A DNA stretch of 64,000 nt from an uncultured Lachnospiraceae bacterium. GTDB taxonomy: Bacteria > Bacillota > Clostridia > Lachnospirales > Lachnospiraceae. The position numbers and the translations under genes are program-made. Below, one piece after another: positions 1 through 64,000 of this stretch; position 1 is the first letter of the stretch; every line of letters starts with the position of its first letter. The notes beneath the pieces are model-generated. The model saw nothing but the letters and a program-made list of their open reading frames with translations. It made no database searches and had not been told where the DNA came from. The stretch is taken from contig CANPUE010000003.1 of the NCBI GenBank assembly GCA_947577185.1, positions 1 to 64,000 on the forward strand, written 5' to 3'.

Positions 1-102
1 ATATGCAATTTAGAAATGTAATATAAAAAGTAAATTTATGTTTGGTTTATGTGAGTAGAGGTTCATTAACATAAAGAGTATTTTTAAGGAGGAAAAAGAT
101 AT

Positions 103-243
103 AAAATTTGGAAATTAGTTACTTTTGGTTTGACAATTGCAACACTTTTTGTGGCTTGTGGAAAACAGCCGACAGATGAGGAGCATACTGTATGGAATGG
201 GAGTATTTTTTCCATGATCCGGAATCTTTCAGAGAATTTCTAA
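103..243 (+). pseudogene. Short lipoprotein-like ORF without a start codon (KIWKLVTFGLTIATLFVACGKQPTDEEHTVWNG...)
   Basis: Open frame with hydrophobic signal and lipobox-like LFVAC; AAGGAGG upstream at 86-92, but the expected ATG reads ATA out of frame, consistent with loss of one G. Confidence 0.35.
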
Positions 244-414
244 TAGACATAAGTTTTTCATTAAATTTCACTTATATGTAAACCGGTCAGAGCATAAGTG
301 TAATACTGCCGCCTTTGCAGGTAATATTATCTTGCTGTCTTGACAAGCAGCATAAGATTTGCTACACTAACAATGGTAAATAAATTGACTGTACTGTAAT
401 TGACTTTGTAGGAG

Positions 415-888
415 GTGGATGGTATAACAAAGGAAACTAAGAAAAACGCATATCTGTATTGTAAATTTCGGGATGAGCAGCTTGCACTGTATGATGAGTA
501 CGCGAAACGTCACGGAATGCTGATGAAAACACTGTTAGTAGTTAATGTTTTATTTTATGACGATTTCTATGGCAAGGGCGGCGTAACACAGACGGAGATT
601 TGTGGGCGCACCTTTCAGTCTAAACAGACAGTCAATCTGATTATACGAAATCTACTAAGCGAAGCATACGTAACGGTTGAAGAGAAAAAAGAAAACAAAC
701 GGGAGAAATTAGTACGGATAACCGAAGCCGGCAAGGCTTACTGTGAAAAGGTTGTCCGCCACATTACATGGGCAGAAGATACGGCAATGTCTATGTTTAC
801 ACAAGAGGAGCAAAAACAATTAATTGATCTCTCACGGGCATTTACAAAAAATCTGACAGAGCTTATCAACCGGGAAACGGAGAATTAA
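415..888 (+). CDS. MarR-family transcriptional regulator
   Basis: ORF with winged-helix pattern (GGVTQTEICGRTFQSKQTVNLIIRNLLSEAYVTVEEKKENKREKLVRITEAG); GTG start. Confidence 0.75.
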   Translation: MDGITKETKKNAYLYCKFRDEQLALYDEYAKRHGMLMKTLLVVNVLFYDDFYGKGGVTQTEICGRTFQSKQTVNLIIRNLLSEAYVTVEEKKENKREKLVRITEAGKAYCEKVVRHITWAEDTAMSMFTQEEQKQLIDLSRAFTKNLTELINRETEN

Positions 889-891
889 ATT

Positions 892-1518
892 ATGGAACTT
901 TACGAAGCAATTAACAAAAGGAAAACGACGAGGGAATTTTTAGATACGGAGGTTGATTTTGAGGTCATTAAAAGAATTTTGGAAGCAGGAAACAAGGCTC
1001 CCACTTGGGATCATAATCGTAATTGGCAGTTTATCGTTTTAAGAACCGATGAAGAAAAAGAATATGCCTTTTCCGAAGCCAAAGCTATTGCAGATAAATT
1101 TGATGCCGACAGGTATCTGAACATGCCCAGACCTTACCCAATTACGTTGGGGCAAAAAATGTACGGTTATGCCATGCCGAAACAATATACCATGCTGAAA
1201 GATGCACCATATGTAATTATTCCTTTATTCAAATCAAAAGAATTGAATGGTGAGTATGTTTCCAAATTGAATCCTTTCGCTACTATTTGGTGTGTAATAG
1301 AAAATATCTTTTTAGCGGCAACAGCAGAAGGACTATCCTGCTCAATGCGTATACCGCTGAATAAAGAACACGATATTGTTAAGAAAAAACTGAAAGTGCC
1401 GCCGACCTATATGATACCCGTGTTTATCGGTATTGGCTGCGCAAATCCCGAAGAAGTGCTATTAGAGCAGTATAATCCTGATATAGAGAAACAAATCCGC
1501 TTTGGGAGATGGAAATGA
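892..1518 (+). CDS. Nitroreductase family protein
   Basis: MELYEAINKRKTTREFLDTEV...ILEAGNKAPTWDHNRNWQFIVL. Confidence 0.85.
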   Translation: MELYEAINKRKTTREFLDTEVDFEVIKRILEAGNKAPTWDHNRNWQFIVLRTDEEKEYAFSEAKAIADKFDADRYLNMPRPYPITLGQKMYGYAMPKQYTMLKDAPYVIIPLFKSKELNGEYVSKLNPFATIWCVIENIFLAATAEGLSCSMRIPLNKEHDIVKKKLKVPPTYMIPVFIGIGCANPEEVLLEQYNPDIEKQIRFGRWK

Positions 1519-1640
1519 TTATAAAAGAAATTACGACAAAGGTACTAAAGTAAAATCAAATCTGCCTGTTTGTGAGTATGCGCTCAACCCCTGCGTGGGT
1601 TGTACTCACGCTTGCAAATACGGTTATGCTTTTTTGGCGC
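1515..1640 (+). pseudogene. Remnant of an SPL-like radical SAM protein
   Basis: MIIKEITTKVLK* then, in another frame, SNLPVCEYALNPCVGCTHACKYGYAF; resembles NPYxGCTHxCxYCYA but frameshifted and truncated. Confidence 0.55.
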
Positions 1641-1709
1641 CGCCTGTGATTGTTAATTATTTTTATCATAGCGAAATCAAAAAATCAGCACGAAAAGGTG
1701 GTGAGAATA

Positions 1710-2534
1710 ATGCCTGAATTACCTGAAATAGAAACAATCAAAAGTGTAGTTGAGCCGCAGATACAGGGGCTTACGATTGAAAATGTGCTTGTCAGCCGCC
1801 CAGAGGTCATTGCACATCCGACAGCAGAGGAATTTTGTGAAGATGTGACAGGACAGGCAATCTTTTCTATGGCACGCAGAGGAAAATTTTTGATTATCAA
1901 TTTGGGAAATAAAAATAAGATAATTCTGCATTTGCGAATGACGGGTTGTTTACTCGTTACTCCGCCCGATTATCAACTGGAAAAGCATACACATATCATT
2001 ATGCAATTAAGTAATGGAATGGAGCTGCGCTTTTCTGATACTCGTCGTTTCGGGCGGTTTTGGCTGATACGAAATGATGAAAAAGATACATACAGTGGTA
2101 TTGAAAAGTTGGGAGTAGAGGCGCTGTCTGCCGGGTGCAACGCCGAATATCTGCAATCCCGATTAGAGAAACGGAAAAAAGCAATCAAAGAGTGCCTGCT
2201 CGATCAAAGCGTGATTGCTGGAATAGGCAATATCTATTCCGATAAAATCCTATATCGTGCAAGGATTAATCCCTCGGCCCCCGCAAACGGTCTGAGCGTT
2301 AGCGAATGGGAACGCCTTGCCAGTGAGATTGCCGACTGCTTGCGTTACTTCATTGATAAAAACAGTATCTCGCAAGAGGATTACCTGATGACAAAAGGGC
2401 AGGACTACCGCAATACTCCATTTCTGCAAGTGTACGGTCACGCCGGTGAACCTTGTCCGAATTGCGGAAATACATTGTGTCGTACCGTGATCGGAGGCAG
2501 GAGCAGCGTGCATTGTCCTGCTTGTCAGAAATAA
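1710..2534 (+). CDS. mutM: Formamidopyrimidine-DNA glycosylase
   Basis: MPELPEIETI N-terminus and C-terminal zinc finger CPNCGNTLCRTVIGGRSSVHCPACQK; start set at ATG 1710. Confidence 0.95.
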   Translation: MPELPEIETIKSVVEPQIQGLTIENVLVSRPEVIAHPTAEEFCEDVTGQAIFSMARRGKFLIINLGNKNKIILHLRMTGCLLVTPPDYQLEKHTHIIMQLSNGMELRFSDTRRFGRFWLIRNDEKDTYSGIEKLGVEALSAGCNAEYLQSRLEKRKKAIKECLLDQSVIAGIGNIYSDKILYRARINPSAPANGLSVSEWERLASEIADCLRYFIDKNSISQEDYLMTKGQDYRNTPFLQVYGHAGEPCPNCGNTLCRTVIGGRSSVHCPACQK

Positions 2535-2674
2535 GGAAAAAAGTCCGCTTTAAGTATGCTGGTTCAGAAAATGGCTTGCGCCAATTATGTGGAGATATAC
2601 TCGACTATTTGGTAAGATTTTATAGCAATTTTTCGAGCGCATAGAATAAAACTGATTTTTGTGAGGAGAAGAAA

Positions 2675-2773
2675 ATGATTGATGTTTTTTTATTTTATAT
2701 GAAAGAGAAAGGCTGGGGGATTGAATTGTGTGAAACAAAGAACAATTATTTCCCGGAAGAAGTCTCGGACTGA
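2675..2773 (+). CDS. Small ORF, 32 aa, unknown
   Basis: MIDVFLFYMKEKGWGIELCETKNNYFPEEVSD; SD-like GAGGAGAAG upstream. Confidence 0.25.
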   Translation: MIDVFLFYMKEKGWGIELCETKNNYFPEEVSD

Positions 2774-2775
2774 TT

Positions 2776-4002
2776 ATGAGAAGAAATAACAGTACAGGAA
2801 AACGGCTGCGTCTGGTACCTCTTATATTGGGCTGCTATGGGGCATTTCTCGGCTTTGGCCTGCTCGCCATAGGCTTTGCAGAAATAACGGAAGGGATTGG
2901 AATGATCCGGTTTCTGATCGGGCTTGGCATGGCGGGTTTTGGTTTGTTGGGGATATGGGATGGAGTGCGTGATCTGATTAAGCCGAATAAGAAGCCGGAG
3001 CAGGCACCGGCGAGTCAATTTATTCTTACGGATACATCTGGAAACAGGAGTTCCAATGTTACAGTGGAGGTTTTACAAAAACAGTTGGAAAGCCTGATGG
3101 AAAGTGATATAGGGAGTGTTTTCACACTCCAGATTCTGCCGCCTTTTACCGTACAGGAGACAGGGAATATAAGCCAGATTTTCTGCATATTCCATGAGGT
3201 CTTCGGGCTGACGGTATTTTTGGATGTATCGGAAGGCGGATATGAATCTTATCATAAAAGCGCAGAGTTTGACGAGGTGAAAGACTGGTTTGAAAAACTC
3301 CTGACTGGCAGCGCTGATCTTTCGGGATGGAATAAAATGGAGAATGCGTCTTTGTGGAACGAATATGACGATGATGATGAAAGCAGCGAGGAAGAAGATA
3401 CCGGATGGGAAGAAGGCAGCGTCTGCCCGGGCGAAGCAGAGGGCAGTCCGGAAGATAAAGATGGGACATCAGAGACGGTTACAGGTTTTGACAAAACAGA
3501 CGTTTTGATAAATACAGGAGAAACCACGGCGGGGAAGCGCGAAACGGATACCCGACAGACGGAGGAGCACATAAAATCGTTCTGGCATCAGCTTCAAAGG
3601 GAACAGAAAGGCCAAATGAGGGGCTGGCATCAGATTCTGGTGATTTTTGGAGAGAGCTGGCATGATGAACACAAATTCTTTTCTTACAGGGATGTGGAGC
3701 TGGCAATTGAAGGAATCCATGAGAAGAAATATACGAAGGCAGTCATGGAGTGGGGAACGCAGGCGTTTGATTTCTTTCCGGGTGTTCAAAATGACCTGAT
3801 GGTGATCTGGTGTACCAATAACACGGGAAAAGGGGATACCAGGTTTCTGGCGAAAGAAGGAACCGTGACGCAGGTGAAATTCTGGCTGGTCAATTATTTG
3901 AATTCCGGTGTTTTTGAAGAAATGAGCGGTTGGGCTGATATTACTGACCAGATAGAAAAAGCAAACAGAAAGGGCAAAAAGAAACATGGGAAAGTATTTT
4001 AG
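2776..4002 (+). CDS. Hypothetical protein with N-terminal membrane segments and acidic linker
   Basis: Long ORF, two N-terminal hydrophobic stretches. Confidence 0.7.
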   Translation: MRRNNSTGKRLRLVPLILGCYGAFLGFGLLAIGFAEITEGIGMIRFLIGLGMAGFGLLGIWDGVRDLIKPNKKPEQAPASQFILTDTSGNRSSNVTVEVLQKQLESLMESDIGSVFTLQILPPFTVQETGNISQIFCIFHEVFGLTVFLDVSEGGYESYHKSAEFDEVKDWFEKLLTGSADLSGWNKMENASLWNEYDDDDESSEEEDTGWEEGSVCPGEAEGSPEDKDGTSETVTGFDKTDVLINTGETTAGKRETDTRQTEEHIKSFWHQLQREQKGQMRGWHQILVIFGESWHDEHKFFSYRDVELAIEGIHEKKYTKAVMEWGTQAFDFFPGVQNDLMVIWCTNNTGKGDTRFLAKEGTVTQVKFWLVNYLNSGVFEEMSGWADITDQIEKANRKGKKKHGKVF

Positions 4003-5221
4003 CGATGTGGTGGATAAGGCCATCCGGGATCTCTATTATTGTTGTGATAACGATAAGGCGAAAGCGGCGGCGGACGCATTATTGTCTGCGGCAAAGGACG
4101 GGGATGGGGATGCCTGCTATTTCCTCTCTCGCTGCTTTTCCGGGTCCTGTTATAGTTGGGAATACCACCCCTTTGAAGAAAATGAGGCGGCAGCCTATGC
4201 CATGCTTCATCAGGCGATTTCATTAGGCAGCGCTGCTGCGGTTCTGGGGGCGTTGCGTATGGATATGCTGACACCGGAGCTGCGGGAGCTTATGCCTTTT
4301 GACAGCATAAAAGAAGCATGGGATGTAATCTATGGAAAAGCCGAAAACGGCTGTGCATTCTGCCAGTACATGATCGGGAACACATATTATTTTCTGGATA
4401 TCATAGAGATTGAAGATCGTAAGGAAAGTGATTTCGCAAATAAGGGAGCCTGGAATGCATGGAAACAGATGCAAATAAAACAATGTCTCCCCTGGTTTGA
4501 AAAGTCATTTTCCGGAGGCATGATTCTGGCAGGGCGCAATTACTGCCATTATTACCAGCATGGCCGGGGAGAATACATTCCTCCGGAGCCGGAAAAGGAG
4601 GTTCCAATCATGCGCCAGGGGGCGGAACGGGGCTATCCGGAGTGGATGTATGCCTATGCCCATTATCTGGCCTATACAGAGGATAACGATAAAGAAGCTC
4701 TTCCCTGGGCGCTGAAAGCGGCAGAGGCAGGACATCTCTGGAGCTGGCATATTATAGGGGATATTTATTGGGATGGTACGGCAGTTGAGCGTAACCTGTC
4801 TTATGCGCTGCAGTGTTATGAAAAGACCGCCAGTTATGGTAATGACAGCTATGCCTGCCGACAACTGGGGCGTTTATATTTCCACGGCTGGGGTACGGCA
4901 GTGGACTATGCACGGGCCGTTCAGTGGCTGGAGAAGGATGAGGAACCGGAATATGTCCAGTATCATCTTCTGGGGATCTGTTATCTGTTGGGGTACGGAT
5001 GCCGGCAGAACCCGGCGAGAGGAAAAGCATTTTTGGAGAAAAGCAAAAATTCGCCCTATAAAAGTTATGGTCTGGGAATGATGTATGCTGAGGGGATCGG
5101 TGTACGGGAGAACATTGAAAAAGGTGTTGAGTATCTGAAAGCGGCAGGAAATTACGGGCCGGCAATAGAGGCGCTGAAACATTACAGGAAAAGCCTGTTT
5201 GGGGTATGGCGGCGGAAATAA
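3986..5221 (+). CDS. Sel1-like repeat (tetratricopeptide-like) protein
   Basis: Repeats such as AAEAGHLWSWHIIGDIYWDGTAVERNLSYALQCYEKTA and LGRLYFHGWGTAVDYARAVQWLEK; overlaps the preceding ORF by 17 bp. Confidence 0.85.
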   Translation: MGKYFSDVVDKAIRDLYYCCDNDKAKAAADALLSAAKDGDGDACYFLSRCFSGSCYSWEYHPFEENEAAAYAMLHQAISLGSAAAVLGALRMDMLTPELRELMPFDSIKEAWDVIYGKAENGCAFCQYMIGNTYYFLDIIEIEDRKESDFANKGAWNAWKQMQIKQCLPWFEKSFSGGMILAGRNYCHYYQHGRGEYIPPEPEKEVPIMRQGAERGYPEWMYAYAHYLAYTEDNDKEALPWALKAAEAGHLWSWHIIGDIYWDGTAVERNLSYALQCYEKTASYGNDSYACRQLGRLYFHGWGTAVDYARAVQWLEKDEEPEYVQYHLLGICYLLGYGCRQNPARGKAFLEKSKNSPYKSYGLGMMYAEGIGVRENIEKGVEYLKAAGNYGPAIEALKHYRKSLFGVWRRK

Positions 5222-5232
5222 AGGAGGTATTT

Positions 5233-5382
5233 ATGACAACAGCAATAGAGTATTCAGATGATTTGCAAAAATTATTGAGGCAGCAGAAAAACGAAAAAAA
5301 GCTTATTACGGTTAAGGCGTCTGGAAACAGGCGCTTTTTTGCTGCCATTATTAAGGAGGAAGTATTTAAGCGGGATGTATGA
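5233..5382 (+). CDS. Small ORF, 49 aa, unknown
   Basis: AAGGAGG SD at 5221 and ATG 5233; MTTAIEYSDDLQKLLRQQKNEKKLITVKASGNRRFFAAIIKEEVFKRDV. Confidence 0.45.
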   Translation: MTTAIEYSDDLQKLLRQQKNEKKLITVKASGNRRFFAAIIKEEVFKRDV

Positions 5383-5481
5383 TCTATGATCCGGCGGTGC
5401 GGCTGTACTTTTGAAACTGCGCTCGGCAAACTGTTAAAAATACAATAAAGATATTCTGTCAGTAAATTTCCATGAACACGA

Positions 5482-5530
5482 TTGACATCTATTACGGTTA
5501 GTGATATATTTATTACAGTAAACGTAATAA
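5482..5530 (+). promoter_or_regulatory. Promoter with adjacent palindromic operator candidate for the PadR operon
   Basis: TTGACA (5482-5487), 17 nt, TATATT (5505-5510), then TTATTAC-N7-GTAATAA (5510-5530). Confidence 0.55.
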
Positions 5531-5543
5531 GGAGGTGCAGGAT

Positions 5544-5864
5544 ATGCGCGACAATACGAAAGGAGGTGCGCTTACAGAAGTGACATTTTATATTTTACTT
5601 TCTCTCTATACCCCCAAACACGGCTATGCCATCATGCAGTTTATCGGGGAAAAAACAGGAGGGAGGCTTTCGCTCGGGGCAGGCACTTTGTATGGTGCGC
5701 TGAATTCATTACAGGAAAAGGGCTGGATTGCCCCATGCGGAGATAGCAGGGGACGAAAAAAAGAATATTTCATTACGTTACAGGGCAAAGAGACTGCCGA
5801 AAAAGAACTTGTAAGGCTCAATGAACTGGTAAGCGTTGCGGGCGGGATTATAGGATCGCAGTAA
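5544..5864 (+). CDS. PadR-family transcriptional regulator
   Basis: EVTFYILLSLYTPKHGYAIMQFI...LGAGTLYGALNSLQEKGWI; ATG 5544 well spaced from GGAGGT. Confidence 0.9.
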   Translation: MRDNTKGGALTEVTFYILLSLYTPKHGYAIMQFIGEKTGGRLSLGAGTLYGALNSLQEKGWIAPCGDSRGRKKEYFITLQGKETAEKELVRLNELVSVAGGIIGSQ

Positions 5865-5888
5865 ACGGCGCTGATAAGGAGGATTTAT

Positions 5889-6479
5889 ATGAGTAAAAGA
5901 TGTTACCGTTATTTTGGCGGTTTGCTGACCGCGCAGGAGAACTGGCTGAACAAAATGTCCAAAAAGGGATACCGCCTTGTTCGGACCGGGAAAGTGTTAT
6001 ATGAATTTGAGGATTGTAAGCCGGATCAGGTGCGATATTATGTTGAGTTTATCGGACACAAATCAGTAGAACATGCAAAAGAGTATTACAGTTTTCTGGA
6101 GGAGATAGGCTATCAGGTCTTCTACAAAAATTATAATCTCAATTATTCCGCAGGAAAAGTGCGTTGGCGGCCGTGGGCTGAAAAAGGCGGGCGCATTGCA
6201 ACAAATGCGGGCACCTTTAACCGGGAATTGCTGATTGTGGAAATGGAAAACGACGCAAAGCCGATTGAACTGCACACTTCTTATGAGGATAAGGAAAAAT
6301 ACTATTCTAATCTGCGCAACCCGTGGCTCTTCATGCTGCTTATGTTTGCAGTATCTGCCATGATAACCCGTTCCGTTCTTTTTGGTGCGGCAGCTTTGAC
6401 TGTCCTGTTTCCTGTTATACTATATCAAACGCAGGTAATGAAAATGAGATGTGAAGCAAAGATAAAGGAGAGATGTTGA
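5889..6479 (+). CDS. DUF2812-type membrane protein
   Basis: Follows a PadR gene; ENWLNKMSKKGYRLVRTGKVLYEFEDC pattern and C-terminal TM segments. Confidence 0.7.
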   Translation: MSKRCYRYFGGLLTAQENWLNKMSKKGYRLVRTGKVLYEFEDCKPDQVRYYVEFIGHKSVEHAKEYYSFLEEIGYQVFYKNYNLNYSAGKVRWRPWAEKGGRIATNAGTFNRELLIVEMENDAKPIELHTSYEDKEKYYSNLRNPWLFMLLMFAVSAMITRSVLFGAAALTVLFPVILYQTQVMKMRCEAKIKERC

Positions 6480-6907
6480 TGAAGAATAAGATGAAAAGCT
6501 TTCAGGGAGTGATGCTTATCGCATTTCTCATTATTGTTCCGTTTGCAGTGGTGAATTTTTTCGGGATTGGCACAGCGTATTCAGGAATTCGTATGGGTTA
6601 TGCCAGTCATGACGGGTGGAGGGACTGGTCAGCAGACTACACGATGCTGGATGGAAAAATGAAACATACCATTCATCCAAAAGATACACAGAATACGTTT
6701 CATGTTGAAGTGGTCACGGAGGAGGGGAGTATTTCTATTGAAATGACTGACACGGACGGAAGCGTTATTTTTGACGGGGACAATCTGCAAACCTCATCTT
6801 TTGATGTGGATGTGCCGGGAAAAGTTGTTGTGCGTATAGAAGCAGATAAGCACAAAGGCGGTTTCCGTATAGAACCCGTAGAGCAGCAAAATCAAAATGC
6901 AAAGTAA
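6473..6907 (+). CDS. Hypothetical secreted/membrane-anchored protein
   Basis: ORF with N-terminal hydrophobic segment, overlapping the previous gene. Confidence 0.6.
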   Translation: MLMKNKMKSFQGVMLIAFLIIVPFAVVNFFGIGTAYSGIRMGYASHDGWRDWSADYTMLDGKMKHTIHPKDTQNTFHVEVVTEEGSISIEMTDTDGSVIFDGDNLQTSSFDVDVPGKVVVRIEADKHKGGFRIEPVEQQNQNAK

Positions 6908-6995
6908 AAGAAAGGACGAATTCTTTTTGATTTCTGTATAATTTCTGTCACACGGGCACAGGAGCGTTGTCTAATCTTACAGGAGGTATCAGTTT

Positions 6996-7847
6996 ATGAA
7001 TCAAAAGGTCAATACAGAAGTACAGGCGCTGGTCGAACAGGCACTCGCGGGAGACAAGAAAGCGCTTGAAACACTCATAGCAAGTGTACAGGATCTTGTA
7101 TTTAATCTATCCTTACGGATGCTTGGTACATTTCCGGACGCGGAGGACGCCACGCAGGACATTTTGTTAAAAATGATCACGCATCTGTCCTCGTTTAGAG
7201 GCGACAGTTCCTTTACCACATGGGTATTCAGCATTGCGGCGAATCACCTGAAAAATTACAAAAAGCATATGTTTGCCCGCTATCCGCTTAATTTTGCGTA
7301 TTATGGAGAGGATATAGAGAACGCAGACATACGGGATGTGCCGGATCTGACACAGGATGTGGAAAAGGCTTTACTGGCGGAAGAACTGAAAATGTCCTGT
7401 ACCAATGTGATGCTGCAGTGCCTTGATGCGGAGAGCAGATGCATTTTCATCTTGGGCACGATGTTTAAGCTTGACAGCCGCATTGCGGGGGACATCCTGG
7501 GCCTGACGCCGGAAGCTTACCGTAAGCGGCTTTCCCGGATACGCCAGAAAATGGCGGATTTTCTCGGTCAGTATTGCGGTGAATACGGCGCAGGAAAATG
7601 CAAATGCATAGACAGAGTAAATTATGCGATACAAAGTCACAGGATAAATCCGAAACAGCTGGATTTTATGACAGCAGCGGAAATTCCCGTTCAGACTATG
7701 CTGGACGTCAAAAATGCGATGGAAGATGCAGACGATCTGTCACAGGACTTTTCGTTCTGCAGGCCCTACAGGTCGCCCGAACGTACGAAAACGCTGATCC
7801 GGGAATTCCTGGATTCCACGCAGTTTTCCATTATCCAGAGATCATAA
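6996..7847 (+). CDS. Sigma-70 family RNA polymerase factor (ECF-like) with Cys-containing C-terminal extension
   Basis: DLVFNLSLRMLGTFPDAEDATQDILLKMITHLSSFRGDSSFTTWVFSIAANHLKNYKK. Confidence 0.85.
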   Translation: MNQKVNTEVQALVEQALAGDKKALETLIASVQDLVFNLSLRMLGTFPDAEDATQDILLKMITHLSSFRGDSSFTTWVFSIAANHLKNYKKHMFARYPLNFAYYGEDIENADIRDVPDLTQDVEKALLAEELKMSCTNVMLQCLDAESRCIFILGTMFKLDSRIAGDILGLTPEAYRKRLSRIRQKMADFLGQYCGEYGAGKCKCIDRVNYAIQSHRINPKQLDFMTAAEIPVQTMLDVKNAMEDADDLSQDFSFCRPYRSPERTKTLIREFLDSTQFSIIQRS

Positions 7848-7862
7848 AGGAGAGAACAGAGG

Positions 7863-8546
7863 ATGAATACAAAGTTAATGATCGATTATTTGTCGGAACT
7901 TGACAGAAATAACAATCGCGAATGGTATCATGCGAATAAGGATGGATATAAAGAAGCGAACGCCGAATTTGAAAAGTTAGTGCAGGCGCTGATACTGGAA
8001 ATTGGAACATTTGACAGCAGTGTTTTACACAATGATCCGAAAGATCTTACGTTTAAGCTGGTAAGAGATACGCGGTTCAGTCATGATAAGTCGCCTTATA
8101 ACCCTGCGTTTCGTGCGCATATTTCCGCGAAGGGCAAACTGCCTGTTCCTGTCGGCTATTATCTGATGATAAAGCCGGGCGGCCAGTCCTTTTTGGGCGG
8201 CGGCCTGTTTGCCGATATGTTTAAGGATGCGACTGCAATGATACGTGACTATATTGTGCAAAATGGCGAAGAATGGGAAAAGATCATCCATGATCCGGAA
8301 TTTGAAAAATACTTTACGGTGAGGGGCACGGCGTTAAAGAAGGTTCCTGCGGGATATGACAAAGAACATCCCCAGGCGGAATATCTGAAATTTAAAAGCT
8401 GGTATCTCGAATATCCGTTAAAAGACGAAGAGGTGCAAAATGCGGAAGCTTTTTTTGCGAAGGCGGCGGAACTGTTTCGGATCATGAAACCGTTTAATGA
8501 TTATCTCAACAGAGCGCTTGAAGGGTTTCAGATGCCTGCAAGATAG
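7863..8546 (+). CDS. DUF2461/TIGR02453 family protein
   Basis: LSELDRNNNREWYHANKDGYKEAN...LVRDTRFSHDKSPYNPAFRAHISAKGK. Confidence 0.85.
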   Translation: MNTKLMIDYLSELDRNNNREWYHANKDGYKEANAEFEKLVQALILEIGTFDSSVLHNDPKDLTFKLVRDTRFSHDKSPYNPAFRAHISAKGKLPVPVGYYLMIKPGGQSFLGGGLFADMFKDATAMIRDYIVQNGEEWEKIIHDPEFEKYFTVRGTALKKVPAGYDKEHPQAEYLKFKSWYLEYPLKDEEVQNAEAFFAKAAELFRIMKPFNDYLNRALEGFQMPAR

Positions 8547-8646
8547 AATATTATTCTTGACGGTCAAAGGGACATGCTGTATGCTTGTATCGTAAATCAT
8601 TTTATTCTTTTTGGCAAAAGAATGTAAATCAGGGAGGTATGAAAGC

Positions 8647-9084
8647 ATGTCAGAGGGCAAAGGACTGATCGGGGAATTTAAAAAGTTTATAATGCGCGGA
8701 AATGTTATGGATATGGCAGTGGGTGTGATCGTCGGCGGAGCTTTTACCGCGATTGTCACGTCTTTAAATCAGGACATTCTGACACCGATTCTTGGCATTT
8801 TTGGCGGAACGGATTTTTCCAGTCTGAAGGTGACGCTCGGAAACGGGGAGAATGCACCGGTGCTTTGTTATGGTAATTTTATTACCGCTGTGATTAATTT
8901 TCTGATTACGGCATTTGTTATATTTTTGCTGATCAAAGGGATGAACGGCATTAACGCCCGTCTGCGCAAGAAGGAAGAGCCTGCGCCGGCAGCGGTGACT
9001 ACAAAAACCTGTCCGTACTGCAGGAGTGAGATTGATGTTTTGGCGGTCCGTTGTCCGCACTGTACGTCGCAGCTGGAAGCGTAA
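8647..9084 (+). CDS. mscL: Large-conductance mechanosensitive channel
   Basis: GLIGEFKKFIMRGNVMDMAVGVIVGGAFTAIVTSLNQDILTPILG; ATG 8647. Confidence 0.95.
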   Translation: MSEGKGLIGEFKKFIMRGNVMDMAVGVIVGGAFTAIVTSLNQDILTPILGIFGGTDFSSLKVTLGNGENAPVLCYGNFITAVINFLITAFVIFLLIKGMNGINARLRKKEEPAPAAVTTKTCPYCRSEIDVLAVRCPHCTSQLEA

Positions 9085-9096
9085 AAAGAACGTAAA

Positions 9097-9132
9097 GCAG
9101 AGTCTGTCATTATATGGCAGGCTCTGTTTTTT
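9097..9132 (+). terminator. Rho-independent terminator after mscL
   Basis: AGAGTCTGTCA...TGGCAGGCTCT stem followed by GTTTTTT. Confidence 0.7.
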
Positions 9133-9201
9133 AGAAGAGAGGATAACCGGATCCTCAGCGTTGCTTTGATGTTTCCGGATCGAAAAAGGATCATTGGCTG
9201 C

Positions 9202-9894
9202 TCAGATCAGGTTTGCAAACAGAGAGGCACCAAAAACAGTCACCAGGCCGGCAACGGCGATCGCCAGGCTGCTCATGGCGCCTTCGATCTCACCCATTTC
9301 CATGGCTTTGGCGGTGCCGATCGCGTGGGAAGCCGTTCCCAGCGCCAGCCCTTTGGCTACAGGTTCTTCGATGCGGAAGATTTTGTATACAAACTCGGCC
9401 ATAATATTTCCGAGGATTCCGGTGACGATGATGACGGCCACGGTGATGGTCGTAATACCGCCCAGCTCTTCGGAGATACCCAGACCGATGGCGGTGGTGA
9501 TGGATTTGGGAAGCAGCGTTACATACTGCTCATGGTTTAGACCGAACAGCTTTGCCAGCGCAAAGACGCTTACAAGGCTTGTCAGTACGCCGGCAGTGAT
9601 TCCGCCTGCCACGGCTTTTGCATTCTTTTTTAGCAGGGTAAGCTGCCTGTAGAGTGGTACAGCCAGGCATACAGTAGCCGGGGTAAGGAGGTAACTGATA
9701 TAGCTTGCACCTTTGTTGTATTCGCTGTATTCTATTTTCAGAAGGGACAGCACAGCCATGACGCATACTGTTCCGATCAGAAGGGGATTTAAGACAGCCA
9801 GTTTGAATTTTTTCTTTAAGAGCAGCCCGCCCTCATAGGCGGCGAGACTGAGCACTGCGCCGAAGAAGACGGAGCCGGTTAAAAAAGTCTGCAT
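9202..9894 (-). CDS. lrgB: LrgB/CidB-family membrane protein
   Basis: Multi-TM protein with KSITTAIGLGISEELGGI and GTASHAIGTAKAMEMGEIEGAMSSLAIAVAG. Confidence 0.9.
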   Translation of the reverse strand: MQTFLTGSVFFGAVLSLAAYEGGLLLKKKFKLAVLNPLLIGTVCVMAVLSLLKIEYSEYNKGASYISYLLTPATVCLAVPLYRQLTLLKKNAKAVAGGITAGVLTSLVSVFALAKLFGLNHEQYVTLLPKSITTAIGLGISEELGGITTITVAVIIVTGILGNIMAEFVYKIFRIEEPVAKGLALGTASHAIGTAKAMEMGEIEGAMSSLAIAVAGLVTVFGASLFANLI

Positions 9895-9913
9895 TTTGAA
9901 TACCTGCCTTTCT

Positions 9914-10270
9914 TTATTTCTTTCGGGGGCCGCGGCGGATGAGGTGTTGTGTCACCCGGCCCGTTACGGCCATGACGATTACGGTTGTGAGGAGGGTGAT
10001 CGCAGCTATGGGCCCGAAGACGGGCTGTAAGGACGGCCAGGCGTCCATCAGGCCCACGGCGGCGGGAATAAACATGACCGGCATGATTTCGATTAAAAAG
10101 TCGGCGGCCTCACTTACCTGCTGCGTTTTGAGGATTCCGGAGCAGAGGGCAAAAAGCATGAGCACCAGTCCGTAGACACTTGCGGGAACAGGGAGCGGTA
10201 TGAGGATATGCAGTATTTCTCCCAGAAAGGATACAAAAAGGATAATGCAAAACTGGCGTAAAAATTTCAT
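9914..10270 (-). CDS. lrgA: LrgA/CidA-family holin-like protein
   Basis: MKFLRQFCIILFVSFLGEILHILIPLPVPASVYGLVLM; start re-set to 10270, adjacent to lrgB. Confidence 0.88.
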   Translation of the reverse strand: MKFLRQFCIILFVSFLGEILHILIPLPVPASVYGLVLMLFALCSGILKTQQVSEAADFLIEIMPVMFIPAAVGLMDAWPSLQPVFGPIAAITLLTTVIVMAVTGRVTQHLIRRGPRKK

Positions 10271-10363
10271 GTTCTTTTCCTCCAATAGTTTGTTTTTGTT
10301 GTCATAATAGTGCATGGGGGAACAGATGTCAATACATACGCACAGAGAAAAGGAGGAACGAAT

Positions 10364-11008
10364 TTGACAACAAGAGAAGAGGCATTGGCATTTGGGCTGT
10401 CGTTTCCCAATACCTGTCAGGATGCGCCGTTTCATGACGACAACTGGCAGCTGGTGCGGGTAAAGGGGAGCCGGAAGGCTTTTCTATGGACTTATGAGAA
10501 GGACGGTTATGTGAATCTTAATGTGAAGACTGACCCGCACTGGAGGGATTTCTGGCGGAGCACTTATCAGGCGGTGACCGCCGGCTGGCATCAGAATAAG
10601 GAGCATTGGAATACGATTATTCTGGACGGGACGATCCCGGATGAGGATATCAGGCGGATGATCGCAGAGAGTTATGACCTTGTCACAAACAGTCCGGAAA
10701 AGCGTATTTATGAGGCGGTGAGACAGGTTCCCAAAGGGCGTGTAGCGACGTATGGACAGATCGCCGAACTGGCCGGTAATAAGAAGATGGCGCGGGCGGT
10801 CGGAAATGCGCTGCGCAGGTGCCCGGATCCCGATACCATTCCCTGTCACAGGGTGGTCAATGCGAAAGGAGAACTGTCTGGAGCTTTTGCATTTGGCGGA
10901 GACGGCGTGCAGGAGAAGCTGCTGGCGGCGGAGGGGATCGAACTGACAAACGGCAGGGTGGATCTGAAAAAATATGCTTGCCGGATATCGGATTGTCAGA
11001 TAAAATAG
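10364..11008 (+). CDS. MmcQ/YjbR-like domain fused to methylated-DNA-cysteine methyltransferase (Ogt/MGMT) domain
   Basis: N-term ALAFGLSFPNTCQDAPFHDDNWQLVRVKGSRKAFLW...VNLNVKTDP; C-term YGQIAELAGNKKMARAVGNALRRCPDPDTIPCHRVV; TTG start with GGAGG. Confidence 0.85.
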   Translation: MTTREEALAFGLSFPNTCQDAPFHDDNWQLVRVKGSRKAFLWTYEKDGYVNLNVKTDPHWRDFWRSTYQAVTAGWHQNKEHWNTIILDGTIPDEDIRRMIAESYDLVTNSPEKRIYEAVRQVPKGRVATYGQIAELAGNKKMARAVGNALRRCPDPDTIPCHRVVNAKGELSGAFAFGGDGVQEKLLAAEGIELTNGRVDLKKYACRISDCQIK

Positions 11009-11070
11009 ATAGTAATGATGGCCGTGCGGCCGGCCAGGAAACACCGGGGCCGCAGAATGGAGGGTTATAT

Positions 11071-13620
11071 ATGAACAAGATCAGAATCGAGTCGCCGGAT
11101 GTTCAGGCTTTTGAGAAAGAGCATACCGCGGCGGTGCGCAGCCTTGCGCCGGAATGTATGGTCCTGCTGAAAAATGACGGGACGCTTCCGTTTCAGGGAA
11201 CCGGGAAGCTGGCTCTATACGGCAGCGGTGCCAGAAGGACAATCAAAGGCGGTACGGGTTCCGGAGACGTGAATGTACGTCATTTCGTGACCGTGGAAGA
11301 AGGCCTGAGAAACGCAGGTTTTGAACTCACGACAGGCAGTTGGATGGACAGCTATGACCAGGTAGTGGAGAATGCCAGAAAAGACTTTTTCGGGGCGATC
11401 CGCAAAGAAGCGGAGGCGGCCGGAGTAAAAGGGCCTCAGATGATGATGTTCGCTATGGGAAGAAGCTGCCCGGAACCGGACTATGAGCTGGCGCTTGACG
11501 GTGAGGGAGATACGGCGGTCTATGTGCTGGCCCGCAATTCAGGAGAAGGCGCGGACAGGAAGCCGGCAGCAGGCGATATCAATCTGACAGAGACGGAAAT
11601 TCGGGATATCCTGGCGCTGAATGAGAAATATGAGAAATTTGTTCTGGTATTGAATGTAGGCGGTATGGTGGACTTAAAGCCGGTAGAGGCAGTGGGAACG
11701 ATTCTGCTGTTGGGACAGCTTGGTTCCGCGACAGGCGATGCGCTGGCTGATGTGCTGCTTGGCAGGGCGTATCCTTCCGGTAAGCTGACCATGACGTGGG
11801 CTCCGATTGAAGACTATGCGTCCACGGAAGGCTTTGGTGATCCGAACGATACATATTATAAAGAAGGAATCTATGTTGGCTACCGTTATTTTGACACCAT
11901 CGGATCTGTTCCTACGTATCCGTTTGGTTATGGTATGGGGTATACCACCTTCACCGTAGAACCGAAGGAAATGACGGCGGATGCGGCGCACGTAACCGTG
12001 ACAGCGACAGTAACAAATACAGGCGCGGCTGCCGGCAGGGAAGTGGTACAGGTTTATTATTCCGCTCCGGCAGGAAAGCTGGATAAGCCTTATCAGGAAC
12101 TGGCAGGCTACGCGAAGACGAAAGAACTGGCGCCCGGAGAAAGCGAAGATGTGACGGTGACGTTTGATACGGAATCCATGGCATCATACTGTACAGTGTG
12201 TGCTTCCTATGTGATGGAAGCGGGCACTTACTATATCCGCGTGGGCAGCAGTTCGCGCAGCACTCACATCGCAGGGGCGGTTGTGCTGGACGAGACGAAG
12301 GCAGTAGAAAAATTAAAGAATATCTGCGGCAGCAGCGGGTTTGAAGATATGAAGCCGCAGGGCACGCCCATTACTTACGAAGGGGAAGCGGAAGAAAAAG
12401 AAAAGGCCCGGAAGATTGAGATCAAAGCGGCTGATCTGGAAGTGAAAGAAGTGACATATCAGGAAGTGCCGGCAGAGATTCCGGCAGGCCCTGCGCTGAG
12501 ATGGGAAGAAGTGGTAAGCGGTGCGAAATCACTGGATGAATTTGTTGCCGGGTTAAGCGATGAGCAGCTGGCTTATCTGTGTATCGGTGCCTATAAGGAT
12601 TCGGAAGACCTGATGGAAGTAATCGGAAATGCATCTACATCTGTGGCAGGTGCAGCAGGTGAGACGACGCATCAGCTGGAGGAGATCGGTACGCCTACAC
12701 TGGTCATGGCGGACGGACCGGCAGGTCTGCGTCTGGCACCCACTTATAAGATGGTAGAGGGTAAGGCGAAGGCTACTTCTGCAAGCCTGCCCAGTGACTT
12801 CAAGGCCTTGCTGACACCGGAAGAGCTGCAGGCCATGGCGGACAATGCGCCAAAGCCGAGCGAGGAAGAACTGGCAGCTCCGACCAATTATCAGTATTGT
12901 GTAGCGATCCCGATCGGTACGGGAATTGCGCAGTCCTGGAATGATGATCTGGCGAAACAGCTCGGCGATCTGGTCGGGGATGAGATGGAAATGTTCGGTA
13001 CGCATCTGTGGCTGGCGCCCGCGATGAATATCTATCGTTCTCCGCTGTGCGGACGTAACTTCGAGTACTATTCCGAAGACCCGCACCTTTCGGGATGCAT
13101 TGCGGCGGATATCACAAACGGTGTGCAGGTTCATGAGGGCTGTGCGACTACCATCAAACATTATGCCTGCAACAATCAGGAGACGAACCGCTACTTCTCC
13201 AACAGCAACGTGGGAGAGCGGGCACTGCGTGAGATTTACCTCAAGGGCTTCGAGATCTGCGTTAAGAAGTCTCAGCCGCATTTTATCATGACATCCTATA
13301 ACCTGATCAACGGCGAGCATGCCTGCAGTACGAAAGACATTCAGACCTGCACGCTGCGTGACGAATGGGGCTTTGCGGGTGTCGTTATGACCGACTGGCT
13401 GGTGACAGGCGGTATGGGACCAAAAGGCGAGAAGTGGCCGTGTGCATCCTGCGCAGGCAATGTGAAAGCCGGAAACGACATCACGATGCCGGGTATTCCT
13501 TCTGATAAGGCGGATATCATGAAAGCGCTGACAGATGAGAACCATCCTTATGCGCTGAGCAGAGCAGAACTGCAGCTGTCGGCAAAGAGAGTGTTAGAAA
13601 TGATCCGGAAGCTGGCATAA
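11071..13620 (+). CDS. Glycoside hydrolase family 3 (beta-glucosidase-like), permuted domain order
   Basis: GH3 C-domain-like region at N-term (LLKNDGTLPF), Fn3-like middle, GH3 N-domain with KHYACNNQETNRY and GFAGVVMTDW at C-term; ATG 11071. Confidence 0.92.
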   Translation: MNKIRIESPDVQAFEKEHTAAVRSLAPECMVLLKNDGTLPFQGTGKLALYGSGARRTIKGGTGSGDVNVRHFVTVEEGLRNAGFELTTGSWMDSYDQVVENARKDFFGAIRKEAEAAGVKGPQMMMFAMGRSCPEPDYELALDGEGDTAVYVLARNSGEGADRKPAAGDINLTETEIRDILALNEKYEKFVLVLNVGGMVDLKPVEAVGTILLLGQLGSATGDALADVLLGRAYPSGKLTMTWAPIEDYASTEGFGDPNDTYYKEGIYVGYRYFDTIGSVPTYPFGYGMGYTTFTVEPKEMTADAAHVTVTATVTNTGAAAGREVVQVYYSAPAGKLDKPYQELAGYAKTKELAPGESEDVTVTFDTESMASYCTVCASYVMEAGTYYIRVGSSSRSTHIAGAVVLDETKAVEKLKNICGSSGFEDMKPQGTPITYEGEAEEKEKARKIEIKAADLEVKEVTYQEVPAEIPAGPALRWEEVVSGAKSLDEFVAGLSDEQLAYLCIGAYKDSEDLMEVIGNASTSVAGAAGETTHQLEEIGTPTLVMADGPAGLRLAPTYKMVEGKAKATSASLPSDFKALLTPEELQAMADNAPKPSEEELAAPTNYQYCVAIPIGTGIAQSWNDDLAKQLGDLVGDEMEMFGTHLWLAPAMNIYRSPLCGRNFEYYSEDPHLSGCIAADITNGVQVHEGCATTIKHYACNNQETNRYFSNSNVGERALREIYLKGFEICVKKSQPHFIMTSYNLINGEHACSTKDIQTCTLRDEWGFAGVVMTDWLVTGGMGPKGEKWPCASCAGNVKAGNDITMPGIPSDKADIMKALTDENHPYALSRAELQLSAKRVLEMIRKLA

Positions 13621-13641
13621 GACAGAAACAGAGGCAATTTG

Positions 13642-13688
13642 AAACAGGTCAGACAAGTTTATTAAGGTTGAACTTGTCTGACCTGTTT
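13642..13688 (+). terminator. Strong hairpin downstream of GH3
   Basis: AAACAGGTCAGACAAGTT / AACTTGTCTGACCTGTTT perfect 18-bp inverted repeat. Confidence 0.75.
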
Positions 13689-14040
13689 TCAGAACAGATT
13701 TAACACTTGAGCACCAAATACAGTTGATGAAAAAAGCCAAATATAACGGCAAAGAGCCAGACGCATAGACACAGAGCCGGCAGGCTTGTGAGAAATCACA
13801 AGTTGTCGGCTTCTTAATTCTCAAACCGACCAAAATCATCTTGTTTTTTGACTTGTTTTTTATATCATGCCATATCTCCGTATAAGTTGGTTTTGTAAAG
13901 ATGAGCACCATTTCGGAAGCATTTATTTGCTGATATTTTCTCCTGATATTTTTTTGTAAATGAAGGCTTGAAAATTTGAGTCAAACAGGTATATTTAGAT
14001 TAAACAACTCAGTCAAACCAAAATAGTCAGAGGTGATAGT

Positions 14041-14661
14041 ATGAGCGAAAGGTTTAAAGAGCTTCCAGAAGAAAAGCAGCTTTCTATTATGCGTGCCGCC
14101 ACGGAAGTTTTTGCTAAATATGAATATAAAAAAGCATCTACCGATTTGATTGCTTCTAAGGCGGGAGTTTCTAAGGAATTGCTTTTTTATTATTTTCACA
14201 ACAAAAAAGATTTGTATTTGACAGTATACGAGTATGTCAAACAAATTATCACGGAGGGAGTAGCTGATTCCAGACTTCAGGAAATTACGGATTTTTTTGA
14301 ACTCGTCACCTACGCTTCCATGAAAAAGATAAAAATACTAACAGAAATTCCTTATATCATGGACTTTTCCATTCGTTCCTTTTATTCCGATAAGGAAGAA
14401 GTGTCGGATGATTTGAAGAAGAAAACCAGAGAGGGAATAGGACATAATTATAATCAATATTTCGGTAAGATAAATCTTTGTAAATTTAAAGATGGTGTAG
14501 ACCCGACCGAGATATTCCAAATGTTTATCTGGATAGTAGATGGCTATATCCACGAACAACAAATGAGAAATGAGCCGTTATGTTTAGATAAAGTAGGAAA
14601 AATGCTTATAAATTGGACTGAAATGTTTAAACAGATTGCATATAAGGAGGAGTATTTATGA
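14041..14661 (+). CDS. TetR/AcrR family regulator
   Basis: AATEVFAKYEYKKASTDLIASKAGVSKELLFYYFHNKKDLYL. Confidence 0.92.
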   Translation: MSERFKELPEEKQLSIMRAATEVFAKYEYKKASTDLIASKAGVSKELLFYYFHNKKDLYLTVYEYVKQIITEGVADSRLQEITDFFELVTYASMKKIKILTEIPYIMDFSIRSFYSDKEEVSDDLKKKTREGIGHNYNQYFGKINLCKFKDGVDPTEIFQMFIWIVDGYIHEQQMRNEPLCLDKVGKMLINWTEMFKQIAYKEEYL

Positions 14662-15476
14662 GCGTCATTAAAATCGAAAATCTGGTACGTGATTATGGAG
14701 GTGGAAAAGGAGTATTTGATATATCGTTTCATGTGAATCAAGGGGAAGCTTTTGGCTTTTTAGGTCCGAATGGTGCAGGAAAAACAACAACAATACGCCA
14801 TTTAATGGGATTCCTAAAACCAAAATCAGGAAAATGCACCATTGACGGACTGGATTGTTGGAGTGAAAGAGATAAAGTACAGGCAAGGCTTGGGTATATT
14901 CCCGGTGAAATCAGCTTTTTTGACGATATGACGGGTACGGAGTTTTTAAGATTTATCGCAGAATATCGAAAAATTGACACACGCAATCGTATGGAAGAAT
15001 TACTTGAGCGTTTTGAATTAGACCCCAAAAGTAAGATTAAAAAAATGAGCAAGGGAATGAAACAGAAACTTGGAATCGTCGCCGCATTTATGCACGACCC
15101 CGATATTCTGATTCTTGATGAACCGACCAGCGGACTTGACCCGTTGATGCAAAGCAGGTTTGTCAATTTAGTCGCCGAAGAAAAAGAAAATGGAAAAACA
15201 ATTTTGATGTCAAGCCATATGTTTGAAGAAGTGGAACGGACTTGTGATCGTATTGGTATTATTCGCAACGGCAGAATGGTAGCGATTGATTCTGCTGCAG
15301 CGCTACACGAAAGACATACCCGTAGTTACACAGTGACGCTTGAAAGCGAAGCTGCCGCCAAAGCATTTGCCGCAGATTTTGGCGGTATATGCAACGGAAA
15401 AAAAGTCACTGTTGCTACAAAGCAAAGCCTGGAAGAAATTTTCATGAATTATTACGGAGGTGAGAAAAATGATTAA
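14658..15476 (+). CDS. ABC transporter ATP-binding protein
   Basis: GPNGAGKTTTIRHLMG; LSxG-like MSKGMKQKLGI; LILDEPTSGLDP. Confidence 0.95.
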   Translation: MSVIKIENLVRDYGGGKGVFDISFHVNQGEAFGFLGPNGAGKTTTIRHLMGFLKPKSGKCTIDGLDCWSERDKVQARLGYIPGEISFFDDMTGTEFLRFIAEYRKIDTRNRMEELLERFELDPKSKIKKMSKGMKQKLGIVAAFMHDPDILILDEPTSGLDPLMQSRFVNLVAEEKENGKTILMSSHMFEEVERTCDRIGIIRNGRMVAIDSAAALHERHTRSYTVTLESEAAAKAFAADFGGICNGKKVTVATKQSLEEIFMNYYGGEKND

Positions 15477-16269
15477 CATGGCATTATATAAACGTGAAAT
15501 GAAAGGAAGCATTAAACTGCTTATCATATTTGGCGCAATTATTACCATGTACGTTTCCATTATCATTAATATGTACGACCCTCAAATGATGAAAACGTTA
15601 GACAGTTTTGTAGAAGTTATGCCGGAATTGATGGCGTCTGTTGGTATGAAGGCAAACGCTGCCAATCTCTTGGGATTTATGGTGTCTTATCTCTATGGAT
15701 TTATATTGCTGATTTTTCCCATGCTATTTTGCATACTACGTGGAAATGCCCTGATTGCAAAATATGTTGATAAAGGCTCTATGGTTTCGCTGGCTGCTGC
15801 ACCCGTAAAGCGTTGTACCATTGCCTTTACACAAATGAAAGTGCTTGTAAGCGGTATTCTATTGCTCATTCTTTATAGCACGATCGTAGAGTTGATTTGT
15901 GCTAAAAGTGGTTTTCCGGAGGAGTTAGATATAAAAGAACTTTTTATATTGAATGGCGGACTGTTATGCCTGCACTTATTTATTGGGGGCATATGTTTTC
16001 TTTCTTCCTGCATATTTTCTGATACCAAATACAGTGTTGCATTTGGAGCGGGTATTCCAGCATTTATGTATGTATTACAAATGCTTGCAAATGTTGGCGG
16101 AGATGCAGAAAAAGCAAAGTATTTCACCTTTTTTACTTTGTTTAGTCCAGACGGCATAATTGCTGGCAAAAGCAGTGCAATTGCCTCCGCATTTGTACTT
16201 TTTGCAGGCGCTGTTATGTTGTATGCACTGGGAATTGTGATATTTGAAAAAAAAGATCTGCCCATTTAG
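15469..16269 (+). CDS. ABC-2 type permease
   Basis: Multi-TM ORF overlapping the ATPase gene; ATG 15469. Confidence 0.85.
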   Translation: MINMALYKREMKGSIKLLIIFGAIITMYVSIIINMYDPQMMKTLDSFVEVMPELMASVGMKANAANLLGFMVSYLYGFILLIFPMLFCILRGNALIAKYVDKGSMVSLAAAPVKRCTIAFTQMKVLVSGILLLILYSTIVELICAKSGFPEELDIKELFILNGGLLCLHLFIGGICFLSSCIFSDTKYSVAFGAGIPAFMYVLQMLANVGGDAEKAKYFTFFTLFSPDGIIAGKSSAIASAFVLFAGAVMLYALGIVIFEKKDLPI

Positions 16270-16375
16270 ATAACTGGTATCTTCTGAACTGAAGCTGCCC
16301 TCTAAATCAAGCGTGAGAAGCATTTTTCATTTTTAGGAAAAAGATATATAATAAAGCAGTAACAAATCAAGGGTT

Positions 16376-16588
16376 ATGGAGGTAACAATGGATTTTTCAG
16401 AAGAGGAATTGAAAGAAGCAAAAAGACAAATTGATTCTACTTTGCATAAGTTGAGGGAGACGATAAAAACATTTGAATCCAAAGAACATACGGAAAGATA
16501 CAAGTCACAAATTACATTGGCTAAAAGACGGGTAAAGGCATTTGAAATTGCAAACTGGTTTATTGAAAATGAACTCAATAAAAATTAG
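16376..16588 (+). CDS. Small hypothetical protein, 70 aa
   Basis: ORF with GGAG upstream; coiled-coil-like composition. Confidence 0.5.
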   Translation: MEVTMDFSEEELKEAKRQIDSTLHKLRETIKTFESKEHTERYKSQITLAKRRVKAFEIANWFIENELNKN

Positions 16589-16603
16589 TATATGTATAGG
16601 ATT

Positions 16604-16838
16604 TTCACTGCAGTTTTTTCAGGTCGTGAGCATGAGCTTTATCGCTCTGTTTGTCGGGATGATGATGAGATCGTCGAAAGCGACGATTATCGCATCTTTT
16701 ATCCTGATTTTTCTGACACAGGCAAATATCGGAGACTTTTCATTAGCCGGGAATCTCGCATTTCCGATTATTCTGACAGTTGTGTCGTTTGTGTTTGCGG
16801 TGCTGTCTGTCCTGCATGTGGAAGAAAAGGATTTGTAA
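16604..16838 (+). pseudogene. C-terminal fragment of an ABC-2-type permease
   Basis: FSLQFFQVVSMSFIALFVGMMMRSSKATIIASFILIFLTQANIGDFSLAGNLAFPIILTVVSFVFAVLSVLHVEEKDL* without its N-terminus. Confidence 0.55.
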
Positions 16839-16874
16839 ATGTTTTAAAAACTGGAATTGAGCAGGAATGAGGGC

Positions 16875-16967
16875 AAAAACTGGTATTGTGAGGTCGACAA
16901 TATCAAAATAACGGTCAATGCGCACAGTTATACGATCATTACCGTACATAAAAGCAGATCTGTGTAA
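16875..16967 (+). pseudogene. C-terminal fragment resembling DUF3781 proteins
   Basis: KNWYCEVDNIKITVNAHSYTIITVHKSRSV* without upstream coding region. Confidence 0.45.
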
Positions 16968-16969
16968 GA

Positions 16970-17980
16970 TTATACATCGGAAAATGTGCCCGCGCCCTCC
17001 CCATTCTGCCTGTACACCTGCTGCCTGCGGATCACCGGATACCGCACGGCAAAACAGCCCTCCAGATCTTCCCGGTGCATGTCGACGGCGGTGATCTGGT
17101 GGTTTTCGCAGGTGGTATAGTAATAGATGCCTTTGTCTGCATTACAGCAGGAAGTGTAGAGTGTCATCTCATACCTGCCTTCTCCCAGGCGGCAGCAGCC
17201 CCGCGTCTGATTAACGGAACCCAGTATATGAAAAAACTGGCTGATGCTTTCGGATTCCGAACTGCCGGAGACAGAATTCATTTTTGTGAAGACGGCTCTG
17301 ACAAAGCGTGACTGCGACGACAGATCGCCGGGAAGACCGACCGCGCCCATTCCACGGCTGTATGTTCGCAGAGGCAGGTCCGGAGAGAAGCGGTTTGACG
17401 GTTCTTCCGGCGATAAATGCATAAAGTTGTTTAAGTGAAACATCTGCCAGGCAAACGGGGGATTGTTTGTCAAAACCCCGGCAGGGTTGTCATAAATCGT
17501 TATCCCGTCTTTCATGGACTCTACGGTAATGCATGCTTCGCGGTCTGCAATGATCCAGTGAAGCTGCGCTGCAGGGAGCTCTCTGCTAAAAGAGTCGTTT
17601 GTCAGATTGATCTTTTCCAGACGTTTTTTTGCCTCAGACAGGGAGGCGCACTGACCTAAAATCCATGGGATAAATTCAAAGGTCGCCACATTCTCAAGAC
17701 CATCCGCCGGATCTTTGTAATCTGCATTTCCCACAAAATTGAGTCCTGCCATGCAAAGCCCCTTTTCATTTACCGATTCATAATATAACGGCTGGCCGTC
17801 TGCCATATGTGCCATACCGATCATGGCATAGTGGCTGTCCGATGATCTTCGTGTCTGATGACGGAAAGAAAGCGGAAAGTTTCTGGGCATGACCACGATT
17901 TCCTCACCGTAAGAAAAATCATTGTCCAGTGTCCTTCCAAAATAAAAGTCTTTTGTCTGATAGGTTATGGCTGTACACAT
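16970..17980 (-). CDS. Linear amide C-N hydrolase (choloylglycine hydrolase/penicillin V acylase family)
   Basis: MCTAITYQTKDFYFGRTLDNDFSYGEEIVVMPR: Cys2 nucleophile, FGRTLD, NEKGLCMAGLNF, LTNNPPF. Confidence 0.9.
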   Translation of the reverse strand: MCTAITYQTKDFYFGRTLDNDFSYGEEIVVMPRNFPLSFRHQTRRSSDSHYAMIGMAHMADGQPLYYESVNEKGLCMAGLNFVGNADYKDPADGLENVATFEFIPWILGQCASLSEAKKRLEKINLTNDSFSRELPAAQLHWIIADREACITVESMKDGITIYDNPAGVLTNNPPFAWQMFHLNNFMHLSPEEPSNRFSPDLPLRTYSRGMGAVGLPGDLSSQSRFVRAVFTKMNSVSGSSESESISQFFHILGSVNQTRGCCRLGEGRYEMTLYTSCCNADKGIYYYTTCENHQITAVDMHREDLEGCFAVRYPVIRRQQVYRQNGEGAGTFSDV

Positions 17981-18051
17981 ACGCGGCCTCCTGAAGTTCT
18001 TTTACAGATATTGTATCTCATTTGGTTCCGATTAAACGTACTGAATGCAAA

Positions 18052-18089
18052 TATTTTACTATAATTTTCTCCGTGTTTATAGTAAAATA
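18052..18089. promoter_or_regulatory. Perfect 13-bp inverted repeat in divergent intergenic region
   Basis: TATTTTACTATAA (18052-18064) / TTATAGTAAAATA (18077-18089). Confidence 0.6.
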
Positions 18090-18118
18090 ATACAAAAACC
18101 GGAAGGAGCCAGACCACG

Positions 18119-18952
18119 ATGATCGAAAAACAAAACTTTTCCACAATTTATACCTGTTTTCCGGGCGGAAAGCACAAGGTGCTGACGATGAGTTATGACG
18201 ATGGGAAGCTGTATGACCGCAGACTCGTAGCGCTGTTTAACAAATATGGGATCAAAGGAACGTTCCATATCAACGGCGGCGGACTGTTTGGCAGGATGGG
18301 TGCTGTTGAGCGGATTCCTTTTGAGGAGATCAAAGATCTTTATGAAGGGCACGAAGTATCCTGTCATACATATACCCATCCGACGATCTCACGGTGTCCG
18401 CTTTCCCAGGTGGTACAGCAGGTGATCGAAGACAGGAAGGCTCTGGAAGCGGCCTGCGGTTATCCTGTGCGGGGCATGAGTTATCCAAACGGCTCTTACA
18501 GCAAAGAGATCATGCAGATGCTTCCCGCCTGCGGGATCGAATACAGCCGGATCGTCGGCAATACGGATGATTTTGCGTTTCCTGCCGATTTTCTGGAATG
18601 GAAGGCGACCTGCCACCATGCGCACAATCTGATGGAAAATGCACAGCGTTTTGCCAGCCTGAACAAGACACAGTACCTTTATATGATGTATGTCTGGGGA
18701 CACAGTTATGAGTTTGGCGAGGATGAGAGCGAGTGGGAGAAGATAGAAGCATTTTGCAGATATATCGGCGGAAGGGATGATATCTGGTATGCGACCAATA
18801 TTGAGATCGTCGACTATATGAATGCGGCTGCCAACCTGAAATTTTCCGCAGCGGGCGATATGGTCTACAATCCGGGTGCGGTTCCGGTATGGATCAGTGT
18901 TGACGGAGAATGCAGGAAGATAGAACCGGGCAGACTGGAAAGGAATCTGTGA
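18119..18952 (+). CDS. Polysaccharide deacetylase family protein
   Basis: LTMSYDDGKLYDRRLVALFNKYGIKGTFHINGG; HEVSCHTYTHPTI. Confidence 0.88.
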   Translation: MIEKQNFSTIYTCFPGGKHKVLTMSYDDGKLYDRRLVALFNKYGIKGTFHINGGGLFGRMGAVERIPFEEIKDLYEGHEVSCHTYTHPTISRCPLSQVVQQVIEDRKALEAACGYPVRGMSYPNGSYSKEIMQMLPACGIEYSRIVGNTDDFAFPADFLEWKATCHHAHNLMENAQRFASLNKTQYLYMMYVWGHSYEFGEDESEWEKIEAFCRYIGGRDDIWYATNIEIVDYMNAAANLKFSAAGDMVYNPGAVPVWISVDGECRKIEPGRLERNL

Positions 18953-19062
18953 CTTGAAAAGCCGCCTGAAAAAGAGTACAATAAGTTGAAAATTCAGAGA
19001 GTTTAAGGGATCTGAGGAAAACGGCAGTGATTTCCGAAAGATTCTTCAAAGAAGAGAAAGGC

Positions 19063-20334
19063 ATGGATAAAAGTATGGCGTTAAGTAAGAAACCGATGAC
19101 CGGTATGAAGGATATTCTGCCGGAGGAGATGGAAATCCGCGATTATGTCATCAGCGTGATCAAAGAAACTTATGGAAAGTTTGGGTTTACATCAATTGAG
19201 ACGCCCTGTGTGGAGAATATTGCAAATCTGAACTGCAAAGCCGGCGGGGAGAATGAAAAGCTGATCTTTAAGATTTTAAAAAGAGGAGAGAAACTGCGCT
19301 TAAAGGAGGCTGAGACAGAAGAAGATCTGATAGACGGCGGACTGCGGTATGATCTGACGGTGCCGCTTGTGCGTTACTATGCCGGCCATGCAAACGAGCT
19401 GCCCTCACCCTTTAAGGCATTGCAGATGGGTAACGTATGGCGGGCGGACAGGCCGCAGAGAGGGCGTTATCGTCAGTTTATGCAGTGTGATATCGATATT
19501 CTGGGAGAGGCGTCAAATCTGGCGGAGATCGAGTTGATTCTGGCGACTACGACAACGCTTGGGAAGATAGGATTCCGCAATTTTGAGATCCGTATCAATG
19601 ACAGACAGATCTTAAAGGCGATGGCGAAGTACAGCGGCTTTGGCGAGGAAGATTACGATCAGGTTTTTATCATTCTGGATAAAATGGATAAAATAGGAAT
19701 GGAAGGTGTGGAAGAAGAACTGACTGCGGCAGGCTATAGTGCCGGACAGGCTGCGAAATATCTTGATCTGTTCCGGGGAATGGAAGCGGCGCAGGATCCG
19801 ATCACCTATATCACGGATCTTCTGGCGGATACCCTGCCCGAAGGCGTTAAAGAGGGCTTCCGGGAGATCATTGACAGCGTGGAAGCGGTCAAAGGAGACT
19901 TTTTTACTTTAAAATTTGATCCCACCCTCGTTCGGGGCATGTCTTATTATACCGGAACGATCTTTGAGATCTCCATGCCGGAATTCGGCGCAAGCTGCGG
20001 CGGAGGCGGCAGATATGATAAAATGGTAGGAAAGTTCACCGGAAATGATGTGCCCGCCTGCGGTTTTTCGATCGGATTTGAGCGGATCATACTGCTGCTT
20101 TTGGAAAGCGGCTTCAAGGTGCCCAAAGAGGGCAAAAAGATTGCTTATCTGACGGAAAAAAATCTGCCGGGCGAGGAACTGTGCAAAGTGCTTGCGCAGG
20201 CACAGCGGGAGCGGGAAAAGGGAAATCAGGTTTTGACGGCGCGGATGAATAAAAATAAAAAATTCCAGAAAGAGCAGCTGACAGCGCAGGGGTATACCGA
20301 GTTCAGGGAATTTTACAAAGATCCGTTGAAATAA
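19063..20334 (+). CDS. hisS: Histidyl-tRNA synthetase
   Basis: GMKDILPEEM, LRYDLTVPLVRYYA, GGRYDKMVGKF, GFSIGFERI. Confidence 0.9.
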   Translation: MDKSMALSKKPMTGMKDILPEEMEIRDYVISVIKETYGKFGFTSIETPCVENIANLNCKAGGENEKLIFKILKRGEKLRLKEAETEEDLIDGGLRYDLTVPLVRYYAGHANELPSPFKALQMGNVWRADRPQRGRYRQFMQCDIDILGEASNLAEIELILATTTTLGKIGFRNFEIRINDRQILKAMAKYSGFGEEDYDQVFIILDKMDKIGMEGVEEELTAAGYSAGQAAKYLDLFRGMEAAQDPITYITDLLADTLPEGVKEGFREIIDSVEAVKGDFFTLKFDPTLVRGMSYYTGTIFEISMPEFGASCGGGGRYDKMVGKFTGNDVPACGFSIGFERIILLLLESGFKVPKEGKKIAYLTEKNLPGEELCKVLAQAQREREKGNQVLTARMNKNKKFQKEQLTAQGYTEFREFYKDPLK

Positions 20335-20426
20335 GCAGAAACGGAAGCGTTCGGAAAGAATAGAAAGCATAGAGAACGATAGAAGCAAAAAGCCAGTAAC
20401 GGATGACAGATGAGGAGGATGAAACA

Positions 20427-22238
20427 ATGGCAGAGTCCATGAAAGGATGGAAAAGATCCCACCGCTGTACGGAACTTTCCTGTGCAAATGCAGGAGAAGA
20501 AGTGACCGTGATGGGATGGGTACAGAAACAGAGAAATAAAGGCGGAATCATATTTGTTGATTTAAGAGACCGCTCCGGTATTTTGCAGATCATTTTCGAA
20601 GAGAGCGACTGCGGCAGCGAAAGCTTTGCCAAAGCGGAGAAAATGCGCAGTGAGTTTGTAATTGCAGTACAGGGCAGGGTAGAGAGACGTTCCGGCGCGG
20701 TCAATGAGAACCTGGCGACCGGAGAGATCGAGATCCGTGCAAAGCAGACGCGCATCTTATCGGAATCAGACACACCGCCGTTTCCGGTGGAAGCGGATTC
20801 CAGGACAAAAGAAGAGATTCGTTTAAAATATCGTTATCTGGATCTGCGCAGGCCGGACTTACAGCAGAAGATGATGCTGCGCAGTGACATTACTTCAAAG
20901 ATGCGCGCTTTTATGGCGCAGGAGGGCTTTTTGGAGATCGAGACGCCGATCCTTTGTAAATCTACGCCCGAGGGAGCAAGAGACTATCTCGTGCCGAGCA
21001 GGGTGCATCCGGGTAACTTTTATGCGCTTCCGCAGTCACCGCAGCTTTATAAACAGCTTTTGATGTGCTCCGGCTATGACCGTTATTTCCAGATCGCAAG
21101 ATGTTTCCGCGACGAGGACCTGCGGGCAGACAGGCAGCCTGAATTTACACAGGCCGACATGGAACTGTCTTTTGTGGATGTTGATGATGTGATCGAGGTC
21201 AATGAAAGACTGATTCAATATGTCTGCAGGGAGACGATCGGTCTGGACGTGACGATTCCGTTTCCGAGAATGACGTGGAAAGAGGCGATGGAGCGTTACG
21301 GTTCTGATAAGCCGGATACCCGGTTTGAGATGGAGCTGGTGAATGTATCGGATGTGGCGGCAGACTGTGAGTTCGGCGTGTTCACGTCCGCGATCCAAAA
21401 CGGCGGCAGCGTCAGAGGCATCACAGTGAAGGGACAGGCAGCGATGCCGCGCAAAAAAATAGATGCGCTTGTCGAGTTTGCCAAAGGCTATGGGGCGAAG
21501 GGGCTTGCCTATCTGTGTGTGCAGGAGGATGGCAGTTACAAATCCTCATTTGCTAAATTTATGACAAAAGAACAGTTGGATCAGCTTGTACAGGCTATGA
21601 AGGGCGAAAAAGGAGATCTGCTCTTATTTGCCGCAGACAAGAATGCGATTGTATATAATGTACTCGGCGCGCTGCGCGTGGAACTTGGGAAACAGCTCGG
21701 CCTGATCGATGAGTCAAAGTTTAATTTCCTCTGGATCGTGGAGTTCCCGCTGCTTGAGTGGAGCGAGGAGGAAGGGCGCTTTATGGCGATGCATCATCCA
21801 TTCACGATGCCGATGGAGGAGGACTGGCAGTATATCGATTCCGATCCGGGACGCGTCCGTGCCAAAGCTTATGATATCGTTTTAAACGGCGTGGAACTTG
21901 GCGGCGGTTCTGTCAGGATCCATCAGGACGATATTCAGGAGAAGATGTTTGAAGTGCTCGGATTCACCAAAGAAAAGGCGTGGGAGCAGTTTGGATTCCT
22001 GTTAAGTGCGTTCCAGTACGGCGTACCGCCTCATGCGGGTCTTGCCTATGGGCTTGACCGTTTCGTGATGCTGCTTGTCCATGCAGATAATATCCGTGAG
22101 GTCATTGCGTTCCCGAAAGTAAAAGATGCGTCCTGTCTGATGACGGAGGCGCCGGGTCGTGTGGATGAGAAACAGCTTGACGAACTGCAGATCAGCATTA
22201 TGGAGAAGGCGCAGGAGGAACAGGGCACACAGCAGTGA
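20427..22238 (+). CDS. aspS: Aspartyl-tRNA synthetase
   Basis: VMGWVQKQRNKGGIIFVDLRDRSG; FRDEDLRADRQPEFTQADMELSF; GLAYGLDRFVML. Confidence 0.97.
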   Translation: MAESMKGWKRSHRCTELSCANAGEEVTVMGWVQKQRNKGGIIFVDLRDRSGILQIIFEESDCGSESFAKAEKMRSEFVIAVQGRVERRSGAVNENLATGEIEIRAKQTRILSESDTPPFPVEADSRTKEEIRLKYRYLDLRRPDLQQKMMLRSDITSKMRAFMAQEGFLEIETPILCKSTPEGARDYLVPSRVHPGNFYALPQSPQLYKQLLMCSGYDRYFQIARCFRDEDLRADRQPEFTQADMELSFVDVDDVIEVNERLIQYVCRETIGLDVTIPFPRMTWKEAMERYGSDKPDTRFEMELVNVSDVAADCEFGVFTSAIQNGGSVRGITVKGQAAMPRKKIDALVEFAKGYGAKGLAYLCVQEDGSYKSSFAKFMTKEQLDQLVQAMKGEKGDLLLFAADKNAIVYNVLGALRVELGKQLGLIDESKFNFLWIVEFPLLEWSEEEGRFMAMHHPFTMPMEEDWQYIDSDPGRVRAKAYDIVLNGVELGGGSVRIHQDDIQEKMFEVLGFTKEKAWEQFGFLLSAFQYGVPPHAGLAYGLDRFVMLLVHADNIREVIAFPKVKDASCLMTEAPGRVDEKQLDELQISIMEKAQEEQGTQQ

Positions 22239-22278
22239 CAGCGTGCAGTGATAACAAACAGAAAGGAATCAGAACAAT

Positions 22279-22521
22279 ATGGGTTTTCAGAATCCTACAG
22301 CGATCTTTCAAATGATGAATCTGTGGAACAGGTTTAAACAGAATCATCCGAAATTTCCAAAGTTTATGATGGCAGCGGCCCAGAGCGGCATCAAAGAGGG
22401 CAGTATCATCGAGATCAACATCACGACGGCAGACGGGCAGAGCCTCAATTCCAATCTCAGGATCAGTGCAGAAGATATGGAACTGGTGGAGCAGCTAAAG
22501 AACCTGGCGATGAATCAGTAA
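22279..22521 (+). CDS. Conserved small hypothetical protein
   Basis: ORF 80 aa downstream of aspS with SD. Confidence 0.65.
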   Translation: MGFQNPTAIFQMMNLWNRFKQNHPKFPKFMMAAAQSGIKEGSIIEINITTADGQSLNSNLRISAEDMELVEQLKNLAMNQ

Positions 22522-22542
22522 AGATTTCATAACGGCATTTAA

Positions 22543-22600
22543 AAATCCTCTTTTTTGGCAGGAACCGGAGTAGAATCATTCTTGCCAAAAAGGAGGATTT
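22543..22600 (+). terminator. Rho-independent terminator-like hairpin
   Basis: AAATCCTCTTTTTTGGCA / TGCCAAAAAGGAGGATTT near-perfect inverted repeat. Confidence 0.7.
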
Positions 22601-22618
22601 ATGATGTCCGGCCTTTTT

Positions 22619-22795
22619 CTATTTTGATGCGTTCAATTTATTTCTCGTTTGTTTTAGGATGAAATAGAAAAACAAACTTCCGGCTGCGACTCCGCAAAAA
22701 ACAACTGCGGCCTGCTCACTCAAGCAAACTGACAGTACCATACGTACTGCGATAATTGCTGCCATAATTGCTGCTACAAGGACTATTTTTTTCAT
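22619..22795 (-). CDS. Small membrane protein, 58 aa
   Basis: MKKIVLVAAIMAAIIAVRMVLSVCLSEQAAVVFCGVAAGSLFFYFILKQTRNKLNASK, SD AAGGAG; absent from the supplied ORF track. Confidence 0.55.
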   Translation of the reverse strand: MKKIVLVAAIMAAIIAVRMVLSVCLSEQAAVVFCGVAAGSLFFYFILKQTRNKLNASK

Positions 22796-22943
22796 ATTTT
22801 TATTTCTCCTTTTCTTTGTATTACCGTGAGGTATTTTCTTGTCTGAAAACAGGATATCAAAAATAAGGAGCTGCTTCCATAGAGTAACCTTACAGATTCT
22901 GCATGGTAACTTACATTTGTGTAAGGATTAAATGAAAATAAAA

Positions 22944-22996
22944 TTGTCAACTTAAAAATAAAATTGGTTGACAAATATGCAAACCCCCTATATACT
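22944..22996 (+). promoter_or_regulatory. BirA operator overlapping bioY promoter
   Basis: TTGTCAAC (22944-22951)-N15-GTTGACAA (22967-22974); -35 TTGACA 22968, 17 nt, -10 TATACT 22991. Confidence 0.8.
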
Positions 22997-23049
22997 ATAC
23001 TTTAGTCAGGGCCTTTGACGAAAAAACTGTACAAGGGGGTTTTTATAAA

Positions 23050-23646
23050 ATGAGCGGAACAACGAATCAACTGACAAAAGGAGCCGGGGAAGACAGGGAA
23101 CAGAAAAAGACGGCCAGGCTTACCACAAAGAACATTGTCTGTATGGGGATGTTTGCCGCCATCCTGGCGGTGCTTTCCCAGATATCCATTCCGATGCCCT
23201 CCGGCGTACCGATCACATTGCAGACATTTGCGGTATCGCTGACGGGTGTGATCCTTTCCTGGAAGCTTGGAACGGGGAGTACGTTAGTCTATATTCTGCT
23301 GGGTGCGGTCGGGGCGCCCGTTTTTGCAGGATTCAGCGGCGGTGCACAGGTACTTGTCAACTATACGGGCGGTTTTATTTGGGGCTTTATCGCCATGACC
23401 TTTCTTTGCGGCATCGGTATTTTGCGTGAGAACAGAGTGACAGGCATACTGACCGGGCTGGCAGGATTACTGCTCTGTCATGTATTCGGCGTGATCCAGT
23501 TTATGATTGTTATGAAAATGGGCTGGAAAGAATCGTTCCTGTTAGCGTCGGCTCCTTATGTGATTAAGGACATTTTATCGGTCATTCTGGCGTTTGTCGT
23601 TGGTGCGCAGATCAGAGCGCGGCTTTTAAAGGCAGGTTTATTATGA
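23050..23646 (+). CDS. bioY: Biotin transporter BioY
   Basis: ISIPMPSGVPITLQTFAVSLTGVILSWKLGTGSTLVYILLGAVGAPVFAGFSGG. Confidence 0.95.
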   Translation: MSGTTNQLTKGAGEDREQKKTARLTTKNIVCMGMFAAILAVLSQISIPMPSGVPITLQTFAVSLTGVILSWKLGTGSTLVYILLGAVGAPVFAGFSGGAQVLVNYTGGFIWGFIAMTFLCGIGILRENRVTGILTGLAGLLLCHVFGVIQFMIVMKMGWKESFLLASAPYVIKDILSVILAFVVGAQIRARLLKAGLL

Positions 23647-24065
23647 TGCGGCTTCGGGTACACCATCTGCTTTGTAGTGCACTGTATGCCGGCAGAGGCT
23701 ATAGCGAAGCGTTTTGTGAGAATATGCAGCATGTTGTGGAATGGCTGTGGAATAGCTCTTATGCGCAGAAAAAAGAGCGGCAGGTCATGCTGGTCTCCGG
23801 ACCGGACCAGGTCTGCAGCGCATGTCCGAATCTGACGGCGGACGGGTGCAGCCTTGAAGACGATCAGGTCGTCGGCAAGGATATCCGTCTGGCGCAGGCA
23901 TTGCAGCTGGAAACGCAAAAAGTCTATGCGGTTTCCGGGCTGCTGGCACAGGTGTCGCAGAATCTGACGGAGGATATTTTTGAGACATCCTGTAAAAAAT
24001 GCGACTGGTATGAGATGGGACTGTGCGATTATGAAAAACTGGCACAGAAGTATCGGCAGATCTGA
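23643..24065 (+). CDS. DUF1284-family protein
   Basis: MRLRVHHLLCSALYAGRGYSEAFCENM, Cys-rich; overlaps bioY stop. Confidence 0.75.
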   Translation: MMRLRVHHLLCSALYAGRGYSEAFCENMQHVVEWLWNSSYAQKKERQVMLVSGPDQVCSACPNLTADGCSLEDDQVVGKDIRLAQALQLETQKVYAVSGLLAQVSQNLTEDIFETSCKKCDWYEMGLCDYEKLAQKYRQI

Positions 24066-24173
24066 CATTTTTCTTGACATTTAGGGAAAAAATGTTATTT
24101 TATTAATAGATAGTTTGAAAAAGGCTTTCGGAAAGGTTTCTGAAAGCTTTTATCGTGTATGAGGAGAACAGAG

Positions 24174-25088
24174 ATGAACAGATTTGTGGTCAGACAGTCC
24201 TGTCTTTTATTTTTGACGGCGCTTATTTGGGGCGTGGCTTTTGTGGCACAGAGTGCCGGAATGGACTATGTGGAGCCGTTTACGTTTAATGCGGTCCGCA
24301 GCATCATAGGCGCACTCGTGCTCATTCCCTGCATTCTTTTTTTGAACCGGACAGGCGCAGGAAAAAAAGCGGCTCCGGTGAAGACGGCGGGGCGAAAGGA
24401 ACTGCTTACGGGCGGTATCATCTGCGGCATCCTCCTTTTTATCGCGGTGAATTTCCAGCAGGTCGGCATGCAGTATACGACGGTGGGAAAGGCGGGATTC
24501 CTCACGGCGTTATATATCATCATTGTGCCCATACTCGGCATTTTTTTACACCGGAGAGCGGGCATATCGGTGTGGATCGGCGTACTCTTTGCGTTATGCG
24601 GTCTGTATCTGTTGTGTATGAATGAGAGTCTGCGTTTGGATAAGGGGGACACCCTGCTGTTGATCTGTGCGCTGACGTTTTCCATTCAGATCATGGTGGT
24701 TGATTATTTTACGGTCAGGGTGGACGGGGTAATGATGTCCTGTATCCAGTTGTTTGTCTGTGGGGTCCTGTCGGCCGTATGCATGTTTTTATTTGAGCAT
24801 CCCCAAATGGACCAGATCCTTGCAGCATGGCTTCCGATCCTCTATGCGGGCGTGATGTCCTGCGGTGTGGCGTACACGCTTCAGATCGTGGCCCAGGAGG
24901 GCATGAACCCGTCAGTGGCTTCTTTAATCCTGAGTATGGAGTCTGTGATCTCTGTGCTGGCGGGATGGATCCTGCTGCATGAGGCGCTCAGCAGACGGGA
25001 ACTGCTCGGATGCCTGCTTATGTTTATCGCCATCATTCTGGCGCAGTTACCTGAATCAATATTAGAAAAAAGGAGTGAGATATCATGA
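24174..25088 (+). CDS. EamA/DMT family transporter
   Basis: 10-TM pattern, LTALIWGVAFVAQSAGMDYVEPFTFNAVRSIIGALVL. Confidence 0.92.
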   Translation: MNRFVVRQSCLLFLTALIWGVAFVAQSAGMDYVEPFTFNAVRSIIGALVLIPCILFLNRTGAGKKAAPVKTAGRKELLTGGIICGILLFIAVNFQQVGMQYTTVGKAGFLTALYIIIVPILGIFLHRRAGISVWIGVLFALCGLYLLCMNESLRLDKGDTLLLICALTFSIQIMVVDYFTVRVDGVMMSCIQLFVCGVLSAVCMFLFEHPQMDQILAAWLPILYAGVMSCGVAYTLQIVAQEGMNPSVASLILSMESVISVLAGWILLHEALSRRELLGCLLMFIAIILAQLPESILEKRSEIS

Positions 25089-25996
25089 TTGACAATACGA
25101 AACTTGAAGCCGCAACTGAGGCATTTGTTCAGGACAAGTCTAAGGAAAATTTTGTAGGCATTATGGAACTGTTGGAGAAGGCGGTGGTCTATCTGCCGAG
25201 TATGGTGCCGGAGAACCTGGATGAAAAGACAGTCGAGGACATGAAGGCGGGCAGAGCCGTGAAACTTCCCAAAGAGGCGAAGATTATGCCCTGTCTTCTG
25301 AAAAAGGAAAACGGAGGACAGGTACTGCCTGTTTTCTCTTCCCAGAAGCATATTCCAACGGACAAAAGGAGTCCGGCACTCTTGGGGATGCCGTTTATGA
25401 ACTGTGTGTCCATGGCGATGCTGCATCAGGATACCGTGGAGTCAGTGGTTCTTAACCCGTTTACACAAAACATCGTCATACCCAGGCAGATTCTGGAGGT
25501 GGCGCTAAAGAGGAGCCAGGCGCGCCAGACAAAGACGGTGCAGGTGACGAAAGAACAGTTTCACCAGCTTGCGCACAAACGTGTCATATATGAGATTCTG
25601 CCTGCCTTTTTGCATGAAAAGAAAGAGGAAGGGCTGGAACAGCTCAAAGCGGATGAAGCAAAAGCGATCCTGGGGATTTACGCGCCTCTTTATCCCAAAG
25701 AGGTCGCGATGCCTTACAGGGAAGATGATTTTTCTTTTCTGTCATTAAATGTGACGGACACGATGCAGATCACGCGGATCGACCTGCCGGAAAAGAACGT
25801 GGCAGTCGGCATGTGCTGCCGCATTTATGTGGTCTGGAAACGGGATAAACAGGAATTGGAATATTACACGATCGAGAAAGCCGAAGAGGGAAATGAGATC
25901 GGCAGAATATATGCGGACAGACGGCATGAGACGGTTAAAAAGGCGCCGGATAACGGAGCGGAGATAGAGACCATCATGGAACTTGCCGGGGCGTGA
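25085..25996 (+). CDS. SseB-family protein
   Basis: FGIMELLEKAVVYLPSMV-like N-term, FSSQKHIP, VLNPFTQNIVIPRQIL. Confidence 0.65.
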   Translation: MIDNTKLEAATEAFVQDKSKENFVGIMELLEKAVVYLPSMVPENLDEKTVEDMKAGRAVKLPKEAKIMPCLLKKENGGQVLPVFSSQKHIPTDKRSPALLGMPFMNCVSMAMLHQDTVESVVLNPFTQNIVIPRQILEVALKRSQARQTKTVQVTKEQFHQLAHKRVIYEILPAFLHEKKEEGLEQLKADEAKAILGIYAPLYPKEVAMPYREDDFSFLSLNVTDTMQITRIDLPEKNVAVGMCCRIYVVWKRDKQELEYYTIEKAEEGNEIGRIYADRRHETVKKAPDNGAEIETIMELAGA

Positions 25997-26007
25997 GGAG
26001 GTTTTGT

Positions 26008-26676
26008 ATGATAAATACGATCATATTTGATTTGGACGGTACGTTATTAAATACACTCGAAGATCTGACTGACAGCGTAAACCATGCGTTAGAGCAGTTC
26101 CATTTTCCGCGCAGGACGATAGAGGAAGTGCGCGGCTTTGTCGGGAACGGTGTCGCAAAGCTGATGGAGCGGGTGATACCGGAGGGAAAAGAGGATCCTG
26201 CATACGAAGAGACGCTTTCCGCGTTCAAGGCGCATTATGCACTGCACTGCAAGGATAAGACAAGACCCTATGAAGGAATCATGGAAATGCTTGACGCTGT
26301 GAAAGAAAACGGCTATAAAACGGCTATTGTATCGAACAAGTTCGATGCGGCGGTCAAAGAACTGAGCGCTCTTTACTTTGGGGACCGCATTCAGGCCGCA
26401 ATCGGTGAGAGTGAACAGGTGAGAAAAAAACCGGCGCCCGATACGGTGTATCAGGCGCTGAGAGAGTTGTCTGCCGATGCCGCAGAGGCAGTGTATGTCG
26501 GAGACTCCGATGTTGATATCCGGACAGCGGCCAATGTGCCGATGTCCTGTATCAGTGTCTCATGGGGATTCCGCAGTCAGGAACAGCAGCTTGCAGCCGG
26601 CGCTGATCCGTCATGCATGATCACTGCTCCGGGAGAACTTCTTCCGCTTCTTTTGCGGCTTTCGGAGGAAGCGTGA
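26008..26676 (+). CDS. HAD hydrolase, phosphoglycolate phosphatase-like
   Basis: MINTIIFDLDGTLLNTLEDL; VYVGDSDVDIRTAANV. Confidence 0.92.
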   Translation: MINTIIFDLDGTLLNTLEDLTDSVNHALEQFHFPRRTIEEVRGFVGNGVAKLMERVIPEGKEDPAYEETLSAFKAHYALHCKDKTRPYEGIMEMLDAVKENGYKTAIVSNKFDAAVKELSALYFGDRIQAAIGESEQVRKKPAPDTVYQALRELSADAAEAVYVGDSDVDIRTAANVPMSCISVSWGFRSQEQQLAAGADPSCMITAPGELLPLLLRLSEEA

Positions 26677-27925
26677 TTAACACTTTCAGGATCCGGTTTT
26701 TGTTGATGCCCTGTGCCTGCAAAATGATGTCATTTTCAAGGCTGATGGTTTCTTTGTCTTCCGGGATGCGCTCTAACTGTTCGATCATCAGACCGCCGAT
26801 GGAATCAAAGTCTTCCGAATCCAGTTCGGTTTCCAGTGCATCGTTGATATCGTCAAGTTTCATGCCGGCCTCCACAAGATATTGTCCGGGGCCGGTCTCG
26901 ACGATCAGTTCTTCCTCGTCTTCATCATATTCATCGCGGATCTCTCCGACAATCTCTTCGATCAGGTCTTCCATCGTAATCATACCGACGGTCGTGCCGT
27001 ATTCACTCAGAACGAAAGAGATATTGAAGGAGCGTTCCCGCATTTCCATCATCAGATCGGCGATTTTTTTGTATTCATACGTATAATAAGCTTCGCGCAG
27101 TATTTTTTTGATCTGGAATTTCTCATGATCCTTTACCAGAATAAAATCTTTGATGTTGAGCACGCCGACGATATGATCGATGTCCTCATCATACACAGGA
27201 ATACGGGTAAACATGGAGGCGCGGAATGTGGAGAGCACCTCTTCATAACTCGCGGAAATGGAGATCGACGTCATGTGAATGCGGGGCACCATGATGTCCT
27301 TGGCAACGGCGTCTCCAAACTCGAACACATTATAGATCATTTCCCGTTCTTCCGACTCGATCGCGCCGCCCTCATGGCTCACATCCACGTAAGTCTTCAA
27401 CTCATTTTCCGATATGCCGGTATTTTTGTTATCACCGTCGATATGTAACAGATGCAGGATGCCGTTTGCCAGTTTATCGATCACGAAGATGACCGGAGTC
27501 AGGAGCGTCATCAGGCCCCGTATGATACCGCTGTAAAACAGGGAAATACTTTCGGAATTATTCATGGCCCATGTTTTGGGGATGATCTCACCAAAGATCA
27601 GAACGAGGATCGTCAGTGCGCCTGTCATGAAACCGACCGCATAATTGCCCCATACTCTGATGGCAAAGGTCGTGGCGACTGAAGAAGCGCTGATATTGAC
27701 GATATTGTTGCCGATCAGGATCGTGCTGAGCATTTTGCTGTATTGGTCAAGGATGGAAAGCACTCTGACCGCGCGTTTGGATTCTTCTTGTGCCAGCGTG
27801 CGCAGACGCACCCGGTTTACAGTGGAAAAAGCCGTTTCCGCCGAAGAAAAGAAATAAGACAATAAAACAAGAATGAATAAAGCAATAATTTGTATGACAC
27901 CTGTGGTATCCAATGAAAAAGTCAC
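26621..27925 (-). CDS. Hemolysin/CorC-family CNNM + CBS-domain membrane protein
   Basis: SYFFSSAETAFSTVNRVRLR...DIMVPRIHMTSI...YGTTVGMITMEDLIEEIVGEIRDEYD. Confidence 0.93.
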   Translation of the reverse strand: MTFSLDTTGVIQIIALFILVLLSYFFSSAETAFSTVNRVRLRTLAQEESKRAVRVLSILDQYSKMLSTILIGNNIVNISASSVATTFAIRVWGNYAVGFMTGALTILVLIFGEIIPKTWAMNNSESISLFYSGIIRGLMTLLTPVIFVIDKLANGILHLLHIDGDNKNTGISENELKTYVDVSHEGGAIESEEREMIYNVFEFGDAVAKDIMVPRIHMTSISISASYEEVLSTFRASMFTRIPVYDEDIDHIVGVLNIKDFILVKDHEKFQIKKILREAYYTYEYKKIADLMMEMRERSFNISFVLSEYGTTVGMITMEDLIEEIVGEIRDEYDEDEEELIVETGPGQYLVEAGMKLDDINDALETELDSEDFDSIGGLMIEQLERIPEDKETISLENDIILQAQGINKNRILKVLITLPPKAAKEAEEVLPEQ

Positions 27926-28058
27926 TCCCCTTTTATATAAAATATGAAAATAGAAATGATTATAATATACCCGATCGTGGATATTGTGTCAAGTTTTTCC
28001 TGAGTCCGGAATATATATTTAATATCTTTTTAAGAATTATCACAGGAGGGAGAACAAT

Positions 28059-28433
28059 ATGGAGAAAAAGAGCATTGACAGCGGGAGAGTAATTTTTGTG
28101 TTAAAGTGTATGCTTGCCGCATATCTGCTGACAGCCGGACTTTTGCTGCTTTTGGCGCTGATGCTGTACCGTTTCGGTCTGTCGGAGAAAGTCGTTTCGA
28201 TCTGTATCATCGTCATTTACATAGCGGTTACTTTTCTGGCAGGGGTGATCGCAGGAAAACGGGCGGGGGAGAGAAGGTTTCTGTGGGGACTTGCCATGGG
28301 ATGTCTCTATTTTTTGATTCTGACAGCCGTTTCCTTTATCGTGAACAGACGTGTGGACGGCGATATCGGCAATCTGGTGACGGTGTTTCTGCTGTGTGCG
28401 GGAAGCGGAATGCTGGGCGGCATGATCAGCTGA
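28059..28433 (+). CDS. TIGR04086-like small membrane protein
   Basis: 4-TM ORF upstream of scfA. Confidence 0.6.
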   Translation: MEKKSIDSGRVIFVLKCMLAAYLLTAGLLLLLALMLYRFGLSEKVVSICIIVIYIAVTFLAGVIAGKRAGERRFLWGLAMGCLYFLILTAVSFIVNRRVDGDIGNLVTVFLLCAGSGMLGGMIS

Positions 28434-28533
28434 AAAAAAGTGCTTTTCATGAGCCTCAAACTATGGTATACTATTCCCGGTTATTAACACGGGCTGAAAT
28501 TCACAAATACAGGCTGAGAACGGAGGATATATC

Positions 28534-28677
28534 ATGAAACATATTAAAACATTAACAACAAGAGACCTGAAGGAATCTATGAAAAAGGGCGGCTGTGGTG
28601 AGTGCCAGACATCCTGCCAGTCAGCATGCAAGACATCCTGCACGGTTGGCAATCAGAGCTGTGAGCAGGCAAAATAA
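28534..28677 (+). CDS. scfA: SCIFF (six cysteines in forty-five) ranthipeptide precursor
   Basis: MKHIKTLTTRDLKESMKKGGCGECQTSCQSACKTSCTVGNQSCEQAK: 47 aa, exactly six Cys; absent from the ORF track. Confidence 0.95.
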   Translation: MKHIKTLTTRDLKESMKKGGCGECQTSCQSACKTSCTVGNQSCEQAK

Positions 28678-28713
28678 ACCTGCCGTTAAGCGCAGTAAAT
28701 TACGGGTTTTTTG

Positions 28714-28739
28714 TAAGCAGCGATTTGCGTCGCTGCTTA
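28714..28739 (+). terminator. Hairpin between scfA and scfB
   Basis: TAAGCAGCGA-TTTGCG-TCGCTGCTTA followed by TTTG. Confidence 0.55.
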
Positions 28740-28840
28740 TTTGACTGTAATCAAATAATTTGCACGGTAAGTATTTTCACTGTAAATATGGCGTTTATTC
28801 ACTGTCAGACGGCTTATCGTGATGGAAGGGAGCAACTTTT

Positions 28841-30229
28841 TTGATACATCAATATAAAAATAATGGCTACAATATTGTACTGGATGTCAACAGCGGAAGC
28901 GTTCATCTGGTGGACGATATCGTATACGATCTTCTGCCCGTCGTGGAAAAAATTCTGGCAGGAGAGACAGAGGAAAAGCCGGTTGGCAAAAGAGAGATTC
29001 TTGATCAGATCGGGGAAACGGCTTCAAAAGAGGCATTGGAAGAAGCTGTGGAGGAGATTCTCGAACTGAGAGAAGCAGGGGTTCTTTTCAGCGAGGATGT
29101 CTATGAAAAATACATTGAAAACTTCGGGGAGCGGGAGAGCGTTGTAAAAGCGCTGTGTCTGCACATCGCCCATGACTGCAATCTGGCCTGTAAATACTGT
29201 TTTGCAGAAGAAGGAGAATACCATGGACGCAGGGCGCTCATGAGTTTCGAGGTCGGAAAGAAAGCGCTTGATTTTCTTGTTGCAAACTCCGGCAACAGGG
29301 TAAACCTTGAGGTGGACTTTTTTGGCGGCGAGCCTCTCATGAACTGGGAGGTCGTAAAAAAGCTGGTGGAGTATGGCAGGAGCATAGAAACGCAGCATCA
29401 TAAAAAATTCCGTTTCACGCTGACGACAAACGGTATTCTCTTAAACGATGAGATCATGGAGTTTGTCAATCGCGAGATGGCGAATGTTGTTTTAAGCATT
29501 GACGGGCGCAGGGAAGTCAACGACAGGATGCGTCCGCACCGCGGCGGTCAGGGAAGCTATGAGGAGATCGTGCCGAAATTTATCAAAGCGGCGCGCAGCA
29601 GAAACCAGATGAATTATTATGTGCGCGGTACTTACACGAGAAATAACCTTGATTTTGCAGAGGATGTGAAGCATCTGGCGGATCTGGGGTTTGAGCAGAT
29701 TTCCGTGGAGCCGGTTGTGGCGGGGGAAGAAGAAACGTATGCCCTGCGCCCGGAAGATGTTCCGGCGCTTCTTGAAGAGTACGATAAGCTGGCGTTAGAA
29801 TATTTAAAGCGGAGAAAAGAAGGAAAACCTTTCAATTTCTTCCATTTTATGATAGATTTAAAGGGCGGGCCCTGTGTGGCCAAGAGACTTTCCGGCTGCG
29901 GTTCGGGAAACGAATATCTTGCGGTTACGCCGTGGGGAGATTTTTACCCGTGCCATCAGTTTGTAGGGAATGAAGAATTTCTGATGGGAAATGTGGAGGA
30001 AGGGATCGTCCGTACACAGATCCGGGACAGGTTTAAAAACTGTAATGTATACACGAAAGAAAAGTGCAGGGACTGTTTTGCCAAATTTTATTGCAGCGGC
30101 GGCTGTGCGGCGAATTCTTACCAGTTTCACGGAGACATCAATGACGTCTATGATCTTGGCTGTCAGTTACAGCGTAAGCGCATAGAATGTGCAGTCATGA
30201 TAAAGGCCGCCTGTGCGGACGAAGGATAA
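28841..30229 (+). CDS. scfB: SCIFF radical SAM maturase
   Basis: CNLACKYCFAEEGEYHG radical SAM motif and SPASM Cys (CRDCFAKFYCSGGC), adjacent to scfA. Confidence 0.94.
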   Translation: MIHQYKNNGYNIVLDVNSGSVHLVDDIVYDLLPVVEKILAGETEEKPVGKREILDQIGETASKEALEEAVEEILELREAGVLFSEDVYEKYIENFGERESVVKALCLHIAHDCNLACKYCFAEEGEYHGRRALMSFEVGKKALDFLVANSGNRVNLEVDFFGGEPLMNWEVVKKLVEYGRSIETQHHKKFRFTLTTNGILLNDEIMEFVNREMANVVLSIDGRREVNDRMRPHRGGQGSYEEIVPKFIKAARSRNQMNYYVRGTYTRNNLDFAEDVKHLADLGFEQISVEPVVAGEEETYALRPEDVPALLEEYDKLALEYLKRRKEGKPFNFFHFMIDLKGGPCVAKRLSGCGSGNEYLAVTPWGDFYPCHQFVGNEEFLMGNVEEGIVRTQIRDRFKNCNVYTKEKCRDCFAKFYCSGGCAANSYQFHGDINDVYDLGCQLQRKRIECAVMIKAACADEG

Positions 30230-30248
30230 GAAAGGAGTATTTTTCAAA

Positions 30249-32516
30249 ATGAAAAAAAACAAAGCGGTTATCGGCCTGATTATTTTTCTGCTGGCGCTGG
30301 CCGGGTCGGTCTATACGGCGGTCTTCGGTGTGGGAGCAGATCAGTCGGGTTCCGCATCCAGCATCAAGTTAGGTCTTGACCTTGCGGGAGGCGTCAGTAT
30401 CACGTATCAGGTCGTAGGGGATGAAAAACCAAACGACGAGGATATGAGCGATACCATCTATAAATTACAGCAGCGTGTCGCGAATTACAGTTCGGAGGCA
30501 CAGGTGTATCAGGAAGGCGACGACCGGATCAATATCGAGATTCCGGGTGTCTCCGATGCCAATGCGATTCTGGAGGAACTCGGACAGCCCGGTTCGCTCT
30601 ATTTTATCGCGCAGACGGACAGCGACGGCAATGAAAACTACACGACGACATACGGTCTTGACGCGGAAGGAAATCTGGCCGAACAGCACGCGCTGTTAAA
30701 GACGATTGACGAAATGCTGGCGGACGGGTCGATTGTGATAACAGGTACGGATGTTGCAGATGCTCAGGCCGGCTCACAACAGGATCAGGTGATGAATAAC
30801 AGACAGTATGTCGTACAGCTGTCTCTGACCGAAGCAGGAACCGCGGCATTTGCGGCGGCGACAGAAAAAGCCTATACGGCGGGAGAGTCGATAGCAATCT
30901 ACTATGACGGTGAATTTGTCAGTGTGCCGGGTGTATCGGCAGTGATCAAAGACGGCAATGCGATCATTACGGGTCAAAACAGCTTTGAGGAGGCCGAGCA
31001 GCTTGCTTCGACGATCCGTATCGGCGGACTCAAACTGGAGCTGCAGGAACTGCGTTCTAATGTGGTCGGCGCTCAGCTTGGCTCTGATGCGATCCGGACA
31101 AGCCTGATCGCGGCAGCAGTCGGTTTTGCACTGATCGTGATCTTCCTGGTAATGGTTTATCTGGTGCCCGGTATCGCGGCGAGCCTTGCGCTTGCGCTCT
31201 ACACGGCGCTGATGGTTATCTTACTTTATGCATTTGAAGCAACTTTGACGCTTCCGGGTATTGCAGGTATCATCCTGTCCATTGGTATGGCGGTGGATGC
31301 GAACGTAATCATTTTTGCACGTATCAGAGAGGAACTGGCGACCGGAAAAACAGTGCAGTCTGCAGTGAAGATCGGATTTACGAAAGCCCGTTCCGCTATT
31401 TTGGACGGCAATATCACGACGTTGATCGCGGCCGCTGTGCTGGCGGTCAAGGGAACCGGTTCGATCCAGGGATTTGCGCTGACGCTGGCGATTGGTATCG
31501 CGCTTTCCATGTTTACGGCGATGATCGTCACAAGATTCCTTTTGAATGTATTGTATGCGCTCGGCGTGCAGAGTCCGAAAGCATACGGTGTTGCCAAAGA
31601 GGCAAAAGTACTGCCGTTTCTGCCTAAGAAGAAACTGTTTTTCGCATTGTCTGCGGCGGTCATTGTTTTGGGCTTTGTCGTGATGGGTGTCAATCAGGCA
31701 TCGAAAGGCGCGGCGCTCAATTACAGCCTGGAATTTGTGGGCGGTACTTCCACAACGCTTACATTGAGTCAGGATATGAGCATTGAAGAGATTGATGCAC
31801 AGATCGTACCGGAAATTGAAAAGATCACCGGGGACGGCAATGTGCAGACGACCAAAGTAGCAGGCTCTAACCAGATCATTATTAAGACAAGAACCCTTTC
31901 GGTCGCGGAACGGGAAACATTTAACGATGTGATGGTCGGAAACTTCGGCGTGGAAGAAAGTTCGATCACAGCAGAGACGATCAGTGCGACGGTAAGCTCC
32001 GAGATGAAATCCGATGCGGTCGTAGCCGTACTGGCTGCCGCGGTCTGCATGCTGATCTACATCTGGTTCCGCTTTAAAGACGTCCGTTTTGGTGCGAGTG
32101 CGGTGCTTGCCCTGCTGCATGATATTCTGGTGGTGCTTGCTTTCTATGCGGTGGCAAGGGTATCGGTCGGCAATACCTTTATTGCCTGCATGCTGACGAT
32201 CATCGGATATTCTATCAATGCTACAATTGTTATCTTTGACCGTATCCGTGAGAATATGAAGGATATGGGAAGGAAGGATACGCTGGAAGAAGTGGTAAAC
32301 AGGAGTATTTCACAGACACTTTCCAGAAGTGTATTTACTTCCCTGACGACGTTCTTTATGGTAGCTGCTCTGGAAGTATTCGGCGTTTCCTCTATCAGAG
32401 AATTCGCCCTGCCGTTGATAGCCGGTATTATCTGCGGTACGTATTCGTCTATCTGTCTTGCGGGCGCATTCTGGTATCTGCTGCGTACGAAAATAAAGAA
32501 GGCAGATGCAGAGTGA
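30249..32516 (+). CDS. secDF: SecD-SecF fusion protein translocase subunit
   Basis: LGLDLAGGVSITYQV; second half LNYSLEFVGGTSTTL; ATG 30249. Confidence 0.95.
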   Translation: MKKNKAVIGLIIFLLALAGSVYTAVFGVGADQSGSASSIKLGLDLAGGVSITYQVVGDEKPNDEDMSDTIYKLQQRVANYSSEAQVYQEGDDRINIEIPGVSDANAILEELGQPGSLYFIAQTDSDGNENYTTTYGLDAEGNLAEQHALLKTIDEMLADGSIVITGTDVADAQAGSQQDQVMNNRQYVVQLSLTEAGTAAFAAATEKAYTAGESIAIYYDGEFVSVPGVSAVIKDGNAIITGQNSFEEAEQLASTIRIGGLKLELQELRSNVVGAQLGSDAIRTSLIAAAVGFALIVIFLVMVYLVPGIAASLALALYTALMVILLYAFEATLTLPGIAGIILSIGMAVDANVIIFARIREELATGKTVQSAVKIGFTKARSAILDGNITTLIAAAVLAVKGTGSIQGFALTLAIGIALSMFTAMIVTRFLLNVLYALGVQSPKAYGVAKEAKVLPFLPKKKLFFALSAAVIVLGFVVMGVNQASKGAALNYSLEFVGGTSTTLTLSQDMSIEEIDAQIVPEIEKITGDGNVQTTKVAGSNQIIIKTRTLSVAERETFNDVMVGNFGVEESSITAETISATVSSEMKSDAVVAVLAAAVCMLIYIWFRFKDVRFGASAVLALLHDILVVLAFYAVARVSVGNTFIACMLTIIGYSINATIVIFDRIRENMKDMGRKDTLEEVVNRSISQTLSRSVFTSLTTFFMVAALEVFGVSSIREFALPLIAGIICGTYSSICLAGAFWYLLRTKIKKADAE

Positions 32517-32554
32517 TCTCACACAAAAACAGAGAATAAATTGATATAATGATG

Positions 32555-32593
32555 AAAAAGACTGATAAAGCGGGATGCTCTGTCAGTCTTTTT
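32555..32593. terminator. Bidirectional terminator hairpin between convergent genes
   Basis: AAAAAGACTGA / TCAGTCTTTTT perfect 11-bp stem. Confidence 0.75.
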
Positions 32594-33098
32594 CTTCCTG
32601 AGATTCTTTTTCTTCTTTTGCCTCTTTTGTTTCTTTCTCATTTCCTGCCGTTTTGGCATCGAGCGTGCGGTTATGGCACTTTATTCTCATAAAAGTAAGA
32701 ATATCTTCCTGATCTCTGTCGTCCAGAAGCTGGTAATAATATAAAAAGAGCTTCTCCTGACGGTCCAGATACTTGAATTTTCTATTGTTTTTCGGGATAC
32801 TGATATGATTCAGAAATTCATTCAGGTCGTCTTTTTCGTATCTCTGCGTGTCTTTGTCTTTGACGGCATATTCCAGATTCAGGCTTTCGCGCATGGAGAA
32901 CGCCAGAAAGCTGTCCACCGGCACCTTGTACAATTTCGACAGATTGTACAGGGAGTTCATAGGCGGTGTGATCCGTCCCGTTTCATAATGGGAATAGGTC
33001 TGTCTGGATATACTTAGCTGCGAAGCGACAAAATCCTGAGAATAATTGTAGGATTTGCGGAGTTCTCTCAAATATGTTTCCAAGTTTTTTTCACACAT
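32583..33098 (-). CDS. XRE-family helix-turn-helix regulator
   Basis: LRELRKSYNYSQDFVASQLSISRQTYSHYETGRITPPMNSLYNLSKLYKVPVDSFL. Confidence 0.9.
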   Translation of the reverse strand: MCEKNLETYLRELRKSYNYSQDFVASQLSISRQTYSHYETGRITPPMNSLYNLSKLYKVPVDSFLAFSMRESLNLEYAVKDKDTQRYEKDDLNEFLNHISIPKNNRKFKYLDRQEKLFLYYYQLLDDRDQEDILTFMRIKCHNRTLDAKTAGNEKETKEAKEEKESQEEKD

Positions 33099-33387
33099 GC
33101 TAATCCTCCATGTCAGAACTGTATGCTGCGATGACAGTGCGGTCAAGGCAGATCCCCGGCTTTGATTCAAAATTTATCAACATTCACAAAAAAGAAGGTA
33201 CAGACTGTATAAGTTTTATAGAAAAATTTACTTGAAAATATATTGATAATAGCATATTATATAAATAATGATACTAATAATAGCATTTACAAATGTACAT
33301 AGAATATGTACAGACAATACAACAGGTGGTTACGCGGGATATTATTCCCACGACACAAATATATTATCCAAACGAGGAGGAGTTAGG

Positions 33388-34116
33388 ATGAAAGCAAAAT
33401 TCATTCAAAGAGTGCTGACCGCAGCTTTGACGGCATCCTTAGTGGCGGCGCCCTGTCTGGGCGTATTCGCATCTGAATCTGACCCGAAAGCACCGGGCTC
33501 TGATCAGAAAGAGACAGGAAGCGCGGAAGAAAGCATGAGCGCTGCAACCGTTGAGGAAGAAGTTGTACAGATCGTCAACCAGATTGTGGCAGCAAACAAC
33601 AGCGGCGGCGGAAGTGTAAGCAGCGTTGCCCAGATTCCGGTAACCAGCTCCGTTGCAGGTGTAAAATCGACCGTTAAAGGCGTTTATCTTGCAACAAGCG
33701 TTAACGGAACTGCTATTACCACGAGCGTTGCAAACATCGCAAGCGGCTATGGTTTAAAAGCAGGCGAGACACCGAGTGCAAGAATCTACAACATGAGCGT
33801 AAAGAAGAGCCCTCTGGCAGCGGCAGCAATCGATAATGCGGCAGCGGCTATGGGCGCAACAGTAGGTCCTTATGTCAATGTGGAACTTGGCAAATTAAGC
33901 GGTGGTAAATTCAGTTTACTTCCGTCCGAAGGTGCGCCGATCACATTGAAATTCGGTATTCCCAGGGCATTTGCACAGTCCGGGAAGACTTTCGCGGTGA
34001 TCTGCGTGCGTCCCGGCGGCGCAGTGAGCGTTCTGCAGGATACCGATGACAATCCGGATACCGTTACGTTTGACACAACAGGCGGTCAGGGAGCATATGC
34101 GATCGTTAAATATTAA
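33388..34116 (+). CDS. Secreted protein of unknown function
   Basis: Signal peptide MKAKFIQRVLTAALTASLVAAPCLGVFASE; Ser/Thr/Ala-rich mature protein. Confidence 0.8.
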   Translation: MKAKFIQRVLTAALTASLVAAPCLGVFASESDPKAPGSDQKETGSAEESMSAATVEEEVVQIVNQIVAANNSGGGSVSSVAQIPVTSSVAGVKSTVKGVYLATSVNGTAITTSVANIASGYGLKAGETPSARIYNMSVKKSPLAAAAIDNAAAAMGATVGPYVNVELGKLSGGKFSLLPSEGAPITLKFGIPRAFAQSGKTFAVICVRPGGAVSVLQDTDDNPDTVTFDTTGGQGAYAIVKY

Positions 34117-34150
34117 TTTGTCGCATCATGCTGCAAAAACTGGGAGAAGA

Positions 34151-36103
34151 ATGAACTTCTTCTCTCGGTATTTTGTGATTTTCGCATTGCTTCTCTTTTG
34201 CATGTTTGAGTACGGAATCCGGAGAATATACGGATTCTCCATTTATCCCGATGAATTTGGCTACTGGGCCAGTGCGGCGCAGTGGGCGGGGTTTGACTGG
34301 TCGGAAACGGTATCGAAGGCATCCTATTATTCCTTTGGATACAGCCTGATCCTCATGCCGATCCTGCTTCTTTGCAAAAACGGCGTGAGTGCTTACCGTG
34401 CAGCTCTCCTGGTCAATGTGCTGTTGCAATGTCTCTCAATCGGGCTTTTGTACGGCGGATACAGGAGACTCTTTTGTATGACGGCGGATTCTGCAAAGGC
34501 AGATTATGCACAGAGCGGATGCTGCCTGCAGGAGATGAAACCGGTCTTTGCCGTCGGCGCGGCGGTGTTTTATCCTGTCTGGACGTTTTATACACAGATG
34601 ACGCTGACGGAGGCGCTGCTTGCGTTTTTATATGTACTGATCTGCTGGCTGTTTGCCAGGTTTCTGGAAAAACCGGTTTTTGTACGAGCAATGCTATTAT
34701 CAATAGCGCTCATCTATTTGCATTTTGTACATATGCGCACCGTGGGTGTGGTGATTGCCGCGGGTATTACCCTGCTTCTGCATGCGTTTCGTGTCAGAGA
34801 GGCGAGAAAGCCAATCCTGGCGGCGGCTTTGTTTCTGGCCGCAGGAGCGTTGATTGGGATGCAGGTGAGGGATGCCGCGATCGAAACTCTTTATCTGTCC
34901 GTGAGCGGCCGGTCTGCGGCAGGAGGCGGATTCACAGCGGGGAATGAGGAAGCGGCAGCGAATGCGATTGCGGCGTTAAATGGTTATGCGGTGCAGATCG
35001 CCAATGCCAGGACAGCTTTGAATCCGGAAGGAATCCTGCTGTTGCTGAAGAGCTGTGCGGGAAAGCTATACTATCTGGGAATGTCATCGTTTGGGATGAT
35101 CTATCCGGCGATCGGGCTTTGTATAGGGAAGACTGCTGCATTACTGCGGGATTTGCCTGGCGTCAGAAACATTTTTAAAAGGCGCGGCAGGGATTTCAGG
35201 AAAGAGGAGAAGGAACCATCTGCAGTGTGTGGGGAGGAAAGTCAGATTGCTGTGAAAGACCTGATGTATGTGTTCCAGCTGTTATCATTTTGCGGACAAT
35301 TTCTGATCTCTGCTGTTTATATGCGTTCGCCGGGAAGGCTGGACGGGATCGTATATGGCAGATATAACGATTATCTGGTTCCTGTGTTGATTGGGATCGG
35401 TCTGCTGACATTGTGGGAGAACAGACATTTTGTGAGACATGTTCTGGTCAGCATTGCCGTTTCGACTGCATTATTTGCGGTTTCTCTGCATGCCGCACTG
35501 CACAGCGGAGCGGTTCTCATGCATGGCTGTCATGCGTTGGGGCTAAATTATATTTCGGATGACCTGCATTTTTATGAAATTACGCCGGAATTTGTGAAAG
35601 CTTTTGCATTCGGGCTCTGTCTGCTTTTGCTTATGACAGGGTGCATCGCGTTTGTATCAAAGGCAGGAAAAAATAATTTCGGATTTTCCATACTGGGTAT
35701 CGGAATCATATTGCTGATGGAAGTACTGCTCACATTCCGGCTGAATCAAAAGTATCTCTATTTCTTTAATGAAATGAACTATTATGATCTGGAAGTGTAT
35801 GAGTACTTGGAAGACTATGAAAAAAAGGAAAAGAGGGCTGTTCCCGTTTCTTATCTGTATGACGGCGGACAGGTTTACATAAATTTGATACAATTTTCCA
35901 TGCGGGAGAAGCCGTTATATTTTATTGAGGAAACCGGAGAGGACGGCGTCAGGCTTTCCTGGGAAGAACTGGAAACTGTTCTGCCTGCTGAGGGGTTTTT
36001 GATTACAGATTGTGAGAACGACTATCTGCCGGAGATAGAAAGACGGTACAGAAAGTGCGTGGAAAGCAGGAGCGGAGGCTTTACGCTCTTTCTGATAGAA
36101 TAA
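34151..36103 (+). CDS. GT-C-like multi-membrane-spanning protein (putative glycosyltransferase)
   Basis: IYPDEFGYWASAAQWAGFDWSETVSKASYYSFGYSLILMPILLL; many TM helices; paralogous to 45750-47486. Confidence 0.75.
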   Translation: MNFFSRYFVIFALLLFCMFEYGIRRIYGFSIYPDEFGYWASAAQWAGFDWSETVSKASYYSFGYSLILMPILLLCKNGVSAYRAALLVNVLLQCLSIGLLYGGYRRLFCMTADSAKADYAQSGCCLQEMKPVFAVGAAVFYPVWTFYTQMTLTEALLAFLYVLICWLFARFLEKPVFVRAMLLSIALIYLHFVHMRTVGVVIAAGITLLLHAFRVREARKPILAAALFLAAGALIGMQVRDAAIETLYLSVSGRSAAGGGFTAGNEEAAANAIAALNGYAVQIANARTALNPEGILLLLKSCAGKLYYLGMSSFGMIYPAIGLCIGKTAALLRDLPGVRNIFKRRGRDFRKEEKEPSAVCGEESQIAVKDLMYVFQLLSFCGQFLISAVYMRSPGRLDGIVYGRYNDYLVPVLIGIGLLTLWENRHFVRHVLVSIAVSTALFAVSLHAALHSGAVLMHGCHALGLNYISDDLHFYEITPEFVKAFAFGLCLLLLMTGCIAFVSKAGKNNFGFSILGIGIILLMEVLLTFRLNQKYLYFFNEMNYYDLEVYEYLEDYEKKEKRAVPVSYLYDGGQVYINLIQFSMREKPLYFIEETGEDGVRLSWEELETVLPAEGFLITDCENDYLPEIERRYRKCVESRSGGFTLFLIE

Positions 36104-36159
36104 CAGATTACCCGAAACTGTGAAATGAGAAAGTGACGCATAAGGAAAGGAACGATCCG

Positions 36160-37209
36160 ATGAAGCTGATCATTCAGATTCCCTGCTATAACGAGGCGCA
36201 GACATTAGAGATTGCCTTGAATGATCTGCCAAAGACGCTGGAGGGAATAGACGAAATTGAATATCTCATCATCAATGACGGAAGCCAGGACGAGACCGTA
36301 CAAGTGGCGAAAAGATGGGGTGTGCATCATGTTGTCAATTTCAAGCAGAACAAAGGACTGGCCAAAGGATTTATGGCCGGCATTGACGGCTGTCTCAGAA
36401 ACGGTGCGGATATCATTGTCAATACCGATGCGGACAACCAGTACTGTGGAAGCGATATCCGGAAACTGATTCAGCCGATTCTCGACGGCAGGGCGGATAT
36501 GGTGATCGGTGCACGCCCAATCGACGAGACGGAACATTTTTCTTATATCAAGAAAAAATTACAGCATTTCGGGAGCTTTGTCGTGCGCAAAGCCTCCAAC
36601 ACCGATATACCCGATGCGCCCAGCGGTTTCCGGGCGTTCAGCCGGGAGGCCGCCATGCATATCAACGTGGTAAATGACTATACCTATACGCTTGAAACGA
36701 TCGTTCAGGCCGGAAGGGAGAAAATGGCGATCACCAGCGTGCCGATCCGCACAAACGGAGAACTCCGGCCATCCCGACTGTTTCATAGCATCTGGGGATA
36801 TGTGAAAAAAAGCATGCTCACGATTTTGCGTGCCTATATGATGTACAAACCGCTCAAATGCTTTACTTATCTGGCCAGCGTTCCAACGATGATCGGGCTG
36901 GTCATTGGCTTTCGATACTTATATTATATAGCGTCGGGAACCGCGGGAGGCCATGTGCAGTCGCTGATCCTTGGCTGTACGCTGATCATTATCGGCTTTC
37001 TGACTCTGATGATCGGACTCGTGGCGGATGTGATCGCCGCGAACAGAAAACTTTTGCAGGATACCCAGTACCATGCAAGACGCTCCGAGTATGAAGCGAT
37101 TTACGCGCAGAAAAAGCTGGAGAAACAACTGGAAAAGGAAACCGTCAGAACTTACCGCGTCATAAACGGAGAAGACATCGAACCTCTGGCAGAAGCGGGA
37201 GAGGGTTAA
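36160..37209 (+). CDS. GT2 glycosyltransferase, polyprenyl-phosphate sugar synthase-like
   Basis: LIIQIPCYNEAQTLEIALNDLP...EYLIINDGSQDETVQVAKRWGV...VNTDADNQY, C-terminal TM pair. Confidence 0.92.
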   Translation: MKLIIQIPCYNEAQTLEIALNDLPKTLEGIDEIEYLIINDGSQDETVQVAKRWGVHHVVNFKQNKGLAKGFMAGIDGCLRNGADIIVNTDADNQYCGSDIRKLIQPILDGRADMVIGARPIDETEHFSYIKKKLQHFGSFVVRKASNTDIPDAPSGFRAFSREAAMHINVVNDYTYTLETIVQAGREKMAITSVPIRTNGELRPSRLFHSIWGYVKKSMLTILRAYMMYKPLKCFTYLASVPTMIGLVIGFRYLYYIASGTAGGHVQSLILGCTLIIIGFLTLMIGLVADVIAANRKLLQDTQYHARRSEYEAIYAQKKLEKQLEKETVRTYRVINGEDIEPLAEAGEG

Positions 37210-37406
37210 TGCAATCGTGTATCGGCACCTCTGCTGCTGTAAGGTTTCCGCAGTTCGTACGGATATTGCTCCTTATTAAGTGTGGTTTCATTTTGGTCCT
37301 GATTATTTTGTACATGCAGCTGCGGAGATCTTACAGTAACAGAGGAGAAATGACCTGAAGTCAGATGACAGAAGGTAAAACGGGTGAAATAAGGAGACGC
37401 TACAGG

Positions 37407-38174
37407 ATGAAGAAAGCTTTTACTATTGTACGGATAAAAAATATTGTCAGGGGAAATTTCTTTTTAAACAGCATATTAGAGTGCTGTCTGACTGCGGCTG
37501 CGCTCATCAGAGCAAATTTAGGGGGGGGGTATGCCGCAGATGGAGAAGACTTAATTGTAAGCCGGTTACTGCAGGAAGAATATAGAATGCCGATCGGCAA
37601 AATGAAATATGTGGATTTGGGGGCAAATCACTGGTGCAGAGAGAGCAATAGTTATTATTTCTATCGAAGAGGAGCCAGCGGAGTTCTTTTAGAGGCCAAT
37701 CCTTTGCTGTGCAAAAAGCTCAGGAAGAAGAGGAAAAGGGATATTATTGTGAATGCGGCTGTAGATATTCAGAAAAGAAAGAATGTTTCCTTCTATGTGC
37801 TGTCTTTGTTGACAAGAAGCTCCATTGATGAAGAAAGCGTTTCAAGGGCGCTGAAAATGGGGGCGGCTGTACGGGAAGTAATACAGGTACCCTGTGTTTG
37901 TATCAATGAGCTATTGGAAAAATATCAGATTTGTCCGGATCTGCTGACTATGGATATCGAGGGAATGGATTATAAAGTGTTGCGGAGCCTTGATTTGAAA
38001 AAATATAAAATCAAGGTGATTATTGTTGAGATATCGAATGAAATTCCGGATGTCCCCGGGACGATGGAAGAATATATGCGGCAAAACGGATATCGCATTC
38101 ATGCAAAGGCAGGGAGCAATATCATCTACAGATTAATAGAAACCGGTAATTTAGGCTCTGACATGAACCATTAG
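37407..38174 (+). CDS. FkbM-type SAM methyltransferase, phase-variable, in frame
   Basis: MKYVDLGANHWCRESNSYYFYRRGASGVLLEANP...PDLLTMDIEGMDYKVL; G9 tract encodes GGG in frame. Confidence 0.85.
   Translation: MKKAFTIVRIKNIVRGNFFLNSILECCLTAAALIRANLGGGYAADGEDLIVSRLLQEEYRMPIGKMKYVDLGANHWCRESNSYYFYRRGASGVLLEANPLLCKKLRKKRKRDIIVNAAVDIQKRKNVSFYVLSLLTRSSIDEESVSRALKMGAAVREVIQVPCVCINELLEKYQICPDLLTMDIEGMDYKVLRSLDLKKYKIKVIIVEISNEIPDVPGTMEEYMRQNGYRIHAKAGSNIIYRLIETGNLGSDMNH
37521..37529 (+). repeat. Poly-G tract, G9 (ON)
   Basis: TTTA-GGGGGGGGG-TATG. Confidence 0.95.
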
Positions 38175-38212
38175 ATGAAAAGAGAAGGCAATAACGGTAA
38201 GAGGAAAAGGGA

Positions 38213-39160
38213 ATGAGTGTAGAGATATCAACTTATGGAGGGAAACTTGGGTGGCTGGCCAGAAAGTATCTGCCTTCTGCGGCAAGCAGTGCATATTTGA
38301 AACTTCAATATATAAAAAGAAGAAAAGCATCACAGGAGTATATAGACTATTTTTGCGGCAGCCCGGTTAAGCCGCAGCCATTAAACATATTGTTGGAAAC
38401 AATCAACAGATGCAATAGCACATGTTCTTTCTGTGCAGCAAACAGGAATGATGAAAGCCGCCCATTTTGCAGGATGGATGAGGCTTTGTTCCGAAAAACC
38501 GTTTCCCAGCTGGCAGAATGGAATTATTCCGGATACCTGTCCCTGTTTGCAAATAATGAACCCTTTATGGACACCAGAATAATAGAATTTCATAAATATA
38601 TACGTGAGAAACTGCCGGAGGCGAAGATCAAAGTTTTTACAAATGGTCTTTTGTTAGATCATAAGAAGTTTGAAGAGATTGCGCCTTACACAGATTTATT
38701 TATTATTAACAATTATTGTGAGGACGGAAAGCTGCATGCTAACATTGCGGAACTTTACAAGTACCTGAAGAGAAATCCGTCCCTGCATGAGAAAATTGAT
38801 GTACAGATTAAGATCAGGTACATCGGGGAAGTTCTGACAAACCGGGCCGGCTCTTCTCCCAATAAAAAAGAAACGAAAAAAGTCATAACAGAACCATGTC
38901 TGTTTCCCTATACGGATATGGTGATTTATCCCGATGGAAAAGCAGGAATATGCTGCTGCGATGTGAAAGAAGTGACGAATCTGGGAAATGTAAACAGTGA
39001 GACGATGCAGGAAATATGGACGGGTAAGAAGTACGAGAGCCTGCGTAAAAAATTGCAGGATGGCAGACAGGGAAATAAGTTTTGTGAGCATTGTGATTTT
39101 GTGGACACGGGGTTAAGAGTGAAGCTGGCAAGAACGGTAAACAACGGCAGGAGTAAATAA
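38213..39160 (+). CDS. Radical SAM/SPASM protein in glycan locus
   Basis: LETINRCNSTCSFCAANRNDES; SPASM-like GICCCDVKEVTNLGNVNSETMQEIW...CEHCD. Confidence 0.88.
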   Translation: MSVEISTYGGKLGWLARKYLPSAASSAYLKLQYIKRRKASQEYIDYFCGSPVKPQPLNILLETINRCNSTCSFCAANRNDESRPFCRMDEALFRKTVSQLAEWNYSGYLSLFANNEPFMDTRIIEFHKYIREKLPEAKIKVFTNGLLLDHKKFEEIAPYTDLFIINNYCEDGKLHANIAELYKYLKRNPSLHEKIDVQIKIRYIGEVLTNRAGSSPNKKETKKVITEPCLFPYTDMVIYPDGKAGICCCDVKEVTNLGNVNSETMQEIWTGKKYESLRKKLQDGRQGNKFCEHCDFVDTGLRVKLARTVNNGRSK

Positions 39161-40255
39161 ATGAATGCAGATAATAAGATAAAACTTCTTTGCATATCCA
39201 GGCGTTATTATCCGAGCCTGGGAGGAATGTCTACCTTTTGTTCCTCGGTTTTTCCAAGAATCAGCAAAGATGAATTTGATGTAACAATGCTTGTATTGGG
39301 TAAATCACAGATTCATTTAATCTGGTTCCTGCCCTATGTTATTTTCTATCTAATCGGGAATGCCGGAAAATATGATGCCATTTTTGTCGGTGACCTTCTG
39401 ATGTGCATAGCCGGAAATGTTTGTGGGAAAGTTTCTCCGAAAACGAAGAGACTGGCAGCGGTTCATGGTCTGGATATAACGTATGCCAATTGTATTTATC
39501 AATGGTATATCCGTAAATTTGCAAAAAAAAGTTTTGATTTATATGTATGTAATAGTGATGCGACAAAGCAGTTGCTTGCAGACAGGGGGATATATAAAAC
39601 GTTAACAATACCATTAGGCGTGCAAAAGGAACGGTATCATTCTTTAAAAAGGGATAAACAGGCATTTTTAAAACGATATGGACAGTGCCCGGATCAGGAC
39701 ATCATTCTGACAGCGGGAAGACTGGTAAGGCGCAAAGGGGTAAACTGGTTTGTCAGAAATGTCGTTCCCGATTTGCCGGATAATGTGCTGTATTTGATTG
39801 TCGGTGACGGGCCGGATTACGGATTAATAGAACAGTCTGTTCAGGAACTTCATTTGCAGAAGAAGATATTGATGATCACAGATGCGTCTGACGAGGAGTT
39901 AAATGATTGTTATATGAATGCCGATGTTTTTGTAATGCCGAATATCAGAGTGGAAAATGATATGGAAGGATTTGGACTTGTGGCGATAGAGGCAAGCCTT
40001 GCAGGGAATCTGGTGATTGCCTCGAATGTTGACGGAATATCCACAGCAGTAATAGAAGGCAGAAATGGATATCTGGTGGAAAGCCAGAACAGGCAGGAGT
40101 TTTTGCAGAAGATCCATGAGGTTTTATCAAAGAAGAATCTGTTTGAATTAAGAAAACAGGTTTCGGAATTTACGGCAGAACATTTTGACTGGTCGATTGT
40201 AACGGAAAGGTACGAAATTGCATTAAAGCAATTATCAGGATACAGGGAAAAATGA
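39161..40255 (+). CDS. GT4 family glycosyltransferase
   Basis: GGMSTFCSSVFPRI; ILTAGRLVRRKGVNWFVRNV; EGFGLVAIEASLAG. Confidence 0.93.
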   Translation: MNADNKIKLLCISRRYYPSLGGMSTFCSSVFPRISKDEFDVTMLVLGKSQIHLIWFLPYVIFYLIGNAGKYDAIFVGDLLMCIAGNVCGKVSPKTKRLAAVHGLDITYANCIYQWYIRKFAKKSFDLYVCNSDATKQLLADRGIYKTLTIPLGVQKERYHSLKRDKQAFLKRYGQCPDQDIILTAGRLVRRKGVNWFVRNVVPDLPDNVLYLIVGDGPDYGLIEQSVQELHLQKKILMITDASDEELNDCYMNADVFVMPNIRVENDMEGFGLVAIEASLAGNLVIASNVDGISTAVIEGRNGYLVESQNRQEFLQKIHEVLSKKNLFELRKQVSEFTAEHFDWSIVTERYEIALKQLSGYREK

Positions 40256-41421
40256 AATTATTATTTTACGCGGGACATGAATTTTTATCGGATCAGCGAA
40301 TCGGGGGCAGACATTTAAGCTTTCGCAATTACCAGCTGCTGTGCCGGATATTCGGTGAGGAAAATGTGTATATCATTACTTTTTGCAGGGAAGATATTTC
40401 GGGAAAGGCGCCCAATGTGAAAGTGTTTGAGAAGCACAGGAACAGGCTGGAACAATATTATAATTGCATTTGGATGCGAAATGGATACAGCAGAAAAACA
40501 GAAAAAGAAATCGTGAGCTATCTCATGGAATTACAGCCCGATATTATGTTTTTTGACCACACTTTTACAGGGGGAATCCTGGAAAAACTGGGGAAGGAAT
40601 TTACAGAAAACAAAATGATTATTTCCTATCTACATAATGTAGAAAAAAATCATGTCTGGGATAAAGTGGTGCATGAGAATATTTTGTATTATATACCATA
40701 CTTATCCTATTTTAGAAACGAAAAAATCCTGATGGAAAAATCGGATATTATGATCGGATTGAACAAGAGGGATCAGAATGAGGTAGAAAAAATATATAAA
40801 CGAAAAATGGATTATCTTCTTCCGATTACTTATCAGGACAGATTTTGCATGGATTGTGTTGAAAAAGAAGCAGGAGATGAGAAGGAAATAAAGATGCTTT
40901 TTGTGGGGGCATATTTTGGTCCTAATGTGCAGGGAATGCGCTGGTTTATCAAAAACGTTCTGCCATTTCTGGCTGGAAAGGTGAAACTGGAAATCGTAGG
41001 CAAGGATATGGAGCTGGTCAGAGGAGAATTTCAGAGTACATGTGTTGATGTAATAGGAACGGTGGATGAGACAGACCCTTATTATTATCGTGCCGACCTG
41101 GTTGTTATGCCGTTATTGTACGGAAATGGGATGAAAACAAAGACTGCCGAAGCGATGATGTATGGAAAATATATCATCGGAACACAGGAAGCATTGGAAG
41201 GCTATGATATAAGCGATCTGGATGCCGTTAAAGTGTGCAAAACAGATCAGGAATTTATAAAGGAAATTAATTTGTTCCTACAGGATAAAAGCAGGAAAAA
41301 GTATATTGCGGAAGTCAGACAACGATTTCTGGAACAATATGAGAGCGGACAGGTAAAAAAAGATTTTGAAACGTTTTTAAAGATGAAATTAAAAAAACGA
41401 GAGAGAAAGGGCAATCCGTAA
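40252..41421 (+). CDS. GT4-like glycosyltransferase
   Basis: MLFVGAYFGPNVQGMRWFIKNVLPFL...VVMPLLYGNGMKTKTAEAMMYGK. Confidence 0.88.
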   Translation: MKLLFYAGHEFLSDQRIGGRHLSFRNYQLLCRIFGEENVYIITFCREDISGKAPNVKVFEKHRNRLEQYYNCIWMRNGYSRKTEKEIVSYLMELQPDIMFFDHTFTGGILEKLGKEFTENKMIISYLHNVEKNHVWDKVVHENILYYIPYLSYFRNEKILMEKSDIMIGLNKRDQNEVEKIYKRKMDYLLPITYQDRFCMDCVEKEAGDEKEIKMLFVGAYFGPNVQGMRWFIKNVLPFLAGKVKLEIVGKDMELVRGEFQSTCVDVIGTVDETDPYYYRADLVVMPLLYGNGMKTKTAEAMMYGKYIIGTQEALEGYDISDLDAVKVCKTDQEFIKEINLFLQDKSRKKYIAEVRQRFLEQYESGQVKKDFETFLKMKLKKRERKGNP

Positions 41422-41422
41422 A

Positions 41423-42159
41423 ATGGTTATAAAAAGAATAAAGGCAGGATATTGCCCTGTATGTCAGAAAAAGACTGTTTTTATTTCGTTCGACTGCTGG
41501 TTAAGAGAGTCATATAAGTGCATCATTTGCCGCAGCAAACCAAGACAGCGTGCCATAATAAAAGTTCTGGATGATACCTTTCCTGACTGGCGGAACAGAA
41601 AGATCTATGAAAGCAGCTCCGATTGGGGAAAGGGAAGAAAATTCGCGCTGAAACACTGCCAGGATTATCAATATTCCTATTTTTATGAGGAAAAAAAGCC
41701 GGGAGCTATCTTGAATGATTCCTGCACGAATCAGAACCTTGAACAGTTAACTTTTGCGGATGAGTCATTTGATGTGGTCATCACGCAGGATGTGTTTGAA
41801 CATATAAATGATCCGTTCCGGGCATTCAGAGAAATAGAACGGGTATTGAAACCAGGGGGGGGCATTTCTTTACAGTACCGATAGATGCACCGCTTTGCAA
41901 AACAGTTCCAAGGATCAGATTGGAAAATGGTGTTCGGAGAGCAATTTTGCCGGAAGTTTATCATGGCAATCCGATTGATAAAGAAAAGGGTTCTCTGGTA
42001 ACCTGGGACTGGGGAAACGATATCTGTGAACTGGTTGAAACATGTTCGGGAATGCGTACTTCAATCGTGGAATTTGACAAATATTATAATTGTGAAGAAA
42101 ATACCAGACTTGGGCTGGAAGCATATTCGTTATATGTTTTGGTATCAAGAAAAGGGTAA
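41423..42159 (+). CDS. Class I SAM methyltransferase split by G8 tract (OFF; +1 G gives 245 aa)
   Basis: FDVVITQDVFEHINDPFRAFREIERVLKPGGG then frameshift; with G9 continues HFFTVPIDAPLCKTVPRIRLENGVRRAILPEVYHGNPID...LYVLVSRKG*. Confidence 0.85.
41855..41862 (+). repeat. Poly-G tract, G8 (OFF; G9 predicted ON)
   Basis: AACCA-GGGGGGGG-CATTTC. Confidence 0.95.
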
Positions 42160-42160
42160 A

Positions 42161-42360
42161 AAAGGAACTTTGAATTTCTTCGATGATGAGACGCATGTGC
42201 GGATATATTCTTTACAGGAAATATATAATTCCTGCGGTTAATCTTGCTGATACCGCTAAAAGTAATATGGCATAAAATTGACAGGGGATACGTTCTTGCA
42301 TCTGCTTTTTGGGACTTCCTGGGATTTGCAGAATATTGTATCTTTCAGAAAGAAAGCTAA
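42161..42360 (+). pseudogene. Frameshifted C-terminal remnant, possibly methyltransferase-derived
   Basis: KGTLNFFDDETHVRIYSLQEIYNSCG* in one frame, then ILLIPLKVIWHKIDRGYVLASAFWDFLGFAEYCIFQKES* in another. Confidence 0.5.
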
Positions 42361-42376
42361 GGGATGAATTTTACAG

Positions 42377-43528
42377 ATGAAAATAATCGCATTTTATTTA
42401 CCTCAGTTTCATACGATTCCTGAAAATGATGAATGGTGGGGGGAAGGATTTACGGAGTGGGTTAATGTAAAAAATGCAAAACCTCTCTTTGAAGGCCACG
42501 ATCAGCCAAGAGTTCCGCTGCATAAAAATTACTATAATCTGCTGGATCAGAAGACTCTGTATTGGCAGGCAGATCTGGCAAATACATATGGCATTTATGG
42601 CTTTTGCATGTATCATTATTGGTTTCACGGACACAGACTTCTTGAAAAACCCGTGGAAAATTTTTTGAAGGATAAATCAATACACATACATTTTTGTATT
42701 TGCTGGGCAAATGAAAACTGGACGAATGCATGGGCATCCGGTGAACGCAAGATTTTGATTGAACAGGATTATGGTGAAAGAGAAGACTGGGAAAAACACT
42801 TTTATTATCTGCTTCCTTTTTTTCAGGATGACAGATATATAAAAGAAGGCAATAAGCCTTTTATGGTCATTCTGCGGCCTGACATTATTGAATGCGGCCA
42901 GGAAATGTTCTCATGCTGGGACAGACTGGCAAGAGAGAACGGATTTGACGGAATGATATTTGCCAGCCAATATCCCGGATCGGAAGAGGTGGAAGAACAG
43001 TTAACATACTGTATCGAATATCAGCCAAACCATGCGTATAGATGGGCGAAGAATCCCTTTTATCTTTTTGCAAAACGACAGAAAGATAAACTGATGAATC
43101 GATTGAATCAACTATTTCATACGCATACTTTCTCTACTGTATACTTTGAACCTAAATTGGAAAAACGTAATTACGACGTGCTGTGGAACGCAATATTGAC
43201 CCATAAACCGACAAGTGATAAATGTATTCCGGGAGCTTTTATAGACTGGGATAATACGTCCAGAAGAGGAAATCGTGGAAGCGTATGTATTGGGGCAACT
43301 CCTGAGAAGTTTGAAAACTATCTGGAAAAATTGGTTTGGAAAGCGAGAAAGGAATATAAAACGGACTATCTTTTCCTCTTTTCATGGAATGAATGGGCGG
43401 AAGGCGGGTATCTGGAACCGGACGAAAAGCACGGCTATCGATATTTGGAAATTGTCAGAGCGGTTTTGGAAAGAAATGGAGAATTGCCTCAGAAGGCTGA
43501 TCTGCGGACTGAAAAAGGAGCATTATAG
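42377..43528 (+). CDS. WbsX-like glycosyltransferase/GH99-like protein
   Basis: IAFYLPQFHTIPENDEWWGEGFTEWVNVKNAKPLFEGHDQPRVPL; SWNEWAEGGYLEPD. Confidence 0.92.
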   Translation: MKIIAFYLPQFHTIPENDEWWGEGFTEWVNVKNAKPLFEGHDQPRVPLHKNYYNLLDQKTLYWQADLANTYGIYGFCMYHYWFHGHRLLEKPVENFLKDKSIHIHFCICWANENWTNAWASGERKILIEQDYGEREDWEKHFYYLLPFFQDDRYIKEGNKPFMVILRPDIIECGQEMFSCWDRLARENGFDGMIFASQYPGSEEVEEQLTYCIEYQPNHAYRWAKNPFYLFAKRQKDKLMNRLNQLFHTHTFSTVYFEPKLEKRNYDVLWNAILTHKPTSDKCIPGAFIDWDNTSRRGNRGSVCIGATPEKFENYLEKLVWKARKEYKTDYLFLFSWNEWAEGGYLEPDEKHGYRYLEIVRAVLERNGELPQKADLRTEKGAL

Positions 43529-43533
43529 CAAAG

Positions 43534-44536
43534 ATGAATCTTAATTTACTGTCAAACTACAGAAAGGAACTGTTTGGCGCCTGCATATTAGGCGTACTGG
43601 CCGGACATGCATTGCCTGACATGAATGCATACCACAGTTCCTTTTTATATTATTTTGTAAAACTGTTCTCTCTGATCGGAGTGAGAGGTTTTATTTTTTT
43701 GAGTGGATTCGGTCTTTATTATTCCTTTCGAAAATCTGATCATACCGGGGGGGGGTAAATGCCGGGCGTTTTACCGCAAACGGTTTATGAGAGTATATGT
43801 TCCATACTGCTGTCTGGGAATGCCCTATTTTATATGGAAATTCATCACTGTACAATGGGATCTGCCTGAATTGTTAACTTTTGTATTTCCTGTAAGTTTT
43901 TGGATCTATGGAAACGCTGCGGGTATGTGGTACATTGATGCAATTTTGATTTTTTATCTTGTTTTTCCCTTTTTGTATCGGTGTCTGAAGACGGAAAAAG
44001 CTAAAGTTTATTCTTTTTTGTTTGTTCTTCTGGGGGTTATCGGAAACGTTCTGCTATTTTATCTGAACCGATCATACTATGATTTAGTGACGATAGGAAT
44101 TTCCAAAATACCGCTGCTTATCTTTGGAACTTATGTTGGAAAGTGCGCGTATGGGGAAAAGAAAATAAAATGGAACCATTTGATTTTGATATCAATTGTG
44201 TGGTTCGTGCTCTACATGATTGTACCGGATGGATCCATGGGTTATACGTGGTTATGTGACATAAGAAGTGTACTGGGATGTCTGTATCTGGCAGAAATGC
44301 TTGATTTGGTTAAGAATCAATACATCAGTAAAATCTTGTCCTTTTTTGGCGCATTAACGTTAGAACTTTATTTATTGCATTTGTTTATTGGGGATGTGCT
44401 GGCGCAATATCATGTTATTCAAAATGCTGTTGTTCGGTATTGTATGACAGTTATATTATCGATTGTGATAGCCTGCATTTTTTCTGTCAGTTATCGAAAG
44501 AGTCTGGAGAAGTTAAGGGAAGATGGGGAAGCCTAA
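43534..44536 (+). CDS. Acyltransferase family 3 split by G9 tract (OFF; G8 gives 333 aa)
   Basis: MNLNLLSNYRKELFGACILGVLAGHALPD...FIFLSGFGLYYSFRKSDHTGGG* ; -1 G continues KCRAFYRKRFMRVYVPYCCLGMPYFIWK... Confidence 0.85.
43747..43755 (+). repeat. Poly-G tract, G9 (OFF; G8 predicted ON)
   Basis: CATACC-GGGGGGGGG-TAAATG. Confidence 0.95.
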
Positions 44537-45749
44537 AGAAATTCTATGGTTGTCAGTGAGCATTCCATACGATGAAGTCGATCACGCAGGAGGAAAAACA
44601 CATAATTTTTATTTAAAAAAAGTTCACGAAGATAAAAATTTCCGCGTGAAACTTATTTCCTTTTGTGAAAAAAAAGATTACGGAAAAAGTGATCTGGAAA
44701 AATATCATTTGGATGCGGATATCTGTTACCTTGATATCCATATTTGGAATAAGGTTGACAGAAAAATCCGAAATCTGGAATCTACATTGAATCCATTTAC
44801 GAAATATGCAAACGCTATGTCAAATTACAGGGTGAAAGAATGCATGAAGCGGGTGAGGAAACTGCATCGGAGCGGATACAGGCCGGACGTTATTATTCTG
44901 CATTGGACGCCGTTATTGTTATTGCAGAAGGAAATCAGAAGTTTCTTCCCCAATGCCAGGTTAGCCGCCATAGAAGAAGATGTCATGTTTCAAAATTATG
45001 AGAGAAGGGTTTTGCTCGAAAAGGGCGGCTTTCGGAAATGGTTTTATCAGATACGGTATCAGAAGCTGAAAAAGATTGAACTTTCTGATCTGAATCGGAT
45101 GAATCTGATCTATGTGACGAATCGGAAAGATTATGAACTGTTGAGAAATAATGGGATAGAGGGACTGAAAGTCAATGTATTGATTCCCTATTATGATCAA
45201 TATTTTATGAGTAACCGTAAGCAGTCTTACCGGTCGAAAGATATTTTGTTTTATGGGGCAATGTCAAGAAGAGAAAATTACCTGAGTGTCTTATGGTTCA
45301 TACAAAATGTTTTTTCAAAAATAGAGGATGAAATGGTCAGACTCATTATTGTAGGAAGCCATCCTCACGAATCATTAAAAAAGTTCCAAAGCGACCGGAT
45401 CATCGTGACCGGATTTGTCAAAGATGTGTCGGTATATTTTGAAAAGTGTATGTGTCTGGCAGTTCCGCTCCTGTACGGTGCAGGAATCAAGGTAAAAGTT
45501 CTGGAAGGGTTCAGCGCCGGAATTCCGGTTGTAACGAATGATGTAGGAATAGAGGGAATAGGAGCCGAAGCCGGAAAAGAATATTATCACTGTGAATCCC
45601 CGCAGGATTATATCGATACGATAGAACGGATCATCGAAAACAGGCAGGGCGCAGGGCAGATTGGAGAGAATGGCAGAAAATTTGTGCGGGAAAGATTTGA
45701 TTACCATACATATGTCAAAGCGATGATCAGTACTTTGAAGGAGATATAA
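44523..45749 (+). CDS. GT4-like glycosyltransferase
   Basis: VPLLYGAGIKVKVLEGFSAGIPVVTNDVGIEGIGAEAGKEYYH; overlaps end of acyltransferase by 14 bp. Confidence 0.88.
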   Translation: MGKPKEILWLSVSIPYDEVDHAGGKTHNFYLKKVHEDKNFRVKLISFCEKKDYGKSDLEKYHLDADICYLDIHIWNKVDRKIRNLESTLNPFTKYANAMSNYRVKECMKRVRKLHRSGYRPDVIILHWTPLLLLQKEIRSFFPNARLAAIEEDVMFQNYERRVLLEKGGFRKWFYQIRYQKLKKIELSDLNRMNLIYVTNRKDYELLRNNGIEGLKVNVLIPYYDQYFMSNRKQSYRSKDILFYGAMSRRENYLSVLWFIQNVFSKIEDEMVRLIIVGSHPHESLKKFQSDRIIVTGFVKDVSVYFEKCMCLAVPLLYGAGIKVKVLEGFSAGIPVVTNDVGIEGIGAEAGKEYYHCESPQDYIDTIERIIENRQGAGQIGENGRKFVRERFDYHTYVKAMISTLKEI

Positions 45750-47486
45750 ATGGATGCGCAAAAAAGGGAGAAGATGATCAATCTCGGCCTGCATGTTTTT
45801 TTTGCCGCCGTTATTGGGATTGCGGCACTATGGGGGATAGAGAGGAATACAACAGTAACTATCCTGACGGATGAGTTTGCATATTGGACGCCGGCGGCAT
45901 GGTTAAATGGAAGAGACTGGTCGGCCGCTATGGTTAATTATCCATATTATGGATACGGATACGGTTTTTTTCTGGCGATTGTCATGAAACTGTTTCCGGA
46001 TGTCCGCATGATGTATCAGGCGGCGCTCGTGGCAAATGCGGTCATGCTTATAGGTAATTATTTTATTGCCTATCAATGCTGGCTGCTGTCAGTCAGCCAT
46101 AATAAGCGCCATGGTATGACAGGCGCTTTTCTGGCAGTCATCTATTGTTCTAACATTTTTTATGCCAGATTGACATTGATAGAAATTTTTTTCAGCTTTC
46201 TGTTTTGGATTCTGATTTGGCTTTCCGTAACGATGAGCCATAGCAGATGGAAAAAGTTCACATTCTGTATCGTGCTGGCGCTGCTCTTAGCGACTCATAA
46301 CAGAGCGCTGGGGATCGTGGCAGCGTTTATGCTCAGCGTGGCCGTATGCTGGAGGAAAGAGGAGAGCAGGAGAGAAAAACTGGAATTGGTCTGTGTGTTG
46401 CTGTTAGGTTATTTGCTGGCTTACATCGGAAAAAAATACTTTCAGTCTGTAATCTATCCGGATCCGACCTCTGACGCTATGAAAATAACAGATACGGCCG
46501 GACAGGTTTCAAAAATCAAATTCCTGTTGGGCTGGAATGGTCTGAAAGCGTTTGTTGTTTCGTTTTTGGGAAAATCCTGTTATGTTCTGATCTCTTCTTT
46601 TTTTCTCGCAGGGTATGGGTGTGTTTCTATGGTAAGAAAAGCAGCAGAGTGTTTCCGGAAAAGGAACTGGAAAGAAATGTTTCCCGTTTTTTTTGCCAAT
46701 GTTTCTTTTTGGGCGGTATTGTGTATCACAGCAATTTATTTTTCTCCGTCGTATCAATACAGAATGGATACTTTATTATACGGGAGATATCATGAATGTC
46801 TTTTAGGGCCGCTTATTTTATTCGGAATCGGAGAAATACTGTATCGGAAAACAATCGGAAAAGAAACGGCATATATCATATTAACAGGATTGCTATTGAC
46901 GCTTATCACTGTCAGGTATCTTCCGCGTGATCAATCCGGTACGAATCTGGGAATTAATTGCGTTGGCATATCCGACTTGTTTTATCAATCCTTTTCGATT
47001 ACCAAAACAGTTTATACAGCAGCTATAAGGGGGAGTCTGTTTGTTACTGCGCTGTTTGCGTTTAAGTGCGTGAAAAAGTACAAAACCTGGTTATTAACCG
47101 GCTGTTTTGCCTTTCTTGCGGTATGTTGGATCGATATCGCATTATTTGATGCAGACGCAAGAGTTTATCAGTGGACGGAAGAAACGATTGCGTCAAATGA
47201 AACATTGATGAAAGCTGCAGAGGGACAGGCCGGGAAATTGGAAAAACTGTATTTTTACCAGTTAGATCAGGAAAATTATAATGCAGCATTGCTGCAATTT
47301 ATACGACCTGACGCAGAAATCATATATTTGGATGACCGCACGCAGTTAGATGCTCTGGAGAAAGGAACGATTCTATTTACTGACAATGAAAAAGCAGATT
47401 CAGGAAACGATTTTTCGGGCGGGCATCAATTTGAGCTGCTGTCCTCCAATTATTACTTTAAGACATGGAGAAAGAAGAGTAACTAA
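45750..47486 (+). CDS. GT-C-like multi-TM protein (putative glycosyltransferase)
   Basis: ILTDEFAYWTPAAWLNGRDWSAAMVNYPYYGYGYGFFLAIVMKLF; paralog of 34151-36103. Confidence 0.75.
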   Translation: MDAQKREKMINLGLHVFFAAVIGIAALWGIERNTTVTILTDEFAYWTPAAWLNGRDWSAAMVNYPYYGYGYGFFLAIVMKLFPDVRMMYQAALVANAVMLIGNYFIAYQCWLLSVSHNKRHGMTGAFLAVIYCSNIFYARLTLIEIFFSFLFWILIWLSVTMSHSRWKKFTFCIVLALLLATHNRALGIVAAFMLSVAVCWRKEESRREKLELVCVLLLGYLLAYIGKKYFQSVIYPDPTSDAMKITDTAGQVSKIKFLLGWNGLKAFVVSFLGKSCYVLISSFFLAGYGCVSMVRKAAECFRKRNWKEMFPVFFANVSFWAVLCITAIYFSPSYQYRMDTLLYGRYHECLLGPLILFGIGEILYRKTIGKETAYIILTGLLLTLITVRYLPRDQSGTNLGINCVGISDLFYQSFSITKTVYTAAIRGSLFVTALFAFKCVKKYKTWLLTGCFAFLAVCWIDIALFDADARVYQWTEETIASNETLMKAAEGQAGKLEKLYFYQLDQENYNAALLQFIRPDAEIIYLDDRTQLDALEKGTILFTDNEKADSGNDFSGGHQFELLSSNYYFKTWRKKSN

Positions 47487-48947
47487 GTGAAGCAGAACAG
47501 CATGAAAAAAAATTATTTTTATAATCTGTTGTATGGAATTGCTTCTTTCATTTTTCCGCTTATCACGACACCATATGTATCCAGAAAACTCAGCGTGACT
47601 GTGATTGGAGAATACAGTTTTACTTTTTCTCTGGCAAGTTATTTCATGTTGATTGCAGTTTTTGGCTGTCATGTACAGGGACAGAGAGAAATTGCTTACA
47701 GGCATGGAAATCCTGGTGAATGTACAAAAGTTTTTTTTGACAATACTCTCATAAAGTTTTGTATGACAGTACTTGCGCTTGGTCTGTACCTTGTAGTCTG
47801 TCTGGTTGAAAAAGAGCATGTCTGGTTATTGCTGATTCAGGGAATTGCGATTGCTGCCGCATTTTTTGACATTAGCTGGTTTTTTCAGGGAATGGAAGAA
47901 TTCAGATTAACCTTATTCAGGAATCTGATCGTCAAGACAGCCGGAATGGTTATGATATTCCTGTTTGTGAAAGAAGATTCCGATTTATGGATATATGCTT
48001 TATGCTATCCGCTTTCGACCCTGTTGGGAAATTTGTCGTTATGGCTGTCGCTTCCGAGATATCTTGTCCGCATAGCGTACAAACCCTGTTTCAACAAGAA
48101 TTATTTCAAAATCGCTTTTGAGTTGTTTATTCCAATTTTGTCCAGTCAGATCTATTCGGTCACGGACAGGGCGATGATGGGCTTTATGTTAGAGACGACA
48201 GAAGAAAACGGTTATTATGAACAGGCGCAGAAAATAATGCGTATTATGATGACTGTTTCGGATTCTATGGGGGCTGTATTGCTCCCCAGAATAGCGATCC
48301 TTTTTGAAGAAAAAGCGTATGAAAAGATAAAAGATATTCTGAAAAAGACAGTCGTAATCATTCTGGGATTAACGTGTCCCATGGCAGTTGGCATTTTTGT
48401 GATTGCAGAGGATTTTATTCCGCTGTTTTTGGGGCAGGGATATGGGAAAACGGCTTTACTGCTCAGCGTTTTGGCGCCAATCCTGATTCTTTCGGGAATA
48501 TGTAATATTTTAGGGCTGGGTGTTTTGATTCCAATGGGCAGGCATAATAAGGCAACTGTTGCAACGACTGCAGGTGCATTTATCAACATTGTGTTAAATG
48601 TGGTGTTGATCAGAAGATACTTTTCCGTTGGTGCGGCGACAGCATCTGTGATTGCAGAGATTATTGTTTTTGCAATTCATTTTTATTACGCCAGAGAATA
48701 TATCAGTTTTGGTTTTGTGGCAAAAAAATTCGTGCGATACTTTGGAATGGCTTCTGCTATGGGCGTAACGACCGGTATTTTTCAGCATATGTTTCGTGAT
48801 ACGGGCATGGGAGTTCAAATAACGTTTCGTGTGACAGGTGCGGTTGTGTTTTATCTGGTCATCCTTTTAGCACTGAGGGATGAAATCTGGAAAAATGATA
48901 TAGCGCCGACAGTGAGCCGTTTATTAAAAAAGAGATCAGGAGGGTAA
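47487..48947 (+). CDS. Oligosaccharide flippase, Wzx/MATE-like
   Basis: YGIASFIFPLITTPYVSRKLSVTVIGEYSFTFSLASYFMLIAVFG. Confidence 0.92.
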   Translation: MKQNSMKKNYFYNLLYGIASFIFPLITTPYVSRKLSVTVIGEYSFTFSLASYFMLIAVFGCHVQGQREIAYRHGNPGECTKVFFDNTLIKFCMTVLALGLYLVVCLVEKEHVWLLLIQGIAIAAAFFDISWFFQGMEEFRLTLFRNLIVKTAGMVMIFLFVKEDSDLWIYALCYPLSTLLGNLSLWLSLPRYLVRIAYKPCFNKNYFKIAFELFIPILSSQIYSVTDRAMMGFMLETTEENGYYEQAQKIMRIMMTVSDSMGAVLLPRIAILFEEKAYEKIKDILKKTVVIILGLTCPMAVGIFVIAEDFIPLFLGQGYGKTALLLSVLAPILILSGICNILGLGVLIPMGRHNKATVATTAGAFINIVLNVVLIRRYFSVGAATASVIAEIIVFAIHFYYAREYISFGFVAKKFVRYFGMASAMGVTTGIFQHMFRDTGMGVQITFRVTGAVVFYLVILLALRDEIWKNDIAPTVSRLLKKRSGG

Positions 48948-48950
48948 AAT

Positions 48951-49991
48951 ATGGTGTATTTAGATGCGACCCGTGCGATCGGGGGGGGGTTAAAACGATA
49001 TATAGAGTACATATCATCCGGCACAGAGATCTATGATTTTGTCATCGGCGACAGGAGCGTTTTGGAGGAGATTTACGCAAGAGAGAAAATCATTGATTCA
49101 GAAACTTTTACAAAAAAAACCGCGGATTCTTTGACAGGACAGGATATCATACATTTTCCGGCGGGAACCATGACAGATTTAAAGTTCAGAAGACTGCACT
49201 GTAAGATTATAGTTACAATTCACGACTGTACGCCTTTAAGGGTTAAGGTTCTTTCCGAAAAAGAAACGAAAATCTGGATAAAAAACACGAGAAATGCGCT
49301 CAAACAGGCGGATCTGGTGATTGCAATTTCCAGGACGACAAAAGACGATATCAAAATTTTCTTTCCGGAAACAGACCAGTCTAAAATTCATGTGATCTAC
49401 AACGGAGTCAGTCCGGTTTTTGAAAAGCGCAAAGAGTACAGTCCGATTGATACACGCTTTCGATATTCATTTTTTTTAGGAAGGAGCAGAATACGGCATA
49501 AGAACTTTTGGAGAAGTCTTTTGGCATTTCGCCTTTCCAGACATTTTAAAGATTGTTTATTATATACGACTTTATCCGATACACCCAAAATAAATTTTCT
49601 TTTTTATATCCTCATGATGAGAAAACATGTATGCCTGTTGGGTGACTTGACGGATGATGAGATGATAAACATTTTCAACCAGATTGACGCGCTGATTTTT
49701 ATGAGTCTGTACGAAGGGTTTGGACTTCCTCCGGTGGAAGCTATGCGCTGCGGAGCGGCGGTAATCTGTTCGGATATCAAGATCTGTCATGAAATATATG
49801 GAGATGTGCCATATTACGCGGATCCTCATAAGGTTACTGACATTATGAGAGCGATAACATTATGCGTGGAGGATACCAGACTCAGAGAACGAAAAAGAGA
49901 GAATGGTTTATCGCTTGGAGAAAAATACAGATTGGAAGAGATGGTTTCGGCTACTGCAGGACTCGTGGAACGATTAAAGATGCGGTGTTAG
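48951..49991 (+). CDS. GT4 glycosyltransferase, phase-variable, in frame
   Basis: MVYLDATRAIGGGLKRYIEYISSG; ISRTTKDDIKIFFPETDQSKIHVIYNGVSP; LYEGFGLPPVEAMRCGAAVICSD. Confidence 0.92.
   Translation: MVYLDATRAIGGGLKRYIEYISSGTEIYDFVIGDRSVLEEIYAREKIIDSETFTKKTADSLTGQDIIHFPAGTMTDLKFRRLHCKIIVTIHDCTPLRVKVLSEKETKIWIKNTRNALKQADLVIAISRTTKDDIKIFFPETDQSKIHVIYNGVSPVFEKRKEYSPIDTRFRYSFFLGRSRIRHKNFWRSLLAFRLSRHFKDCLLYTTLSDTPKINFLFYILMMRKHVCLLGDLTDDEMINIFNQIDALIFMSLYEGFGLPPVEAMRCGAAVICSDIKICHEIYGDVPYYADPHKVTDIMRAITLCVEDTRLRERKRENGLSLGEKYRLEEMVSATAGLVERLKMRC
48981..48989 (+). repeat. Poly-G tract, G9 (ON), codons 11-13
   Basis: GCGATC-GGGGGGGGG-TTAAAA. Confidence 0.95.
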
Positions 49992-50020
49992 ATCTGACAA
50001 AGAAAGAAGGGAACAGACAA

Positions 50021-50957
50021 ATGAAAATAAAGACAGTCAACAGGGAAAAATCTAAGGGGGGGGGGTGAGCGGTACCTCGTCAATTATTATAAAAAGGATC
50101 GCAATAATATCGGCCTTCTCGCAGTAAAAAAGATATATCGAAAATTTTTTCACAAAGACAAAGACTATGCGTATATTTCCAGAAATGTAATAGCTGATTT
50201 TGAAAGACAGCCTGAATTATTCCAGGCAATCGAAATAGAAACGATTAACCGCTGCAACGGAGTATGTGCCTTTTGTCCCGTAAATAGCAGAATCGACAAA
50301 AGGGAATATAAATTAATGGAAGAAGAAATCTTTTATAAGATTATCGATGAACTGGCGGAACTGAAATATTGCGGTACAGTTGACCTGTGTTCTAACAATG
50401 AACCTTTTCTGGATCAGCGTATCGTTCGATTCGCGCAATATGCCAGACAGATGCTGCCAGACGCATACCTGTTTTTATACACAAATGGAACTCTGCTGAC
50501 AACGGAGTTATTTCAGGAGATTGAGCCGTATGTAAACAGAATAGATATTGATAATTATTCAGATACACTGGAAATGATTCCTTCTATCAGAAAAATATAT
50601 GATTATTGTTATGAAAATGATATTGACTCAAAAAAAGTGAATATTATTCTGAGAAAAGTGAATGAGGTGTTAAGTTCAAGGGGAGGGCAGGCACCTAATA
50701 AACTGAACGGGGAAGCATCCGGGAAACCATGCATATTGCCCTATGTGCAGCTGGTAGTCCGCTCGGAAGGAAAAGTAAGTCTGTGCTGTAATGACGCATT
50801 GGGAAAATATACAATGGGGGATTTACACACGCAGACACTGAAAGAAATCTGGTTCAGCACAGAATACGAGTCTGTTCGCAAAGAGATGTCCCGGAATGGA
50901 AGAAAAAACCTCCGGTTATGCAATGCCTGTGATGTAGAACCGGGAATAGAGTTTTAG
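50021..50957 (+). CDS. Radical SAM/SPASM protein split by G10 tract (OFF; G9 gives 311 aa)
   Basis: MKIKTVNREKSKGGG* ; -1 G continues ERYLVNYYKKDRNNIGLLAVKKIYRKFF...IETINRCNGVCAFCPVNSRIDKREYKLMEEEIF... Confidence 0.87.
50056..50065 (+). repeat. Poly-G tract, G10 (OFF; G9 predicted ON)
   Basis: TCTAA-GGGGGGGGGG-TGAGC. Confidence 0.95.
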
Positions 50958-51036
50958 GCGTTTTGCTCATGGCACTGTCATCACAGCAGACTGTCTGGCA
51001 TGGATGATCGGGCTGACAGGCGGCATGGAGGGTGGT

Positions 51037-52143
51037 ATGAAAGCTGAAAAGAGAAATGCAGGAATTGAACTTCTGAAAATCTGCAGTATGTATATGATTG
51101 TGACAATGCATGTGATGGGAGCAAATCAGGCAGATGCCATTCATTTGACACGAAATGAACTCTGGTATATTGCTTTGCACCCGGTATTTAATTGTGCAGT
51201 TGATGTTTTTGCACTGATAAGCGGGTATGTGCAATATAAAAGCCAAAACAAAGTTAAAAGCGTCCTGTACAGGTATGGGGTGGTTTGGTTCTATTCCGTG
51301 GTCATCACATTTGGGGTATGGTTTTATGAGCATGAAGCCGTAACCGTTTCTGACCGGATCTACGCTTTCTTTCCGCTGCTGTCGGCAAGATACTGGTACT
51401 ATACGGCATATATGGGAATGAGCCTGTTTGCTTCGTATTTAAAGCGATTTGTATCAGGATCTTCAAAGAATGAGGATAAGATTCTGCTGTGCAAAATAAT
51501 TGTCGTCAGTACCATTCTGCCATTTTTAAAAGACTATGGAATCGGGATGAAGGATGGGTTTTCCATGTGGTGGCTGTTGTGTCTGTATATGATCGGGCTG
51601 TACCTTGCAAAGTATGAAAAAGAAGTGATCAGAAGGAAAGCGGTAATTTATATAGGGGGGGGTATTTCTCTCGTGCTGATTTCCGTGACAGAACTGCTCA
51701 TTGGACTGTTGGTACAGCATGCACTGATTTCTGAAAACTACAGAGGATTATTTGATAAATATAACTCACCATTTTTACTTTTTTACAGTATTGCATTGTT
51801 TCTGTTATTTATGCAGATTACGTTTTGTGCAAGAACATATAGGGTTGTGATACCGTTGGCTTCGTCTACGTTCAGTGTGTATTTGATCCATACGAATACG
51901 GCCTTCCACAAACTTTTTATTGCGGACAGATTTACGTTTATAAATGATAGGGAACCGGCTGGAATGTTTGCCATGCTGTTATTGATTTCATTTATTTTAT
52001 ACATTGCCTGTACTTTTTTGGATCTGATCAGGAAAAAAGTATTTGCATTATCAGGATACGATTTTTTGGTTGAACGGGTCCTTAACGTGACTGGAACTAT
52101 TGGAGCTAAGGTTTTCGATTACTATGATCTGGAAAGGAAATAG
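51037..52143 (+). CDS. Acyltransferase family 3, phase-variable, in frame
   Basis: MKAEKRNAGIELLKICSMYMIVTMHVMG; multi-TM; G8 in frame as IGGGIS. Confidence 0.88.
   Translation: MKAEKRNAGIELLKICSMYMIVTMHVMGANQADAIHLTRNELWYIALHPVFNCAVDVFALISGYVQYKSQNKVKSVLYRYGVVWFYSVVITFGVWFYEHEAVTVSDRIYAFFPLLSARYWYYTAYMGMSLFASYLKRFVSGSSKNEDKILLCKIIVVSTILPFLKDYGIGMKDGFSMWWLLCLYMIGLYLAKYEKEVIRRKAVIYIGGGISLVLISVTELLIGLLVQHALISENYRGLFDKYNSPFLLFYSIALFLLFMQITFCARTYRVVIPLASSTFSVYLIHTNTAFHKLFIADRFTFINDREPAGMFAMLLLISFILYIACTFLDLIRKKVFALSGYDFLVERVLNVTGTIGAKVFDYYDLERK
51655..51662 (+). repeat. Poly-G tract, G8 (ON)
   Basis: TATATA-GGGGGGGG-TATTTC. Confidence 0.95.
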
Positions 52144-52151
52144 ATGAACAT

Positions 52152-52926
52152 ATGAAACAAAGACGAGACAGGAAAAAAATGGAGTTGGAAATGAAAGTAA
52201 AGAAATGGATACAGAAGGGGGGGGGCAGGCAGTGGACTTGCTATGCGGTGCCTTGTATTAAAAAATACTTTCACAGGCTCTATGAGAAAACGAAAAAAGG
52301 GAAAAGTGTTTCAAACGCCTATACCGTATAAGAAAAGAGAACGCAAATCAATCTATGAACTGCCATATGAACAGGAAGCCAGAACTGCCGCACTGGAAAG
52401 GGCAGCAAGAGAAATCTATGATAAAAAACTGCCCGGGAATACGGCGGAAGTCGGCGTGTACCGGGGCAGTTTTGCACAGCATATTAACTGGTGGTTTTTT
52501 GATAAAAAATTGTATCTGGCTGATACCTTTGAAGGATTTGATCAGAAAGATGTTTTGGTAGAAAAAAAGTTTCATTACTCTGCAGGAACACAGGAATGGA
52601 ATGATACCAGTGCGGAATATGTACTTTCCCGTATGCCAAACCCTCAAAATTGTGTGATCAGGAAGGGATGGTTTCCAAAGGTAATGGAAGATGTGACAGA
52701 TCTTTTTTGTTTTGTAAGTCTGGACACGGATCTGTACGAACCGATATATGCAGGGCTGACCTGGTTTTATCCCAGATTAGTACGCGGCGGCTATATTTTC
52801 GTACATGACTGCTGTAACGCTGAATATAAAGGTGCCAGACAGGCACTGCTTGATTTTTCGCAGAAGCATCAGGTTGGGTATGTTATCTTGCCGGATGAAC
52901 ATGGGACAGCAGTAATTACAAAATGA
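52152..52926 (+). CDS. TylF/MycF-like SAM methyltransferase, interrupted by G9 tract (OFF; G8 gives 257 aa)
   Basis: NTAEVGVYRGSFAQHINWWFFDKKLYLADTFEGFDQKD...FVSLDTDLYEPIYAGLTWFYPRLVRGGYIFVHD. Confidence 0.75.
52217..52225 (+). repeat. Poly-G tract, G9 (OFF; G8 predicted ON)
   Basis: CAGAA-GGGGGGGGG-CAGGC. Confidence 0.95.
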
Positions 52927-53008
52927 GGATAAAAGTTTCATTCGTCTGGACTGTGATAGATCAGGCCGGAAGAAAATCACAATAGTTAGAGTAATCCGGA
53001 GGCTTATT

Positions 53009-54513
53009 ATGCTTTTTAATTCAATTGAATTTCTGCTGTTTTTCCCCATCGTGACGTTTGTTTATTTTATTTTTCCGAAGAAATACCGCTATTTATGGCT
53101 GCTTGCGTCCAGTTACTTTTTTTATATGAGCTGGAATATCAACTATGCATTTTTGCTGTTTGCATCAACACTTATCACTTATACAGCATCCATTGGAATA
53201 GCATGGTGTGGATACAGGGAGCAAAAAATAAGTTCGGGGGGGGTGAAAACAGGCTCAGGAAATGTTTTCTTGCAGGAAGTATTATATGCAATCTGTTGAT
53301 ACTGTTTTTTTTCAAGTATATTGATTTTGCAATTGACAGTATAAATGCGGTATTACGATTTTATTATTTCGATGAGATTTCCTGCAGATTTGACCTTATT
53401 TTGCCTGTAGGCATTTCTTTTTATATTTTTCAGGCATTAGGATATACGATTGATGTATATAGAGGAGACGTGGAAGCAGAAAAAAATTTTTTCCGCTATG
53501 CATTGTTTGTATCCTTTTTTCCGCAGCTTGTTGCTGGTCCGATTGAGCGTTCCAAAAATCTTTTATCACAATTAAAGGAAGTGCATACCTTTTCCTTCGA
53601 AAGAATGAAGGATGGATTGCTGCTAATGCTGTGGGGCTATTTTATGAAACTGGTACTGGCTGACAGAATCGCGATTTTTGTTGATACGGTATATGGCGAT
53701 TTAGACACGTATACAGGATATTATGTATTAATTGCAAGTATTTTATTTGCGTTTCAAATTTACTGCGATTTTGCAGGGTATTCTACAATTGCAATGGGGG
53801 TGTCGGAAATTTTGGGGTTTCGTTTAATGGAGAATTTCAATGCTCCGTATTTCGCACAATCAGCAGCAGAATTTTGGAGACGATGGCATATTTCACTGAG
53901 TACGTGGTTTAAAGACTATTTGTATATCCCGTTGGGAGGGAGCAGAAAGGGAAAGTTAAGAAAATACCTGAATTTGTTCCTCGTATTTCTGGTCAGCGGG
54001 CTATGGCATGGGGCCAGTTGGAATTATATCATATGGGGAGGAATCAATGGTATGTTTCAGATCATGGGAGATCTGGGAAAAAATTTTCGAGATAAAATGC
54101 AAGGCTTATTGGCTCTGGAAAGAAATACATTTAGTCATAAAATATTGAAAATGGTTCTAACGTTTCTGCTGATTGATTTTGCATGGATATTTTTCAGGGC
54201 GCCTGATGGTTCGGATGTATTGAAAGTTCTTTTTAGCATGATAAAACTGGATAATCCATGGATTTTGTTTGATGGTTCTTTGTATCAGGCAGGCTTAACC
54301 CAAAAAGATTATCAATTGATGTGGATTGGAATAGGCATTTTGATTTTAGCTGATCTTTTCAAATATAAAGGAATCTGTATCAGACACCGGATACTCAGAC
54401 AGGAATGGTGGTTTCGCTGGCTGGCAGGACTGGGAAGCGTTCTGTTACTTCTTATTCTGGGGATATACGGTTATGGATATGATGCACGAAACTTTATTTA
54501 CTTCCAGTTTTAG
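53009..54513 (+). CDS. MBOAT O-acyltransferase split by G8 tract (OFF; G9 gives 501 aa)
   Basis: MLFNSIEFLLFFPIVTFVYFIFPKKYRYLWLLASSYFFYMSWN...; downstream frame GGGENRLRKCFLAGSIICNLLILFFFKYIDF...LPVGISFYIFQALGYTIDVYRGD...FLVSGLWHGASWNYIIWG. Confidence 0.92.
53236..53243 (+). repeat. Poly-G tract, G8 (OFF; G9 predicted ON)
   Basis: AGTTC-GGGGGGGG-TGAAAAC. Confidence 0.95.
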
Positions 54514-54525
54514 AGGAGAAAGAAA

Positions 54526-55974
54526 ATGCAAAAGAAACTTTATCATATGCTGTCGTCCATTGTATTTGTATTTGTTTTGGTGTTTCTGATAGATCAGGTA
54601 ACTGATATTTTGTCTTCCAAAGAAAGCATTGAAAAATACCATGATATGAAAGGCGAAAACTTTGATGTGCTTTTTTTTGGAAATTCACACGCCCTGTTGG
54701 GAGTCTACCCAATGGAATTATGGAATGACTTTGGCATAATATCATACAATTGTGCCGGATCGGCCAATATGCTGCCGACAAGCTATTGGATGTTAAAAAA
54801 TGTTTTAAATGAACAGAACCCGAAATTAGTAGTAATAGATGTTTTTATGGTTGGCGGTGACGAAAAAAGAAGAGAGGGCCGTAATGGTGTATATCAGCAG
54901 CATATTTCTTTTGACTGGCAGCCATTGACAAAAGAAAAGTTAGGGATGATGAATTTTTTGATGGATTCAGTCGACGAAAGGATAGAATTCATTGCACCGA
55001 TTACTTTATACCATGACCGCTGGAAAGAACTTGTAAAAAACGATTTTGACTGTTCTTACAATGCAGGAAAGGGAGCGCAGTTTCTATTTACAAGGGCAGC
55101 TCCCGAAAAAATTGAGTCTGCTTTGGAACATGAAATGATTATGGAAGATTCATTGGGAAAAGAATATCTGTGTAAAATGATAGAGGAGTGTCAGAAGAAG
55201 GGAATAGAAGTTTTATTGATACATATTCCATATCCTGATTATGCATGGCACCAACAATGGGGGAATGGAGTCAGACTGATTGCACAACAGTACCATGTGA
55301 ATTATGTAAACATGTTTTACGAAGATACAGGTGTAGATTTTTTTACTGATGTGGGTGATGCAAACAGTCATCTCAATGCATCCGGCGGAAGGAAAGTAAC
55401 GAAATTTTTAGGAAAGTACATACAGGATCATTATGCAATTCCGGACAGAAGAGGCGAAGCACGCTATGATGGCTGGTACGACGACTATCTGCAATATACG
55501 TCTGTAAAATGGGAGACGCTCAGGAATATTAAAGCGGATATGCTTTCCTATTTATCTTTGCTTTATGACGAAAATCTGGATGTCTGCTTATTCTTTAATG
55601 GCGAATCCGAGATGATATATTGGGGTACCCCGCCCAAACTGGTAGAAAACATTGCAACATTGCAGCGGTTTCAGAAAGCAAGTGATGAGAGAATAGACTA
55701 TTTGATGGTTTCCGACAGAGGATGGGGTAACGTAACGGAATATCTTGACACTGAAAATGTCCGTCAACAAAATACGTCTTTTGGAACCATTCAATACACA
55801 AAGCGGGATGAAAATGGCATACGGGGACTTTATATCAATGGAGGAGAAACAAATTATCTACTAAATAATAATGGCACACTTGCAGAAATTGCGGTTGTTG
55901 CTTTTGATAAGAAAACAGGCGAATTGGTTGACTCTGTAAGGTTTAACCGGAATGTGAGCGTGGCTGCACAGTAG
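54526..55974 (+). CDS. SGNH/DltD/AlgX-like membrane-anchored protein, partner of MBOAT
   Basis: N-terminal TM; VLFFGNSHALLGVYP; DVGDANSHLNASGGRKVT. Confidence 0.75.
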   Translation: MQKKLYHMLSSIVFVFVLVFLIDQVTDILSSKESIEKYHDMKGENFDVLFFGNSHALLGVYPMELWNDFGIISYNCAGSANMLPTSYWMLKNVLNEQNPKLVVIDVFMVGGDEKRREGRNGVYQQHISFDWQPLTKEKLGMMNFLMDSVDERIEFIAPITLYHDRWKELVKNDFDCSYNAGKGAQFLFTRAAPEKIESALEHEMIMEDSLGKEYLCKMIEECQKKGIEVLLIHIPYPDYAWHQQWGNGVRLIAQQYHVNYVNMFYEDTGVDFFTDVGDANSHLNASGGRKVTKFLGKYIQDHYAIPDRRGEARYDGWYDDYLQYTSVKWETLRNIKADMLSYLSLLYDENLDVCLFFNGESEMIYWGTPPKLVENIATLQRFQKASDERIDYLMVSDRGWGNVTEYLDTENVRQQNTSFGTIQYTKRDENGIRGLYINGGETNYLLNNNGTLAEIAVVAFDKKTGELVDSVRFNRNVSVAAQ

Positions 55975-56036
55975 AGGATAATAAGCTCCCGGGAGAAAGA
56001 ACGAATCAAACACTTAACAGATAAGGAAGAAAAAAC

Positions 56037-57035
56037 ATGATCATCACCCAAACCCCCTTCCGCATGTCCTTTTTTGGCGGCGGGACAGATATGGAGAATT
56101 ACTTTAAAGAAAATAACGGCGCGGTTATCTCAACAACGTTTGATAAATACTGTTATGTCAATGTGCGGCATCTGCCCAGATTTTTTAACTATAAAACGGA
56201 ACTCTCTTATTCTCAGATCGAGAGAGTTTCGACAGAAGATGAAATAAGGCACCCATTGATCAAAAACGCAATGCGGATGTTGGACATGCAGGAAATCAGG
56301 CTGACCTATGAGGCGGATCTGCCGGCCCGCTCCGGGCTTGGGACAAGCAGTTCCTTTGCGGTGGGAATCTTAAATGCTTTTTATGCGTTAAAAGGAAAGT
56401 ATGTCGATAAAAGAAAACTTGCAAACGAGGCAATTTATCTGGAACGTGTTTTGTGTGAGGAGGCGGGAGGATGGCAGGATCAGATCGCGGCATCTTTTGG
56501 CGGCTTTAACAGGATTGATTTCAATGCGGAAGGATTTGAGGTTCATCCGGTCATCATATCGCCGGAACGGAAATGCAGACTGAATCACAGCCTGTTACTG
56601 TTTTTTACCGGATTTACCAGATTTTCCGCACAGATACAGAGCGCCAACCAGGCTGGCGATACGGCAGGAAAGAAGCGGTATCTGGACGAAATGTACCAAT
56701 TGGTAAATGAAGCAGAGAAGGTTTTGACAGACAAATATACCGATCTGGATGAGTTCGGCAGGCTGTTGGACTGCTCCTGGAAACTGAAAAAACAGACCGG
56801 GAAAAAAGTCTCGACGGATACGATAGACGAACTTTATCGAAAGGGAATGAAAGCAGGTGCGCTGGGGGGAAAACTCCTTGGAGCAGGGGGCGGCGGATTC
56901 TTGCTTTTTTATGTCACACCGGAACGCCAGGAAGCGGTCAGGAATGCTATGAGTGACTTACTACATATTCCGTTTGTCTTTGAAAACGGCGGCACAAGGG
57001 TGCTCTACTACGCGCCGGAAGCGTATCCTGTGTAA
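56037..57035 (+). CDS. hddA: GHMP kinase, D-glycero-D-manno-heptose 7-phosphate kinase-like
   Basis: MIITQTPFRMSFFGGGTDMENYFKENNGAVIST; ARSGLGTSSSFAVGILNA; GGKLLGAGGGGFLLFY. Confidence 0.88.
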   Translation: MIITQTPFRMSFFGGGTDMENYFKENNGAVISTTFDKYCYVNVRHLPRFFNYKTELSYSQIERVSTEDEIRHPLIKNAMRMLDMQEIRLTYEADLPARSGLGTSSSFAVGILNAFYALKGKYVDKRKLANEAIYLERVLCEEAGGWQDQIAASFGGFNRIDFNAEGFEVHPVIISPERKCRLNHSLLLFFTGFTRFSAQIQSANQAGDTAGKKRYLDEMYQLVNEAEKVLTDKYTDLDEFGRLLDCSWKLKKQTGKKVSTDTIDELYRKGMKAGALGGKLLGAGGGGFLLFYVTPERQEAVRNAMSDLLHIPFVFENGGTRVLYYAPEAYPV

Positions 57036-57375
57036 CGTGCCATGCCGGTGCCGGAACCTGCAGGATGGCAGATGACAATCGTTTTTTCAGGTGAACAGGG
57101 ACCTTGACAAGTTCATACTTTTAATCAGGATTTTGTGCCTGCTTTGGGCGTCCAACAGGAAAGACAGAAAATCATAATTCCATAAAAATTTAATTGACAA
57201 ATCATATGATATCCGTTATGCTATAGTCATCAGAAAAATTCTAAGCGGGTGCGTTTCGCACATCCGGACAGTTTCTGTCAGATTTTCCAGGTAACAATTG
57301 AATATGGCGGGAAACTGGGAGTGAATACGCAAAAGAGGCATATCGGAATCCTGCCGGAACATGGGAGGATGAAGT

Positions 57376-58275
57376 ATGCAGGACACAAAAAGATTCTTTT
57401 TTAAATTGTACAAATGGGTCGGAAGAAAGCGGGTACGTCGTGAGATTAAGGACAGGCTTTTTCGGTTTTTGTTTGAGAAGGATAAAGAAGCATTGTTACA
57501 ATTATATAATGCCCTGAATGGGACGGAGTATCACGATGTGGGTATGCTGCAGGCATTCACGATTGAAAGTGCGGTTTATGCAGCAATGAAAAATGATCTT
57601 GCTTTCGTGATCACGGGAACGATGAATCTGTATGAGCACCAGAGTACTTATAATCCCAATATGCCGGTACGTTTTCTGATCTATCTGGCGGAGGAATATC
57701 AAAAGCTGATTGAGCAGGCAGAAACCAGTCTGTATGGAACGAAAAGGATCAGTCTGCCGACACCGCAGTGCGTGGTCTTCTACAACGGAGAGAAGGAGAT
57801 GCCGGAAGAACAGGTGTTAAGGCTCTCTGATGCCTTTGAGAACAAAAAGCAGAGGGCGGATGTGGAACTGACAGTCCATATGTACAATATCAATTATGGA
57901 CATAATCAGGAGCTGTTAAAGAAATGCAGGATGCTGAGAGAGTATGCGGAATTTGTGGACACAGTCAGAGCCTATCTTGCAGAAGGAATAGAAAGACAGC
58001 AGGCTTTGAACGAGGCAATCGATTATTGCATTGAGCATGGTATTTTATCAGAAATTCTAAGAAAATATAAAGCGGAGGTGCTGGGGATGCTGTTAGAAGA
58101 ATTTGATGTTGATAAGTATGAGAGAACGTTAAAAAATGAAGGCAGAGAAGAGGGGGAGGAACGCCTCAGTCAGCTGACCATTATGCTGTTAAGGCAGAAC
58201 CGCATCGACGATGTGGAGCGTATGGCATCGGACGCAGCATACAGAAAGCGCCTGTTCCGGGAGTTTGACCTGTAG
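57376..58275 (+). CDS. Rpn/PD-(D/E)XK nuclease-family-like protein
   Basis: ALNGTEYHDVGMLQAFTIESAVYAAMKNDLAFVITGTMNLYEHQSTYNPNMPVRFLIYLAEEYQKLI...VVFYNGEKEMPE. Confidence 0.65.
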   Translation: MQDTKRFFFKLYKWVGRKRVRREIKDRLFRFLFEKDKEALLQLYNALNGTEYHDVGMLQAFTIESAVYAAMKNDLAFVITGTMNLYEHQSTYNPNMPVRFLIYLAEEYQKLIEQAETSLYGTKRISLPTPQCVVFYNGEKEMPEEQVLRLSDAFENKKQRADVELTVHMYNINYGHNQELLKKCRMLREYAEFVDTVRAYLAEGIERQQALNEAIDYCIEHGILSEILRKYKAEVLGMLLEEFDVDKYERTLKNEGREEGEERLSQLTIMLLRQNRIDDVERMASDAAYRKRLFREFDL

Positions 58276-58321
58276 ACCGGCATGGGCTGGAACAGAGTAA
58301 CGAAATATCGAGAAAATTAAG

Positions 58322-58371
58322 AATCCTGATAGAAAGTAGGAACGATTAAGTGCTTTCTTTCAGGATTTTTT
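58322..58371 (+). terminator. Rho-independent terminator
   Basis: AATCCTGATAGAAAG / CTTTCTTTCAGGATT stem (one mismatch) followed by TTTT. Confidence 0.7.
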
Positions 58372-58476
58372 ATTGTATTGAAAATGGGAACGGTTTGAAA
58401 CGTTTCGAGAAAAATCCGGTACGTTATTAAGATATAACTGAGATACCGGAAAAGGGAAAGGCAGGTTGGAAGAAAG

Positions 58477-59748
58477 ATGAAAACAGTAATCATGGCCGGA
58501 GGCAGGGGAACGAGAATTGCATCCATTAACGCAGAAGTTCCAAAACCAATGATCAGGGTATGCGGGAAACCGATTCTCGAATATCAGATTGAATGTCTGA
58601 AAAAGCAGAATTTAACAGAAATTATTCTGGTGATCGGCCATCTTGGAAATGTAATAGAGGAATATTTTGGAACAGGTGCGCAGTATGGTGTGAAGATTGA
58701 ATATATTAAGGAGAAGGAACCGCTTGGAACTGCAGGAGCCTTATATCATCTAAAAGAGATGATAACAGAGGATTTCGTCCTGATAAACGGTGATATCATG
58801 TTTGATATTAATTTTTCCAGGTTGTTTCATGCTCATCAAAAGAATCATTGTCTGGCAACGATATTCACGCATCCAAACAGCCACCCTTACGACAGCGGCG
58901 TTATCGTTGCCGACAGGAGCGGATGCGTTACAGAGTGGATGACAAAAGAGGAAGAGCGGAAATGGTATCGGAACAGGGTAAATGCGGGTATTCATGTCTT
59001 ATCCGCCGAATTGTTAAACCGGTTTGAAGTTCTGCAAAAAAGAGATCTGGACCGCGACCTCTTAAAGCCTTTAATTGCTGAGAAACAGCTGTTTGTTTAT
59101 GACTCCCCTGAATATGTGAAAGATATGGGAACGCCGGAGCGGTTTTATGCGGTTGAAAAAGACATAAAGACCGGGCTTGTTCAAAGAAGAAACTTATCTG
59201 TGGAGCAGAGAGCAATTTTTCTGGACAGGGACGGGACAATCAATCAGTACGTGGGTTTTCTCAAACAGATAGATGATCTTGTTTTGCTGGACGGTGCGGC
59301 GGAGGCTGTTAAAATGATCAATCAAAGCGGATATCTCGCGATTGTTATCACCAACCAGCCCGTAATTGCAAGGGGAGAAGTTTCATGGGAAGAACTGGCG
59401 CGGATCCATAATAAAATGGAAACGCTGTTAGGGGAAAAGGGCGCTTATCTTGATGATATTTTCTGCTGTCCGCACCATCCTGATCGCGGATATGCGGGGG
59501 AAAGAGCGGAATATAAAACAGCATGTGAATGCAGGAAACCCAGGCCGGGATTATTATTGCAGGCCGCTGAGAAATATAATATCGATCTGCATAATTCCTG
59601 GATGATAGGCGACAGCATCACTGATATACAGGCCGGGAAAAGGGCCGGATGCAGGACAGCATATCTTGGGCAGCCGGAGGAAGCAGACAGCGGTACGCCA
59701 GCTTATAGCAGCCTTTTGGCATGCGTGACCGATCTATTGAGCACATAG
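58477..59748 (+). CDS. Fusion: sugar nucleotidyltransferase (HddC-like) + D,D-heptose bisphosphate phosphatase (GmhB-like HAD)
   Basis: MKTVIMAGGRGTRIASINAEVPKPMIRVCGKPILEYQI ... RAIFLDRDGTINQYVGFLKQIDDLVLLDGAAEAVKMIN...CCPHHPD...CECRKPRPGLLLQAAEKYNIDLHNSWMIGDSITDI. Confidence 0.93.
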   Translation: MKTVIMAGGRGTRIASINAEVPKPMIRVCGKPILEYQIECLKKQNLTEIILVIGHLGNVIEEYFGTGAQYGVKIEYIKEKEPLGTAGALYHLKEMITEDFVLINGDIMFDINFSRLFHAHQKNHCLATIFTHPNSHPYDSGVIVADRSGCVTEWMTKEEERKWYRNRVNAGIHVLSAELLNRFEVLQKRDLDRDLLKPLIAEKQLFVYDSPEYVKDMGTPERFYAVEKDIKTGLVQRRNLSVEQRAIFLDRDGTINQYVGFLKQIDDLVLLDGAAEAVKMINQSGYLAIVITNQPVIARGEVSWEELARIHNKMETLLGEKGAYLDDIFCCPHHPDRGYAGERAEYKTACECRKPRPGLLLQAAEKYNIDLHNSWMIGDSITDIQAGKRAGCRTAYLGQPEEADSGTPAYSSLLACVTDLLST

Positions 59749-59761
59749 GAGAAAATGTCAT

Positions 59762-60466
59762 ATGTCAGAATATTATTTAGAAGATTTGATGAAACGATAT
59801 CCGATGCTGATGCCGTGCAGAGAAGCCATTTCTGCATCGTATAAAATGCTGACAGAATGTTTTGCAAAAGGAGGGAAGCTGCTGATCGCCGGAAATGGAG
59901 GAAGTGCGGCAGATGCAGATCATATTACAGGGGAACTGATGAAAGGCTTTGTCCTGCCAAGAAAAGTGGATGAACAGATGAGCCGGAAATTAAAGGAAAT
60001 TGATGTGCTGAAAGGAATGGAACTGTCAGAAAAATTACAAAAGGCGCTTCCGGTTATTTCATTATGCAATCATAACAGCCTGAATACCGCTTTTTTAAAC
60101 GATGTGGATGGAAAGCTGTGTTTTGCACAGCAGGTATATGGATATGGTACAGAAGGGGATGTGTTGTTTGCCATAACGACCTCCGGTAACTCCGAGAACA
60201 TTTTATATGCCGCCATTACGGCAAAAGCGGAAGGAATGACTGTCGTAGGACTGACAGGAAGAGGCGGGGGAAAGCTTTCAGCTATTGCGGATCTGATGAT
60301 CGCTGTGGATGAAACAGAGACATATAAGGTTCAGGAACTGCACCTGCCGATCTATCATTGTCTGTGCCTGATGGTGGAAGAGAGGATGTTTGGTCAGGGA
60401 AAGACTGTAATTCATGATTCGGAACAGTTTGATGTGCCGAACATGATTCATGATGCAGAAGATTAG
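59762..60466 (+). CDS. gmhA: SIS-domain phosphoheptose isomerase
   Basis: KLLIAGNGGSAADADHITGELMKGF; ITTSGNSENILYAAITAKAEGMTVVGLTGRGGGKLS. Confidence 0.93.
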   Translation: MSEYYLEDLMKRYPMLMPCREAISASYKMLTECFAKGGKLLIAGNGGSAADADHITGELMKGFVLPRKVDEQMSRKLKEIDVLKGMELSEKLQKALPVISLCNHNSLNTAFLNDVDGKLCFAQQVYGYGTEGDVLFAITTSGNSENILYAAITAKAEGMTVVGLTGRGGGKLSAIADLMIAVDETETYKVQELHLPIYHCLCLMVEERMFGQGKTVIHDSEQFDVPNMIHDAED

Positions 60467-60703
60467 AGTGATTTGAAGGAAGTCATCAAGACAAAAACAA
60501 ACACAGAGTGAGAAACAGCCTTCCAGGCCGCAGATTTTCACAATAGAAAAATGTATAATTAAATTTTTTATTGCAATTTGTGATATATCCGGAAACAACA
60601 ATTCGTTGTGTGATAACATTTTGTAACAACACAGAATGAATGTTGAGATGCCCGCAGGAAGCCAGACAGGACGATTTGACAAAGCGGGCAGACGGGTATC
60701 ATT

Positions 60704-61051
60704 ATGAAAACGTTGAACATGATTTTAAGAGAATTAAGGGAAGATCATGACATTAAGCAGGAGACAATCGCCAAATATCTCAATATATCCCAGCAGACTT
60801 ATTCTAATTACGAGAACGGCCAGCGGCAGATCCCTGTCACAGTTGTAAAAGAACTTGCCAGATTCTATAAAGTCAGCACAGATTATCTGCTGCGCCCCGA
60901 TCTTTCCTACCCCGGAAGCCTTGATATGAATGCCGCTTATATTGACGGTATCACGATGCATGAGGTGGTGTTCCACATGCAGACGCTGAATGCTACCGGA
61001 CGTAAGGCGCTTGTATGCTATATCCGCTTTCTCCATCAGGAAAATAAATGA
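60704..61051 (+). CDS. XRE-family helix-turn-helix regulator
   Basis: LRELREDHDIKQETIAKYLNISQQTYSNYENGQRQIPVTVVKELARFYKVSTDYLL. Confidence 0.93.
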   Translation: MKTLNMILRELREDHDIKQETIAKYLNISQQTYSNYENGQRQIPVTVVKELARFYKVSTDYLLRPDLSYPGSLDMNAAYIDGITMHEVVFHMQTLNATGRKALVCYIRFLHQENK

Positions 61052-61069
61052 GTGCAGGATGAAAAAAGA

Positions 61070-61202
61070 GTTACTGTTCACACAGGACTTGGCATTTACT
61101 GCTAAGTCCGTACGAAAACGTATCTATTGCAAGCAAAAATCCATTTGTGAAGCAAATTTTGCATGGATTTTTACCTGTTACTGGAACGGAGTGAACAGTA
61201 AC
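61070..61202. repeat. Nested palindromic intergenic element
   Basis: Outer GTTACTGTTCAC / GTGAACAGTAAC (61070-61081, 61191-61202); inner AAAAATCCAT / ATGGATTTTT (61135-61144, 61163-61172). Confidence 0.65.
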
Positions 61203-61346
61203 GAAAAAGACCCTGCAGGGCGCGTACGGGAATGCCTCATGCTTGAAAGCGTGCGGACAATCTGATAAAATAGATTGAAAAATCATGCCGATGAGAGAAA
61301 GGCATGGTTATTAGATTGTAAACAGAATACGGTGTCAGCAGGAGGC

Positions 61347-62126
61347 ATGGTGGTAATTGTGACGAATCAGGATATTTTGCAGACAGCCTTAGAGCAGTCT
61401 GCCATAGACATTAATGCGAGGCCGGAAGATTTTTTACAGAGCCGGAATGTAATCGTGGAATCAGGCGTGGGAGCGGGGGCAAGGAAATACTATAAAGAAC
61501 CCATTGCCTGCAATCTGGTTTCTTATGGAAACAATATTGTAGCGTCCGTTCGGGATGCGTACAGAGAACTGGTCGAAGAATATATCAACAGATTTGAGTT
61601 TTATCATTGTTTTGAAACCCCTAATATGCATTGGCTGGATGAGCGCCTGCAAAAGCAGGGACAGCGGGTTTGCTTTATGGCCGAGTATTATCTGCCGGAT
61701 GTCGATAAGATAAAAGCTCTGGAATGCGGCTTTGAAATCAGACTGCTTGTACAAAGCGATTTTGCAGAGCTGTACAGGCCTGAGTGGAGCAATGCTTTAT
61801 GTGAGGACCGCAGGCAGCTGGATGTTCTGGGGGCCGGTGCCTATGAGAATGGTAGCCTGATCGGTCTTGCAGGATGCTCGGCTGACTGTGATTCGATGTG
61901 GCAGATCGGGGTGGATGTTTTGCCGCAATACCGGCGGAAAGGAATCGCGGCGGCGCTCACGAGCCGTCTGGCATTAGAAATCCTTGAAAGGGGAAAAGTG
62001 CCGTTTTACTGCTCGGCCTGGTCTAATATCCGTTCGGCCAGAAATGCGGTAAAAAGCGGATTTATCCCCGCGTGGGCGGAAATGACCGCAAAACCGCAGG
62101 CGGTGATTGATGAAATAAATTCATGA
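61347..62126 (+). CDS. GNAT-family N-acetyltransferase
   Basis: MWQIGVDVLPQYRRKGIAAALTSRLALEILERGKVPFYCSAWSNIRSARNAVKSGF. Confidence 0.85.
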   Translation: MVVIVTNQDILQTALEQSAIDINARPEDFLQSRNVIVESGVGAGARKYYKEPIACNLVSYGNNIVASVRDAYRELVEEYINRFEFYHCFETPNMHWLDERLQKQGQRVCFMAEYYLPDVDKIKALECGFEIRLLVQSDFAELYRPEWSNALCEDRRQLDVLGAGAYENGSLIGLAGCSADCDSMWQIGVDVLPQYRRKGIAAALTSRLALEILERGKVPFYCSAWSNIRSARNAVKSGFIPAWAEMTAKPQAVIDEINS

Positions 62127-62308
62127 CGGAAACTTTGCTGTTGGTGACAACACCCTTTATTTTTCGCGGGAACTTTCGATATAGTAAGCAAGAACGTTCT
62201 TAAAAGAATACAGTCTGTGAATGTGGAATGGTTCGATTCGGTTCCATCATCCGGACCGCATCATAAAAGATGCATCAGACTGTGGGAATAGGAGAAAGGG
62301 GTGCTACT

Positions 62309-62965
62309 ATGAGAGTCACACGCAATTTTATGAGTTCACTGCTTGGACTTAATAACAAAAGTACAGGAAGCAGAATGAGGATGTCAAACAGGTGGCCTGT
62401 ATCTACGGCCAGTCGTTTTCAAAATACAAGGACGGCCGGCAAAACGGGCAGCACACAGACTTCCTACCTGAATATGAAAAACAATGCGGGAGAATTGCAG
62501 AACGCGGCTTTGAAACTGACAAATACAGGAGAGGATTCCATTTTTGCCAGGGCAAAGGAGAGCGGTTCTACGGCAGAGGTGACAAAGCAGGTCAAAGAGT
62601 TTGTAAACAGGTATAACACGGTAGTCCGCAATTTGAAGAGCGGCGGCAGCAGGGTGGATAACAGCTATCTGAACCAGCTGAATGCAAGTGCTTCGATGCA
62701 CAGGACTGCTTTACGGGCGAGCGGTGTCACCAAAAATTCGGACGGTACGCTTTCCATAGATGAAAAGGCACTGAACGGCGCCAGCCTGGAACAGCTTGAA
62801 AAAGCCTGGAACGGCAGTTCATCCTTCGCGGGAAAATCAGCTTCTGCGGCAGTCAATGTGGAGGCAAATGCGGTTAATGAATTAAACAGCATGGTGAATA
62901 ATTCTTACAGTAATCTGCTGCGCGGCTACGGGTCGAGAGGGAACTATTTTAATTTCTGGTCTTAA
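62309..62965 (+). CDS. Hypothetical protein, possible FliD C-terminal-like pattern
   Basis: KQVKEFVNRYNTVVRNLKS...RTALRASGVTKNSDGTLSIDEKALNGAS; SD AGGAGAAAGGGG. Confidence 0.6.
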   Translation: MRVTRNFMSSLLGLNNKSTGSRMRMSNRWPVSTASRFQNTRTAGKTGSTQTSYLNMKNNAGELQNAALKLTNTGEDSIFARAKESGSTAEVTKQVKEFVNRYNTVVRNLKSGGSRVDNSYLNQLNASASMHRTALRASGVTKNSDGTLSIDEKALNGASLEQLEKAWNGSSSFAGKSASAAVNVEANAVNELNSMVNNSYSNLLRGYGSRGNYFNFWS

Positions 62966-63037
62966 TGGTCCAGATCGCAGGGAGGCATTTTTATAAGAAC
63001 ACATTGGGTACAGGAAGAACAGCCGATTCAGTATCAT

Positions 63038-63730
63038 GTGATCAAATGGCGCAACAGCGTTTTTCACAATCATGATACGGTACAAAAAAGAAAGCTGCTG
63101 GGCGGGGTATCCTTTGACGGCGGTGCAGGGGGCGGCGCAGGAACGACCGCCTCATCACAGACGGGTGTGCAGACAGCACAGCCGTCTTTTTCCCTTGGAT
63201 CGGATTTGGGACCGGGAATCGGCACAGGTATCACAGGGTGGCAGACGGCGGGAAACGCGGCTGATGAAAAAAGCGGGACATCCGGTGTAAAAGACAGGAA
63301 TGAGACCCAACGGGATACCGTCAGTATTCGGGCGGCATCTGTTCTGCCGGGGCATGAAGCGGTTTATTCGGATAAAATTACAATGGTTATTGATGAAAAA
63401 ACTGGTAATAACGGACGTTTTGAAATTTTGAAAAAAAGGATTGGCAGGCTTGCCGACGGGATACAGACTTTCCTGCAGGGGACAGGAGCACGGGCGGATA
63501 CGGGATACGGCCGCAGGCAAAAGAAGAAGGAAGGAGCGGGTACCAGACAGATCCGGAAAGAAAATGTGCTGGAAGCGACAGCAGAGGCGGATTATCTGTT
63601 GGATTCTTATAACCGGTATGGTGAGAGAAGCACGCTCGGAAAGCAGCAGGCTCCTGCAAAAAAGCAGGGACTCTATGAAACAGAAACAGATCAGACACAG
63701 ATGAGAGAAAGGGCAGATCAGCCGCGATGA
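63038..63730 (+). CDS. Hypothetical protein; true start uncertain (frame open to ATA 62993)
   Basis: ORF track GTG start; SD-like GGGAGG at 62980 better spaced for 62993. Confidence 0.5.
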   Translation: MIKWRNSVFHNHDTVQKRKLLGGVSFDGGAGGGAGTTASSQTGVQTAQPSFSLGSDLGPGIGTGITGWQTAGNAADEKSGTSGVKDRNETQRDTVSIRAASVLPGHEAVYSDKITMVIDEKTGNNGRFEILKKRIGRLADGIQTFLQGTGARADTGYGRRQKKKEGAGTRQIRKENVLEATAEADYLLDSYNRYGERSTLGKQQAPAKKQGLYETETDQTQMRERADQPR

Positions 63731-64000
63731 CAGAAAAGAAAGAAAATGCGATCAAAATAGAAAAAATTTCGCTTCCGGCGCCGTTTCAGGAACGGATGCA
63801 AAACCTCCTGCAGGAAGAATACGATGACTTTATAGCGTCTTATGAAAGAAAAAGGTGGTACGGACTGCGCTATAATCCACTCAAATTTGGACAGCAATCC
63901 CAATATGAAACGGAAAAAGAGGCGTTCTTAAATGCGGTTCCTTTCACGCTGGAGCCGGTCGTATGGACAAAAGAGGGATTTTATTATCATCCGGAACAAC
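63727..64000 (+). CDS. RsmF/NOL1-NOP2-Sun-like RNA cytosine methyltransferase, N-terminal part (runs off window)
   Basis: LPAPFQERMQNLLQEEYDDFIASYERKRWYGLRYNPLKF. Confidence 0.75.
   Translation, partial: MTEKKENAIKIEKISLPAPFQERMQNLLQEEYDDFIASYERKRWYGLRYNPLKFGQQSQYETEKEAFLNAVPFTLEPVVWTKEGFYYHPEQ

Follow-up and report, generated by a model that had tools for sequence, protein, structure and literature searches.

The radical SAM gene that begins at ATG 50021, in a polysaccharide locus of an uncultured Lachnospiraceae bacterium, carries within its reading frame a run of ten Gs (G10) which, in the assembled state, leaves the gene OFF; the reading that we favour, with a rough probability of 0.6, is that this run is a slippage switch on a BtrN-like enzyme oxidizing a surface sugar. 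The analysis covered a stretch of 64,000 nucleotides, called here the window, and followed an earlier note that had described a radical SAM gene of a glycan locus, intact except for a homopolymer gate that turns it OFF; both the reading frames and the gene content of the locus agree with that description. The features discussed in the text are collected in Table 1.

Table 1. Coordinates of the G tracts and of the radical SAM gene features in the window.
Feature	Position	Strand	State or basis
G9 in FkbM methyltransferase gene (37365-38174)	37521..37529	+	ON
Ungated BtrN-like radical SAM paralogue, genus-conserved clade	38213..39160	+	
G8 in class I methyltransferase gene (starts 41423)	41855..41862	+	OFF
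G9 within Acyl_transf_3 gene	43747..43755	+	OFF
G9 in glycosyltransferase gene (48951-49991)	48981..48989	+	ON
AAGGGA, plausible ribosome-binding site, 8 nt 5′ of ATG 50021	50007..50012	+	sequence; inferred
OFF-state product, 15 aa, ATG 50021 to TGA 50066-50068	50021..50068	+	reading frame
G10 tract, proposed slippage switch	50056..50065	+	assembled state OFF
ON-frame body of the radical SAM gene	50066..50957	+	homology; Pfam Radical_SAM and SPASM
CNGVCAFC, radical-SAM [4Fe-4S] motif (C62, C66, C69)	50253..50276	+	invariant, 49 sequences
R204-G-G (AGG GGA GGG), equivalent of BtrN Arg152	50679..50687	+	
Twitch (SPASM-like) domain (C221, C239, C284, C287), one auxiliary cluster	50730..50933	+	
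G8 in Acyl_transf_3 gene (51004-52143)	51655..51662	+	ON
G9 ahead of TylF-type methyltransferase body	52217..52225	+	OFF if the start is ATG 52152
G8 in MBOAT acyltransferase gene (start 53009, body to 54513)	53236..53243	+	OFF

Reading Frames of the 50021 Gene

Translation from ATG 50021 yields MKIKTVNREKSKGGG, that is, 15 residues followed by TGA, as the earlier note had reported, and its count of exactly ten Gs in the tract was reproduced as well. The frame that would be joined by G9 is open from 50031 to 50957 and includes IETINRCNGVCAFC; thus, the claim that G9 would give a protein of 311 residues containing the 4Fe-4S motif also holds. More generally, either G9 or G12 leads to an intact protein of 311-312 residues, the ON state requiring a tract length divisible by three, and, by the reading frames, a change of one unit is enough to toggle the gene between the full protein and the truncation. 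This single lesion of the gene sits exactly in the homopolymer and is followed by 296 open codons.

Between position 50031 and the first cluster cysteine, the ON frame contains no ATG, GTG or TTG, but only ATC, ATA and ATT, and a later start, ATG 50316, would drop CNGVCAFC; the G10 allele thus gives no working enzyme by ordinary initiation. G10 is the sole allele of the gene observed, in one assembly that is 67% complete, with neither G9 nor G12 seen, and an exact DNA search of viral contigs for a second allele of the tract returned 0 matches.

Long G Runs in the Polysaccharide Locus

Eight G runs of G8-G10 are found within 16 kb of the polysaccharide locus (37.5-53.3 kb), all of them on the coding (+) strand, while the longest G run elsewhere in the window is 6 and the longest on the opposite strand of the locus is 4. 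The lengths of the runs in the locus are bimodal, with every long run on the coding strand: between 37 and 54 kb this strand contains 22 runs of G4, 12 of G5, 1 of G6, 0 of G7, 3 of G8, 4 of G9 and 1 of G10. According to the run statistics of the remainder of the window, at most 0.01 G10 words are expected per 64 kb, both strands included, and words of GGGGGGGG were observed 14 times against 1.9 ± 1.7 in shuffles; the 50056-50065 tract is well beyond chance. Elsewhere in its own assembly, of 2.49 Mb and 67% completeness, only three tracts of G9 or longer occur.

The whole polysaccharide locus, 37521-53243, reads as a contingency locus, in which eight genes and not just one carry a gate. As assembled, three of the tract-bearing genes are ON and five OFF, the latter including the TylF-type methyltransferase, for which the OFF call hinges on the start, since initiation 3′ of the tract, at 52243, is also possible. 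In the Acyl_transf_3 gene interrupted at 43747, the upstream piece corresponds to positions 11-65 of the profile and the downstream piece to positions 68-325, in different frames.

Homopolymers are error-prone and the G10 allele comes from one assembly; thus, the frame break could be no switch at all, but the permanent lesion of a pseudogene or a mistake of the assembly. This explanation is decidedly improbable, however, given that the long runs gather on one strand of one locus, that G9-G13 tracts occur in coding frames genus-wide, that the enzyme downstream is intact with all its catalytic residues, and that a sister pair with G5 and G9 records a length change within the genus; moreover, a miscounted length would not abolish the tract. 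Another explanation is recoding at G10, by a +1 shift of the ribosome at GGG TGA or by slippage of RNA polymerase, in which case some enzyme would always be made. A +1 shift at the stop does lead exactly into the ON frame; however, recoding is extremely unlikely, as it leaves unexplained the seven other tracts of the locus, which vary in length and position and three of which are in frame.

These data make it very probable that the G10 tract is a phase-variable gate operating by slipped-strand mispairing. During replication, the run would gain or lose single Gs, and a clone would mix G9 or G12 (ON) with G10 or G11 (OFF). Where the gene is ON, ribosomes that start at ATG 50021 would cross three glycines, located in an N-terminal stretch that is probably flexible, and proceed into the complete BtrN-like enzyme.

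A BtrN-Like Twitch Radical SAM Enzyme

The 50021 protein matches the Pfam families Radical_SAM and SPASM, and its body retains all catalytic residues; residue numbering is that of the translation of 50070-50954. R204, which is invariant, aligns with Arg152 of BtrN, a residue reported by Goldman and others in 2013 to contact the substrate. The auxiliary cysteines follow the pattern C-x17-C-x44-C-x2-C, where C221, C239, C284 and C287 correspond, with identical spacing, to BtrN 169, 187, 232 and 235; the numbering of BtrN was anchored on the C16/C20/C23 triad quoted in PMC9012708. A PDB search with a profile of 49 sequences retrieved BtrN with an E value of 8e-38, the next entry being at 8e-5. 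The AlphaFold model of the protein (pLDDT 84, pTM 0.83) has as its top Foldseek match 4m7t, the structure of BtrN in complex with AdoMet and its substrate (E 3.5e-19; TM 0.85, normalized to the length of the target), well ahead of the other structures, the runner-up protein being at 6.6e-9; identity with BtrN over the structure alignment is only 22-27%. NCBIfam models gave sub-threshold matches only, and no named subfamily fits the protein.

The gene had been labelled radical SAM/SPASM in the earlier note. The radical SAM assignment stands and is accompanied by the Pfam SPASM match, but the protein does not have the seven cysteines of SPASM, which is defined by the motif CX9-15GX4C-CX2CX5CX3C-C and by two auxiliary clusters (PMC6231123). 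C221-x12-G234-x4-C239 and C284-x2-C287 are present, while the CX5CX3C part is absent, the C-terminus being reached 8 residues on; the 50021 enzyme is thus a twitch protein, with cysteines that fit one auxiliary cluster as in BtrN, and not a full SPASM protein.

BtrN converts 2-deoxy-scyllo-inosamine to a ketone by oxidation (PMC9012708). From its kinship to BtrN in sequence and fold, the 50021 enzyme probably oxidizes a sugar or polyol hydroxyl in a similar way. The substrate, which the earlier note had left as unknown, can thus be narrowed to this class of hydroxyls; among the neighbours scanned, neither an aminotransferase nor any other partner from which the product could be named was recognized. 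Function in this radical SAM subfamily does not track sequence clustering (PMC6231123), and, granted that an enzyme is made, we give alcohol oxidation about an even chance of being its chemistry. In the proposed reaction, AdoMet and the [4Fe-4S] cluster would take a hydrogen from a carbon of a sugar or sugar-like compound, and the auxiliary cluster would act as electron acceptor, so that a hydroxyl of a surface-polysaccharide unit, or of its activated precursor, would become a ketone.

The region 56037-60466 contains genes for a GHMP kinase, a nucleotidyltransferase-HAD phosphatase fusion and a SIS isomerase, which likely provide GDP-heptose. A GHMP kinase, a nucleotidyltransferase, a HAD phosphatase and a SIS isomerase are the usual set for GDP-activated heptose. 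Because genes of this type sit in the locus, heptose may be one candidate sugar for the 50021 enzyme.

Radical SAM epimerases exist, and the same gate could control a sugar epimerase, in which the hydrogen is abstracted and then returned, or an enzyme with some other twitch chemistry. EpeE is among the weaker fold matches of the model, and an extra invariant cysteine, Cys240, beside the ligand Cys239 could donate the hydrogen; however, it is a dehydrogenase, BtrN, that stands closest by a wide margin, and SpeY, another twitch dehydrogenase, is found among the next fold matches, so that we consider this alternative rather unlikely. Many SPASM/twitch radical SAM proteins modify peptides, and NCBIfam models of this kind match the 50021 protein weakly, far under the cut-off. 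That it is a RiPP-type peptide maturase and not a glycan enzyme is nevertheless very unlikely: the intergenic gaps of 29 bp upstream and 46 bp downstream of the gene leave little space for a precursor gene, glycosyltransferases are the commonest neighbours of the relatives, and BtrN, the best fold, acts on an aminocyclitol. A switched, BtrN-like oxidation of a surface sugar is therefore the reading that we retain.

The 38213 Paralogue and the Relatives of the Enzyme

The earlier note had also proposed that the 50021 gene is a paralog of the ungated 38213 gene. The 38213 gene, whose longest G run is 4, is indeed an ungated paralogue, with about 34-39% identity to 50021; it is not a recent copy, however, as the two genes belong to separate deep clades of the tree, each with 100/100 support. 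The 38213 clade is present in most genomes of the genus, whereas the 50021 clade is accessory, and no close orthologue of the 50021 gene was found in the genomes searched. A third radical SAM gene of the window (28841-30229), with a marginal SPASM match, lies outside the glycan locus and adjoins secDF; from its position, it looks like a SCIFF-type peptide maturase.

Relatives of the 50021 enzyme that fall in the same clade (L001-L054) come from glycan loci of gut Clostridia and are mostly 43-54% identical to it. An extra Rossmann-like domain with the motif GAGxYG is fused to the N-terminus of L003, L004, L006-L010 and others, and many accessory relatives combine such a domain with the absence of long G runs, whereas the 50021 protein, together with the short relatives L001, L005 and L085, is devoid of this domain; what sets 50021 apart from the many ungated relatives is thus a short N-terminus combined with a G10 gate. 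The GAGxYG domain has no convincing Pfam name and is possibly a sugar- or nucleotide-binding module. Among the Pfam matches in 89 genes adjacent to the relatives, family 2 glycosyltransferases rank first (26), followed by other radical SAM proteins (9), MptE/Maf-like proteins (8) and glycosyltransferases of family 1 (7). A radical SAM gene of a second kind, with the motif EHCNLNCKCC, was observed directly 3′ of the BtrN-like gene and is OFF at a G10 (L010:8828 / L120:6086).

Long G runs are also present within some of the relatives. L002 is split at a G13 in its N-terminal part, just 5′ of the radical SAM core, and its start codon is in a different frame; L052 is split at a G8 that falls on the RGG codons. 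In L038, a G9 occupies the same RGG codons and the gene is intact; the idea that L038 is broken was dropped, as this G9 is in frame. Runs at this motif may begin simply as AGG GGG GGG codons, so that the G9 of L038 alone proves nothing, and the split in L052 may be an assembly error. If L002 and L052 are taken at face value, the gates of these enzymes may have more than one origin, a suggestion that belongs to the tentative genus-wide proposal given at the end.

A search of 397 genomes of the family found eight with a close member of the enzyme, and the newly found members are ungated. For two tract-rich families of the order, the searches yielded one genome with the enzyme, in two copies, and showed no tract in the enzyme genes; thus, tract abundance and enzyme abundance do not simply go together.

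G Tracts in the Genus and in the Order

Tracts of G9 or longer are found in 74 of the 78 genomes of the genus, many of which contain dozens. Fifty-five tracts of the genus were read in context (9 G9, 35 G10, 8 G11, 2 G12 and 1 G13), in regions that were picked for holding tracts, so that the figures describe the tracts and not their rate. Of the 55, 41 continue on their own strand into an open frame no shorter than 180 nt; for 12 of the 55 a longer frame lies on the opposite strand, so that sense gating does not apply to every tract. Among the frames gated in the genus are flagellins, FkbM and other methyltransferases, MBOAT, an acyltransferase, BspA-type repeats, CotH and regulators. Three poly-G tracts enter flagellin frames in sister species, which hints at a gated flagellin.

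Length change in the genus finds its best natural test in two sister genomes, L194 (G041:C102) and L195 (G045:C4), which are 93% identical over 5.4 kb. Here, a large membrane protein is encoded near the conserved radical SAM gene; its frame, of 666 codons, is whole with G5 and split with G9, the difference being four bases located exactly in the run; the comparison concerns another gene than 50021 and was made between species, not within a clone. It is the one usable pair that resulted from an all-against-all comparison of 82 tracts. Orthologous tracts were also sought by searching the genus with the DNA of the locus: the matches listed, of about 65-70%, concerned the MBOAT and WbsX-like parts, and none of these extended across the tracts.

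At the level of the order, the distribution of the tracts is patchy, being mostly absent from the sampled other genera of the same family and very numerous in some other families. More than 100 G10 words per genome were counted in G077, G128, G098 and G145, all from other families of the order. One genome of the order contains an unbroken run of about 36 Gs (G148:C1:461763-461798), which could be a sequencing artefact.

Known Systems and Biological Meaning

Poly-G contingency loci are textbook knowledge for Campylobacter, Helicobacter and Neisseria. In Campylobacter jejuni, the run in cgtB alternates between lengths of 8 and 9 Gs (PMC6437147). Similarly to the poly-G glycan genes of Campylobacter, the locus described here has G8-G10 tracts within the reading frames of glycan-type genes; in this case, however, the host is a gut bacterium of the Lachnospiraceae (Bacillota), and switching is predicted from the sequence of one assembly. 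The earlier note had considered a homopolymer-gated radical SAM gene unusual: the gate is there, but it is not unprecedented, as PhasomeIt identified two poly-G (G9-10) radical SAM genes in the core phasome of Campylobacter fetus (PMC6321876), and a gated radical SAM gene is thus not new in itself. As for the enzyme, it resembles BtrN (PDB 4M7T, 4M7S; PMC9012708) in fold, CxxxCxxC motif, spacing of the auxiliary cysteines and Arg152 equivalent, while it differs from it by its low identity, by its position in a surface-polysaccharide locus and not in an aminoglycoside cluster, and by the poly-G gate. No description of poly-G phase variation in Clostridia was found in the open-access literature searched, the coverage of which is far from complete; as far as these searches go, the gut Clostridia setting, the BtrN assignment and the recurrent gates in the enzyme family are new.

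A broader proposal, which we put forward tentatively and rate somewhat below even odds, is that the genus places its surface glycans under a poly-G phasome like that of Campylobacter, in which one switch would control the oxidation of a surface sugar by a radical SAM enzyme; single cells would then differ by a keto-sugar or by its follow-on product, and the gates of the enzyme family would have more than one origin, one of them at the codons for the Arg-Gly-Gly motif presumed to bind the substrate. Together with the seven other gated glycan genes of the locus, the 50021 switch would generate a combinatorial surface.

The poly-G logic extends here through a genus of gut Clostridia, where it involves surface sugar genes, flagellins and others. 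Turning a radical SAM step on and off would represent a marked change in the chemistry of a surface sugar, visible to phages, antibodies and lectins. For the uncharacterized BtrN-like family, which is widespread in glycan loci, the sugar or polyol hydroxyl would provide a concrete class of substrates that can be tested.
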